From Styela clava (lineage: Eukaryota > Chordata > Ascidiacea > Stolidobranchia > Styelidae): a stretch of DNA of 64,000 nt. This document shows, piece after piece, positions 1 through 64,000 of this stretch. Position numbers and translations under genes: made by a program. A model generated the notes under the pieces. That model was not told the DNA's origin. It did no database searches and worked only from the letters and a program-made list of their open reading frames with translations. Positions within the stretch are counted from its first letter, which is position 1, and each line of letters begins with the position of its first letter. The stretch lies in NCBI RefSeq assembly GCF_964204865.1, contig NC_135258.1, positions 7,493,001 to 7,557,000 on the forward strand. The letters run 5' to 3'.

Positions 1-176
1 ATTAAGAATTTATTTTCATATTGCCACAATTATGATTAATGCCAGTGTAATAAAGTTATATTATCAAAGCATTTCATCACAAACAAAATGACCTGGGGAT
101 TGCCACATGTTCAAGTCGTATCAAACAAAGATATCTTTGTTGGGACTGAATATCTTCAGCACTAGGTGAGACTAGT

Positions 177-252
177 GTGGTGGCATAGACCGAACTATCA
201 TGGCGTCACCTGGGAAAATCTTGGATTCGAATCCCGTGCCCACCACCTCACC
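177..252 (+). repeat. tRNA-derived SINE head (putative)
   Basis: A tRNA-like segment begins with GTGGTGGCATAGACC, which resembles an A box, and has GGATTCGAATCC, a near-consensus B box, about 50 nt later. The ends GTGGTGG and CCACCAC are complementary like an acceptor stem. The T-arm stem is mismatched and no clean cloverleaf forms, so this looks like the head of a tRNA-derived SINE and not a working tRNA gene. The body may continue to about 380. No second copy was found in the window. Confidence 0.45.
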
Positions 253-659
253 AAGGGTGTAATAAACTAGGTATGCAACACCTAACCAGAAAAGATTTAG
301 ATACTTTCAAACTATAGTAGCTCCCTACTAGCAGTGGTGGGTTGTGCAGAGCCTTGTTCAGATCGAAGACATAAATACATCACAAAGTTTTAATGGGATG
401 GGTTATACAAGATTCTTTTCCAATGCCAACTTACTCAGTAATAAAATCACAATTCTCAAGCACCACTAGAATGTGTCAAGACCTTTTTCAAAGAAGTCAT
501 TACAGTATTAAATTAGTTGGAATAGGGGAATTTTGAGTAAGAAGGGAAGATAACTGCTCGACTGATAGTAAAAGTGAAGTCACAAATTCAAGTTGAAAAA
601 GGATTAATAAATCCCAGCTTAAAAATTATTTCTGCAAAAGTATCGCTGTCACGACTTAC

Positions 660-3600
660 ATAAAATCCATTTAAATCTTCACCATAAACTTGTTTGAACT
701 TTGGAAGAGAAAATTGAACTCCAGAAGGACTGAAAAAGATTGCGATAGTAGGATTGATATTTTGAGACTTATGGTTCTTAATTGCTTCAAATATTTTCGG
801 ATGTTCGATAGTCTCATAGACTGTTTGGCACGTTAGCTTGATTTCTGAACAAAGAGGAACGTTTAGTAAAAAAAGTTAACAACACAGAACAGAAAATTTA
901 ATGGTACTCCCGTAGTGTGTGTACTAGGTTAGGCTTAGGCCATAATTTTATTCCGATTTTCCTTATTTTAGTTCTATAACGAGTTCAGGGACTGTCTGTG
1001 TTAGCCAAGTGAATATACACCCATAAGCTTCAGTCCCTTTACACAACTGGATGTAAAGTAGGCGAATAAAATTAGATACACCCATCTTGGTACACACACT
1101 TCTGAAGCACCAAGTTAAGAGTTGGAAAAAGATTATCAAGGCTGCACCAATGTAGGTTTGAATTGATACAAGCTTAAATGAAATGTGACAAGTTTGATAA
1201 TTTATCATTTTTAATCAGAATATACGAAATTCAAATATTTTTGGATGTTCTGTTTGTTTCATATACAGGTTAGCATCTTAATTTAAATCCTGAAAATATC
1301 AAATCAAATAGGCGGCATGTTATGAAACAGTATACAGCACAACAGAAATTTATGAATTTGTTGTTCTCAGCTAAAAGAAGCTAATTGAGAAAGTTACAAA
1401 GAGGTTATCAAGGCTGTACCAATGTCAGTGGAAATAGGTGCAAGACATAAAATGCTCAACCAGAAGGTGCAATCTTCGATATTTATTTCCCATTATAAAA
1501 CCATTATTATTTTTAAAATCACTTATTTTTATTTACGACTTGTGCAGAGAAACCTTGATCTATAAAAAAAAATTTAAAATTGGTAACAGACAGTAAATTG
1601 ATTTTTAAACACATGCTTAATGAATAGACTAAAAAATGCCCAAAGAATTCCAGACAATAAAATTTTGTAGTGTCAAACCAATGGTTAAAGATATTCGAAC
1701 TTAAAAAGCTTTCATAATTTAACTGTATTTGGTTCTAGAGTGTCAAGTTGTTCCACAATCTTTGAGTTAAAAAATTCTTCTTTGCACACATGAATTAGTT
1801 ACACCTTAAAGCTTAAAACAACAAAGTGTTTATAATGCTATACCTGCTTCTTTCAGCATATTTGGTAAAGTCTCCCGTTTCAATTGCCCACATGGGAAGA
1901 GAAAACCTTTAGAAGAGATTGAAGAATTTTCTAAAATGCAGAAAACATATTGTTCAAAGATACCCGTTTAAATTTTGCATGCACTAATTCTGGGTAGAAA
2001 TTTCAATTTGTATTCGCTTTAGTATTACTAATATTCTTTCATTTTTTTAATTGTATAATACTCATTCATGAACATATGATAAACAACCGTACTTAAACTG
2101 TTCCTAAACAGCAGTGCGACTTGCATATAACAATAGCTAAGGATTTATTAAAGATTGAATAAATATAGTAGTTTTTATGCATGATGAAAGAGAAATTTAA
2201 CAAAAAAGGTTGGTTGAATTTACCCAATTTCCAATGGATCTCTATATTCACCAATAAATATGGAGAGTATTACTCAGACTATAAAGTTGAATTTACCTAA
2301 ACTTGCAAATTCAGTTAATCTGAGTGTTACCCATCATAAGCAAAATAACAGACCTGCAATAATTAGCTTCGCCAACTCCTCTGCATTTCCACATCCTGAT
2401 CCAGAACATTTGAAACCAATCTCAGAAGCTAAATATAAAATAAACATCAACACAGTTTGTCACTTAAACATAATTGAATGATTTGAACTCAAAATATATT
2501 TATGGCAAGAGAACCCATCATTAATATTGAATAAACGAATAAGATGATGAACACTGAAACTACTCATACTAATATTAATTTCAAGACTCTTCTTCAAGTG
2601 TCAGTTCACAGTTTAATTCCAAACCAATTTATATATCATAGATGTTATATACCGAATTACGGTATACAAAATACAGTAACAAGAAGAGAAATGATTTCAC
2701 AAAAGGTTACTTTAACACACCAAATTTGTAAGTAACCTCTGAAATGGACAATCACTTGCAATTAAACAAAAATTTTGAATCATACCCAATTTATCTGTTG
2801 CCTTGCCAACAACGTAACAATTTTTTTGCAACGATACTTTGGTGATTGATGATGCTATTTTTTCTAGTGCTGTTCTCGTGGCTTTCACAGCATTTCCACT
2901 TGTGAATATAATACCATCATATGTGTCTTGAGACAACTGAAAAATAATTGAAGACGAGAAATGTTAGAATTTGCTATTATGAAAGAAGGGAACACGAACT
3001 CAAACATTCTAAAAGTATTGACTGATATTTTAGGATGGAGGACTTCAAAGAGGTAACTTTCAGAGTCACTATCACAATTTGATGAAAAATATAGACTGTT
3101 TTTAATAAACCAGGGTTTCCTAAACTTTTTGAGCTGCGGATTCCTGTTAGTAAATCTTATTTTTGACAGACCCCCACGTCGTATCAATTTCTGTGCCTAA
3201 CGGACGAGGAAAATTAACCTTTGACAAAATAAAACTCATGAAACAATACATACTAATGTTGAATACTGGCAGGCTAACGGCAATTTGATAAAATCATGAT
3301 TTATTTGTAATGTTTTGAACTCTTTTCATATCGTTGTGGGCCCCCCGTGGGGAACACTGCACCTAATTGGGGCTTTGAATTAAATTTACTGGTACTCAAT
3401 AATATCTTTCAGATAAATTCACAATTTAACCCAAGAAGTTTTGTAGAAATTATGCAGATATTCAATACTGCCAAGGCGTCTGAAGACTTCTGTGTTTGAA
3501 TTTAAATAATGCTGCTATAACTACCATAAGCAGAATTCGTTGAAATAAACAATAAATTACCAGTTTTTCAAAGTGATCCAAGTTGACAAAATTGATTGAC

Positions 3601-3695
3601 AGAACGGGTATGAATATGACGTTCCCAAACTCTTTTAATGCAATATGGTATGGGTCTGACGTTTGTTTCCGTTCTTTAAGCAAAATTATATTCAT
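660..3695 (-). CDS. UROS: Uroporphyrinogen-III synthase, last exon outside the window
   Basis: Fourth enzyme of heme synthesis: it closes hydroxymethylbilane with D-ring inversion to give uroporphyrinogen III (HEM4 family). Five exons on the minus strand: 3695-3561, 2936-2786, 2428-2354, 1906-1844 and 844-660. All have GT/AG borders and agreeing phases, giving 203 codons. Landmarks match human UROS in order: start MNIILLKERK then FIPVLSINF; DGIIFTSGNAVKA; NCYVVGKATDKL; CGNAEELAK; FLFPCGQLKRETLP; and TIAIFFSPSGVQFSL before the donor at 659-658. The human C-terminal segment around AAIGPTTA is not found in 1-659, so the last exon, roughly 60 aa, should lie to the left. The ATG follows the PHPT1 stop codon by 40 nt on the same strand. 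Family identity is secure. The 63-nt exon's acceptor at 1907-1908 is the least certain border. Confidence 0.93.
903..1111 (-). mobile_element. 210-bp hAT-type MITE copy (family A), in a UROS intron
   Basis: Copy of the commonest short element in the window. One end reads GGTACTCCCGTAGTGTGTGT and the other GTACACACACTTCTGAAGCACC, which are imperfect inverted repeats. The interior carries the family sequence TTTACACAACTGGATGTAAAGTAGGCG. Flanking 8-mers AATTTAAT and AAGTTAAG agree at 6 of 8 positions, consistent with an aged 8-bp target duplication. It has no coding capacity. Confidence 0.75.
3111..3359. mobile_element. hAT-like MITE in UROS intron 1 (tentative)
   Basis: The left end CAGGGTTTCCTAAACTTTTT and the reverse complement of the right end, CAGTGTTCCCC, resemble hAT terminal repeats. 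No clear target duplication was seen. The minus-strand ORF at 2885-3187 runs through it and is not a gene. Confidence 0.4.
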
Positions 3696-3735
3696 GATTC
3701 ACACAGCATGCAACAGTTAAACTTTTAAATAGTTT

Positions 3736-4107
3736 TTAATATCCTTTATCAGATATTTTAATTTTATAGTCTGGGTATTTCTTTTGCAAAATTGTCTTTG
3801 TCAAACTATGATCTGCTTTTCCATATCCCATTGAATATCCATAAACTTTTAGAATTTTTTCATTCGGTTCGTGTAAAATCCTTCCCCCAGCTATAGGTAA
3901 AGCATCAAGACCAAGAGCGTCAATTCCAGGTCCTACTTCCTCAAAAATATCTGAGTGATATTCAGCGTTACAATTACCACGAATTATAATTTTGTTGTCA
4001 TCACCTTCAGTATGTACTCTAATCTGGATATACTTGAATGTACCGGAACTATCTATTTCGACATCAGGCACAGCATCTAGCTTGGCTTTTAGTGACATCA
4101 AATTCAC
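3736..4107 (-). CDS. PHPT1: Phosphohistidine phosphatase (14 kDa, janus/ocnus family)
   Basis: Removes phosphate from phosphohistidine in proteins in the cytosol. The CDS is 4098-3736, 120 aa without introns (human PHPT1 is 125 aa). The start is the ATG of MSLKAKLDAVPDVEIDS. Landmarks of the family are present: VPDVEIDSSGTFKYIQIRV, then RGN..AEYH, whose His is the catalytic His53 equivalent, then GGRI.H and VYGYSMGYGKADH near the C-terminus, ending YPDYKIKISDKGY. A 3' splice-site AG lies at 4109-4108, 9 nt before the ATG, so the 5' UTR exon or a spliced leader would join there. The next gene, UROS, starts 40 nt after the stop codon, suggesting co-transcription. I excluded the in-frame ATG at 4143 because it lies upstream of that splice site. 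Confidence 0.95.
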   Translation of the reverse strand: MNLMSLKAKLDAVPDVEIDSSGTFKYIQIRVHTEGDDNKIIIRGNCNAEYHSDIFEEVGPGIDALGLDALPIAGGRILHEPNEKILKVYGYSMGYGKADHSLTKTILQKKYPDYKIKISDKGY

Positions 4108-4446
4108 CTGATTTAATTTAATAGTGTAAAAAATAAAATTCAATCAAACTGTTGTAACATTGATAAAAATACAGTATGTTATACCACCGGCACAATCTTG
4201 ATATTACACAATTTCTCATTACAAAAGTCAGCTCTAGGTCTAGCCAGACATCCTACTAACTATGACTGACAATTGTATATGGGCTAAGCAATTAAAATCC
4301 AAAATAGCACTTGAAATTGAAAATATTTATTCTTACCAAGCATGGATAAAAATAATATGTTTGTATATAAGTATCACTGTATCTGAAGGTAAGACCTAAT
4401 GGATAAGATCTTTCATAATTTTTCCTGGTACTAATCAATCAATATA

Positions 4447-4523
4447 CAGGGTGTCTCAAAATAAATGAAACCCACAAAATTGGTAATCAAATTAATGGGT
4501 TTCATTTATTTTGGGACATCCTG
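4447..4523. mobile_element. 77-bp palindromic mariner-like MITE
   Basis: The element begins CAGGGTGTCTCAAAATAAAT and ends with the near-perfect inverse ATTTATTTTGGGACATCCTG. It is flanked on both sides by TA, as expected for Tc1/mariner-type insertions. The unpaired centre is only about 20 nt and there is no coding capacity. Confidence 0.8.
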
Positions 4524-5439
4524 TATTTGAACATTAGCACTACTTGATGTTAGTCTCTACATTATCTGCTAAATAATTTGCTCAATCAAGTACACTGCTC
4601 CAATACCAATTAAAACTTTGCAAATTGTGGTCAATTGGTTAGTCTGGCATAAAATGATACGTTATGCCTATGTTTTCTCACTTCAATTTGATCATTCACA
4701 TTCCCTACACCCTGTGACTCTGATAGTTCAGAATGTGTATCTTTTGACTTATTTTTTTATAATTTGTGTTAAAACAATAATATTCATCATAGTCTTTTGA
4801 ATGTCACCATCCAATATAATTCCCATCACCATCGTATATTCCATCACTTCATTCAGATACATATTATGCAGTTGGTTGAGATTATTATTATTTTTTTTTC
4901 TTTTGGCTTGTTGCTAGTTAAACCATAGAGGGGAAATGGAACTATTTTTTTTTATGGTTTAAACAAAACTATTTTATTTCATTCAATACAAATACAGTAC
5001 ACACGTTTTTCAAAGTTAGCTTCTGCGCAGGCGGTGTCTCACGAACTCTTCCGAACTCGCGGATGTAGCAAATAAAATCATTAAACACAGAATATTTGTG
5101 TATTTTTGGCGTTTGATTGCACGTCCAATGTGAGATTATTTTGGTAAGTTTGGACGGCGGTTCTGCTTTACAAAATTCACCAATAGAACTATCTATTTAC
5201 GAGCGCATAAACACTTACAGTATTACACTATTTATCAACAACAGAACGCCGAGACAAGCTAGCCTGAATAAAAGCGTGGCTGGTGAGAGAACAGCCGTGA
5301 GAATAAACGAGAGAGTCCCGGAAGTGAGATAAAAGAAGAGAATTACATTTCGCGCGCGTTGATTGGTTTCCCGCGTTTCGCACCACAACAGTTAGCATAA
5401 ACGCTTGCCCTAGGACTTACAAAATTCGCTGCAGAACTC
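4524..5439. promoter_or_regulatory. Intergenic region between divergent PHPT1 and U1 genes
   Basis: About 1 kb containing no coding exon that I recognise. The part nearest U1, 5340-5439, is richer in GC than its surroundings (CGCGCGCGTT, CCCGCGTTTCGC) and should contain the snRNA proximal promoter. I cannot identify a PSE because that motif differs between animal groups. The ORF at 5117-5332 has no recognisable content. Confidence 0.35.
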
Positions 5440-5603
5440 ATACTTACCTGACGAGGCAGTCAACCGTGATCATGCAGGCGGTTCTGCCTAGGCGAGGCTT
5501 GGCCATTGCACTTGGGCCGGGTTGACCCTAGCGATTATCCCAAATGTGGATAACTCGGTCGTGTAATTTCTGTTAGTGGGGACTGCGTTCGCGCTATCCC
5601 CTT
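5440..5603 (+). ncRNA. U1: U1 spliceosomal snRNA
   Basis: U1 recognises 5' splice sites by base pairing. The gene starts with ATACTTACCTG, the invariant sequence that pairs with the 5' splice site. Stem-loop 1 with GATCATGCAGG (U1-70K site) follows. Stem-loop 2 has the loop CCATTGCACTTGG containing ATTGCAC, the U1A-binding motif. Next come CCCAAATGTGGATAACTCG (stem-loop 3 side), the Sm site TAATTTCTG, and a terminal stem-loop GGGGACTGCGTTCGCGCTATCCCC-like. The length, about 164 nt, equals human U1. All key motifs are intact, which argues for a working gene; no 3' box was confirmed. The 3' end is placed by alignment from memory and may be off by a few bases. Confidence 0.94.
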
Positions 5604-6387
5604 CCAATCTAAATAATAAAATACTGTACGCTTATTCATAGTTATATAAACGCTGTGACTTTTTTTAAGTGACTTGCTCAAAGATAAACAAGGGTGCAAT
5701 GAAACGCCACATTCCCGGCCGCTTTGAAAATAGAGCTAATACCGAGTAAATGATTGAGATTATATTAAAGTAGGCTTCCAAGCATGAAGTAAAAGTTGCA
5801 CTCTGCCCAAACCCTTGGCCCCTTACAAAATGTCAACATATTTCTTGAGATCTGGTACACCCATCCTACAGAGAACTTAATGTCTAGTTACATATCTACA
5901 TTTGTTTATGTCTACGCAATAGTTCATTATTTGGGTAATGTGAACGCTGCTCTGGGATTCCACCATACAGTTCTAAAGAGCAAGGTAGTAATATTTTTTT
6001 CAATTTCAATGATTGCGAAAAACATGTTGTAGGCATTCGGACAAGAATAGTGACAGCTTTGCTGTGCAAGCGATTGCGATACTCTGAAAGTTCTAGTAGT
6101 GCAGCCCAAGATTCGCTGTAGTTTTATATGTTTTGAACTCTGCCTTTCGTGCCGAATCTGATCGTTATTCAAATAGTTCACCAGTTAGGTGGGGCAAGAG
6201 CAACCAATTCACTCGTGAATGGTTAAACGACCCATATTAGAGAACCAAGATTCTGATATTCAACATCCGGAAAATGGGCTCCGAAGTTTAGCATCAACAC
6301 ATCAAGTTGGTCATGTACATTTTCATCCCGGTTTCCATTTTGGGTTTCTATTATTCCATTCACAAGTACTAATGAGATAGTCCAGAC

Positions 6388-6727
6388 CAGTGGTTGCCAA
6401 ACTTCTTTGTATCGTTACCCTTGAATCGAATTACCAAATAACGCAATTACCCCTTTCACAGAAATACAGTAGTCATATTGATATTGTTATCAATTTTCCT
6501 TTGAGTAAACATGGCGATAATACTAACACGTATGGTCGTATGGCATCTCCCGATCCGACTTGAAGATGGTAAACTTGCACTAGCTTATCGTTTTAGTCTA
6601 CAATCTCTACGGCGAAGTCATGTTATTATTGTTATGAAAGGGATCATAAAATGAATTGCTGAAACAGACAACGTCTGGATTTCACCAAGAATTGGCGGGG
6701 GAAATTCTCCTAGTTTGTGAACCACTG
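6388..6727. mobile_element. 340-bp hAT-type non-autonomous element
   Basis: The left end CAGTGGTTGCCAAACTTC is matched by the right end GTTTGTGAACCACTG as an inverted repeat typical of hAT elements. Flanking 8-mers GTCCAGAC and GTCCGGAT agree at 6 of 8 positions. There is no transposase. Confidence 0.75.
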
Positions 6728-7739
6728 GTCCGGATATTCAAAATCGGAAAAATCTCAATTTATTACATTATTCTGCCACAACTACAATTTCATTTTACGA
6801 AGCCGGACACGGACCCCACAAGCCACAACATTCGGTACGGTACACCCCTGGTACATCCTATCAATGTGGTGCACGCTTCCATCTTTTTGATACACAGCGG
6901 GGTTTACTATACACACGGTTGACGAGCACTGCTCTAGAATGGAGACTGTCTACCAGAGCCAAAACAGCAACAGGGTTTGGTTTGCAATGAAGCAGCAGTA
7001 ACTAATAAAAATTCGGTTCCACTTCGATATGCGTTTTATCTCAGAATCATAAGCCTAACCCGCTGTCATCGTTGAGTAGAAACTGTGATCGCATACCAAA
7101 GTGGCATTACTGTAAAAAAAATATATCACGACTTTTGTCTCCATCTTCGTCTAAAAAAACTAAATATTAAAATCCTGTGGTTAAACAACCTAAATGAACT
7201 TTTCATAGAATATATATTTTTCAAGTCTTCTCGATGAGATTGCTTCTCATTTATGGTTTCTTTCCTACGAAATGAAAAGTTCGTCGCGATTTGACATCTA
7301 GAAAAGCGGTTGTTCTATTTAGTACCTTTTCTGTTGTGAATTTGATTCTGCAGAACTGAGTTCAATTTTGTTTGAAATGATCTTGTGACGGGACGATTTT
7401 GCATATTCTTCGGCAATATGTTAATGTTGTTATTAATAATGTTTATCGTATCATCAACAACAAATTCCCTAGATTTTGGGGCTTTTTTGTGGAATATAGA
7501 GGCATAGCAGTAATTTCTCGGGATAGGCCGAGACTCGGATCAGCACTCACAGGCGGGTCGAATCGACGCGTATTTTGGACTCGATTCGATTTCAAGACCT
7601 TGACATTTTTACCGAGTTTTGAATTCATTTCGTTTTTACCAATTGATGCCTACGGTTAGTATTTTTACTTCCATAATGCAGATTTCTACAGCATCAAGTA
7701 CATGCATCTGGAACAAGTAACTAGCTAACTAATCTTATA

Positions 7740-7837
7740 CCCAACATGAGCTGGTAACCAAACAAGAGGCGTGGTTCGCCATATAATTAAGCTATCTAAT
7801 GGGTTTTATTTTCTCCGTGATAAATATGTAAAAACCT
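7740..7837 (-). repeat. Dispersed repeat family D, copy 1
   Basis: On the minus strand this contains ATATGGCGAACCACGCCTC with ACATATTTATC upstream. The same order recurs at 29964-30100 and 58800-58945 on the plus strand and partly at 56935-56995 on the minus strand. Ends are undefined and the class is unknown. Confidence 0.55.
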
Positions 7838-8866
7838 ATCCAATTTTGACTTTCATTATCACCATTGTGGACAGGCATTCGAAGTTACCCGTTTTTCCGG
7901 TAATAATTATGACGTAATATTTTAGTGAAACCATGAATGAAATTTTATTGCGTAAAATTATTTCACCACTCGCAGCGCCATTAAGCAAGAAACTAATCGT
8001 GGGAGAATTGGAATTTTTGGGTCAGCGAGGCCATTTCCCCGATATTTCACTAGTTTTGGGCTATTTTGTTTAGGTTAGTCCAGGTTATTGTAATCTCAAA
8101 ATAGTGACGGGGAAGTGGATAATTGCTTGTTCAAACTACGCGTTAAAAGTAATTTTCCACTTACGACCTTGTGCCACATTTTGGGGTTTTTAGTATCTTT
8201 TCCTGGTCGTACTGTTTTGCTGGAATGTAAATAAATTAGATTCATCGTAGTACCGTAGTATTTTTTTTTTTAAATATTCCAGTTCAGAGGTAGGCCGGTC
8301 AGAGGACTTATTGATGAACCAAGAATCTTGTTATGTGTCCAGGGCATGTGGGAATAGGCTGGTTTATTCAAAAATCTAGTGTGCCGGTACCCTACCGGTT
8401 CGCCATTGTGGACAGTTGGACCTGCATGAATATAAAATGCCAACCTGACCACTGACCAGCATTTACAATATATTCTTAGAATTCATTCACACATGATTTA
8501 ATTCTGGGATCCCATGCAAATTTTAATGTAGTCTATACTTGTATTCGAATGATTTAAAATAACTCTAATTCACTTATGACTTATAAGGTTATAAATGTTA
8601 TTTTTCTTGATCGTAAACACCTAATTCTGTAATTGCTGAATTGTGATAGAATTGACAACTTAGTTTTTTATTTTCAATTTTCTTGTAGACAATGTTGTCG
8701 ACTTCTTGATGATATTGACTTCTCTTTTATGGCCTTTTTTATACAAAATAAACAGCTGGAATTGCTAGTTAATTTCTCATCTTATTTTTTTTTGCAACTA
8801 ATTCTAGAACGGCTAATTAGTTTCTCTTCATTGTAAATGAATGTGGTAATTTTTAAGAGAACTGAC

Positions 8867-9190
8867 TTATACAGTACGGCACACTATACAAATCGGGTGA
8901 CATTGTCCCGTTTCAGAGAAACCCATTTCACAGATGATCAGACACTCCTCCTTTGGAAGACGTCTGGACATTGTTGTCCCGGGTAATTGGGATTGGGACA
9001 TTGTTGTATGGGTAATAATACAGTATAATAGGGTTGCGCAAAATACTACAAAAAAGCGCTGGGAAAAAAAAATCCGATTTAGCGAAGGAAAAAATATTTT
9101 ACCGTAGCATTCGAGAGTTTTTATCAAAAAACGGCAATTTTGGTCATGGGACAGCCGCGATTAATTCAGATTATTATTGAGATGAGCATG
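8867..9190 (+). repeat. Dispersed repeat family E, copy 1
   Basis: Shares ordered blocks with 56549-56830, including GACGTCTGGACATTGTTGTC, then ATTCGA.AGTTTTTA and AATGGCAATTTTGGT-like sequence near the right end. The copies are diverged and have no coding capacity. The class is not determined. Confidence 0.55.
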
Positions 9191-10495
9191 AAGCGATATT
9201 AGGCATCTGACGTGGTCCCAGACGCCCCTCGTTTGTGAGACACAGAGTGTTTGTTCTATTGAGCCAAATGGAGGGAAATTCTTGGAATTTGGATAGTGTA
9301 CAACTTAAAGAATTTTTTCTAATTTTTTCAACTTAAAGAATTTTTTCTAATCATTGAAATGCGACTTGACAAATCTCACGAAAAAATTATCATTATTATT
9401 TTTGAAAATGTCATTAAAGATTGATAACAATTTTTTAGATATTTTTAGCTTTATTTTGTTTTTCACCAAGTTTAAAACTGTTATAAAAATCAAATTTTAT
9501 ATCAAAGCTTATGTGTAGAAAAATTTATCGAGGGATGATCAAGTTCTTATTAGGTATTTATGCGTCCTTCATTTTCAAAGGTTATTTTCAGATTTTTTAC
9601 CCCGTAATAAAAATCGCAGTTCTTAAATTATGAATTGTAATAAACTTCAAGATAAGCTTGATTAAAAATACTTGATATGTAAATCGCAATACTTCTAGAG
9701 CTACAAGTTCAATCTTTAATAAGTTCAAAAGAATAGTTTTGACATAGAAAAAAGATCTTATTCTTGCCTGATACTACATCTGATCACCAATCATTTTTTT
9801 TTCAAATAATTTTAAACATAAGCTGTAACCAGCCATTGATATCTGTTATAGTATTTCAATCTTCTGTCAAAACAAAAATTGTCGCCAATTCCTTCTCTAA
9901 AACTTATTTTTTATCTACCTCAAACACGTCTTGGATGACCAAAATCAATAATCAAAATAATCAAGGTATTTTTACTCATATAAAATTTGAACTATTTACT
10001 CGATCCCAGTAAGGAAACACTCGATGCGAAAATTTTCATGTTTTAAATGCTTTCATCAGATTACACTTTTTTCAAACATGGCTGGTGAGATGTTTGGTAC
10101 GCTTTAAAATATAAAGCTGTCTACCAAAAATAACTATTTTTTGACTAATTTATATGGGTTGGAGCCATAAAAGAATAAATGATTGGGGTTTTGTTTTATA
10201 CGAAATTCAAAAAAAAAGAGTTTTGTCATCAGTTGTATTTGCTAAACCTCTTCAGAGTTTTCAAACCTTCGGTATTATAGAGCCCATGAAGAGGTTAGAC
10301 TATTATTTTTGGAGCCCCACAATAAATTTTAAAAAGATAAAAACACATTTTAATTGTCCTGAGTAAACTGAAATCACTTTAGTCAATGGCTCGGATGTAT
10401 TTTCTGCTTTATATTGAAATAATATTATTTTAAAAAGTAAATGAATAGTTCGCGGAGCCCCTAGATTTCTTTTACTGAGCCCTGGTGCTCTATGG

Positions 10496-10804
10496 CAGGG
10501 CTATTCAACTGGCGGTCCGAATCCGGACCTTTCGAGTATTGGATTTGGACCGCACCTAATTATTTATTTTGGATCATTAGCCCCACTTTTTGAATTTCCT
10601 ATTATAAAATGACCTTCATAGTTTTGAATATATACGAAAAGAACTATAACACCATAATAAACAATTTTAATTTGCTACTAATCATTAGTTGGTCGAGGAA
10701 GTGCTCGTTTAAGGATGCCGAAATATCATTTCTGGAAAGACCGGACCCAAATAATTTTGAAGTTTTGTTTGCGGACCTTCGATAAAAATAGTTGAGTAGC
10801 GCTG
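10496..10804. mobile_element. 309-bp hAT-type element with perfect target duplication
   Basis: Begins CAGGGCTATTCAACTGGCGG and ends AGTTGAGTAGCGCTG, which are inverted repeats. It is flanked by perfect 8-bp direct duplications CTCTATGG at 10488-10495 and 10805-10812. The interior repeats the words GGACC and CCGGAC near both ends. Non-autonomous. Confidence 0.88.
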
Positions 10805-11540
10805 CTCTATGGAGCACTTTGAGAACCAATGTACTAGTATATAAACTTAGTATCAAAGTAGACAAACCTTGCTCAAGGAGTTCAGGGTCAATTAGTTGGC
10901 AGATTAATCATGAGATCCAAGTATTATAATTTTCAAGTTTGATGAGTTTTTTTTCTCATTTACTCAGCTTAACCCTATTTCAAATGTAACCTGCATGTTA
11001 CCTATTATGTAAAGTTTTAAGAACAGAATGGGATTCGAGACGTGATTTCCTATCCGTTGTTGAAAGTTACAAATTGTGTAAATCAGTGCTATGGAGTCAG
11101 AGTCGTTTGTAATCATGCCAGAGTCAAAAGTTTGAATTCTTTGGAATGAGACTTTCAATAGTGCTAATCAAAGTTAGAATTTATGATATAGACTCAAAAG
11201 GGCATCAAGTTTTTCAGCATTTTCAAAACAACAGACAATTAAAGAAAGTTTGTATGTGCAGAAACTTTTGGTATCTAAATTTGTTTTCTTGATTTTGGAG
11301 CTGAGGTCGAAATTATTTTCAACCAGAGTCAGATTAGAATTTTATCCAGAGCTGAGCTGGAATAGTTTATTAGCCAGGAGTTGGAAGTCTGATTCATGTT
11401 TTTTTTTTTATCAGACTCCAGCTCGAGTATTATCATTTTATTTCCCCATGAATATAAATCAATTCAATTACTCCTATTGAGCTTGTTCTAACCTTTAATT
11501 TTACTTTTGAATCATACAGATATGCGCTAGGAGTAATATC

Positions 11541-11576
11541 ATGGAGAGATATTTAATGCAACACAATGCCCCCTAA
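11541..11576 (+). CDS. Upstream ORF overlapping the RPP38 start
   Basis: An 11-codon frame ([11 protein letters not shown], stop TAA) starts 25 nt upstream of the RPP38 ATG and overlaps it by 11 nt in another frame. If the mature 5' end lies upstream of 11541, for example at the AG ending at 11519, ribosomes would meet this ATG first. This could lower RPP38 translation. Function is inference. Confidence 0.35.
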   Translation: MERYLMQHNAP

Positions 11577-14500
11577 ACCTCAGAAACAAATCTTGAAAAA
11601 TTGTCTTCAAGAGCCGTACGATTTAAGTTGGTGAGTTTGCATTTAAATTGGTTTGTAGAGGTTCTATCTTGGTATATGCTTTTCACTCTAGGCTGTGGTT
11701 TCAGTGTGTTTCACTGTTGTATTTGACTGGGATGCCTGCATGGTATTGCCCTCTAGTTTATAAACCATTTGTGCATTCCTTGTGTGGTGTTCAGCAGTTT
11801 TTTCTCTGGTTGGAGAAGGGCTGGGGAGCCCTGGGCTTTACCACCTTACCAGAAACTTTAGTGGCCTCAGCTTCGAACCAGCTAATTATTTTTTCACTAC
11901 TTCATGTACAAATACATAAAGTCTATCTTTATTTAGCTTATAATATCATTCAGTATCTTATTTTTTAAATGACTTAAAAGTTTCAAGTTAAATTTGTGAA
12001 AATATAAGTTTTAAGATTAATATCCAAATTTGAAACTCCAATAATTATGGTTTTCAATCCCACTGCCACAAAACTGTATTTGGTTTTATGGCAGCAGTCA
12101 TATCGAAAACACCATTCGATACTGATCTGAGGCTGGAACTTCTCTCCAAGTTAAAGAAAATGAAGCTCTGGTACCAGAACCACAGTTTTATTGTACTGTG
12201 GCTGTAGAGCCAGCTATTCAGATTTCAAACCAGTTTCGGTTAGGAATGAACAAAATAAGATTCAAACTAATGAAATTAAATTGGTACTCTCGTAGTGTCT
12301 TTACCAGGTTTGAGTTAGGCCATGATTTTACTCCAATTTTATTTATTTTAGTTCTATTGCGAGTTAGGGGACTGTTAGCCAAGTAAATATCCCCCTGCCC
12401 ATAGGTTTCAGTCCCTTTACACAACTTGATGTAAAGTAGGCGAAAAAAATTAGTTCCTCCATTGCTCTATATTGGTACACACACTTCATCATTAAATTTG
12501 TATTTATGTATGATATTAAATATACAGTCTATGTGAAAGATATGTAGATACAATACGGTATTTCCTTGTTGAAATTTGTATCATTATTTATGTCTATCAA
12601 TGAGTTGTTTCAATATGATTCATAGTTTGTTTTATTCTTTTGCACCATGAAACGTAGTCACTATTGTAATTATTGTGTGTTTGATATGAGTGGCATGGAC
12701 TCACTGCATTTGTATTGCACTATTTTTATTCGTTCGCCGAAAAAGCCCGTTTACTGAATTTATGACATCGTTTTATGACATTGTTTTCAATTTGATAGCA
12801 GTAAGCCCTTATTCAAATTTGGTTTTCCTAGATATTTTTCATAGTAGGCTACTATAAATTTTGAAGTAAATTTAATTTCTTATGTTTGATAACTTTACTA
12901 TTAAAGATTTGATGTGGTCTTGCACATTTTTTAAAAATAATTAACTTGATAAAGTTCTTGGTTACATTTAAACATATCAAACTCATGCATAATGTTACAA
13001 AATTGTTTTTAATAGTTAACATAAATTAGAATTTTCTTACCGTAACTCTTTATTGTACATTTTACTTATAAACCCTTATAAAAACAATTTTTATAAGACT
13101 ATAAGTTATAACGAATGTGTGTGGTGTCACATTTTACTGTAATGAACATTATTATACTCATTTGCCAATCTTAAAGTAACTCAACAAAAATTCAAATTTT
13201 ATGAGTCAAAATAGAAATGCTAGAATTGAAGTAATTATGTAGATAAGGTTCTGAACACTTCAGTTTCCAAAGTGACAGAGGAAACAATGGCACTCCCTTC
13301 ACTGTCATGTTCATTAGACTTAACAAAACAATATTCGTTACAATAAATCACGCCTAAGGGTGTTGAATATAATCTATAAAAAAAGTACGACATTAAATTC
13401 AAATTTTGTTTTTTTTATCAATTGCAGAACTGAAATATTAATTTTATGTTGATTGTACTTCATAAAATTCAACTTTTTCGCCATACAGAACTTGAAAAAT
13501 AGTTACAGTAATCATTAATTTTTGAATTTCCAAAGTCTGTATTGTTACCTGTTTTAGTTAAAGGTTTGACACCCTTGCTTTGAGTAAACATAAAAAATCA
13601 AGGATTGATACAAACAAAAGTCTATTTTGAAATTAAGAAAAGAATTATTAGATGATCTATTCATAGGTTTAAATAAGGAAATGTTTTTGATGAGATAATT
13701 TCAATGATTAGAAATTCAGACATTCACAATTCTGTCATTCCTCATCAAATAAAGGCAATGATAATTGATCAATCACATTCTGTGGCATTTTCAGGGAACA
13801 TAGGCTGAAAGTATATGACATCATATGCCAGTCAGGATTTTATTAATGGGGGGGTTACTCTAGAATTAAAACAGTGCGCCAAAAGTAGAACGTGAAACGT
13901 CATAGGACGTTGGACAAACTTGAAATTGCTTGTATTTTACAGAGAAACGCCATTAAATATATTTCAGTGTTGTGTGCACCTGAACTGCCTTGCCAGCCAT
14001 TGTTCGGGGAATACTTTGCCAATTTCAAACATGCACTCATTTTCGACTGTTATCCCATATTCGGCGGTAACTAAGTTTGCAAACAGGGGGTTACGAATGT
14101 TTTCATTTGGGTTTATTTGGAACAGGTATGAAACAGCGAAGCTGTGATGTTCTCAACCACATTGGATAGCTGTTTTTTTTTTTTTAAAAGTTAGCAATTT
14201 GGAGTGTTTCTGAATTAAGGTCCTAGTCGTATGTATTATTCGTAAATACATTGGGCAATGGCAGAAAATCCTGACTCCATTTTTGTTTCATTAGACTGAA
14301 TAAAATTTCATCTGTAATTTTATTTTGAATTTTTATCTGATTTCTTGTGTAAAATTCAATGACCTTATAATGTACCTAATAAAAGCATTTTTATATTTTC
14401 ATGAATGTACTTTTTAATTATGAAACAATCAATTGAATACTTACTTTGGAAAACTGCCCAATTCATGTTTTTTTTAAGTTTTGTTTTTTATTAATTCAAC

Positions 14501-17500
14501 AGGCCACAACTGGAAAAAGGCGTCAATTCATTTGTTCTTTCAGAGTTAAAAAGGTGAGAGATTTCATACTTTTTATATTTTCTAGTATGGTTCATGTATC
14601 CAAAACTTAATTAAGAATGGTTCTCAACCTTTTCTGATACACTACTCCCTTTGCCTCTTTTGGATCTCCTTCTTCCCCCTTTTAACTATACTTGAAAACT
14701 CTGATTTTGTTCATTGTTATGGAAGGATGTTTAGCTAGTGTTATGCACAACTCCCACCCTGGCTCTTGTGCAATTTGAATAGTTTATTTATATTATAGGT
14801 ATTACAATAATATCAAATGGCCTAATGAAGCAAAATAACTAAAACAAAATGGAATACAAAGTAAACTTACTGTTTTTTATTCTCTAAAACAACAAAATTC
14901 CTTCCCAATTGTGAAACGCTGACTTGGAAGATTTGTAGAAGCCAGTTGTGCTTCTACAAATTTCAAGATTTCGATAAAGTTTGCAAAAGGTTACCAATGG
15001 TTATTATTTGTGGCATAGATGTCAGTGAATAGTCGGTATTTAGTTAGTACAAGACTCCCAAGAAGTTTCAGTCATCACTGACAAGAAAATTATAATTATT
15101 TATGGATATGGCGACCAGCAGCTAATCCAATGGAATAACGAAAAACTGTTTAAGAGAGAACAAGAGCAGAAAGTTCAGACAGATAAAGCAATTAATGATA
15201 TTCTCATTAAACCAAGCTTAGTTACTCACGTTTTAATTATGGCAAGGTTCTTACAAGTGAAGTTTGCTCCAAATCAGGGTTTCCCTATCTTTATGTACTT
15301 TGATACCCTATGCACAATTTGTAGAATCGCTTGTGTATCGAACCCCCCGATTGGCTTTTGTACTATGATTGGACGAAATAGATCATTTGAATTTGCGATC
15401 GTAGACATGGTGGTTACTGTAGTTGTAGTGAGTGAAAATTTGACTTTGAAAGGAGTTCTTGAACTCAGGTCTTCAAATTATTTTACATCCAGTACTGAGA
15501 AGGTATTTTCAGGCAGATTAGAAGCTATGAAATAAATATATACTCAATTTAATGTATCTCTTGTCGCAGTCGAAATGTTCCTCTGGGGTTACATGTACCC
15601 CAGTTTGGGAACCTCTGCCATAAATGTTTCTTTACACCGGAAATTGCACTTGAATATCTGTGATTGAAACTCTTAAGTTTTTATTTTGAAAGCAAAAATT
15701 GACAACTCATCATTGAGATTAGTGGAAACTCGAGCTATCAATCTATTTATGATAATACAAACACTCTTACAACTAACACAAATCTTGCATTGTTTTTGAT
15801 AAGTTTGTGGAAAATTTCAGTTTAGCTCAGAAAATCGAAATTATATTTTGATTCTTAATGAAGAATGTTTGTTTGGTTTGTTGTATTCAATTTTTTGAGA
15901 GTTTCTTCTTGTTTAGGATCTAATAAAGCTCACTTACATGGTAAAAGGTTTTAGATGGATACAATTTATATTCTGGTTTTCCATTTTGCATATGGTTGGG
16001 CTATTGATGGACTGGCCAAGTTTTGTACCTTAGATATCTAACCTGAAGCATCAGAATAGTGAAAAATGCTGGAAGACCATGTCAATTGCTTACAAAAATG
16101 AAGCAGAAATGAACTTTTGAAAATGAATGCAAGGGTATACTATAGAAATATTAAAACATTATCAAAACTATATACCAGTATTCAATCAACTTTTCAAAGG
16201 CTTGGTACCAAATTGCAAATTGTCTCTTATATGGCTTCTGTTGCATAAATATAAACCAAAACCAAGTTTTTGTGATTTATACAAATACTATAACTTGGAA
16301 ATTATACAAAATTTATTTCCTCGAAATGTTACAAAGTGGCATTCTGTTAAACTATCTCATCATCCAGTATATTCTAAACAAATGCTTATTTTAGTTTTTT
16401 TAAAGCGAGTTCATTGTTAGCATTTCTATTTTCTCCATTTTTATCTGGACAGAAATCTCAATTACGGAATATAATTGAATAAAACCCTTTTCTCCTATGT
16501 TCAATCACAGCCTATAGTCGTCTCCTTTAAATGTGAACGCAGGAGCAAGAACTATTGTGATTGATCAATTGCTTGTATTATTTTTATTTTACTGCGATGT
16601 TATATTTTTATATATAAAGACGATTGTCTTTTAGTAAGAATCGAAACGATTTCGATTTAATAAAATTCTAAAAAAATATTAACATAAAAAATTGAAATCA
16701 GTTTTGAATATAAACATCAAAATATTGAATTCAAGTTTGTTAGCTTCTGTCACTTGCATTGATATTCAGAAATCAGCTCTCCCGATGTGTGTGTACCATT
16801 AGGGAGGTAACTAATTTTGATTGCCTACTTTAAATAAAGTTGTGTAAAGGTACTGAAATATATGGTATATCCAGTGGTGGGATTCAAATTTGTTGTCAGC
16901 CGGTTCTGTTACAAAAAGTCATATTTTTTCAGCAAATAAACCAGTAATGCTAATTGCTAACCGGTTTGCCGATCTCATAAAATTCTGTGAGACGGTTCTA
17001 TAGAACCGGTGTGAACCAGCTGAATTCCACCAGTGGGCACAGACAGTCTCCAAACTCGTGATAGAACTAAAATAAGAAAAATCAGAATAAAATTATGTCC
17101 CAATCCTGGTACACACACTACGGAAGTACCCAGAAATCTATGTTGGATTATGTTATTGTCTATGTTGGATTGATAAATGTCTGATAAACCAGATTCTGGA
17201 ACATAAAGCAAAATCATTAGTTACAGCTATTTAAAAAAATGTGATGCTATGATTTTAAACACTGGATAATGATTAGAATTGAACAAAGCTGCTGCACAAC
17301 GAACCATTGATATATCAGAGTTGGCATTTCTACTTGACAAAAATCCAATATTCAGGATTCAAAAATATAAGAATTGCACAAAAGATAGTTCCTGATAAAA
17401 TCTTCGTTGTTCAATGTAACATCTCGCACATTAGCCACACCGCAAACTCAATGAAGAGCCGCAGATTTGAGACTGTTTCCGGGAAAAACACTTGTTTCTG

Positions 17501-20125
17501 CTATTTATATAAGATTGAGAGAAAAGGTAGCAAATGTTCACCTGTTTAATATTTTTTCATTGATTTATGTTTATGTTCAACATTGACTTAATTTCGGTAT
17601 AAATTATTTTCCATATTTCAAGAAGTTTTAGTTTGCTTGCAGTAATACAAAATTAGTCCTGAAAAATATGTGATAGACCAGGCTAAAATTAACTGTCAGT
17701 ATTTCAAATAGTAGGCAGTTGAATAAATCTAATTAAGATGATAGTTATAAGTATGTGAGCAAGTTCACAAGAGTAATTTATTAATCTGTAAAAACAATCT
17801 CAAAATAATCATCAGAAATTGAAATGGTTGTTAAGTATGAGAAGAATTGTTCTGGGATCAAAGTTCGGACAAACATTTATTTGAGATTAGCGGTTCTCAA
17901 ACAGTGGGGCGTGTTCCACAAGAGGGACATAGACAATTTTTTTAGGGGGTGAGAAGCTAATTGAAATTAGAAATATTTGTTAGATTTGATCTTGCTCACC
18001 TTATTCTGGATATTTATATTTCTTTATTTTGGATATATAGCCTACGTTCCATCCACCGTGTTTTCATCGTGTTATTTCAATAAAACATTACTTCACTATC
18101 TAAATTTGTAGCTTATTATTAGCTAGTTATATTTTAAGGTGGGTTGCGAGACATGACAAATTCTAAAGAGGTGCCGTGACTTGAAACGATTGAGAAACAC
18201 TGTTTTAAATGGTGTCTCTATATTATTCAATTGGAATCCTTTCGGCAACGATGCTGAGTTTATTATAATATTTAGTGTCCAACTTAACTAAACCATCTTG
18301 ACTAATTTTAAATTTCTGCGTTCCAAAAGTGTATGTAACAATATGGAGGTAACTAATTTTGTTCGCCTACTTTACATCAAGTTGTGTAAATGGACAGAAA
18401 ACCCGTGGGCAGGGAGTATATTCACTTGGCTAACACAGACAGTCACCGAACTGGTAATAAGGAAAATCGGAGTAAAATTATGGCCTTACCCTAGCTAACT
18501 TGGTACACATACTACGGAAGTACCAAAATTTCATATGTTTCTACCCTTCAGATTCATCCAGAAGCATCCTGAGCTAAAGAAAGTGAGATCAGCAGGAAAG
18601 CGAAAACAATCTCAAGAGAAGTTGGAAGATAAAGACTCGCTAAGGTATTTTTAAGCTATTGTACCAAATGTACTCGGGGTTGAAGACAGTTTTGATTCTG
18701 ACTTGAGTCTGGTGGTTAGGGTTAGGCCATAATTTTATTCAGATTTTCCTTATTTACCGGTAGTTATATTATTACGAGTTCGATGGCTGTCAGTGTTAGC
18801 CAAGTGAATATACCCCCTGCTCATAGGTTTAAGTTCCTTTTATACAACTTGATGTAAAGTAGGCAAACAAAATTACCTTCATATTGGTACACACACCTTT
18901 GGACTCCCGAATCTAAGTTGATGAAAATTCAGACTCTAGTCGAGTCGAAACTTTTGAGAAAAATAAATAAATGAAATCGAAAACTTTGGTGTATGCAAGC
19001 CTTCCTTAGTAGACTGAAGAAGTTCATTTTTTTTCAGTTTCTACTGAAAATTTAGACTCCTGATCCTGAATATTGCGATTAAGAGTCTGATATTCTGACT
19101 TTGCCAAAGTAAATATGTTACCACTTACCGTAATACAGTGACTTCACAAAGCCTGACTTCAACTTTAAATCCCCAAACTCAAATCCGTTAGTATCCTTGA
19201 AAACTACTCGACAGTGATTTTGATTTTAAATAATTCATAATAACTACAAATTATGATTTCATAGTTAAATGGATATTTTGCTAAAATATTCTCAAAAACA
19301 GCATTAATACAGCATGGCTATCCAAACTCTATCGATTTATGCTATAAATGAATACGACCCCAATAGCTTGGTGGATAATTTTCATTGCAATAATATGTAG
19401 GGTTATCAAGTATTGTTCAATGGTAGAGGATGTAAGTGCCCACTTGTACCCAGTAATGTCTGAAACGAATTAAAATGTCAGTTGCACACTTTCTTTTATT
19501 TGTTGTTTATATAAAGTTCAAGTCTCTGGCATTTGAAATGACAACCTCAACCCTCAAGTCTTGATGTCAACCGTTCCTCTATAAAACCCAATCCATTGAT
19601 AACGAATCACTGTTTCAATTCATACATTATATTTTTAGGAATCATATTTTTACTGGAATCAACATCATCACAAAGAAACTTGAGAGGGGAAGTCTTGATC
19701 TTGTTCTTGTTTGTAAATCCGCGAAACCTACTCTACTCACTCAACATCTCATCCCTCTCTCCGTTACCAGATCTTCTCCCGCTGCTTGTATATCTGGTTT
19801 GAGTTCGGCATTGGGCAGTGAATTAAATCTGAAATCTGTACTCGCTTTTGGAATATTTTTACCTGAAAACGACACTGAATTAAGAGCTGTTGTTGATAGC
19901 ATAACCCCCAAATTACCTAAAATTGATATACCTTGGCTAAGAGGGTTGGAAAACGAGAATCAAACTGTGGATTTTTCTGAGAATGGAAACAGAATTTCCA
20001 AACCAGATTTAGAAGAGAAAAATTCTGTCGATACCGAAAAATTCACTCTGCTACCAACAAAAATCTGTATCAATCAAAGTATTGCTAACAAAAAACCGAA
20101 AAAGGATAAAAACAATAAAAACTAA
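11566..20125 (+). CDS. RPP38: Ribonuclease P/MRP protein subunit p38 homologue
   Basis: An L7Ae/L30e-family RNA-binding subunit of nuclear RNase P and RNase MRP. Four exons: 11566-11630, 14503-14553, 18552-18644 and 19639-20125. They have GT/AG borders and all three joins fit in phase, giving 231 aa (human 283). The N-terminus has EPYDLSW, matching NNPYIIRW of human RPP38. The L7Ae core is in exons 3-4: [20 protein letters not shown], then [19 protein letters not shown], then [10 protein letters not shown], then PKIDIPWL. The tail is lysine-rich ([10 protein letters not shown]) as in the family. Exon 2 is only 51 nt. The stop TAA at 20123-20125 is followed by PPP4R3 after 5 nt. A 3' splice site (AG at 11518-11519) lies upstream of the start with no coding exon before it. 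I am confident of the identity; the family is divergent, so the two small exons rest mainly on phase and position. Confidence 0.9.
12283..12487 (-). mobile_element. Family A MITE copy in RPP38 intron 1
   Basis: Starts GGTACTCTCGTAGTGTC and carries the shared interior ACACAACTTGATGTAAAGTA. It ends at about TTGGTACACACACTTC, lacking the last few bases of the consensus. Confidence 0.7.
14612..15620. mobile_element. About 1 kb degenerate hAT element in RPP38 intron 2
   Basis: The left end (ATGGTTCTCAACCTTTTCTG followed by CACTACTCCC) and the reverse complement of the right end (CAGAGGTTCCCAAACTGGGG) are like the long termini of Charlie-type hAT elements. The 98-codon frame at 15239-15535 lies inside and may be a decayed transposase tail, but I cannot identify a dimerisation motif in it. 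No matching 8-bp duplication was found. Confidence 0.55.
16780..17132 (+). mobile_element. Family A MITE split by a nested insertion
   Basis: The left part runs from about 16780 (CTCCCGATGTGTGTGTACCA) to 16870. The right part resumes at 17037 with CACAGACAGTC and ends at the TACGGAAGTACC terminus. Between them lies a second element (16872-17035). About 12 nt of the family consensus are missing at the junction, so the event was not a simple insertion. Confidence 0.7.
16872..17035. mobile_element. 164-bp hAT-like element nested in a family A copy
   Basis: Begins CAGTGGTGGGATTCAAATTT and ends GAATTCCACCAGTG, an inverted repeat of about 14 nt. The interior has CCGGTTCTGTTAC and a roughly inverted GGTTCTATAGAACCGG. 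Target duplication is absent, in line with the deletion in the host copy. Confidence 0.65.
17889..18202. mobile_element. hAT-type element family B, copy 1
   Basis: Terminal repeat AGCGGTTCTCAAACAGTGGGG on the left and GATTGAGAAACACTG on the right. The interior (TTAGATTTGATCTTGC, TTTTCATCGTGTT, GTAGCTTATT.TTAGCTAGTT) is shared with 35737-36033. Flanks TTTGAGAT and TTTTAAAT are a possible aged duplication. It lies in RPP38 intron 2. Confidence 0.75.
18317..18524 (+). mobile_element. Family A MITE copy just before RPP38 exon 3
   Basis: Full-length copy with the interior CCTACTTTACATCAAGTTGTG, ending ACGGAAGTACC 27 nt before RPP38 exon 3. Its right end therefore lies in the region expected to hold the branch point and pyrimidine tract of that acceptor. 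Confidence 0.75.
18700..18908 (-). mobile_element. Family A MITE copy in RPP38 intron 3
   Basis: Diverged copy: GGTTAGGGTTAGGCCATAAT at the left, interior AACTTGATGTAAAGTAGGC, and GGTACACACACCTTTGGACTC at the right. A CCGGTA hexamer interrupts the interior at about 18758. Flanks have decayed. Confidence 0.65.
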
Positions 20126-20129
20126 TAAA
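20114..20129 (+). terminator. Candidate poly(A) signals at the RPP38/PPP4R3 junction
   Basis: AATAAA occurs at 20114-20119, inside the last RPP38 codons, and at 20124-20129, overlapping the stop codon. The PPP4R3 ATG follows at 20131. If either signal works, cleavage would fall inside the first PPP4R3 codons. Use of these signals is untested and such hexamers are common in AT-rich DNA. Confidence 0.35.
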
Positions 20130-20130
20130 A

Positions 20131-23100
20131 ATGGCCGACACACGGCGTCGTGTGAAGGTATATACTTTAAATGAAGATCGACAATGGGACGATAAAGGGA
20201 CTGGCCATGTATCACATACATTTGATGCTAGAGTACACAGTACAACTCTTATAGTTCGAGCCGAACAAGATGGTTCAGTATTACTAGAGTCAAAAATACT
20301 GCCAGACACTGCTTACCAGAAACAACAAGAGACTTTAATTGTTTGGTCCGAAAGTGATAACACAGATTTGGCTCTCAGTTTTCAAGAAAAACCAGGATGT
20401 GATGAGATTTGGGAGAAGATTTGTCAGGTAAGAAATAAATTGAATAGAATAGAAGAAGGATAAGTGGTTAGTTTCGCAGAAACCCAATCATTAGCATAAG
20501 AAATAAATATTTGGATATTTTATTCAAGAGTGTTTGGTACTCCCATAGTGTGTGTACCAGGTTAGGGTTAGGCCATAATTTTATTCTGATTTCCCTTATT
20601 TTAGTTCTATTACGAGTTCGAGGACTGTCTGTGTTATCCAAGTGAATATACCCCCTGCCCATGGTCTTCCGTTCCTTTACACAACTTGATGTAAAGTAGG
20701 CGAACAAAATTCTCTACCTCCATATTGGTACACGTACTTCTGGAGCGCCGAGTGTTCTTTTTATAAATTAAAAAAAATTGAGTAAATAATGTAACCCTGT
20801 GCAACGCACTGCATTTTCTGCAAATGAGAAAAGTTTTGTTGATCAATCATATTGTTACGAATGTCTATGCTGACACACTCCAAGGTGCTGAATAGAAAAC
20901 ATGATGAAGTTTGTCTTCATAGGTATTAGAAATGTGTCTAAACCAAGGCTGTGGGTGGAAAAATTTAACATTGACTTCAACTCTAAATTTGGACTGAAAA
21001 AAATGTTTTTGACTCCACCCCTACACTGTGGCTTGTGGAAAAATTGTCTTCAGCTTCAAACTCAGTGTAAAACAATAATTAAAAACGGGCTTTTACCTAT
21101 GCAAGCCTAATTTAATAGCGCTTAGTAAACGTAATGCTTTTTGACATTCTATGAAAAATTTAGACTTATTATTATAACTGAAACCTGCCAAACTCCAAAT
21201 TCTGACTCCACAGCTAGACTAGTGTTTCTGAAACTGTCTTCTGCCGAATGCTGCTGTTTCGCAAAACAGGGACCAAAATTGTGACAAAAATTAATTTCCA
21301 TCTCGATCGGGGCAAGATAAAAAGTGTATGTATACCGGGGCAAAATAAGTTTGTGGAACGCTGGGCTAGACTATATCGATTGCTACATACCAGTTGTGCA
21401 TATATTACTAGGAGTAATCCTTGTAGCAAGCAATGTGAAAAGTCTAGGAATCAAGCAATGAATCAGACATAAAATTGAAATATTTAGTTTTCATCCAATT
21501 TGTACAATTTGATTTATATTTTAGGTTCAAGGTAAAGATCCCTCCGTCAGCATAACTCAAGATGTTGTTGATGACGCAGACGATGAAGATCGATTGGACG
21601 GAGGTTCTGACCTCGGAATCTCATCAAATGAACCTGTCGAACTTCCACCATGTGAGCTCAGCCAACTCGAAGAAATTGAAAATCTATTCGCGTCATGTTT
21701 ACCGACTTTAACGAGACGTGAAAAACTAGCAGTAGCTGTAGAAAATTGTGGATACATCCAAAAACTTTTAACTTTGTTTCGTATGAACGAAGACCTTGAA
21801 AATGTCGATGGTTTACATCATTTGCACGAAATTTTCAAAACTCTTTTCATGCTTAATAAAAATAGCATTTTTGAGGTTATGCTCGACGACAAAAATATCA
21901 TGGACATTATTGGTTGTCTCGAGTATGATCCAGCGATCGGAGAACGACGCAAACATCGAGATTATCTCACAAACGATGCTAAATTCAAAGAAGTCATTCC
22001 GATAACGAATCCTGAATTGAAGCGTAAAATTCACCAAACTTTTCGAGTGCAGTACATACAAGATGTCATTCTTCCAACCCCTTCTGTATTTGAAGAAAAC
22101 ATGCTCTCTACTTTAAATTCATTTGTTTTTTTCAATAAGGTGAGTTCAAAGGTCAATTTTTTAATTTTAACAGCATATTCTAAGTGTGGGTTTGGTCCGA
22201 ACATTCTCCAATTTGTAGCCCTGAAAGATGAAGTGGTTGAAATATCATAAAACTAAGAAATGTATTATTAAAAGAAAATATGTTGAATTGAAATTATCCT
22301 CGGGACAATAGGACTCTAGGCATCTTGTTAAAATTAATGTAAATTTGACCTAATTACCTAATACCTTAGTTAGTTTGCCCCTCAGTGCTCAGTCCCCTAC
22401 ACACACCAGCCATGCTAGGATCCCTACACACACCAGCCATGCTAGGATATGCTAAATAGTGAAACGAACAGATTAGCGCCAACAAAAAAAATATTATGTG
22501 AGAAACAATAAAAGTCAAGATTTTGGCCAAATTTTTAAGAATTTTTTTTCCCGGAATCCTAAACAACCCAACATGCTAATTTAACCTTAAAAGCAACATA
22601 ATCAGTTGCGACAGAAATACATTCCAGCATCATTTGATTGCTCTATTTTTAATACTGGAGCTTCATTTTACTCAATTAAATTCCAGATGTATCGTCCATA
22701 TTCCAAAATCCTAGAAGACTTTTTGACTCTGAATTTTGAATGTATTTCATTTTGTCACGGTGAAACAGTGTTTTGTCCCCTCTGATTAATCATTAAAGTA
22801 TTCTTCTGGGACAAATCCGGATGCAATAAGGTCATAAATAACTCTATTAAATTGTCATTATGTCTTATTCGTTACCAAGACTAGTCTGTTTTTATCTTAC
22901 TTTGAACCAGATGACAACAGGATTAAATTCAGGATTTAATTTTCGACTCTTTAGTTCATACCTTATTAGTTTAAACTGAATATTGTGACAAATTTTTCAT
23001 TTTATGACTTTAACAACAATATAACATAGGGTACTAGGATATTGTATATTGAACTGCAATTCCTTTCTTCTTGTCTACTTCCTTTTTTGTGGAAAGAGAT

Positions 23101-26100
23101 TCTTATATATACTTAGATTCTTTCAGTTCCAACCTATTTAAATGCAATAGATATTTAAAAGTGGGGCGAAGTCGCTTTATTGTATATTAACTTATTGGTC
23201 TTAAAGTCCCAACCTTCCGAAATAATATTCTATGGGCCTATTCTGTTAATTATAACATTCAATTATGAAATCCAATTCAGGGACTGCGAAAAACTATAAA
23301 TTCACTATTCTGAACAATATTTTCAAATATGAATTATATTCCAATTAGGTCATGTTCATCGAAAAAGATATAGATCGCATATTCATTAAGTGTAAAATTG
23401 AAATGTGACAAACGATGATTTGAAAAATTTCTATTTTTTGCAACTTTTAGAAATAAAATGGGATTATAGTCACACTATGAAACTTCGAAGGCTCAAAATG
23501 ATAAATTTTGAAAAGAAACCATTCTGATTTATTCCCAAATTTGAATTTGTAGTAGGGTTAATTTCTAATCAATCTGAGTATTTGATTTGTTCTGGACATA
23601 GTATTTCGGCATTATCACTCAAACAAATAAGGCGGACGATGTGGTTAGTACAATTTACAATGAATTCAATTTCTTATAACAATCAATTTTAACAGTGTAT
23701 AGTCGAAATATATAAGCTATAGTCTATTTCCAAAATGATTGAATTATTGTTCCTTCCCACTGATAACAAGTTTAAAAATACCCGCTCTATTCAATACTAG
23801 AGCAAACTATAAATCTATGACATCTATTTGAATATTGTATTGACAGATACTTTTTCAATGTTGCTATAGTAAAACACATTAAGACAAGCACAATTACATA
23901 TTTATAATATGGAATATGAAAGCTTTCATTTGCAACTTATTTATTAGTAATTGACTGCATTGTGATTGTTGATTGGATCAAATTTTTATAAAAATATGTA
24001 CAGTTCATGGAGAACTGTTACAAGAATGAACATAATGTTAAATATGGTTCACTAAAGTCTTTGTTTGAATTAAGATGTTCTATGTTACACTATAGACTGT
24101 TTACTCACTCAGTCACTCCCATTGGAACGTAACAAGGCAAACAAATGAGTTCTTACTAACAATATGCTACTCAATTTGTGTGTATTTTATTGTGTTAAGC
24201 AAGCAGAAATCTTCATGTTGGATAATTTCAAATGTAGAATTAACAATTCATATGAAACAAACTGAAATCTAAAAAATTCAGTTCTATTTATGCAACTGTG
24301 ATTTGATGATTGGATTGTACACTCACATATTGATTGATATTGGTGATAAATTTATAGTAAAGTAATAATATAGGCAACTGTTTAAAATTTGGCCTCACCA
24401 AAAATCAAATTTATGCTCCTTATCATATAAAATGTAGGACTACTCATTAAAATTACTGCGTACTAAATTAGATCTCCTTAGTTTAAACAAACTAATGAAT
24501 TTTGTTAATATGCAAAATATTTAAAAAAATAATTGATCATTAAATTGATAACAATCTCTTGAATTCAGTCAATTTGTTGTAAACAAGGATCTCTGAGTAT
24601 GGATAATTCCCCGAGCCTAGTCTTATTATACTTTACCATTCCAAATTTTTATGCATACCTAAGAAAGAGTGTTTTGCAAACTGTTCCACATTCCCTAAAT
24701 AAATTTCCCAATCAATCAAATATATATAATAAAACTTATAGAATAAAATGAGTAATTACGAAAACTGGTCATTATTATTTTTCAACCATTCTTAAAAAAT
24801 TGTCTTGATAAGTGAAAAGTGTCATTTACTATGCCATCATTGACTTATTTTTGATTGGTAATTGTTATTGAAAAACAATCCATTGAAGTTTTTTCTACAC
24901 CGGAATTTGATTGTCAAACAGTTAAATTCATTCATGTGAAAGATAATATTATCGGATTTCATATAAAAGTGTTCACCTTTCTGTTTCGTTTGAGAACAGT
25001 TTGTGGGTGCGATCGCCTGAAAGTAGTTAAGAGGTTAAAAAATACCTTGATAATTATGAAAATGGAAAACCCGCCATATAGAATTATCAAGACCTGTTAT
25101 TACCATATGAAGTTCCAGTAAGTTGTATAATATCACCAATGACCTAACTAGCGACTGCAGTTTTAGAAATCACTTGCACGAAGTCAATGTTTGACCATCT
25201 GATTCCAAATTTTCAAATACAGTGTTAAAAAAATAATGATCAAAGTATGTTTCCATATTTTTAGGTTGAAATTGTCAACATGGTACAAGACGATGACAAA
25301 TTTCTACGTTTGCTGTTTGAGCAGTTGCAGGATGAATCACAAAGCAATGAAAGAAGGCGAGAACTCGCTGGATTTCTTCGAGAATTGTGCACTTTTTCAC
25401 AGATGTTACAGATCATGAATCGAGATGAATTTTTTAAGCAACTAGTCGAGCTTGGCATCTTGCAAACGGTAGAATTACTTCTTTCGTCAGATGACGCAAT
25501 GCTACGACAACTTGGCGTCGATATCTTTGCACATGTGGTGGAACACAGCCCATCAATGGTTCGCGAATTCGCGCACAAAGAGATGGAAGAGAACCAAACA
25601 AACGACGATGAATTGCTGATTAACCTCGTCATCGAACAGATGATTTGCGATCCAGATCCCGAATTGAGTGGTGCAATGCAGTTAATGAATCTACTTCGAA
25701 TTCTCTTAGACCCAGAAAACATGATGGCCAACAAGAATGAGAAAACAGAGTTTCTAAGTTTTTTCTATTATCACTGCATGCATGTATTAATGGCTCCGTT
25801 ACTCGCTAACACAGCTGAAGATAAAATCGGTAAAGGAGATTATCAGACGGCAAATTTACTCAGTCTTATTTTGGAGTTGATAACATTTTCTGTTGAGCAT
25901 CACACATACCATGTAAAGAACTACATTCTGAACAAGGATCTCTTGCGAAGGATTTTGATTCTTCTCAATTCAAGGCACAGATTCCTTGCTCTTGCAACGT
26001 TACGGTTTCTGAGAAAGATCATCAGCATGTCCGACGAACTCTATAATAAATATATCGTCAAAGGTGACTTGCTACAACCTGTCGTTGATGTTCTTTTCCT

Positions 26101-26932
26101 ATCAGGAAAACGATACAATCTTCTTAATTCTGCTATTTTAGAGATGTTTGAATACATTCGCACAGAGGACATGAAACTTCTAATCACATATATCGCTGAA
26201 AAACATCTACAATCCCTGGAAAAAATTGATTATGTGCAAACATTCAATGGAATAAAACAACGATACGAACAGCAGAAAGATCGTGCAAACAGACTAGGCG
26301 AACCAATGGATTCATTGGACACTTCGTTAGAAATAGAAAATAATCGATTTCGACGAGACGCTCGAACCATGGATGAGGACGAAGAGATGTGGTTTGATGC
26401 AGAAGAGGAGGAAGGAGACATTCTACTTTCACTTACAACGTCGTCAGAGGATCCCGACATGCCAAAGGTCAATATTGATAAAATTCTCGAGGTCGAGAAA
26501 AGGGAGGAAGCAGACACAGTGAAGCTCATTACAAAGCCTGCAGAAATAAGCGTTAACATAACATCAAGTCCAAATAATATAATCTCAGATAAAAAGAATC
26601 AAATAGCAGCTCTAACCAATGAATGTGCTAAAGTTACCAATGTTAATGGAATTGAAACTAATGGAGAACCAAATGCAGAACATGTTACAGCGATTCCGCC
26701 ATCGGAAACAACTACCTCCACACCCATTGTCACTGTTAAAACAGGGCTGGTCGGACTCGTTGATTACTCTGATGATGAAAGTGAAGAAGACGAAGAAAGC
26801 AACGGTGATGCTAACAAAAATGGAAAGGATGCAAGCCTTCTGAACAGTGCCAAAGCTACAGAGTCACCACCTCACTCAACAGAACCTGCAAGAAAAAAGC
26901 CTCGTCTACAGGCAGTTGTAGATAGCAATTGA
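20131..26932 (+). CDS. PPP4R3: Protein phosphatase 4 regulatory subunit 3 (SMEK/Falafel)
   Basis: Targeting subunit of the PP4 phosphatase, acting in the DNA-damage response, cell division and stress signalling. Three coding exons: 20131-20427, 21525-22139 and 25265-26932, all joined in phase 0, give 859 aa (human PPP4R3A 833). Residues 1-100 form the EVH1/PH-like domain that docks FxxP motifs and begin [20 protein letters not shown], almost identical to human. Exon 2 carries the Smk-1 region with [22 protein letters not shown] and [17 protein letters not shown]. Exon 3 continues with armadillo-like helices ([47 protein letters not shown]). The C-terminus has the conserved [12 protein letters not shown] acidic stretch and a basic ARKKPRL nuclear signal. 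It starts 5 nt after RPP38. AATAAA at 27407-27412 is a candidate poly(A) signal. Confidence 0.97.
20536..20749 (-). mobile_element. Family A MITE copy with target duplication (reference copy)
   Basis: 214 bp from GGTACTCCCATAGTGTGTGT to TTCTGGAGCGCC. Flanking 8-mers GAGTGTTT (20528-20535) and GAGTGTTC (20750-20757) match at 7 of 8, which marks the family as hAT-like by target-site length. It lies in PPP4R3 intron 1. The interior includes TTAGGGTTAGG. Confidence 0.85.
21221..21364. mobile_element. 144-bp hAT-type MITE with perfect target duplication
   Basis: Perfect 8-bp duplications GCTAGACT lie at 21213-21220 and 21365-21372. The ends AGTGTTTCTGAAAC and GTTTGTGGAACGCTGG are imperfect inverted repeats. 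It lies in PPP4R3 intron 1, about 150 nt before exon 2. Confidence 0.8.
22140..25264 (+). other. PPP4R3 intron 2 (3.1 kb)
   Basis: Apart from a 27-bp duplication at 22395-22448 I see no repeat family or alternative exon here. The sequence is strongly AT-rich and frames are short. The intron ends TTTTTAG before the GTTGAAATTGTCAAC start of exon 3. Reading through the donor at 22140 adds 37 codons and then stops, so retention would truncate the protein. Confidence 0.6.
22395..22448 (+). repeat. Two-copy 27-bp tandem duplication
   Basis: The unit runs from CCCTACACACACCAGC to ATGCTAGGAT and is present twice head to tail with no differences (22395-22421, 22422-22448). It lies in PPP4R3 intron 2. 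Confidence 0.85.
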
Positions 26933-27867
26933 CAATTTTCTAATCGATAGAAAAGTTTATCTTCCTGTGAAATTGTTTTTTACGGGAAATAATGTTCGAA
27001 TTCCATCGGCTCAGTTGGCACTAACTAAACTTGCCTGAGTTGAAACGTTGCAAGACCATGTTCTGCCTACGTTTCTGGTTGATCATGACCCAACACAACA
27101 TTTTAAACTTCTCTATCCGAAACTGCCAAATATGCTTCGTTCCTACTTTTTATATTGAAAATCATTGAAGAAGTCTCAGGTCTGCAGTTTGCACATGCTT
27201 GAGATCTTCTCAAGTTTCGTACTGATGGAGATATGTCAACAAGAAGCCTATTTTCTCTTGTTAGTTTGATGGAAGGAATACATTATTTCTCGATCAATAC
27301 CCAGACATGAACGTCCATATTATGAAGAAGTATAATTTACAAAGGATTCATAATGATATATTCGGCCATGCTCCTAAGTACAAGTTACGGCTACCAGCAG
27401 AGGACTAATAAAGCGGTAGATGTGGTTGGGACTTTGACTCCGCAATTGATTTTGAATATGCCACATCAGACTGGGAATTTGTATGCAGATTAGTATTCAT
27501 GCAATTCCAAGAAACGAAATATTCTGCTTCGTGCCCCACAAATAAGACAAATGAAAATATTGTGTTAGAATTCTGAATATAATTCCAAATTAATTGAAAT
27601 TAGCTGTATTTACTATATCTTTGAACAGATTGCATTTAAAACAGCAAGAGTTCATTGTCTGTGTGTTATTTCTTTTAAATTTTATCAGCAGTATTTAAAA
27701 AGTTATTGTCATGCCAACCAACCGGCCAGTATCTCTGAATACTTGTTTCGACTCTATTGAATTGTGGTCCATCCACAATTATCATGAGAAAATAGTTCGT
27801 ATTTCAGTGTGGAAATGTAATTATGAGATAGATTGAAACTAAGCGGCATACTTACTAATACTAATTT

Positions 27868-28100
27868 GGTACTACTGAAGTATGGCGGACACCGGAACGT
27901 AGTATGTGTACCTGGTTATGGTTGGGCCATAATTTCAGTTACAAATACTACGAAGGACACTTGACTAGTCCCCGGACTCGTAATAGAAATAAAATAAGGA
28001 AAATTGGAATAAAGTTATGGCCTAAACCTAACCTGGTACACATACTTACTACGTTCCGGTGTCCGCCATCTTTTCTTAGTATGCATACTTCAGAAGCACC
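27868..28100. mobile_element. Family C element, 233 bp, related to family A
   Basis: Like family A it begins GGTACTACTGAAGTATG and ends ACTTCAGAAGCACC. Inside both ends it has an extra inverted pair: ATGGCGGACACCGGAACGTA and its inverse TACGTTCCGGTGTCCGCCAT. It resembles copies at 59837-60031 and 61509-61696, which have a GGACACCGGAGC- or GGACACAGGAATG-like block on one side. Confidence 0.75.
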
Positions 28101-29494
28101 CTTATTTTAAGGTAATTTGAATGTCTGTTTTGGTCCTTGTCATAAAAGTAACTAACCACAAGTAATGAATCATTTGGCATCGATCATTTGGCATCGGTTA
28201 CTGTTGCATCACATTAGAACAATCTGTGACAATGATCAATTTTTTGATTGAACAATTTACTTATCCTGCTGCTCAATGTTTTCCCCATGTATAATATTAC
28301 TGGAAGTAATCGAAATTCAGGCACATTTACCACAGCAAATATGGTTGTCGATTCTAATGGTTTGGTATTTCGAATGATAATATGAAGTTTGTTCAATATT
28401 GCGACAAAATGATAAACAAGATAAAATTCGCCTTTTTGGCAATATAATATTTCATAGAGATGAAAATATATCCTAAGAAAACATTCGATTATTAATAAAA
28501 TTTATTGTAGCAAGAGGTAAAAAATCTTTTTCATCTCACATGAGAAAATGCAAACTAATAAATGAGCCTGTATTTTTGGAATCCATTTTTAATTACCTTT
28601 TAAAGGGGTTACAGAAGAATTTGTTGCTCACATGACCAATCAACATAGCCTTATCATACTTGGCTATGAATCCTTGTTACTAATGCAAGAGTTATCAAAA
28701 GTAATCAAAATGTCATTCAAACATGTTTAAAATTATTGGAGGTGTTGGTCGAATTTCTTTTGAATTTTGTCACCAGTAGATGCAGAATTATTTTTGTTCA
28801 CAAATCTCTAAAAACTAATCGTTCATTCGACCTCAAGAGTTATATCCTAATTTTTTTTCTGCAGAGTGGCCGTTATTAATTTACAAATTTAATCACCCAT
28901 TTCAGGAATATTTCTTTTGAAAGACAAAAACTAAAACAGAATTTAAAATAATTTCTATTTTATTGATAGAATCGTTATATTCCAGTCATATTACAATGGT
29001 TCCCCAAATCCTAATTTGGTCGATACAGTCCTGTGTTCAAATAATTCCTATTTAATAAATATCACAATCATTATCAAGTTTTGAAATTTATCTTGGTCAG
29101 TTCCAACAACATTGCCTTCCCAAGCAAGAGGCTGTCTATTGTTTTAAAAGCCTGAGTAGCGAAGAAAGATATTATGTTTTTGTACTTTTCTCACTCAGTT
29201 GTAAGCCTGCTTTTTTTGTAAGGGCGAATATTTCGTTTTTAAAAGCAAAACAGACCATGTCACATTTTTTCTTTGTGTCTGTTTTCTATCAAGAACATAT
29301 CTTTGAATCATATCTGGCGAAACATAGATTGTGATAATTAAAATCTTAAGATTTTTTGAAGCCTCGAATGTATTCCGAGTCTTCATATTAGTGTTATAAG
29401 TTTGAATATTTTTCTAAAATTATATTCGATAGGACTTTTAGTTATTTTTCTGGTATAAACCAGTCTATTGGAGATTCACTGTAGCAATATTTTT

Positions 29495-29697
29495 GGCGCT
29501 CCAGAAGTATGTGTACCAATATGGAGGTAACTAATTTTGTTTGCCTTCTTTACATCAAGTTGTGTAAAGGGACTGGAGTCTATGGGCAGGGGGATATTCA
29601 CTTGGCTAACCCAGAACTTGTAATAGAACTATAATGAGAAAAATTTGAATAAAATTATGCCCTATCCCTAACCTGGTACACATACTATGGGATTACC
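29495..29697 (+). mobile_element. Family A MITE copy
   Basis: Starts GGCGCTCCAGAAGTATGTGT, carries TTTACATCAAGTTGTGTAAA, and ends ACTATGGGATTACC. It is one of the best-preserved copies, with the family start intact. Confidence 0.8.
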
Positions 29698-29963
29698 ATA
29701 TATGCTAACTATACAAGGATAGGATTTCATATTTTTGAAACTTGTTTCTGGATGTCATATTATATATTGAAAGCTAACCTTGTTTTGTCCCATTTATGAT
29801 CTGAAGATATGTCTCCTACAGAAAGTTGGATTTGTCTCATCCTGCTGAACTTTTTTTAATTGTTGTAAAATACAATAGTGCTAATGCCGCACTTTTTATA
29901 TTGTTCATCTTGTGTGTCTATGACGAGGATTAAGAGTTGGACATAATGAAGCTTCAATTTTCG

Positions 29964-30420
29964 CCAATAGAATAGGATTTACATATTTCTCCCGTGTAGA
30001 GGAAAGGTTAATCATATGGCGAATCACGTGTCGGATATGGTATCAGTTAGCCAGTTGTTTGTTTCAGAGGCATGGGCTTATTGGTGGCGGAACGTGAACC
30101 ACCCCGCGACGGAGATGAGTCAGTCAGCAATCCTTTTGGACATAGTTACCCACATATGATTTCAAACTTGCAAAACCATGTAGGGTAATCAGAGGCGCGG
30201 CGGGTCGAGCGAATTCCTGACGCTTGGCATGATATGCCACACCGCGAGGTGTTACCAAGTAACAAGAAATGCCGATAAGATGGCTTTAATCATATGTTAA
30301 ATCGCAGCCTCTAGTACCAGCCCGTGTTAGACACGGGCTTTGTTGGCCAGTTATTTGTGTCAGATGCATTACCCCGATGGCGGAGAGAGACGCGCAGTAT
30401 GGTGTGTAAAATGTTTGGGT
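29964..30420 (+). repeat. Dispersed repeat family D, copy 2, partly doubled
   Basis: ACATATTTCTCCCG then ATCATATGGCGAATCACG match the other D copies. The following part (AGCCAGTTGTTTGTTTCAGA then GGTGGCGG) recurs about 290 nt later as GGCCAGTTATTTGTGTCAGA then GATGGCGG, suggesting two diverged units in tandem. This block is richer in GC than its surroundings. No coding capacity or class was recognised. Confidence 0.5.
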
Positions 30421-31818
30421 TAAAAGATAAGAGGATTAGATAATCGTGATGAGCGCTTGTCATCTCACCTGCGTAGATTTGCAGGTTCCGATCACGCGGG
30501 GGATGTTTTTGTGCAAGAAAATGGAAGGATTTCTCGCCGCCGTACGTTGATTCGCGTCGTTACATTGTTGTCAAAACCTAACTAAATCGTTCTATAACAA
30601 GCCCAACAAAGAAGCGAAATTTTCCTGTATAATTTGAATGAAAGGCCAGGGTTTCGTTTTCATATTTTATTTGTGCGTATAATTCATAGACTATTGCAGA
30701 ACAAGCTTCGAAGCGTGATTGAGCTCCTTTATAGGGTTCCATTACATTTGAACCCACGTACATTTGAACCCATGACAATTGCACCTGCATACTATTGCAC
30801 CTATGGACATTTTTTTTGTTTTACGACACATTCCGTGCGGCCCGCAGAACAATTTTCGCGTAAACTACTAAACCATTGGCGGATATATATTTGTATTTAT
30901 TAGCAGAACAATTTTGATTTATTTTTTAAACTATTTCGACTGGTAATAGTCCTTTTCCTAATCCCGATGTCGCAATTGATGTTTGTTAAAATCACGGAAT
31001 TTCATTGTTGTATCTATAAACGTTAAGACGGTGGCTATATGGGAATGACGTCCCCGGAATTTTTGTTGTGCAGACAGGACCAAGCCGATGATATGAGCTC
31101 GCGTCAAGTAACTCCTCATTTGAAAAGACGTTTTCTGCTTTATTTTGGTCAAAACACTTCTCTATTTTCAAGCGGTGACCATGTGACAGCAGTGACGAAT
31201 CGCAGGGCTGACTTAGCGCCGCGCGATTCAGTTTTTTTTATCTGGGTCCGAGGTCGACGAACTTGGTTGTTTTTTTGGCGGTGGCAGTAGCCTGCTCACG
31301 CTACAAGAAATAAATTTATCATACAATAAGTGTAGTAAAAAAATGCCCGAAGTAAACGTATATATATTCCTTCCACAACAACGTTAAACCACAGTGTCTA
31401 GTGTGTTTTCAAGTAATATCATAATTATGAATTACCAAATACGTTTAGAATGATGCGCAAATTATTTACGGTGAATTCCCTCCAAAGAGTTTGGAGGGAA
31501 TTCCACTCTGATAGTGTTATACTTTTCGATCAGCTTTATACCACATTAAGGCACTTTTACACTTCCCCATTGTTATTTCTAGGTTTTTATTTCAAGTCTG
31601 AAAATTTTTGTTTTCTAAACGGCATTGTAGGCGAGAAACTAATAAAATGCAAAGTAGCTTCTAGTTCTCGCAAATGATATTGTTTAACGTCATTGTTCTC
31701 GCATAACCCCTAAAACAGTCTGCAAATGCACTTCCTGAAGAGACAAGACGTTGCGAGATATGAATATCAATTGCATTGTTATGTCATAAACGTTGTCTGA
31801 GCCAATAGCTGAATAAAA

Positions 31819-31928
31819 GATGCTCCCAAAGTATGTGTACCAAGATGACGCACAACCTGAACATGGTATGTGTACCAGGTTAGGTTTCAGGTTATGCGTC
31901 ATCTTGGTACACATCATCCCGGAGCGCC
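31819..31928. mobile_element. 110-bp palindromic derivative of family A/C
   Basis: Almost the whole element folds back: GTATGTGTACCAAGATGACG at the left and its near-complement CGTCATCTTGGTACACAT at the right, with termini GATGCTCC and GGAGCGCC. Flanks GAATAAAA and GAACAAAG match at 6 of 8. The partner is 62339-62449. Confidence 0.75.
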
Positions 31929-34900
31929 GAACAAAGGTACACAGCGGTGCAGACATGCGTCTAAGATTAGGGGTTTTGAAAATTACCATACCGGCCAGGA
32001 ATTAACAATTTAAATATGAGCAATCGCAGCCCTGACTGCCCAACTGACGGTACATTATAATAGTTTACTTATTGTTAGATTAATTTAAGGCCGGTTTTAT
32101 CAATTATAATTGCAGATATGTTAGTATTTTATTTTTATTTTATTCGTGCCTTGGTGGGTCACGAATAAAACGCGGTGGGACACTTTGTGACCCGCGGGTG
32201 TGAAGGCGTTTTTGCTCAAGTATCCTTAGCAGTCAGTATACACGTATACACACTATGCAATAATGCAAATGCAGAGAAAAAATCAGTACTCTAATCAATC
32301 CAATATTTATGAAGTAGCAATAATCACCACGATTGATTAATGTTGTGCTCAAAAATATAATGCCGAGATTCTGAAAATGGATGTATTGGATATTAAAAAT
32401 ACTTGTAATATTCAAATGGGCTCGACAGTGAGCCTTTTAAAATACCGTGACTCTAGTTCAGACAGTCTCGAGAGGCAAAACGTTTTTCCTCGTCGTTCAA
32501 TTTATGTCTTTGTTCCGTTATATTTATAATTTGAAATTTACAACGGAGCTCCCACCCTCCCTCTCAGATTGAACTTCGGGCTTGAAGTAGGAGTATTCGA
32601 AATTTTGTCAAATTTTTAACTGCATGATTCGGAGACCTGTAGTTTAAGAGGCATGTTATTTATTATGGATAGATATGGAGGGGGGAACGATGAATTTATG
32701 GTGATTTGGAAAAACATCTGAATTGAAATCAAAGCAATTTCAGTTTTTAAGAACAAAAGGGCGGCTGAGTCCACTCGGTGATTGACACCCCATGTTAAGC
32801 ACTATCGTCGTCATAACTCAGATTACTGTGAACTAGGTATGATTCCATAGAGGTCATTCCATAAATGCATAAGAATTTCCGTACTCCTCGCTATCGTAGG
32901 GTAATTAACGAAAGCACGTGTCGCTTACGGCTTCCTTCACTACAAAGTCCGAGCATCTGAAGGAAATAACTGGTTGATTCAGTTTGGTCCAAGGTTGTCC
33001 GCTTCAAGGGCACAAAATTATTTTTGCATTGTTCGCGGGTCAAAAAAGTGCCAAGATAACATGCAAGACGTCTTTCTATGTCTATATTTAGTTTAAGATT
33101 TCAAACTCTTCATAACGGAAAAAGTGCTTCCCCAAAGGTAAGTTCTTTCGAATATCGATAAAATTCTCAGAGCAAAATCCCTTAACTTCAATAAAACCTC
33201 ATTGCTCACACGATTCTAAAATGCCGTTTTAAATTATATTTATCTGTCAACGACAAAACTTGCCTAAATATCAAGCAAGCAGTGTGGAATTCTTCTTATC
33301 TGGGTTAACTATTCCCTTAAAATTCTCACAGGCTCGATTAAATGCATCCCATCGACTGTATATTCTACGTCACAAGATTGTCATCTATTATTTTATGTAC
33401 ATGTTTCATTTTAATCTTCAGCAACGTCCCATCTAGTGCGTCATCACTTTTTTGTACCAAAGATTGAGTTCAAAATCAAATAACTCATCTTATTGGTAAC
33501 GGTACGAGAGTCCAAGATTTGCCATAAAGCCGTACTAACCCCTTCCTTCTCGCGAGGATGACTACCAGGTTGGCAGGATTGACGTATTTATTTTTCCAAA
33601 TTACATATGCAATTCGACTTTTTGATATTATTTTCTTGTTCGACTTTCTTATGGGAGCCGCTGCTCGATAACCAAATTTGAGCGGCCTTCTCATCCCGAA
33701 ATGCTTTTTATTTATTGTTATTTGTATAGCAGTGTGCTTCCAGTATGGTGAGAAAACAAACTACAGATTACCGAAATGAAAAAAACTCATCCTGTCTTGG
33801 CAATTCGTCTAAATGCGCCAGTTCAAGACAATTCACTATTAGAATAGGACACATCGTCTAATCACCTGCTCCGGAAACCAATCCATTCCCACACTACAAA
33901 AAAAAACTCAATTTTCCGAAATACACTTTCCAAAATTTTATTGAACCAGATAATATGCGATACATTGCCAGATATGTTACAATAAGAATTTGAATAGAAG
34001 ATCACAACATTTTGCGACAAAAACTGAAAACAAAACAACATATTTCAATATTTTACAGGATAATAAAACACAATTTCTTGTAAGCCAAAAGAGAGCTGTT
34101 TTCAAATATGCCTGATTTGCCACTCTCAAATACCAAATTTTTTAATGAATAAGACTGAAAGAGTGTCCAGGGCACCACCATAAATTTCAGCAAAAATCAA
34201 GAGGTTAAAAATTTTCCTATCACAGCGGAGCTACCTTAGCTTGAATTTCTGTTTATCAGGCACATCAAAAACAATAGTATGAAGAATCAAACACAAACTA
34301 AAGAGCCAATTTTGGCAATATCAGTATTGGATAACAATTTTAAAGCGCCATAATTAATATCAAATTAACCGAATATAAGTAATTTGGACGAAAAGAGGAC
34401 ATTCCGAATTAGGCTTTTGAATCTGTTATAATTCTTGTTGTGTTTCACGAGTATAGATATGACATCATCAAAGTCTTACATCATACTTTTCTGGATATGC
34501 TTATTTGCTATTCTGGTATAACAATGGGAAATTTCACCAAATAGAAGATGGGCATTGGCCAAATATAAAATCTGGGAATCATCACTGGGTCACTTCAACA
34601 ATTCCAACTGGCATGCATCATCAATCTCTCACATGCAAGTAAATAAGATAATAGTATCAGAATAAGCATAATATGTGTTCAGGCAAGCATATGAAAATAA
34701 CTCAGAACACATTCAAACAACAATTAAAATTATAATTGCCTTATTAATTTGATCATGACCAAATGAAGAGCTAATTTATTAAACCTTTTTTGTCATTTTT
34801 CCATCCTAACATTATCAAATGAGCGTTTGACTGTTAGTGATGAAAAATAACTCTCAACACAAATTAAAAATTAATTCCATAAGTCATTGAGGCATCACTT

Positions 34901-35736
34901 AGAACAAAACTGGCAAAAAATTATTTTTGTGAACGAATTTTCAACTCCAATCATAGTCGATCAGTCTTTCATAGAATACGATTAACAAAAATGCATCTAA
35001 ATCAACTATTTTCCCTGTAATCATAAAATAGTGGTTAATGGTATTTTCAAAATCAATACATTCTTATAATATGCATGCAATAATACATTCATTGAATAAT
35101 CATACTTTACATGCAATTACCTGGTAGTATATCAACTACTTTTTTCAGTTACCAACAAAATAAACAATACAAGCAAAATACTTCCCACTTCAACATTTTC
35201 TGTTCGAGCCGATGATATTGTAGCAGGTACATTCAGCGCTACCATGCTGAAAATTTATCATATTAACAATTTAATTGAATTTTGAGAATTTAAGTTTAGC
35301 CAAAGACCAATACAGAGTATATTTTGTGATGAGAAACGAATAAAACTTGAGAATATGGATTGTCGAGGTTGAGTAAGATGTAACAAATCAATATGAAGTC
35401 GAAATCTAGATAGGTTGCGAGACATACAATGTTAAAGTGGGAGAACAATAACTTAAAAGACTATAGAAGAAATGAAATGCCACGTTGTATCATAGCAATA
35501 AATAAATAACACTTATTATATATCAACAATACAAGACACCTGTGCAAGAAATAATCAAATGAGAGTCGTCAGTTGCAATCTTGACTAATGCTCAACTGAG
35601 AGATGATGAGCATTAGAAAATGAATGTATTTGATGGATGAGGCAGACAGCAGGAAGAAATTTTACAAATTGATGAAACGATTTTTTTAAAATCCTATAAT
35701 GGTTTTGAAACACAAATTTACACTTTCTGTCTATAC

Positions 35737-36033
35737 TAGTGGTTCTCAAACGCGGCCCGCTAATGGGGCATAGACAATTTTGTGAGGAACGTGAAGCTAC
35801 CGTTAATTGGAAATAATTGTTAGATTTGATCTTGCCTGCCTTATTTTAGATATTTAAATTTCAAAACTTTTTATTTACTTATGTTCCAACCACGTATTTT
35901 CATCGTGTTTTCTGAATGAAACATACTTTCGCCTTAGCATCTGTTATTCGTAGCTTATTGTTAGCTAGTTTGAGGTAAGGCGCTAGACTTAACAAATTCT
36001 AAAAAGGAGGCATAAAAAGTTTGAGAACCAATG
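35737..36033. mobile_element. hAT-type element family B, copy 2
   Basis: 297 bp bounded by TAGTGGTTCTCAAACGCGGC and AGTTTGAGAACCAATG. Flanking 8-mers GTCTATAC (35729-35736) and GTCTAAAC (36034-36041) match at 7 of 8. The interior is shared with 17889-18202. Confidence 0.85.
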
Positions 36034-38362
36034 GTCTAAACAATAAAATTTTCTAACCAACACTCGACTAGATTTGATAATTTCTGACAGGACGAAGACA
36101 ACACAAATAAAAACGAACAAATCTACTTCGAAAGCATAGTTCAAGCGTAATAATGAGAAGGGATATCTAGGAACCAGTAAGTTACCATGGTTAATCACGA
36201 TAATAGGAACTTAAACGGCTAACCGACCAGATGTCCAACAATGCAATATATTTATATATAGAGATGTTCAACAAGGATAACAATGAAGATTTCTAAACAA
36301 ATTTCAGAAAAGGTCAGAGGTCAATCACAATGAATCGAATTTTTTTTGTAAAATTTTTCTTAAAAATATGAATCTGAACAAATTTCTGGCCAGAATATCT
36401 GAGGACAAATTTCACAAAATAGGTGTAGACTTTGGAGCCATACCTAACTAAAATTAAAGAATTATTTTGCAAAAGACTGAACAATATACATAGGAGTACC
36501 CTTACTGGTTCCATGCCTATCGCCTCTCAGTGACGGGGTTAATAAATGTCCCCCAAAGCTTTGAAGATATTGATAAAGGACGGAAAAGAAAAACCTTCCT
36601 AGAAGAACGAAATGCGCTCCTTTCACACCTCCAACTATAAGTTCACTACATAAAATACTTAAATATATCGGAAGATATTTATCCATTTATACTTTCAGGA
36701 CAGGTTATATTTTTCAGTTATTATGTGGGAATCTATTCAACTAGGATTAGAATATTTTATTTAGCCAAAAGAATAAACGAAGTACTTTTTTCGATCAAGA
36801 AATAAAAATGGTATAAAATAGAATTAGAATCAAATATTTAGTTTTTTTGTAACATTACATTCTGAGTACTTCATTTGGATGAGTATTAATCAAATGGGAG
36901 ATAGATTTATGTGAAACGCTACAAAAGCAAATGTTTTAAATGAATATTTGGGTTGCAAACTTCAAGTTGCAGAATTTAGAATAGCACTGGGCAAGCACCA
37001 TAATTATATTATGGCCTTTTAAAATGGGAGACCAATACACAATTTAGCTCAAGCTCTTTAAAATCACTCAAGGGTGTCAGCTAAATTCCAAAGTAGATGA
37101 AAAGGGTAAACGTTGATCATCCAGCTTGGATGTCAACAAAAAAAGTTTCTTCCGTTTTTTAAAAAAAAAGTAAATAAATTTGCAATCAAATCATTGAGAA
37201 GCATTTTATGAATCAAATTAATCATCATGAATTATTCAACATCGATTTATAAACAATGTGGAGAAAAATATCCAGAGAAAAGTAACCAGAAAATCAAAGT
37301 TAAAATTCTCATTTTGTATACTTTTTTTTTGTTTTACTTTTTTATTATTTTTTTTTGATTTTTTTTCTTGGAGCATGGAAAAAGGAGAATCTGATGAAAA
37401 AAATATCAGAAAAGACGGCTAGATTTCTAAATATCTAGCAAAATGTTTTAGATTCAGCCTGATGGCCAAAACAACAGTCGTTTTTTATAATAAAAATTAG
37501 GGTCAAAAGTCAAACAGTTACTTATCTTAATTATATGCGATATTATTTACTTCAAGTTATACCTAAGTGCAGGGATGTCCAGATCTTGAGGCAAGTTCGA
37601 ATAAATACAAAATCAGTTATATTCGATGGTGAATTATTGATTTTAGGAAGAAAGCGTACAGTGTAATTTGGAGACTACCAATTTTGATTATTTGACAGAA
37701 CAAAAAATAAATATTTCATTGACTTCAGAATAAAACTATAAAATTCCACCCCTTCTGCATTACTAAATAAACTTCCATCTATTCAATTTCTCTGTCAAAC
37801 ACGACCGAATTCAGTATAAATTCAAAATTCCACATTTTAAAATATTATTTCAGAGCGTATTCTGAATAGTAAGTAGATCTTTCAATTTCAGTCATCCCTG
37901 CCAGAAAGGGTGTATATACCACAACAGCATAAGATTTAGAACAACTATGGGCCAAACATGAAATATAGATCTTGGGTAATTAGAATAATTGATAAACAAG
38001 CTATGACAAGCAATAGTTTTTCATATTAAGAAACAAACAGAGCCTCAATAACATATTTCTGTTTATGGGAGTAAAAACAAGTCATATTATCAAATGCAAA
38101 ACAAATCAAAATAACAACAGAATCACACTCATGTACAAATATGTAACATTATACAAGTTTCTAATTGAAGTTAATTGCTGATTTTTATTAATTAATAACT
38201 GCAAACTTTTTCAAATTAATTTTCTAATTATTTACTTCATGCATACTACATGAATGATTATTCAGCAATATTTTTTTCAATGACAATGCAATTTTTTTTT
38301 TGTGTGAATATTTTAATATTGACCATTTTCTTAAACTTTTAGTTTTTCTCAAGAAAAATAGT

Positions 38363-41300
38363 TTATCTTGAGTTGGCTTTTGGTGGTCTTGCTAACAGGT
38401 CCTGACATGTTGTCGATATATCTTGTTGAACTGATATTTCAAAAGCTGTCTGCATTGATTTATCGTGACCTAGTTTGCTGAAGTTGACCTGGAAGCTTGG
38501 TTCTTCTATCATTGGTATGGTTGGTAATGCATCTGAAAAAAAAGCAAGAACGTAAGGTTTTAAGAACTTAAGGCGCTCCAGAAGTATGTGTACCAATATG
38601 GAGGTAACTAGTTTTGTTCGCCTCCTTTACATCAAGTTGTAAATAGGGACTGAAACCTTTTAAAATACAAAGAATTAAGTTTCATACAAACTCATGATTT
38701 TCCCATGAAATGATTACGTAATTATGACCTTATTTATCGTTACTCTCATGAAAATATTATTATATTGAACAATTATATTGAATTTTTAGAAACAAAAACT
38801 TTATAAACGAACTTAATGAAGTTATCAAGGATTTACATTATTTTAGCTACGACATAGGTGAAATGTTCTACTTCCTGTATTCAGGTGGTGGATATTCATT
38901 GACGAATGGACAAACAAATATCAAGAAGTGTATATAGTGTGTTGTGTACCAATATGGAGGTAACTACCGTAATTTCTTTCGACTACTTTACATCGAGTTG
39001 TGTAAAGGAACTTAAACCTATGGGCAGGGGGTATAGTCACTTGGCTAACACAGACAGTCCCCGAACTCGTAAAAAGAACTAAAATGAGAAAAAAAAATAT
39101 TAATTATGGCTTAACCCTAACCTGGTACACACACTACGACAAACTAATATCTACCCTAGTTCACACACATGACCTAACTAAAACAATGTTGTCCTTGTGG
39201 CACAACAATACTGAGAATAGCAAATTAGTTCATTTCAGTGCATGAACTGAAGTAAACACAAAAAGATTGTTTACCAACACAGGCTTGTTCTAAATTATGA
39301 AGCTATAAATAACCATACAATCAATATAGAGGAACTGAAATTTGCCTTAGGCAATTGTATGATTAGAACTAAGAAAGAACACTGACAATAATAAGAAATG
39401 TTGTCCAAAATAATTTTTGATTTTGTATTTCACATTAATTGGTTTAATAAAAATCATTATTTTAAAACAAGCCTGAGTACAATTAACCATAAATTCAAAT
39501 TTTCTTGAACTGTTTTATGGATTAGAACTTGGAAAGCATGATAATAGTAATACATAGGCTCTTGTCCAAAATAACCTTAAATTTTTCATATTATAGACTT
39601 ATTAGAAAAAAATTTTTCATCACTGAAAAGAAAGCACAAAAATGAAAATTCTTGTCATTTCATTCTATTGTCTTCTCAAATAAGCATATTTCAATACAAA
39701 CATAAAAAATTGGTAAATTTAGCAGATATGACATTATTTAATTTATAAAACAGATTTTTAAATTTAGTACCGAAAATGTAAATATAGTATCAAACCAGTT
39801 TACTATCTAAATATCCCAATATTATGTGAAGTCATTGTAGGTTACGCTTTGGTTAACAAGTTAATAATAAACACTATGACTCATCGGAAGGTTTCTATTG
39901 CGCAATATGGATGCAATAATTTCAACTCGTGACTGAGTACATCATGACTACAGTTCAATAATATTTCTAAGCAAGATCAGCTGACTGGCTTGTAAGTTGA
40001 AACATAGGGCAGACGATGGGACATACAGACAGACTTCTGCTACTTTACCACGTGTTTTATACATGACGATAAAATTGATTTGTCTCTTTGTTCTATAACC
40101 GTACACAGAATTTAGAAAACCAAATCAGCTCACACTCAATAATGATTTATATATGGCTGATAAATGCAAAGTACATCCCTATGATTGGATATACTATCAT
40201 TTCATATTATCCCGTATTTAAAAAAAAATTCAAACATTTCAAAAATATCTTTAATTGAGAATTAAACGTATGTTGAAATTCCCAAAACAAATAATGATGA
40301 CTAACCAGTTCCAGGATTTCCTGTTTCTGTTATTGGGTCATATTGTTGTTGTCCAGTGTCATAATATACTGGTTCTTCAGAAGCCATTGCTGTATCTGGA
40401 ATTGGTTCAATAAGAAATTAACTTGTTGAATAAGTTTACATACATATGTAGGAAATCAACTGGGATTTCAGTTTAAAGGGAGATGTGAATAAGCTCATAC
40501 TGGTTATCGATCATCAGTTTTGGTCATTACACAATTTTTTCTCAATTAGATAGACAAATGAATAACTGAAATAGTGAGAAGTCATTTTTTTATGGTAAAT
40601 TTACACTTTTAAGTGAAACTTAACTTTACAACATATGGTTATGAAGCAATACTTATAAATAAAATTGTAAAACAAAAATCTTTAGGATAAACAATATACC
40701 AACAATGAACATACCCATATTCATGTCAGAATCATAATTAGGTGTCTCATCCACATCATTTTCAACTGTCACAGCACTGATTGGCCTAAAACAAAATGAT
40801 TTTTGTAGTAGAACGATCGTAATTACTAGGTGTAGATATTGGAAATGGTTCACATTTACAGTAAAGTAATACAATTGAAAATGAATGTCAAAAGAAAGGC
40901 GTTTTATGAACCCTAGCATGTGGATACTTGATCGATAATACGATATTATCAAAAATAAAACAATAGGTAGGTAATACAAATGAAAAAGACGATGATAGTC
41001 CCCCCATCATTATTGATAAATGGTATCTTTTTCATGCTGTTTGACTTTGCTCTCAGTGATCTGCATTTTTGACACCTTTTGTTTTGGACACAATCTCTAA
41101 GTGTTATTCTTTCCATCACACAAGGCCTACTCACTTATCGCAATGATCAGAAAATAAAAGTTTGAAAGGAAATTGACTTCAATCGGACTGCATACAATAG
41201 GATCAATAATATGTAATACTTCCTTAATTTCTACTTTGTGAAAACGTTTATCTGTTAGAGTTTCTAACCAACAACAGAATCTGATTTGCTATATTATGCA

Positions 41301-44300
41301 ACAGGAATAAATAAAGTATGATATCAAAAAGTGAGCAGAATTCTTGTGTTAAATGTGATAAGAAATGTACCTATTGCAGTCATTATGCTTTCACTCTACA
41401 AGCAAGGCTTTTATGGTGCTTTCACTATAAGAAGGACTCTGCCATAAAAACTGCTACTTAGGCTAATTATAATATTGCACGTCACCAAAAACAATAAAAG
41501 TTAGCTCAAATTGAAGACTGTAAGCCTTCTGTAAACTTTTACATATTAAGACAAGCAAAGCCTTTTTATATTCCCACCTACACTATCCAACAAAGATATA
41601 TGAAATCAGCCATAGCTTTATTAATCAATACAAGGCATGACTTACCGAAAATGAGTGGCTGATGACGGTATCAATTTCTCATCCGAACTTGGGCCAGGTT
41701 TGTGTTCACTGTAGATAACATTAACTGGACGAATTCCAGCAATAGATTGCCATATGTTGCCGATTCTCAGTGAAGTTTTCCAAGCCTCGTTTTCTGTCAC
41801 GCTGTCCAGAAATGTTGTCTTTTTGTTCGCCAGATCATTATCGACAGAATCATGTTCAGTGGACCATGGATTCAGGTCTTGACATTCTTCACTGGAAGCA
41901 ATCGATTCGAAGATGTCATCAAGTCGAGTCGGCATTTGAGAAAATCCAGCTTTGAAAAATAGATCATCAATATTCCATCGTGGTTGCCAAGGACTGTTGT
42001 CAGGGGATTGGAAATTTTCGATAGGTGTTTCAACGAAAAGAGAGCGAAAATCAAAACTCCATCTTTGAAAGTTAGGGTCAAATCCTGGAGTGAAGCCTGG
42101 TATTTGTTGCTCAAACTCAGAATACAAAGGTTCGTCATCTCTCGGACCAAACAACAGATCAAAACTAAGGTCTGAAAACAAGGCGTCAACAAGGTTATGC
42201 ATCATTCTATCGTCATAATTATGATCTTGTGGGGTATCAGGCTTTTGAAGTGCCGGCATATCACCGCCACCCCACACTGTATGCTGCATCTGAGGTTTAG
42301 GAGAAATGCTCCAGAGATCTTTTGAAGCATCTTTCCAGCAGTCGCATTCACAATCTTTATTTAATCCTTGACAGAAATATCCAAATTTTCCGTTTTCTAA
42401 TAATTTTGTGAGCTCATTATCACGTGGGATTACCTTTTCACGAGGTAAGTCGTCCTCAACGGACCAAGTTGGATGTACTGACATTTGGGAATATCCCCAC
42501 AGGTTGCTGTCGGACCTACTTCCGATACCTACTTTTAATTCTCTTGTTGGTGATGATAAAGATCTGAAATTGGTACACGAATTGGAGTAGTTCAGTTTTT
42601 CGCTTGCACCTCCAAAATTTGATGGTAGAGCTTCGGTCCAGATGTCGAAACTGCCTTCGTCTTTCTGTGGAGTGTCAAACACACTTGGTCGAATATTTTC
42701 CACTCTCGGAGCGAATTCCGCACATTTTTGATACGAAAAATCTTCCTCACTAACTGCCCAAACATTCGTTGTTATCGGTGGCTGATCATCTCCACTTTCT
42801 TCTGCAGAGCTTTGCGATGTTTCGTGGTCGCTCCCGCTGTCCATTTCTTGCAGATCCAAAAAGATAGTTTTATATTCTTCCCAAATTCTGCCAGAAATGT
42901 CGCTTACATGACTTTCCGCACCCAAAGACAATAATTCTCTCTTATACACCGACTGTAAGCGACTTACTGGAGAATCTTGGCCATCTTCCCATAATGAGGG
43001 TGAGGGGCACCACATCCAACTTTCCGGGGCCGTTTCACCCCCTGAATCTAAATCAACTTCCTCCATTAGATCATTACAATCATCCTCCTCACTTAGTGAT
43101 GAAGTTCTTTGACTTGCGGACCCAGATGACGTTGATTCATCTTTAGAAGTTTTCAGAGGGTGAAAAGTAAGAAGTCCAGTTTGGGAATCGCGATACCAAC
43201 GACTTGAAAATGGCATTTCTTTTGGGTTTTCACTGTCGTCGTCATCAGGTAAGATTTCTTGTTGCTCTTCAGCAACTCCAAATTGATAGGAGTTCCAAAT
43301 ATATGGGTTTGAAACATCAATGAGACTAGTTTCCATCCACGAAGGAAGATGAGCATAATCCAATTGTATTTCCTCACTCCCATACCCAAAATCCTGTTCT
43401 GATGAACAATTTTTCAAAAATGGATTTTCTCTGCTTGTTCTCACGCTATCTCCAGAAGCAGGAAATTTCCTTTTTTGCGCAATCGTTTTTTCGCCACTTT
43501 TCTTTTTGAAATCAAGCTTTCTTTTGGACTGGAACCGAGTATTCTGATTATATTTAGGACGCAGTGGACGTCGTGTTGTTTGCACTCCACCGGTTTGTGT
43601 TCTAGGTTCTGAAGAATTGGACGATATAGGTCTGGATTTTCTAGAAACACGGTTTTGTCTGAAGCTGTTACGTGGGTAGATAGGATAGTACAGAGATCTT
43701 TTGACATTGCTCATAACAGGATTTTCATCATCAGATCGGCTTCCAGAGAAACGAGGCTTAGAGGATGGAAACCTAGTTTTCTTCTTAGTCGTAGTCCTAT
43801 TTTGGGAAGATTGTATGCCCTTTTTATTATCAGGTTGTGGAGAAGATTTGATCTTCGAAGCATTATCGGAATTATGTCCAGATCTGTTGACAAATTAACA
43901 AACACATTTTTCATTAACAATACTGTTGTTATATTTTATCTATTCCGAATTTAATTTAAAAGAGGAAAAATAACTGAAATTTTATCCACATCAGGTAACA
44001 AATTAAACTGAATTTTGCTTAGTCATCACAAATAGGCTTGAAAATGTTTACTTAGCATAAAAGATTGATAATTTATGATGCACCACAAAACAAAAAATTC
44101 CTTCATGGAAAAATAATAATCTAATAATAATTTCAATAAGCAATTTATTGGTAATTTATTCATCCATAATACTAACCTGGGCTCCATTCTCTTTGCTGCT
44201 GTCGACTTATTCCAAATAGTTTCAGAAAACTCATTGTTAACGGGAGAACCACTACAGCCATCGAGTGAAGGAAATGCATCTTCGTAATTTTCCTTCTTTT

Positions 44301-47300
44301 TCGACTTGGCTACAATTTGTCGGCCAACCGTATCCACATTATTTCCATTATAATCAGTTAATGGACAATCTCCTTCAGACCTCGGTTGGACGATATCTGA
44401 AAGCAACGTTGTTTCTATTATACTCATTGTAACTCAATTTCTTTTCTACTCAACAGTGATATAACGAAAGATACTCAGTCACAGTCAAAACTAATTCTAA
44501 TAAAATATACAAGGAAGCTAGAACCAATATACATCATTAAATATAGCTCTAGAAAAATGTTCCCAATGGGAAAAACCATAAATTTCGTCACTACAATTTT
44601 TCTTATGAAGTATATTACATTGAACTATACAAGTGCCATGGATAAGACATGTCTTTATCTATGATCATACTCGTCCTATAATTGCTATGTCAAATTAATT
44701 GTGACAAAAAGGGAACGAACAGTTTCCATTATCAGTGTTACAACAACAAACTTCCCTATTTGGCAAAAGAAGAAGAGTTGCTTTGGAAAGCCCCTATCAC
44801 GAGATGACTTGAGGTAGTGACTATGGTGAACTAACAGAATATCTCAACTAAAAATCTTGCGAAATAGCATTATAATATTGCATCATCAGTGTTTTATTAT
44901 GTATAAATTATAAGCCAGATAAGAGCATTTTTCCTTCATTTCATAGGTCTAAGAAAATCTAAAAGCATTGAATAATCATTAATCTTATAAGAAGGATAAT
45001 ATTGGACGATATGAGTCATCAAGATTGTGCTATCAATGCTGAATGTTATTTTCATGAATATGATGATCCTAAAAACTATAATTAAGTTGGGTATTCTAAA
45101 TGAAATCAACACAATTTTTTTGTTGAGCAAAAACATAAAATTAGAATCAACAGATCGTTCAAATCGATGATTGCGTGGAAGAATATTGTATATTTTATGA
45201 TGAAAAATGATTAATAATTATGATTGTATTTTATTTGTATTTTATGATATTATTGATAGAATCAAAAGAAATGAATCTTCTGCACAAAACTTTAATTAAA
45301 TTAGACATTTATTATAATCACAGAGAAATAAGAATTGAAACAATTTTTGCAAACTAAATATAGCCTATAGTAGAATTCAATTTCAAGATACATCAATTCA
45401 GAAGATTCAGCAGTACAGTTCAAAGGTTTCATAAGTTTACATTCAAAACTGGAGTCCTTCATATTATGAGTACATACATTGTTTAAATATAATCAAATAC
45501 CTATTAGATTTGTTGCTATTATTAAACTCGCTACCCTTAAAAAATCATTTTGTTTTGTCTGTATTAGGATCGCTCATTATAGGCTCATTATATATTAGGG
45601 ATGCGACAAGATTCGGACTCGTGCTCGGATTCGTGGCCGAATCTCTCGTAATTTGATACTCGGATTCGGCCCGAGTCTTTGATGATTTTACCCGAGTCCG
45701 GGATATCATACGTCACGCGATAGTCAAGCGCAGACTGGTGGCGAATTCGACGAGAAATTCAACTTTTTCGTTCTGTTTTGCCACGAGACTGTTCAATCTA
45801 TTTTCTCTACGGTGAAATTAAAACTAGGCGCCAAAACTACAAATCCACGACGCCGTAAGAACAAAAAAATGTCAGCGAAAGTCAGCTGAATAAATTCCAG
45901 TGTTGCGCGTGTAGCTTGCCTTCCAGTGCCAGACGTCGTTTAGTGAATGTTTACCACGTCCTATTTCAAGCATATACTTGCTAATCCTCTAACAGTGATT
46001 AATCCGTAATCAGCGGTAACCATGTCGTGCTGTTCGCCTGTTATCGTTCCATAAATGATCTAGCTATTTCCGGAGAGAAACAAATGTTAGAAATAAAACG
46101 ATAAAATAGTGAAAATTACGGTTCTTTTAAGAGAAAAGTACAACTCGCAGATGTCAGTGGCGTTACAATCGTATATATGTACAAAAACAATCTCGCAAGC
46201 CGCATCGATTAAATGTGCATAAATTTGGAAACTATTACTCGTGGTAATTCGATGTTAATCGGGCCGACTTTTTATTTTTATTCAATAATTATTTACATAC
46301 ACCGCGATTAGTGACGGGCAAAATCGAATTTTTCCTGATCGAATAATTCGACTACCGTATTTCTTTTAATATACCGATAGTAGAAAATTACTAGAAGACT
46401 GGAGACTCGACGCGGCGTCTTTACTTCTTATCCGTAATTTTATCACAATCGTGAATTGTTTTTTTGTCACCGCGATCGTTTCGGCGACCGACATCCTAAT
46501 TATGGTTGGTAAACTATATTTTTAAAGCACCCTTTTTCACTATCAGCTCTCACGCAACGCCGGACATCGAAGTTTCGTTTTTATATTTCAGAAAGAAGTG
46601 TGAGTACAAATCGGCGAAGATATTAAAGACAGCTATTAATTAGTGAATTCATAAATATATTAATTTTATTCTGGCCTCATCTTCCGGATTTGATCTTTCA
46701 TATCACAGTTTGTAAATTACGGTCCCTATTTTAAGCGAACAATACCTATCGTGGCTGTGTTATTCTAATATTAGATAATAAATAAAAACTCCGGAAATTT
46801 ACCATTGCGTGCTGTTTCGAGTTATGGCATTTCCACCTAGTCGAAACAATAATTCCATATAATACATAATTTACCTGCCTCCTTTAATCTGGTTTGACGT
46901 TTCTATATGTGAAAAGGTGTTGGCGCGCTTTGTGCAAAATTGGGAATTGTTAAGATAACGATAGGCGCAGAAAGAAAACCATAATAATTCTCACATTTAT
47001 CGTTTCTGTCTGTTAGCGAGAGTCGTATGTGAATTCTTACTTGTAACTCTCACTTCTAAATTAATATTAATAAATTTGATTTTGCTTTTCAAAGCGCCGT
47101 TATTTGTATTAATGAAAATGATTGTGTCATACAGCCGTAACTTAGCATATAACACATTTCGCCTTTTGCGTCTCTCTTATTGAATCAAAATCAACAATTA
47201 CACATTCTTATTTTCCGCGGATTCGACAATCGCTATTGATGGTTTTCAAACGAAGAATAGCTAGCTATTTTGTTACGATATATTTATAAGATACATTTAT

Positions 47301-50300
47301 TCGATGCTTCCACAGTTGGCAATTCTTTATTAGTACCCCAATTATCACGGAGATGGGCGTCTGTATCAGCGCCGACTAAAAAAGATAACATATGAGTAAA
47401 AATTTCCCATAAAAAATTTGTTCCAAACGTGTGGGTTATGGCCCGTATTTATCGTGACAGGACACGAGCGCGGCGTCTTCAGCAGTCGACGCGGCGGTCG
47501 ATCAGAGTTACGTAACAAAGTATTCCTTCGACGGGGAATATGACCTATTTATTCTAATTTAAACTAGTCGCTCAGAGAATGATCGTCTCGAAAGCAATAG
47601 TGTTTATGTGCAACGTTTTCAAATTACATAGTCTTTTCATACAGAATGTTTAATTTACGGCCAATATACGAAAACAACAGCATCACTTTAGGTATTTGTT
47701 TCGTAGCTATGTAAAAGTATTGGACTCGGGACTCGGACACGAGTCCAGCACAAATACTCGGGATTCGGCCGAGCCGAACCTTTTTGGATTCGTCGCATCC
47801 CTATTATATATATAAATATGCAAGTATTTAAATTTCATTTTATTAATCAAACGATGGTTTAGTGCAGTGGTTCTCAAACGGTGGGGCACGCCGCACAAGG
47901 GGGGCGCAGACAATTTTCACCTTACTGTCTGTTACCTATCTGTTATTTGTAGATTTTTTTTTTGAGTTGGTTGGGGGCTTAAAAAATTTGAGAACTACAC
48001 AGGGGTTCCTTAAGCCACAGAAATGTTCCATTGATATTCCACTCATAAATAAGGTTGAAAACCAACGCTCTACATACTTGAACTTCCAAACAGACAAAGG
48101 TTTTATAATTAGACAAACTTTTCTTTATTCGAATCATTTGCTAATATATTACAAGGTAACAATCCCCCCATTGATTAGTCTGTGGGGCCATAAAATGCAG
48201 GGTACAATTTTTGGCGCTCCAGAAGTATGTGTACCAATATGGAGGTAACTAATTTTGTTCGCCTACTTTACATCAAGTTGTGTAAAGGGACAGAAGCCTA
48301 TGGGCAGGACGTTCATTCACTTTGCTAACAAAGACAGTCCCTGAACCCGTAATAGAACTAAAACAAAGTAAATCAGAATAAAATTATGGGGATATACTAC
48401 GGGAGTACCGAAAATTGAACTCACGTCTCTTGAACTTTAGCAATGAATGAGCCACTCAATAATAAGTAAATAAATCATGTTTGCCAACCTGAAGTGAGAT
48501 GAAGTCCAGCAAGTTTTCCATACAATTCATCAACAACCTGTTGAATAGTACTTGCTGTGTCTTCTGTGTTGGTTTTCGTATCAGCAGCAGAAAGTAAACA
48601 AGCGACTGCGATTTCTTTTTTCCAGAGAATTTCTTCGCATGCAGAGAATGAACTTGATCGTCTCGAATATTTATGTTTTCTAAAAATAAAAAAATGAAGT
48701 TTGTTGCATATTTCAGAATCGGAACAACTTTGGGAAATACCTGACAAAAAAGAAGACAATGTAAAAATATATGGCTTCATAAGCACCTTCTCTCTGAAAT
48801 CAATAAGGGAAAAATATAAGGCACAATTTTTGTTTAAAACCCTCAAGATGGGGCAAAACGACTGGCCCTAAGTATCCCAGAAAAAAAACTAAACATATCT
48901 AAATAATAGGGCAATGTAAAAATGTATGGCTTATATGTATCATGTTGCAAAAATTAATAGCGAAAAATATACAACATGGTGCAATTTTTTTTAAAACTAG
49001 TAAAATTTAAGCCAAAATATGAAAAAATAAGAGTATAGTCTTCTAATAGATACCTACATCTTAATGAACCCCTCGCATTTTTAAGTTAATGGGTCAAATA
49101 GATGGAGGGGTAACAAATTGAATCTAATAATAATAACAACTTTGGTCAAACAATTCTTATTAAGACTAACCAATAAAACAGATATAATTTTAAGCATTTA
49201 AAGTGTTGAATCATGATGTAATGAGATAAGCAACCCCTAACCTGTTCAAATGAAACTTGGTAATCATTAACTATAAATCATGGCACGAACTAGGGTACGG
49301 GAAAGTAAATGTTTCAAAGGGTAGGCTAGCTCCCGCCCGATATTAAAATAGGTTTTGAAGCATTCTTTCACTTGCTTCGTTCAATGCTAGGTCATGTTTA
49401 GCTTGTATCCACAATATCTTTTCAATTACCGGTAATTAAATAAAAGCCAATGCCAAACTGTTGTTAAGGAGGATTCATCAATTAAGTAAAGAGCAAATGA
49501 AAAATTCATATATAATTTTGGATAAAAATTAGTCCATTGAAAAGAAAATTTAGCAACAAAATTGAAGCATAGAATTGGTGCTTATCTACCATAAAATTAG
49601 ATTTATTAATTGTTCTGGATTCAGAATATTACCTGCCTGCCTGTACTGTGGCCAATTTAATCTTGCTTTTTTAAATAATAGATAATAATAAGGTCACCAT
49701 GTGATATTGGACAATTTAAATTGAATACCAACTATTTATTGCTACTCATAGATTGAAATACTGTGAAAAATTCAAATAATACTTTTTCCCAGACATGACA
49801 TGAGATATTTTAAAATAATACATCAATGAAAATATGATTATAATACAACATCATACCCTTTTTTTTGAAATCATAAAAGTGTTGAAAATATCATTGTTAT
49901 GAGAAGAACACGTATACGTTCATGACATTAGAATGACATAGACTGAGTCATTGCTTAATACCACCTCTTATGAACATTGAGCAAGATATTTCGAAAGCTG
50001 ACATATATCAATAATACTGCATCCAGATCATATGACAAACATGATAATATTGATTTATCCTTCTGAGAAACGTGATTTATTGTTTGATGAGGCGCTGTGC
50101 TACGTTTACGTCAAAGAACATTTGAGATGTAAGAAAGCCTTTTATTGCTGAATGTTGGCCAAAATATATTGAGGTTAATTTAATATTAACTTCTTTTTCT
50201 ATGTTTTTATGACATATTAGGTGACCCCATATTGGCTCATTATTAATAATAATGCATGACTGAAAATAAAACAGACATGAAAAAAGTCACTGTGTAATAA

Positions 50301-53300
50301 ATATATCAATGGCCAAATAACAATGAATGCCAATGTATTATGTACAAATGAGTTTTTCCATTAAATAATCAAAAATGACATCAAATTTGAATTTATTAAA
50401 TGATAATATTTATGACTGAAAGAATATTGTGATCGTCCATGCCATTTTCATGGCTTACTTTCATATGCAAGTTCCTCATCTGATATGAATGAGGACAAAG
50501 AAGCACTCAGTCCTATTTCTGTAGTCAAATAAGAATGCACAGATCTGACACAATTAACTTTTAACTTGAGTTTTGGGAGTTAATAGAAAGCAACAATCCA
50601 ACCATGTATGTCATAATTATTCACTTGAATATGAAAAGAGTGGTGCAACATAGAACATATTATTATCCAATAATGATTTGTAAGATTTTAGATTAATCAC
50701 CATGACGAAAACGTTTCAGAATTGATGACAGTTGGCATATTGATTGCAATTAAGCCAGGGATTAAAGATCACACTTTAATATATGATTTGTCATTTCTTA
50801 CGAATGATTGACCGTAATCAATAACACAACATTGTCTTTGTAATATCACTTAATAATTAATATAATATATAAATTCCACTGTAATGCTGGATATGTTTGG
50901 ATTATTTTGATAATTATTTTAAGACTATGTTTTGTGGAAAAAAAAACTATAATCACAAATTTATACCATTAAAATTGATAATTTTAATAGGGATGGTAGG
51001 GGAATCAAATAAAAATTCATTTAATAGTTTAACAGAATAGAAAAACAAATTTTCGATGTGAACTATTCTAAATATTTTGAAGAAAATGTAAATTCTGTAT
51101 AGAATGATATATTCATGGTGACTGAAATGGAAGGGCAAAAATAAAGGTCGTCAAATAAGCTGTTTCCCTACAAAACTAAACTAGATACAGATCAAAATAT
51201 TCTGAATCTTTATTCCCTATAATTAGAATCTATTAATAAACTGCAGTTCTTGCGAATTTACAAGTAAAAAACATTATATCATCTTATCATGTAACACTTA
51301 TATAAGTGAAAGAAAGTGCTGAATCCTCATATTTATCTCAACTAATTTTAAAAGAGGCATTTCCAGTTTTGTGATTTATAATAATACATTACCGTAATTA
51401 AAGTGTGGACACGGATATAAGGTCAGATAATTGGAATTGAAAACACAGGGTTCATCCATTATTCAAGGTTACGAAATTCATTTCTTCAAGTCTCATGTGA
51501 ATATCTGATATGATTTGAATGATTAAAACTATAAAAAAACATAATTTTATGCTTTACCGCAGTCAAAATATGCTCCAGGCATAATTTATTTGTAAATTAC
51601 CGGCACTATCAGGTCATGTCACTAACATTGCGCAATCTAGTAATGTCGTCCAGACATTTTACTACGATATATATTTTGGTATCATGATATCAGACTAATG
51701 CATTCTGGTCCATAATATAACAACCATAACATGAGAAATAATAATGTCAAAAACCAGAGTGTAATGTCACTAACATTGCGCAATCTAGTAATGTCGTCCA
51801 GACATTTTACTACGATATATATTTTGGTATCATGATATCAGACTAATGCATTCTGGTCCATAATATAACAACCATAACATGAGAAATAATAATGTCAAAA
51901 ACCAGAGTGTAATGTCACTAACATTGCGCAATCTAGTAATGTCGTCCAGACATTTTACTACGATATATATTTTGGTATCATGATATCAGACTAATGCATT
52001 CTGGTCCATAATATAACAACCATAACATGAGAAATAATAATGTCAAAAACCAGAGTGTAATGTCACTAACATTGCGCAATCTAGTAATGTCGTCCAGACA
52101 TTTTACTACGATATATATTTTTGTATCATGATATCAGACTAATGCATTCTGGTCCATAATATAACAACCATAACATGAGAAATAATAATGTCAAAAACCA
52201 GAGTGTAATGTCACTAACATTGCGCAATCTAGTAATGTCGTCCAGACATTTTACTACGATATATATTTTGGTATCATGATATCAGACTAATGCATTCTGG
52301 TCCATAATATAACAACCATAACATGAGAAATAATAATATCAAAAACCAGAGTGTAATGTCACTAACATTGCGCAATCTAGTAATGTCGTCCAGACATTTT
52401 ACTACGATATATATTTTGGTATCATGATATCAGACTAATGCATTCTGGTCCATAATATAACAACCATAACATGAGAAATAATAATGTCAAAAACCAGAGT
52501 GTAATGTCACTAACATTGCGCAATCTAGTAATGTCGTCCAGACATTTTACTACGATATATATTTTGGTATCATGATATCAGACTAATGCATTCTGGTCCA
52601 TAATATAACAACCATAACATGAGAAATAATAATGTCAAAAACCAGAGTGTAATGTCACTAACATTGCGCAATCTAGTAATGTCGTCCAGACATTTTACTA
52701 CGATATATATTTTGGTATCATGATATCAGACTAATGCATTCTGGTCCATAATATAACAACCATAACATGAGAAATAATAATGTCAAAAACCAGAGTGTAA
52801 TGTCACTAACATTGCGCAATCTAGTAATGTCGTCCAGACATTTTACTACGATATATATTTTGGTATCATTAAATCAGACTAATGCATTCTGGTCCATAAT
52901 ATAACAACCATAACATGAGAAATAATAATGTCAAAAACCAGAGTGTAATGTCACTAACATTGCGCAATCTAGTAATGTCGTCCAGACATTTTACTACGAT
53001 ATATATTTTGGTATCATGATATCAGACTAATGCATTCTGGTCCATAATATAACAACCATAACATGAGAAATAATAATGTCAAAAACCAGAGTGTAATGTC
53101 ACTAACATTGCGCAATCTAGTAATGTCGTCCAGACATTTTACTACGATATATATTTTGGTATCATGATATCAGACTAATGCATTCTGGTCCATAATATAA
53201 CAACCATAACATGAGAAATAATAATGTCAAAAACCAGAGTGTAATGTCACTAACATTGCGCAATCTAGTAATGTCGTCCAGACATTTTACTACGATATAT

Positions 53301-54833
53301 ATTTTGGTATCATGATATCAGACTAATGCATTCTGGTCCATAATATAACAACCATAACATGAGAAATAATAATGTCAAAAACCAGAGTGTAATGTCACTA
53401 ACATTGCGCAATCTAGTAATGTCGTCCAGACATTTTACTACGATATATATTTTGGTATCATGATATCAGACTAATGCATTCTGGTCCATAATATAACAAC
53501 CATAACATGAGAAATAATAATGTCAAAAACCAGAGTGTAATGTCACTAACATTGCGCAATCTAGTAATGTCGTCCAGACATTTTACTTCGATATATATTT
53601 TGGTATCATGATATCAGACTAATGCATTCTGGTCCATAATATAACAACCATAACATGAGAAATAATAATGTCAAAAACCAGAGTGTAATGTCACGAACAT
53701 TGCACAATCTAGTAATGTCATCCAGACATCTTACTACAGTGAATTTCGATATTATTATCAATAGTTTATAAAATAAAAAGTGGTAAGAATATTACTAATG
53801 CATTTGTATTTCATTTCAGTACATAAATCATAGCCATACGACTTCAGAACATGAGATAATAACGTCAAAAACCAAATATTATAAAAATTCATAATGAGGC
53901 AATAAAAAGTAGTGCTATAAAATATCTATAACTCTTTATGTAATGTAAGTTTCCTTGATCGTTTATAATTTAGGATTCATTATTAATAAAATATGAACCC
54001 AAGATAAATAAGTGTAAACCATTCCCATTTCCTGTGAATAAAAGCTGTGAAAAGCATTTGTGACTTTAGCCTAGGTGGCAATAAATATGACAAATATGAT
54101 TTATCAATGTGTTAATTGTAGCAGGCAATACTACCTGAGAATGACACTTTCTAAATAAATAGTTCAACAATAAAGGTTATTGTTACAACAACAATAACAA
54201 CAAGATTTCTAAAATCATTGATTGGTTTTCCAGAATTAGACCCGGGGGAATAATAGTTCACAAATGAAAATTATATTATATTTTCATCAGTATCATAATA
54301 TTGTAGGGAAAAATGAACTAAATAATACGGTACAATTGAGATATTCAAACAAATCTGTTTTGTATGCCAGATAAGGACTAGATTATCCCCATTAAATTAT
54401 GTAGCGCACAGGATAATATAATATGATACACAACAAATGAGTTCAGTTCAAACTAGTTCAATACTTTTAAATGACTATGCTGGATGAAACCTGAAGACAG
54501 TGCACCAGTAATAATATTCATAAAGGAAATAAATTACTAAAACAAAATTTAATATTTTTATTTTCCTCCTTTTCCGCTAGAAATAAATTCCACTACAAAA
54601 AAATGAATGAAAGGGAAAATTACCTCTTTTTTGTACTTGGAGTGATTTTTGAAAAAATATCTTGTTCTTTCTTGTCCAAAAGATAGTCGACAGAATGTTT
54701 GGAACTGATCAGAAGATCAAGAATATGTCGACTGTAAATCACTCCATCAATACCAAGATCATCAAGTTCTGACCAAAGCCAGGTCTGGACAGGGTTGAGC
54801 CCAGAACCAGACATGATTCCGATAACAAATAAT
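38363..54833 (-). CDS. KIAA0232: KIAA0232 homologue (DUF4603 family)
   Basis: A large protein of unknown molecular function. Seven coding exons on the minus strand: 54814-54624, 48679-48489, 44396-44177, 43883-41646, 40785-40715, 40389-40306 and 38532-38363. All have GT/AG borders and compatible phases, giving 1054 aa (human about 1395). Matches to the human protein in order: NPVQTWLWSELDDLGIDGVI (human GPVQTWLGQELEKCGIDAMI), KEIAVACLLSAADT, then YEDAFPSLDG with SETIWNKS (human YYEAFPPL, MTVWNKS), and THFRPISA, identical to human, across the exon 4/5 join. The 745-codon exon 4 is disordered, acidic and Ser-rich, with repeated short Trp motifs (DIWTEA, NLWGYS, TVWGGG). The 3' splice site at 54835-54834 precedes the ATG by 19 nt with no coding exon before it, so the first exon is non-coding or a spliced leader. 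Identification rests on a few conserved blocks, but their order is compelling. Confidence 0.9.
38572..38660 (+). mobile_element. Truncated family A MITE beside the KIAA0232 last acceptor
   Basis: Only the left 90 nt of the family are present (GGCGCTCCAGAAGTATGTGT onward, ending near AGGGACTGAAACC). It starts 39 nt from the acceptor of the last KIAA0232 exon, where the branch point would be expected. Confidence 0.7.
38940..39140 (+). mobile_element. Family A MITE copy in KIAA0232 intron
   Basis: Interior CTTTACATCGAGTTGTGTAA, right end CCTGGTACACACACTACG. Both extreme termini are damaged. An ACCGTA insertion interrupts the left part near 38968. Confidence 0.7.
45596..47803. mobile_element. 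Complete 2.2-kb non-autonomous hAT-like element in KIAA0232 intron 2
   Basis: Termini TAGGGATGCGACAAGATTCG and, inverted, TAGGGATGCGACGAATCC share a 12-nt perfect core. Exact 8-bp duplications TTATATAT flank it at 45588-45595 and 47804-47811. The subterminal parts are dense in GATTCGG/GACTCGGA/GAGTCC words. The body shows no long ORF and no DDE or dimerisation motif, so it must depend on a transposase made elsewhere. It has more CpG than the surrounding intron. A truncated copy lies at 60629-60806. Confidence 0.9.
47865..48000. mobile_element. hAT-type element family B, internally deleted copy 3
   Basis: CAGTGGTTCTCAAACGGTGG at the left and AAATTTGAGAACTACAC at the right, with most of the family interior missing. 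It lies about 60 nt from the 2.2-kb element. The ORF at 47862-48248 merely crosses it. Confidence 0.7.
48213..48409 (+). mobile_element. Family A MITE copy in KIAA0232 intron 2
   Basis: Starts GGCGCTCCAGAAGTATGTGT and ends ACTACGGGAGTACC, with the usual interior. The left flank CAATTTTT and right flank GAAAATTG are inverted to each other and not direct duplications. It ends 80 nt from the donor side of KIAA0232 exon 2. Confidence 0.8.
51614..53685 (+). repeat. 148-bp satellite, 14 near-identical units
   Basis: Unit starts fall at 51614, 51762, 51910 and so on every 148 nt to 53538, giving 14 units. Each begins TAATGTCACTAACATTGCGC (first unit TCATG...) and contains TGGTATCATGATATCAGACT. Variation is limited to a few substitutions that I can see: TTTTGTATC near 52122, AATAATATC near 52333, ATCATTAAATC near 52866, TACTTCGAT near 53586. 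The array lies wholly within KIAA0232 intron 1 and has no coding potential. The near identity suggests recent expansion or homogenisation. Confidence 0.97.
53686..53880 (+). repeat. Diverged boundary unit of the 148-bp satellite
   Basis: Starts TAATGTCACGAACATTGCAC and keeps AGTAATGTCATCCAGACAT. It then diverges, carries extra sequence (TTATTATCAATAGTTTATAA), and resumes similarity at CATGAGATAATAACGTCAAA. It looks like an old edge copy that escaped the homogenisation of the array. Confidence 0.75.
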
Positions 54834-55833
54834 CTAAAAAAATAAACAACACTCAAGATTCAACAATACCCAAGCACGAACAATTCCATTATGATGAAGC
54901 AAGCATAAGCCTATTGCAATAACTAGTTAACTTTGGCATAATAAATACCATATTAAATGTTAAGTCATTTGATAAAAACACAATGAATCATCAAAATAGT
55001 TCAATGAGTTTGCCGACAAGTCATAACAGAACTTATTAATAGGAACAACAAACAATAGGCCTATATCATAAAAATTTAATAGGACGACAGACAGCGTTGC
55101 ATATAATCAGTAAAACTTGCCTTACTCAGTCAAATAAATCATTTTTGGATAGTTTACAAATTATACAATCAGATACTCATGGGTGGGAAGATACGGTATA
55201 TGTCATCATTTCATTACTATTGAAATTTGGACTTTAATATAATAGGCATTATGTAAATTGAAAACCTAGATGCCACTTCAAATAATGTCCGTAAAAAAAT
55301 AACGATTTAAGAATATAGTAAACTCTCATTTTAAAAATAAATACTTTTACGAACCTACAATTTTACGCAACAAAAATAACACAAAATGATATCAGAATGC
55401 AACATAGATAAACCCCTGGTTTAGCTACATATTCAAGCATTATTATTCCATAATAAACAACACCTATTCTGGCGAATATTCTGTATTCAAAATTTGAAAA
55501 AATCTTCTTAGAAAAAACTTAGAAAAAAAGAATTATGTCTCAATGGTTAAGAAATTTTCAATTTTTGTGATATGTTTTCCACTTCGGTGAGCATGGGTAA
55601 ATGAGCATGAATGCTTGTAGCGTTCGCTATAAACCCTTCTCTAGGTTTTGTCTATTTTCCAGATATTTTCGTCACCCTTGTCTGTGTTTTTTATTTGTGT
55701 TCTGTGTTGTAGACGAAAGATCAAAATAAAATTGTATTGTAATTTCAAATGCTTAATTTACATTAAAAAATCTCTTGACAACAATAGATGAACAATAATT
55801 GCCACTACTTACATATAATAAATAAGGGATGAT

Positions 55834-56031
55834 CTAAAATCCAAGGTCAGAGTTCAGGCCAAAGTCGTTCAGGCACTCGCAGAGCGGAAGGTCAATCGTT
55901 GTTTGACTCTTCTGGATGCTTTTACGAGTGGTATTGTAGTTGACAGCAGGTACAAAACTTGGTTTGTAAGCTCGTACAGCGACGCTAAGACGCGGATGGA
56001 CTTGTATTTCCAGACTTACAAAGAAAGTCAT
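55834..56031 (-). CDS. Unrecognised 65-codon frame of higher GC
   Basis: An ATG-to-stop frame (MTFFVSLEIQ... to NSDLGF) whose GC content is clearly above the neighbouring AT-rich DNA. It has no signal peptide, membrane span or motif I recognise. It may be a decayed mobile-element coding piece or chance. It lies 1 kb upstream of the KIAA0232 start exon on the same strand. Confidence 0.15.
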   Translation of the reverse strand: MTFFVSLEIQVHPRLSVAVRAYKPSFVPAVNYNTTRKSIQKSQTTIDLPLCECLNDFGLNSDLGF

Positions 56032-56548
56032 GACTCCTGAGTCGAATGATGCTGATTACTGCAGCATATCAATAGTCGATTGGAAAGCCATATTTAACTT
56101 AGGCTAATTTTTCTACCTACGGTAGTTTAGGTGTAACCTGTTAAAAAATTGGTTACAAAGAAATTAGGTTGCCAGTTTTCAAGAATTAGTTTCATGAATT
56201 TTTAATTCTAGGGATAATTTAGAATATTTTCATTTAAAATAAATATGTTTCTGTTCCATGGCATATCCACATGTGTTAATGGAAAAACAATTAAAAACAC
56301 TCCTTTATTTTTATCAACTTCCTACCTTTAATTAACAGTGAATGATGAAGTGAATATAAACTATTTCAGAATATAATCGATATTCGAACTTAATTTCTCA
56401 AGATATTTTCAGAATAACAACTATCAAGATGGATTACATTAATTCAAAGTATATAATAAATAGGTTAGGCTATGTGTTTTGTTGTTCAACATTTTAAATT
56501 ATACAAAATGTGATATTGGGACATATTGCAGTAGGGCATGGTTCTCAG

Positions 56549-56830
56549 ATTCCAGTACGACACACTTTACAGAACGAGAGACATTGTCTCCCCTCCTCTT
56601 CAGGGACGTCTGGACATTGTTGTCCCTCAATATCTGTAAGAATACAGTAAAATGAAGTTGTGCAATAAACTAAAAAGAAACGCAATCTAAAAACGTCATC
56701 ATTGAAAAAAGAATCCAATTTATCGAAGAAAAAACATTTTATCGTTGCATTCGATAGTTTTTAGAGCAAAAAATGGCAATTTTGGTGACATGACGGCCAC
56801 GATTTATTTAGATTATATTAATGAATATTG
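56549..56830 (+). repeat. Dispersed repeat family E, copy 2
   Basis: Partner of 8867-9190, sharing GACGTCTGGACATTGTTGTC and AATGGCAATTTTGGT in the same order. Confidence 0.55.
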
Positions 56831-56934
56831 TTTTGTTAATAACGATACCATGCAGTAAAAAATATTGGAAATGCTATTCATTATTGAACAAGCATTACAA
56901 CATACAGACATATATACAAAATTAAGGATATCTT

Positions 56935-56995
56935 AACTGACCGGACGAGAGGCCATGGTTTGCCATATGATTAAGCTGTCCTAACGTGTAGGCCT
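56935..56995 (-). repeat. Dispersed repeat family D, partial copy 3
   Basis: On the minus strand it reads TTAATCATATGGCAAACCAT followed by GGCCTCTCGTCCGGTCAG, close to 58860-58900. Confidence 0.55.
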
Positions 56996-57122
56996 AACAG
57001 CTTCCCTATTCCTGTATTCCCAGAACTCCCTTACAGCCTTAAAACATAAAATGAAATCATTTAGTTCAAAAAGGACAGTATCACCAAAAAAGAGGTAGGT
57101 CAAAAAAGAGATCCAACTAACT

Positions 57123-57359
57123 TTGTACCAGGTAATGAACAATATAATTTTTGGTCAAACAATCAGTAAATCACAATCAAGCAATCTGGACGATACTGAG
57201 ATAACTCCTGGCAGCGATAGGATGTCAAGAAAATTTGGTGAACTTAAAATAAATTATGAAATTCGGAGACATGCTGACTTTGTCAGTTGTTGCTTAAAGA
57301 TAGGCCTAGCTATTTCTGTATTTACTACTGTACTAATTTGGTACCAGACACAAATTTAA
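57123..57359 (+). CDS. Unrecognised 78-codon frame with a C-terminal hydrophobic segment
   Basis: The N-terminal half is polar and coding-like (SSNLDDTEITPGSDRMSRKF). The last 25 residues include a possible membrane span, IGLAISVFTTVLIW. No family was recognised and no upstream exon was found. It could be the last exon of a small tail-anchored protein or chance. Confidence 0.18.
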   Translation: MYQVMNNIIFGQTISKSQSSNLDDTEITPGSDRMSRKFGELKINYEIRRHADFVSCCLKIGLAISVFTTVLIWYQTQI

Positions 57360-57481
57360 ATCGGAGAATTCTGGATGTAGCAATCAAAATATAATATACA
57401 TAACGGCATAGGCTACATAGAATAATTGATTTTTATGATGACCACGACTATAAATTTAAATAGTTCAAATTCCAATCTAAT

Positions 57482-57605
57482 TAAACGCGCCGAAGCCGCT
57501 CTTTCTGTCTTTCCGAAATGAGATATCCGACCCCGTTCCTCGGGCAACCGACGTCACGCCTTTGAAACAAAAACGCGGCCACCAATGACGGAGTCACATT
57601 TTACG
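57482..57605. promoter_or_regulatory. CpG-rich segment, candidate promoter
   Basis: About 120 nt much richer in GC than the surroundings, with CCGACGTCACGCC (a CRE-like half site ACGTCA) and CCAAT in ACCAATGACGG. It lies 2.7 kb upstream of the KIAA0232 start exon and about 1 kb before the zinc-finger exons, so it could serve either. The assignment is inference. Confidence 0.3.
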
Positions 57606-57880
57606 AAACAACAAGAACCCGTGATATAGTAGTCACACTAAAAACAGATATATTTTCGGTGGAATAAAAACATTGCTTTTTATATTGAACATCATAGTTT
57701 GATATAAAAAGAAATTTTTTTTTTAAATAAGTCATGATATTACGAAAAAAAAAAATTATTACTACTAATATTGAAACTACCTCTAAATTATAAACAATGA
57801 TTTGCTCAAATAAACTATTTCCGCAAATTAGTATGCATTTCGCCAACAGCTGCGCGTGGATGGAGTGGAAGTGGTGACTT

Positions 57881-58085
57881 TTCTACGGCCCATGGGCCGG
57901 GGCCACGGCCCACCTAAATGGGCCGCGGCCCATTATCAATGGGCCATGGCCCATGGGCCGCGGCCCATCAGGTAATACGCCGCGGCCCATCAGGTAATGG
58001 GCCGCGGCCCATCCGGTACCGGTAATGGGCCGCGGCCCATCAGGTACGGTAATGGGTCGCGGCCCATTAGTTTCGCGGCAGATTA
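57881..58085. repeat. GC-rich cluster of GGCCCAT/ATGGGCC palindromes
   Basis: About ten occurrences of ATGGGCCGCGGCCCAT or close variants are separated by 5-15 nt spacers such as CAGGTA. Each unit is itself a palindrome, so each strand can form many alternative hairpins. The minus-strand frame over it is simply the translation of the repeat. Such sequence is exceptional in this AT-rich window. Confidence 0.9.
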
Positions 58086-58119
58086 TTAAGACTGAATGAG
58101 CCAGTAGACTATCGGTCTG

Positions 58120-58350
58120 TCGGTACCGCACCGTACCGGTATTAAATGTGCTGTTTTTCTGTATCAGTCCAGTGTACTGACAGACCAGCAGACTGAGATG
58201 TTTAAATTCTGAGGTACCGGTAACAGATTTAGCTTTTGAGCAGGCTGGTGCGGTACCGGTACCGTACCGTATCAGGTTTAACGTTACCTATACTGTTATA
58301 GCTGTAACTTACCGGTACCGTATCGGTACCGGTACTGTATTTCAGTACCG
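58120..58350. repeat. GGTACCG/CGGTACC palindromic simple-sequence zone
   Basis: Words GGTACCGGTACCG, CCGTACCGGTA and CGGTACGGTACC recur at least ten times, and again near 58540 and 58760. Related ACCGGTA hexamers are scattered singly across the window (for example about 18758, 49429, 62972). Confidence 0.75.
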
Positions 58351-58555
58351 GTATTTTGTACGGTACCTATTCAATCTGTCATTAGCATCTTTTGATTCCG
58401 TGATTGTTTTACAGAAAAGCATTGGTTAAAAATATATTCTGGTATTGGTCTATCGTTTTTAAAATTATCATGACTGAGACATGTTTCAAAGGTCAATCGA
58501 AGGTTGAGCTTATGGAAGAGTTAGTGAATTGCTATGTTGGTACCGGTACCGTATT

Positions 58556-60304
58556 TGTCCATTTTGTACTGGTGTTAAAGGAGAAGATTCCTTCATAAAA
58601 AATCATTTGAAGCATTGTCATATAGACAATGCAGTTTCATTTCTCAACGGTGAGTAACCGTATGTTTATATACATTTCACTGTTTCATGTCTAACTATGC
58701 ATTGGTACAAGTCTTTGTTTAATGAATGTTAGGGTTTTTCTGTTTTATTTGAATGCCCAGGGTACGGTACCGGTAAGCATGGGGTTATTTGAAGGGTTGT
58801 TATAAAATGGCTACCGGTAGGATAGGATTTACATATTTATCCCGGGGGAGAGGAAAGTGACTGCTTATCCATATGGCGAACCACGGCCTCTCGTCCGGTT
58901 ACCATTCCAAGTCGGGTATGGGATTAGTTATATTGTTTGTTTTCGGAAGCATGGACTTGGTACCGGTATGTCCGCTATGTCACTACTAAAATGACTATGT
59001 ACCATTATACTATGCCCCTACTACTGAAAAGGTGATGTCCGCTATGTTCCTACTGCATTGACTATTTCTGTGCGTCCAATCTGAAAAAGCGTTACCGAAA
59101 TGTCCCTACTAAAAAGGCGATGCGCGCTATGTCCCATTTTAGCAAGGACTCATCGGTATCGCTATTTTAGAATGGACATATTCATTTTAGTTGGGACATG
59201 CGGACATAGTCATTTTAGTAGGAAAACATCGGGATCACGATTTTAGATAAACATAGTCATTTTAGTAGGGATATATTGGGATCGTGATTATTGAAGGGTC
59301 ATAGCCATTTTAGTAGGGACAGCAGAACATAGTCGTTTTATAACTACCCTTATTTGAATGCTATGCAGTCAACAAATTTATCATACAACTTCCATGATTT
59401 TGTAAAATGTCATTCAACTATCATTTATATGAAAGTTATTGTATTTCAGTTCTGATTCTTCCCTGTCGAAAAGAAGAATGCTATAGCAGAAGGAGCAAAC
59501 AAGAATCATATCGAAGCCATTTCCACTGTCTTTTCTGTTTTAACGTTTACGGAAGAAAAGCACATATGCTGCGGCATCTGAACAGATTAAATGGTTTGTA
59601 TAAGTTTTAGCCATGTTTTAGATTACATATCGTTACACCCTGTTGTGCTATCTTTTTAGTTTACATTTATATTTTAGTTTCCAGGAATTAAAATGTGGTC
59701 AGTGTGGTATTGGGGTTGCATTTTTAATCTTTTTGGCACTCGTATATATCTAAGTTGTTGTTTGATATGTCGGTTAAATGTTTACTTATTTGAGGTGACG
59801 GCAAGTTTGTAATATTTGTTTTGAACATACATTTTTAGCGCTCCCGTAACATGTGAACCAAGATGATGGACACCGGAGCATAATATGTGTTAGGGTTAGG
59901 CCATAATTTTATTCCAATTTTTCTTATTTTAGTTCTATTACGAGTTCGGGAACTAGTCAAGTACATCCCATAGTATTTCTACCTGAAATAATGGCCTAAC
60001 CCTAACTTGGTTCACATATTACGAGAGTACCCCTTTTTTTGTTTAGTCTACCTTATTTTTTTGTACTAGCTGAATTTAGCTATATTTTTTGTTCACAGGA
60101 AAATGTGGTGAAGTCAAAGGTAGGCAGTCTTGGAGTGCGAAGTCACAAAATGTTGATTCGAAAGGTCTGTTTTGAAAATACATTGTTATAGATTTTTGTC
60201 TACTTCAGTAGAAAGCTTGTTTACATCAGTTATTGTTGCAGGTAAACATATCAATGATGAAAAAAACCGGCATGAAAACAATCTTGAAAGAGAGTATACG
60301 CATG
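58556..60304 (+). CDS. C2H2-like zinc-finger exons, 5' part of a ZnF-Ulp1-PHD gene
   Basis: Four exons chain through GT/AG borders, all in phase 1: about 58556-58649, 59450-59593, 60099-60119 and 60242-60304. Exon one encodes CPFCTGVKGEDSFIKNHLKH followed by CH, a C-x2-C...H-x3/4-H-type finger. Exon two encodes HFHCLFCFNVYGRKAHMLRH, a second C-x2-C...H-x4-H finger. The third and fourth are small (GKCGEVK; GKHINDEKNRHENN). The true start is not found: upstream of the first finger the frame runs through a GGTACCG repeat and meets a stop within 16 codons. Same strand and order suggest these exons belong with the Ulp1-PHD exons downstream, but the middle is missing. They could be a transposon-derived or lineage-specific gene. 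Confidence 0.55.
58800..58945 (+). repeat. Dispersed repeat family D, copy 4
   Basis: ACATATTTATCCCG then CATATGGCGAACCACGGCCT and GGTATGGGATTAGTTATATT. It is the best match to 29964-30100 and lies in an intron of the zinc-finger gene. Confidence 0.6.
58965..59345. repeat. Fold-back array of GTCC(C)TACTAAAA words
   Basis: The left part carries variants of ATGTCCCTACTAAAA (about five). The right part carries the inverse, TTTTAGTAGGGACAT (about five), so the two halves can pair in many registers. It lies between the first two zinc-finger exons. No coding capacity. Confidence 0.7.
59837..60031. mobile_element. Family C element copy
   Basis: AGCGCTCCCGTAACATGTG then GGACACCGGAGC at the left, CTAACTTGGTTCACATATTA and ACGAGAGTACC at the right. 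It lies between zinc-finger exons. Confidence 0.65.
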
Positions 60305-60628
60305 GTATGTGTACAATTAAATTGTTTATTTCATTAAGTCTGATCACATGTTTGACTTTTTTCCATCAGTATTATGTAAAGTTGGACTCACTTCCTCATA
60401 GGTGATGCTGCTCGATAACCATCACTAGTTTATCGCGTCATCTTCACACAGAAAAGCAATTTTTATTTCTCCTAATTATGTTTGTCCAATGTGTACTTTC
60501 GGAATTTGATAAAATAAACTACTGACTGACTTCACTAAGTACACCGATAGTGGATCATACATTTCTTATTATCTTCATGTGAGTGAATGTCTGCATGCTA
60601 CTGAAAATATGCATATCTGGCCCAGTAG

Positions 60629-60806
60629 TAGGGATGCGACAAGATTCGGACTCGTGCTCGGATTCGTGGCCGAATCTCTGGTAATTTGATACTTGGATTC
60701 GGCTCGAGCCTTTGATGATTTTACCCGAGTCCGGGATATCATAAGTCACGCGATAGTCAAGCGCAGACTGGTGGCGGATTAGATGAGAAATTCAACTTTT
60801 TCGTTC
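60629..60806 (+). mobile_element. Truncated left end of the 2.2-kb hAT-like element
   Basis: TAGGGATGCGACAAGATTCG through CAACTTTTTCGTTC matches 45596-45774 almost base for base. It then stops abruptly where the Ulp1 reading frame begins. No right end is present nearby. Confidence 0.85.
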
Positions 60807-62221
60807 GTTATTTATTGGATCCTATTGGAAGTAACTTGGATGAGAGCAAACAAGCCGAAATAAGTGTTAGGTATAATTCCACTTTTCATACAATATGGCA
60901 GATTTGTTTACAATAATATCTGTTTGTCATTATTTACCCTGTTTTTCATATTTCAAGTGAATATCTGAAGTTAAGAGAGAGAATGGGAGTTTTGGAGACA
61001 GATCTACAGTTCAAAAGTGGGATAATTGACATCCCCAAACAGTCTGACGGTTTCAGCTGTGGGCTGTTTGTGATGAAGGTAAGGTTATAGGGAATTTTGA
61101 GCCATTTTCAATAAGCATATCATAATACTGAATGTTTTTTATTCAGATTGCAGAAAGCCTATTAAATAATGGATTTGGTAACATTAGTTTTCGATCTACA
61201 TTAAACGATTTAGCTCAGTACAGACATGATATAGCGGAAAAGATCTTGGAATTTTCTGGTATGTGTTATTCAATTGATAGTGTATGTAGTGTATTTATTC
61301 TTAGTCTATATGTATATTTGTCTTGAATGTTTTAGATATGAAAGATGTGTGCAGCATATGTGGCAGCGCAATATCTCATGGAACTTGGGTTTGTTTTCAC
61401 ATTTATTTTTTAGGCTCTGAAAATTATACATCATGAATATTTATTGTACTAATGTTACCTACTTACTTCTGGTTGGTTAACATTTTGTTCCTTTGTCTAA
61501 ATAATTTTGGCATCCCCGTAGTATGCAAGCAACGATGGCGGACACAGGAATGCAGTATGTGTAGTGGTTTAGGATGTAATTTTATTCTAATTTTTCTTAT
61601 TTTAGTTCCATTTTGGGTTCGATGACTAGCCAAGTCCTGTAGTATCATTTGTACCTGAAATTATGGCCTAACCTGGTACACATACTACATTTTGGTGTGC
61701 AAGTAATATCTGCCATGAACGTATATAATTTGTAGCTACATTACAAAACAAAAGAAGAGTTGGGTAAAATACCACAGTGTGAAATGTGAAGTCATTTCTC
61801 AATATATCTTAACCAGGCTTGTTTGTTATCTTCCAATAAGTTAATTGTTCAAGTATTTTTCAATTCAAGTACTTCATTTAAATACTGTGAGGGCCAAAAC
61901 AAGATATGGTATCGATAAATTCCCTTTCGATTTCAAAATATTTTATGACTTTATGGACACCCTATTTATCTTCCGTAAAAACGCACCCATGCAACATAAT
62001 ATTAGGCTGATTAGAATGGTAAAATCCCATTCTTTAATAATAATTAAAGTAAGTGAACTTGAAATAGTTTGAACACTCTCACTTTTCTTTGACAGCTGGG
62101 TTGTGATGAATGCAACCGGTGGTATCATTCAGACTGTTTGGGATACTCAAGAAAGAAAGCAAATGAAATAATCAAAAAATGTTGGAGTTGCCTGCTATGC
62201 ACAAGCCTGTCCACCAAATAA
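60807..62221 (+). pseudogene. Ulp1/SENP (C48) protease C-terminal half plus PHD finger, 5' truncated
   Basis: Exons: at or before 60807-60870, 60958-61078, 61147-61258, 61336-61388 and 62096-62221, with matching phases and GT/AG borders. The first encodes LLDPIGSNLDES, with Asp as in the C48 His-Asp-Cys triad. The second encodes IPKQSDGFSCGLFVMK, holding the oxyanion Gln and catalytic Cys (codon 61058-61060). The fourth and fifth together form a PHD finger: CSIC, then CDECNRWYHSDC, then WSCLLC, i.e. complete C4HC3 ligands with the Trp two residues before the last Cys pair. It ends LSTK, stop at 62219-62221. The catalytic His region should lie upstream, but a truncated transposon ends exactly there and I find no exon for it. 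The surviving exons have no stops or frameshifts, so damage may be recent, or the acceptor may be cryptic. Function is inferred from families: SUMO-type protease with a chromatin reader. Confidence 0.75.
61509..61696. mobile_element. Family C element copy in the last Ulp1-PHD intron
   Basis: GGCATCCCCGTAGTATG then ATGGCGGACACAGGAATGCA at the left, AACCTGGTACACATACTACA at the right. Ends are degraded. Confidence 0.65.
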
Positions 62222-62338
62222 AAGGAAAGTTTTTGCAGTATAACAAAGAGTAAGTCTTGATGTGAGCATATGCTCGGATGGGTGCTGTATTTGTGATATT
62301 TCAGAGTGCATAGGTTGGGAGTGTGAAGCAGAGTTTTT

Positions 62339-62449
62339 GGACCTCCAGAAGTATGCGCACCAAGATAGCGCACAACCTGAACATGGTATGCGAGTACCGG
62401 TTAGAATTCATGTTGTGTGACATCTTCGTGCTCACACTTCTGGAGCACC
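62339..62449. mobile_element. 111-bp palindromic derivative of family A/C
   Basis: GGACCTCCAGAAGTATGCGC to ACACTTCTGGAGCACC, with left and right halves complementary. Flanks GAGTTTTT and GATTTTTT match at 7 of 8. It shares its core AGCGCACAACCTGAACATGG with 31819-31928 (there GACGCACAACCTG). Confidence 0.75.
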
Positions 62450-64000
62450 GATTTTTTTATGAAACAGTCACCTTAAATAAAGCCTAATATTTCTTCATTA
62501 TTCATCTTTTTTTGTTCCATGTATTTTCAAAAACGGGCAATTCCATCATTATTTTCATTTCTTTCATTACATCTGAGCAAATTTTTAAATTTCAAACTGA
62601 CTTAACCTAATGCTTTTTATAAGTATTCAAGTCGCATTGTTACTGGTTGTAGATGGCATTGGGGCTGTGACTCAGACACCATAGAGATGGCAATACTATG
62701 GAGTTCATTCACAAAACACCGTTACTTGTGTTACAGAAAAAGGACACATATTTTGTCCTTTTGTCCATCCAACTTTGTGATGCTGCCAATCTCAAGATAT
62801 TAGGACCAACTGACTACTTTTTGCCATGTCAATAGGTAATATAATTCAGTTATAAAACCACAAAAAAATCAGGTGTAAAACTTTTGCCTGAATAGTAAAA
62901 TTTTCAGTCGGAACCATAAATGGTTCGTTACAATCATGGTCCGATTTTTGTTTTAATGGAGGTTATATTACCGGTAAGTCAATATTCGACATATAATTTC
63001 CATTGGTTTAAACTTTTGAATTATAAATCCATGGCTAGATGACACACAACAGTCGCAATTTGGGCTTGCCAGATATGATGAAATATTGAATAACTTTAGT
63101 ACTAACTTATTTCTGTTACATTGTTCAAGTTATAGGCTAATAAAAATGTTACTTGATCTGATAATTTTCCATTCGCTGTTGCTTTACATGTAAATACTAT
63201 CATCTTTCCAAAAATACCATTAATCTTGAAATTATCTTCAACTGTTGCAATTTCGATATTGCTGTGCAAAAAGTAGATTGATCGGTCAGTGTTTGAATTA
63301 ACTTGGGTGAATATAAACTAAATATCCAAAACCAGTATATTTCATGGTTAAGATCTTTCTGATTTATTAAGTTTGATATTTCTTGTGTACAATTTGACAT
63401 TGAAAATGCTTAATATTAATTCACAATTTTTAATATTTACAACAGTTTATAAGTTGTCAAAACTCAAATATATTCTATGAAAATATTGGTTGTTTATGTA
63501 GGATTGAGCACTTTATTATTTTTTTTAGCTTGTCCCTATTTCTAATTTATAATAATACCATCATGTATCAAGCTGTTTAAAATTTTTGTTTTTCCATTTT
63601 CACCATATCATCAAGCTATTTATTACTTTCATAATTGTTCAAATCATAATTTCTTTACCTGAACACGACTAATAAAAGCAAGCAGCATTATAGACTTGTG
63701 AGTAGCAATTATTTCATGTTTGCCAGCACTCAGTTAGATCTGACATGTGGTTGTGTTAGAAGAGGATTCCCCATCGTTATAGAGAAGATCATGTACGACT
63801 GGGATGATTAATTATCTACTCTATTCTGACCAAGACTGCGTAGCGCCACATTCACCTTTTACCAGCGAGATGTTAGTGAACGATGCGAGGCTATATTAAA
63901 ACTTAACTTAGATAGTTTCTTTGGTGTTGGTCCCAGAATGTCATATAAAATGAAATACATTTCTGTAACACTTTATTTTGTAATTGCCCCATCGGTGGAT
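62450..64000. other. Right-hand end, no gene recognised
   Basis: AT-rich sequence without repeat families I recognise. A splice-acceptor-like GTGTTACAG at about 62735 precedes a short open stretch ending in a stop at 62833-62835, which I could not assign. Confidence 0.4.

What the first reader, a model, noticed from the sequence alone, without database searches (positions are those of the whole stretch)
20100..20160. RPP38 and PPP4R3 separated by 5 nt, with stop, AATAAA and next ATG within 11 nt
The RPP38 TAA (20123-20125) overlaps an AATAAA (20124-20129) and PPP4R3 starts at 20131. There is no AG directly before the ATG; the nearest upstream AG (20103-20104) lies in RPP38 coding sequence and lacks a pyrimidine tract. 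So either one mRNA carries both proteins, or a 3' splice site inside the RPP38 CDS accepts a spliced leader, or PPP4R3 has an internal promoter in RPP38. Each makes the two mature mRNAs overlap or compete. Operons with almost no intercistronic DNA are known in tunicates; this junction is an extreme form.
Basis: partly seen in the sequence, partly recalled or inferred. Interest (0 to 1): 0.85.

Follow-up and report, generated by a model that had tools for sequence, protein, structure and literature searches.

The report
AUG-poor gene abutting its neighbour
In a sea squirt genome, two unrelated genes are separated by only five letters, and the first is almost free of the start signal AUG, which suggests that ribosomes scan across it to reach the second gene; this is unusual for a chordate but has precedents in flies and green algae.

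Summary
The junction is real. RPP38 ends in TAA (20123-20125), and PPP4R3 starts at ATG 20131 after TAAAA. An AATAAA overlaps the stop, and the gap holds no AG. The genome is most likely a tunicate's (cellulose synthase exons beside a GH6 exon), and the junction is single copy. The Ciona kind of operon, with the trans-splice acceptor at the gene boundary, cannot apply here.

Shuffles give 10.7; 0 of 4000 were as low. Its introns carry about 19 ATG per kb. This is the mark of a leader that ribosomes scan. My best reading is one spliced bicistronic mRNA in which PPP4R3 is reached by leaky scanning or reinitiation (0.5). The main rival is a separate PPP4R3 5' end inside RPP38 exon 4, where an acceptor-like site lies at 19770 (0.35).

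Caveats: given the protein the depletion is weak (P 0.035, or 0.17 with permuted codons), downstream introns would invite NMD, and there is no RNA evidence. A second tight pair, URM1-mTERF (6 nt, no AG), exists in this genome.

The parts
11566..11630 (+). RPP38 coding exon 1 (ATG 11566; in-frame TAA at 11554 makes it the first possible AUG start in this exon)
14503..14553 (+). RPP38 coding exon 2
   Evidence: AG/GT ends, frame closes
18552..18644 (+). RPP38 coding exon 3
19639..20125 (+). RPP38 coding exon 4, ends TAA 20123-20125; one ATG in 487 nt, shuffles mean 8.9
19983..20012 (+). the only ATG inside the RPP38 CDS beyond its start: +1 frame, 9 codons and stop, A at -3 and G at +4
20124..20129 (+). 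AATAAA overlapping the RPP38 stop (another at 20114-20119); possible RPP38 poly(A) signal (inferred)
20126..20130 (+). whole intercistronic region, TAAAA, no AG
20131..20427 (+). PPP4R3 coding exon 1 (EVH1 domain), ATG in context AAAATGG
21525..22139 (+). PPP4R3 coding exon 2
25265..26932 (+). PPP4R3 coding exon 3 with stop
11500..11519 (+). acceptor-like stretch (...ttttgaatcatacag) before the RPP38 start; candidate cis- or trans-splice site (inferred)
11541..11576 (+). short upstream ORF (11 codons, A at -3 and G at +4) overlapping the RPP38 ATG; in the mRNA only if the 5' end lies upstream (inferred)
19751..19770 (+). acceptor-like site inside RPP38 exon 4 (ccctctctccgttaccag), about 360 nt before the PPP4R3 ATG; rival PPP4R3 5' end (inferred)

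Best explanation
RPP38 and PPP4R3 are read from one spliced, bicistronic mRNA. Ribosomes that do not initiate at the RPP38 AUG keep scanning through the RPP38 exons, which are almost without AUG, and start at the PPP4R3 AUG in strong context. They miss the RPP38 AUG by leaky scanning, or because they first used the short overlapping uORF at 11541 and resumed scanning. Some transcripts may end at the AATAAA at the junction and give RPP38 only. Shown: the gene order, the 5-nt gap, the absence of an AG, and the AUG depletion that follows the exons. Inferred: the shared mRNA, the scanning, and the alternative poly(A) site.
For: RPP38 CDS beyond its start: 1 ATG in 693 nt; 10.7 in dinucleotide shuffles, 0 of 4000 as low; 16.6 expected at the rate of PPP4R3 and two other open frames of the window (125 in 5241 nt), Poisson P about 1e-6; no 696-nt stretch of the window, either strand, sampled every 10 bases, has as few as 2. 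ATG is the most depleted triplet in RPP38 among those expected 4 or more times (2 with the start, against 11.2). RPP38 introns carry 149 ATG in 7864 nt, so the depletion follows the spliced exons. It also holds upstream of the rival acceptor (start to 19770: 0 against 3.4, P 0.012; 19771-20130: 1 against 7.8, P 0.0002). In the segments aligned to human p38, the human residues would give 6.1 ATG with local codon usage, this species' residues 3.2, and the actual number is 0 (P 0.009 given the residues). PPP4R3 has the opposite trend (71 against 56.6). ORF1 is shorter than ORF2 and the gap is short, as in algal bicistrons (PMC11892635, passages and section 8). The ORF1 of a second tight pair, URM1, is also ATG-poor in raw count (2 against 7.0, P 0.007) and its ORF2 is not (28 against 27.9).
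Against: There is no RNA evidence. Given the protein, out-of-frame ATGs are only weakly low: 1 against 4.0, P 0.035; with RPP38's own codons permuted 2.6, P 0.17. For URM1 the same kind of test gives 2 against 3.2, P 0.25. The ATG idea arose after I had listed the ATGs, so the RPP38 P values do not come from a prior hypothesis. Exons 1-3 alone: 0 against 1.9, P 0.08; fixing the protein, exon 4 alone P 0.10 and exons 1-3 P 0.26. The remaining ATG at 19983 has a strong context and would catch scanning ribosomes. The RPP38 start context (A at -3, C at +4) is not clearly weak. If the exon starts at 11520, three ATGs precede RPP38 within 46 nt. Two introns lie downstream of the RPP38 stop, which would invite NMD (general knowledge).
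Confidence: 0.5

Rival explanations
1. Two overlapping mRNAs. RPP38 mRNA is polyadenylated just past the junction AATAAA. PPP4R3 mRNA has its own 5' end inside RPP38 exon 4: a spliced leader or an upstream non-coding exon joined to the acceptor-like site at 19770, or a promoter in RPP38 intron 3 or exon 4. The two products then compete for the same pre-mRNA.
For: 19770 has a strong pyrimidine tract (0.82 over 17 nt; six other acceptors or acceptor-like sites of the two genes 0.65-0.76) and is the only YAG with an AG-free approach in exon 4; sites this strong occur 24 times in 64 kb on the + strand, and none lie in three other coding stretches tested, 4536 nt. ATG depletion is strongest downstream of it. 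Ciona trans-splices many mRNAs and resolves operons this way (PMC2760879, PMC7986045 passages). The NMD difficulty disappears. A TATA-like TATATAAAG lies at 19508 in intron 3.
Against: At the + strand density about 0.2 such sites are expected in 487 nt by chance. Depletion also holds upstream of 19770 (P 0.012). A leader from 19771 keeps the strong-context ATG at 19983. Ciona's SL plus GT has no exact site in the genome and only two with one mismatch, though a diverged SL is not excluded. 11 TATA-like sites lie in the same 9 kb.
Confidence: 0.35
2. One bicistronic mRNA, but PPP4R3 is made by internal ribosome entry on the A-rich stretch before its AUG, or by reinitiation directly after RPP38 termination. 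AUG scarcity in RPP38 is then a by-product of its amino acid make-up.
For: The stretch before the ATG is A-rich and predicted mostly unpaired. Given the protein, AUG scarcity is weak. Most polycistronic fly loci do not meet the requirements of a scanning mechanism, according to PMC4528330 (passages).
Against: ATG is the most depleted triplet, and the human residues of the same segments would not be this ATG-poor. The junction has no unusual fold (z -1.06). Reinitiation after a 231-codon ORF is inefficient (general knowledge).
Confidence: 0.1
3. Artefact or broken gene: RPP38 is not a functional gene here, or the assembly has joined the two.
For: None found.
Against: RPP38 is an intact frame found only here (3 exon matches, all at this locus) and matches human p38 along the L7Ae core; the junction occurs once, on a 23.5-Mb contig.
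Confidence: 0.03

Closest known systems
Drosophila dicistronic transcripts stoned and snapin (Wall et al. 2005)
   Same: A first cistron poor in AUG. The cited title and PMC3372440 say that in-frame AUGs in cistron 1 attenuate cistron 2 (title; statement; the paper itself was not read).
   Different: Here both in-frame and out-of-frame AUGs are nearly absent, the gap is 5 nt, the species is a chordate, and nothing has been measured.
Green algal bicistronic loci translated by leaky scanning (PMC11892635)
   Same: AUG depletion before ORF2, ORF1 shorter than ORF2, short inter-ORF.
   Different: The algal ORF1 start context is weak; here it is not clearly weak. ORF1 is longer here (696 nt; algal medians 357 and 291) and the gap shorter (5 nt; algal medians 183 and 40).
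Ciona operons resolved by spliced-leader trans-splicing (PMC2760879, PMC7986045)
   Same: Tunicate, same-strand genes with no intergenic DNA. URM1 is an operon gene in Ciona too.
   Different: In Ciona the genes abut at the acceptor; here no AG lies between stop and ATG, so any acceptor would lie inside RPP38 coding sequence.
Adjacent fly genes that share exons, coding in one gene and non-coding in the other (PMC4528330)
   Same: This would be the class if PPP4R3 has a 5' end within RPP38 exon 4.
   Different: Here the shared exon would be the last exon of the upstream gene and the leader of the downstream gene.

Membership tests
AUG-poor bicistronic mRNA read by scanning | Two complete, independently conserved ORFs on one strand with a short gap | tested here: met
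   gap 5 nt
AUG-poor bicistronic mRNA read by scanning | AUG depletion in ORF1, not in ORF2 | tested here: met
   raw counts: 1 against 10.7; PPP4R3 71 against 56.6. Weak once the protein is fixed
AUG-poor bicistronic mRNA read by scanning | Weak ORF1 start context, strong ORF2 context | tested here: inconclusive
   ACAATGC for RPP38, AAAATGG for PPP4R3; no species-specific context model
AUG-poor bicistronic mRNA read by scanning | Mature mRNA that spans both ORFs | not testable with these tools
   no RNA data
Ciona-type SL operon | Trans-splice acceptor at the boundary between the genes | tested here: not met
   no AG in the gap; the nearest AG lies in RPP38 with 29% pyrimidine before it
Ciona-type SL operon | Species carries SL RNA genes | tested here: inconclusive
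   Ciona SL plus GT, 0 exact and 2 one-mismatch sites, 160 in all at up to 2 mismatches (reversed control 63), 100 listed; 69 of those listed (my count) lie in one array that is tRNA spacer in the units fetched. A diverged SL, or one among the 60 unlisted sites, is not excluded
Tunicate genome | Cellulose synthase fused to a GH6 domain | tested here: met
   GT2/cellulose-synthase exon and GH6 exon 1.8 kb apart on one strand; that they form one gene is inferred. PMC7464555 seen as abstract start; that the fusion marks tunicates is partly recalled

The most novel reading that the evidence does not exclude
This tunicate keeps a set of gene pairs as true bicistronic mature mRNAs, outside the spliced-leader operon system. 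The first protein has lost Met codons and out-of-frame AUGs so that ribosomes can scan through it, and a uORF overlapping the RPP38 start shunts ribosomes past RPP38 to PPP4R3, so that the ratio of an RNase P subunit to a phosphatase 4 subunit is set in translation.
Probability: 0.2. Interest if true: 0.75.

Novelty: new member of a known kind. Interest (0 to 1): 0.5.

Why it matters
Tunicates are chordates, and the best studied ones resolve operons by trans-splicing. A pair that cannot be resolved at its boundary would show either that chordate cells translate long bicistronic mRNAs by scanning, or that an acceptor inside one protein's coding exon makes two genes compete for one pre-mRNA. The AUG depletion gives a simple sequence test that can be run on any annotated tunicate genome.

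Tried and rejected
Fusion by readthrough or frameshift: rejected. Tandem TAATAA, a stop in the PPP4R3 frame at 20116, and I see no canonical slippery heptamer at the end of RPP38 (by inspection). Acceptor at 20104 with the CTAAC-like stretch before it: no pyrimidine tract. IRES-like structure: z -1.06. Relatives of PPP4R3 exon 1 in bacterial and viral collections: none. COX1 for the mitochondrial code: no match; the mitochondrion may not be held. SL RNA genes: see the membership test; the three array units in L043 and one in L045 are tRNA spacer, one of the two one-mismatch sites (L044) showed no Sm motif by eye, and the other was not fetched. Survey for more tight pairs: the 12 best of 118 LSM-family hits were fetched; in 0 of 12 did an ORF of 70 aa or more begin within 40 nt of the stop (a short first exon would be missed); in two, an open frame (52 and 78 aa, unverified) ends 7 nt before the start; six of the 12 look like copies of one SNRPG-like gene (the name is recalled). 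URM1 was the only gene looked up because of Ciona operons, so 1 of 1 is no rate. Of the 6 rows, L017 and L030 look spurious, L019 is one 7TM-like frame cut by a stop, and L021 (2 rows) and L022 are one repeated sequence. Species not identified: one search listed 20 of 1,408 papers, among them five ascidian genome notes of 129 to 907 Mb, none near 377. An RPP38-PPP4R3 pair in print: the names were searched (9 of 9 listed, none on this; 12 of 97 listed, all with zero mentions of PPP4R3, SMEK and Rpp38); tunicate bicistrons in general (14 of 14; 5 of 5), listings only; none seen. A protein search for further PPP4R3 copies did not complete.

Full report
In the window, RPP38 ends with TAA at 20123-20125, an AATAAA overlaps it at 20124-20129, and the PPP4R3 ATG is at 20131. 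RPP38 closes in frame over four exons, 11566-11630, 14503-14553, 18552-18644 and 19639-20125, giving 231 aa. It matches human RNase P p38. PPP4R3 runs over 20131-20427, 21525-22139 and 25265-26932. The junction is single copy in the 376.6-Mb genome, and RPP38 is found only here.

Which organism? A GH6 hit in the genome lies 1.8 kb downstream of a cellulose-synthase-like exon on the same strand. A CesA with a GH6 domain is the tunicate hallmark (PMC7464555, abstract start seen; partly recalled). Whether this species trans-splices is not shown. Ciona's spliced leader followed by GT, with up to 2 mismatches, gave 160 sites against 63 for the reversed control, none exact and two with one mismatch. 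Of the 100 sites listed, 69 by my count lie in one tandem array on C3; in the four units fetched the match lies in the spacer of tRNA genes. The 60 unlisted sites were not seen.

Why it is not a Ciona operon junction. In Ciona operons upstream and downstream genes abut directly, and the downstream gene's 5' end is a trans-splice acceptor (PMC2760879, PMC7986045 and PMC11155486, passages only). Here the five bases between stop and ATG hold no AG, and the nearest AG upstream is a poor acceptor in RPP38 coding sequence. So a spliced or continuous PPP4R3 leader must contain RPP38 coding sequence; the one exception would be a transcript that starts within the last few bases.

The new observation. 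The spliced RPP38 CDS holds one ATG beyond its start, at 19983, opening a 9-codon frame. Shuffles give 10.7 on average, and 0 of 4000 reached 1. At the rate of PPP4R3, the PHPT1-like frame and a 751-codon open frame (125 in 5241 nt), 16.6 are expected. No 696-nt stretch in the window, sampled every 10 bases on both strands, has as few as 2. ATG is the most depleted triplet among those expected 4 or more times. RPP38 introns have 149 ATG in 7864 nt, so the depletion stops at the exon borders. Part of it is in the protein: no Met after the first, and fewer residue pairs that make ATG. Fixing the protein, 1 against 4.0 (P 0.035), or 2.6 when RPP38's own codons are permuted (P 0.17). In the segments aligned with human p38, the human residues would give 6.1, these residues 3.2, and the actual count is 0. 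I formed the idea after seeing the list of ATGs, so these P values describe rather than test.

How it may work. A leader that ribosomes must cross is expected to lose AUGs. If the whole RPP38 CDS is crossed, all exons should be depleted; if only a leader from the acceptor-like site at 19770 is crossed, only 19771-20130 should be. Upstream of 19770 the count is 0 against 3.4 (P 0.012); downstream it is 1 against 7.8 (P 0.0002). This favours the bicistronic mRNA, modestly. The 5' side is odd: an acceptor-like site at 11519 is followed by three ATGs within 46 nt, one of them in strong context opening an 11-codon frame that overlaps the RPP38 ATG. If that stretch is in the mRNA, ribosomes using this uORF would terminate past the RPP38 AUG and could reinitiate at PPP4R3. 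That is inference.

Against it: the ATG at 19983 is in strong context, the RPP38 start is not clearly weak, and the two introns after the RPP38 stop should provoke NMD. The overlapping-mRNA rival avoids the last problem. It has a real candidate site at 19770, the only YAG of exon 4 with an AG-free approach; 24 sites as strong occur on the + strand of the window and none in three other coding stretches of 4536 nt.

A second case. URM1 is in a Ciona operon with DTL and CHERP, so I looked it up here. In this genome URM1 ends in TGA, then AAAACG, then the ATG of an mTERF-domain protein: a 6-nt gap with no AG. URM1 has 2 ATGs beyond its start against 7.0 in shuffles (P 0.007), but 3.2 are expected given its protein (P 0.25); one of the two opens a 28-codon frame that overlaps the mTERF start, which would hinder scanning. 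The mTERF ORF is normal, 28 against 27.9. So the tight junction is not unique, but it was not common in what I sampled: 400,000 nt of strand near the locus gave no second convincing case, and 0 of 12 LSM loci fetched, of 118 hits, had an ORF of 70 aa or more starting within 40 nt of the stop.

What is known. Dicistronic fly mRNAs with AUG-poor first cistrons (Wall 2005, title only; a statement in PMC3372440) and algal bicistrons (PMC11892635, passages and section 8) are the closest precedents. I file it as a likely new member of that kind, at 0.5.

Noticed in passing
L004 (G000:C4:11164864-11168145) 1489-2940: A second tight pair in the same genome: URM1 (ATG directly after ...ttttaccag) ends TGA 1783-1785, six bases AAAACG, then an mTERF-domain gene at 1792.
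   Followed up: partly
window 5440-5603 +: U1 snRNA gene (Rfam RF00003, 147 bits), about 6 kb upstream of RPP38.
   Followed up: no
window 41642-44433 -: Long ORFs without a Pfam match that resemble human KIAA0232 from memory only.
   Followed up: no
window 3736-4143 -: Single-exon Janus/Ocnus family gene (Pfam Ocnus), likely PHPT1.
   Followed up: no
G000, LSM search; L031, L036, L038-L040, L042: 118 LSM hits in the genome; six of the 12 fetched encode closely similar SNRPG-like proteins, probably retrocopies.
   Followed up: partly
G000:C3:24847563-24961794 -: Long tandem array of a Ciona-SL-like stretch; in L043 its units are about 633 bases and carry two tRNA genes each.
   Followed up: partly
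L003 (G000:C10:7557001-7567000) 4896-10000 -: Gag- and pol-like ORFs of an LTR retrotransposon just beyond the window; seen in an ORF listing only.
   Followed up: no
L019 (G000:C10:7380001-7390000) - strand: A 7TM-like reading frame interrupted by one in-frame stop followed by an in-frame ATG.
   Followed up: no
window, e.g. 12290-12490, 18340-18520, 20540-20750: A dispersed repeat with 'ccccctgccca' and 'ggtacacac' motifs, in both orientations, in the introns of RPP38 and PPP4R3 (read by eye).
   Followed up: no
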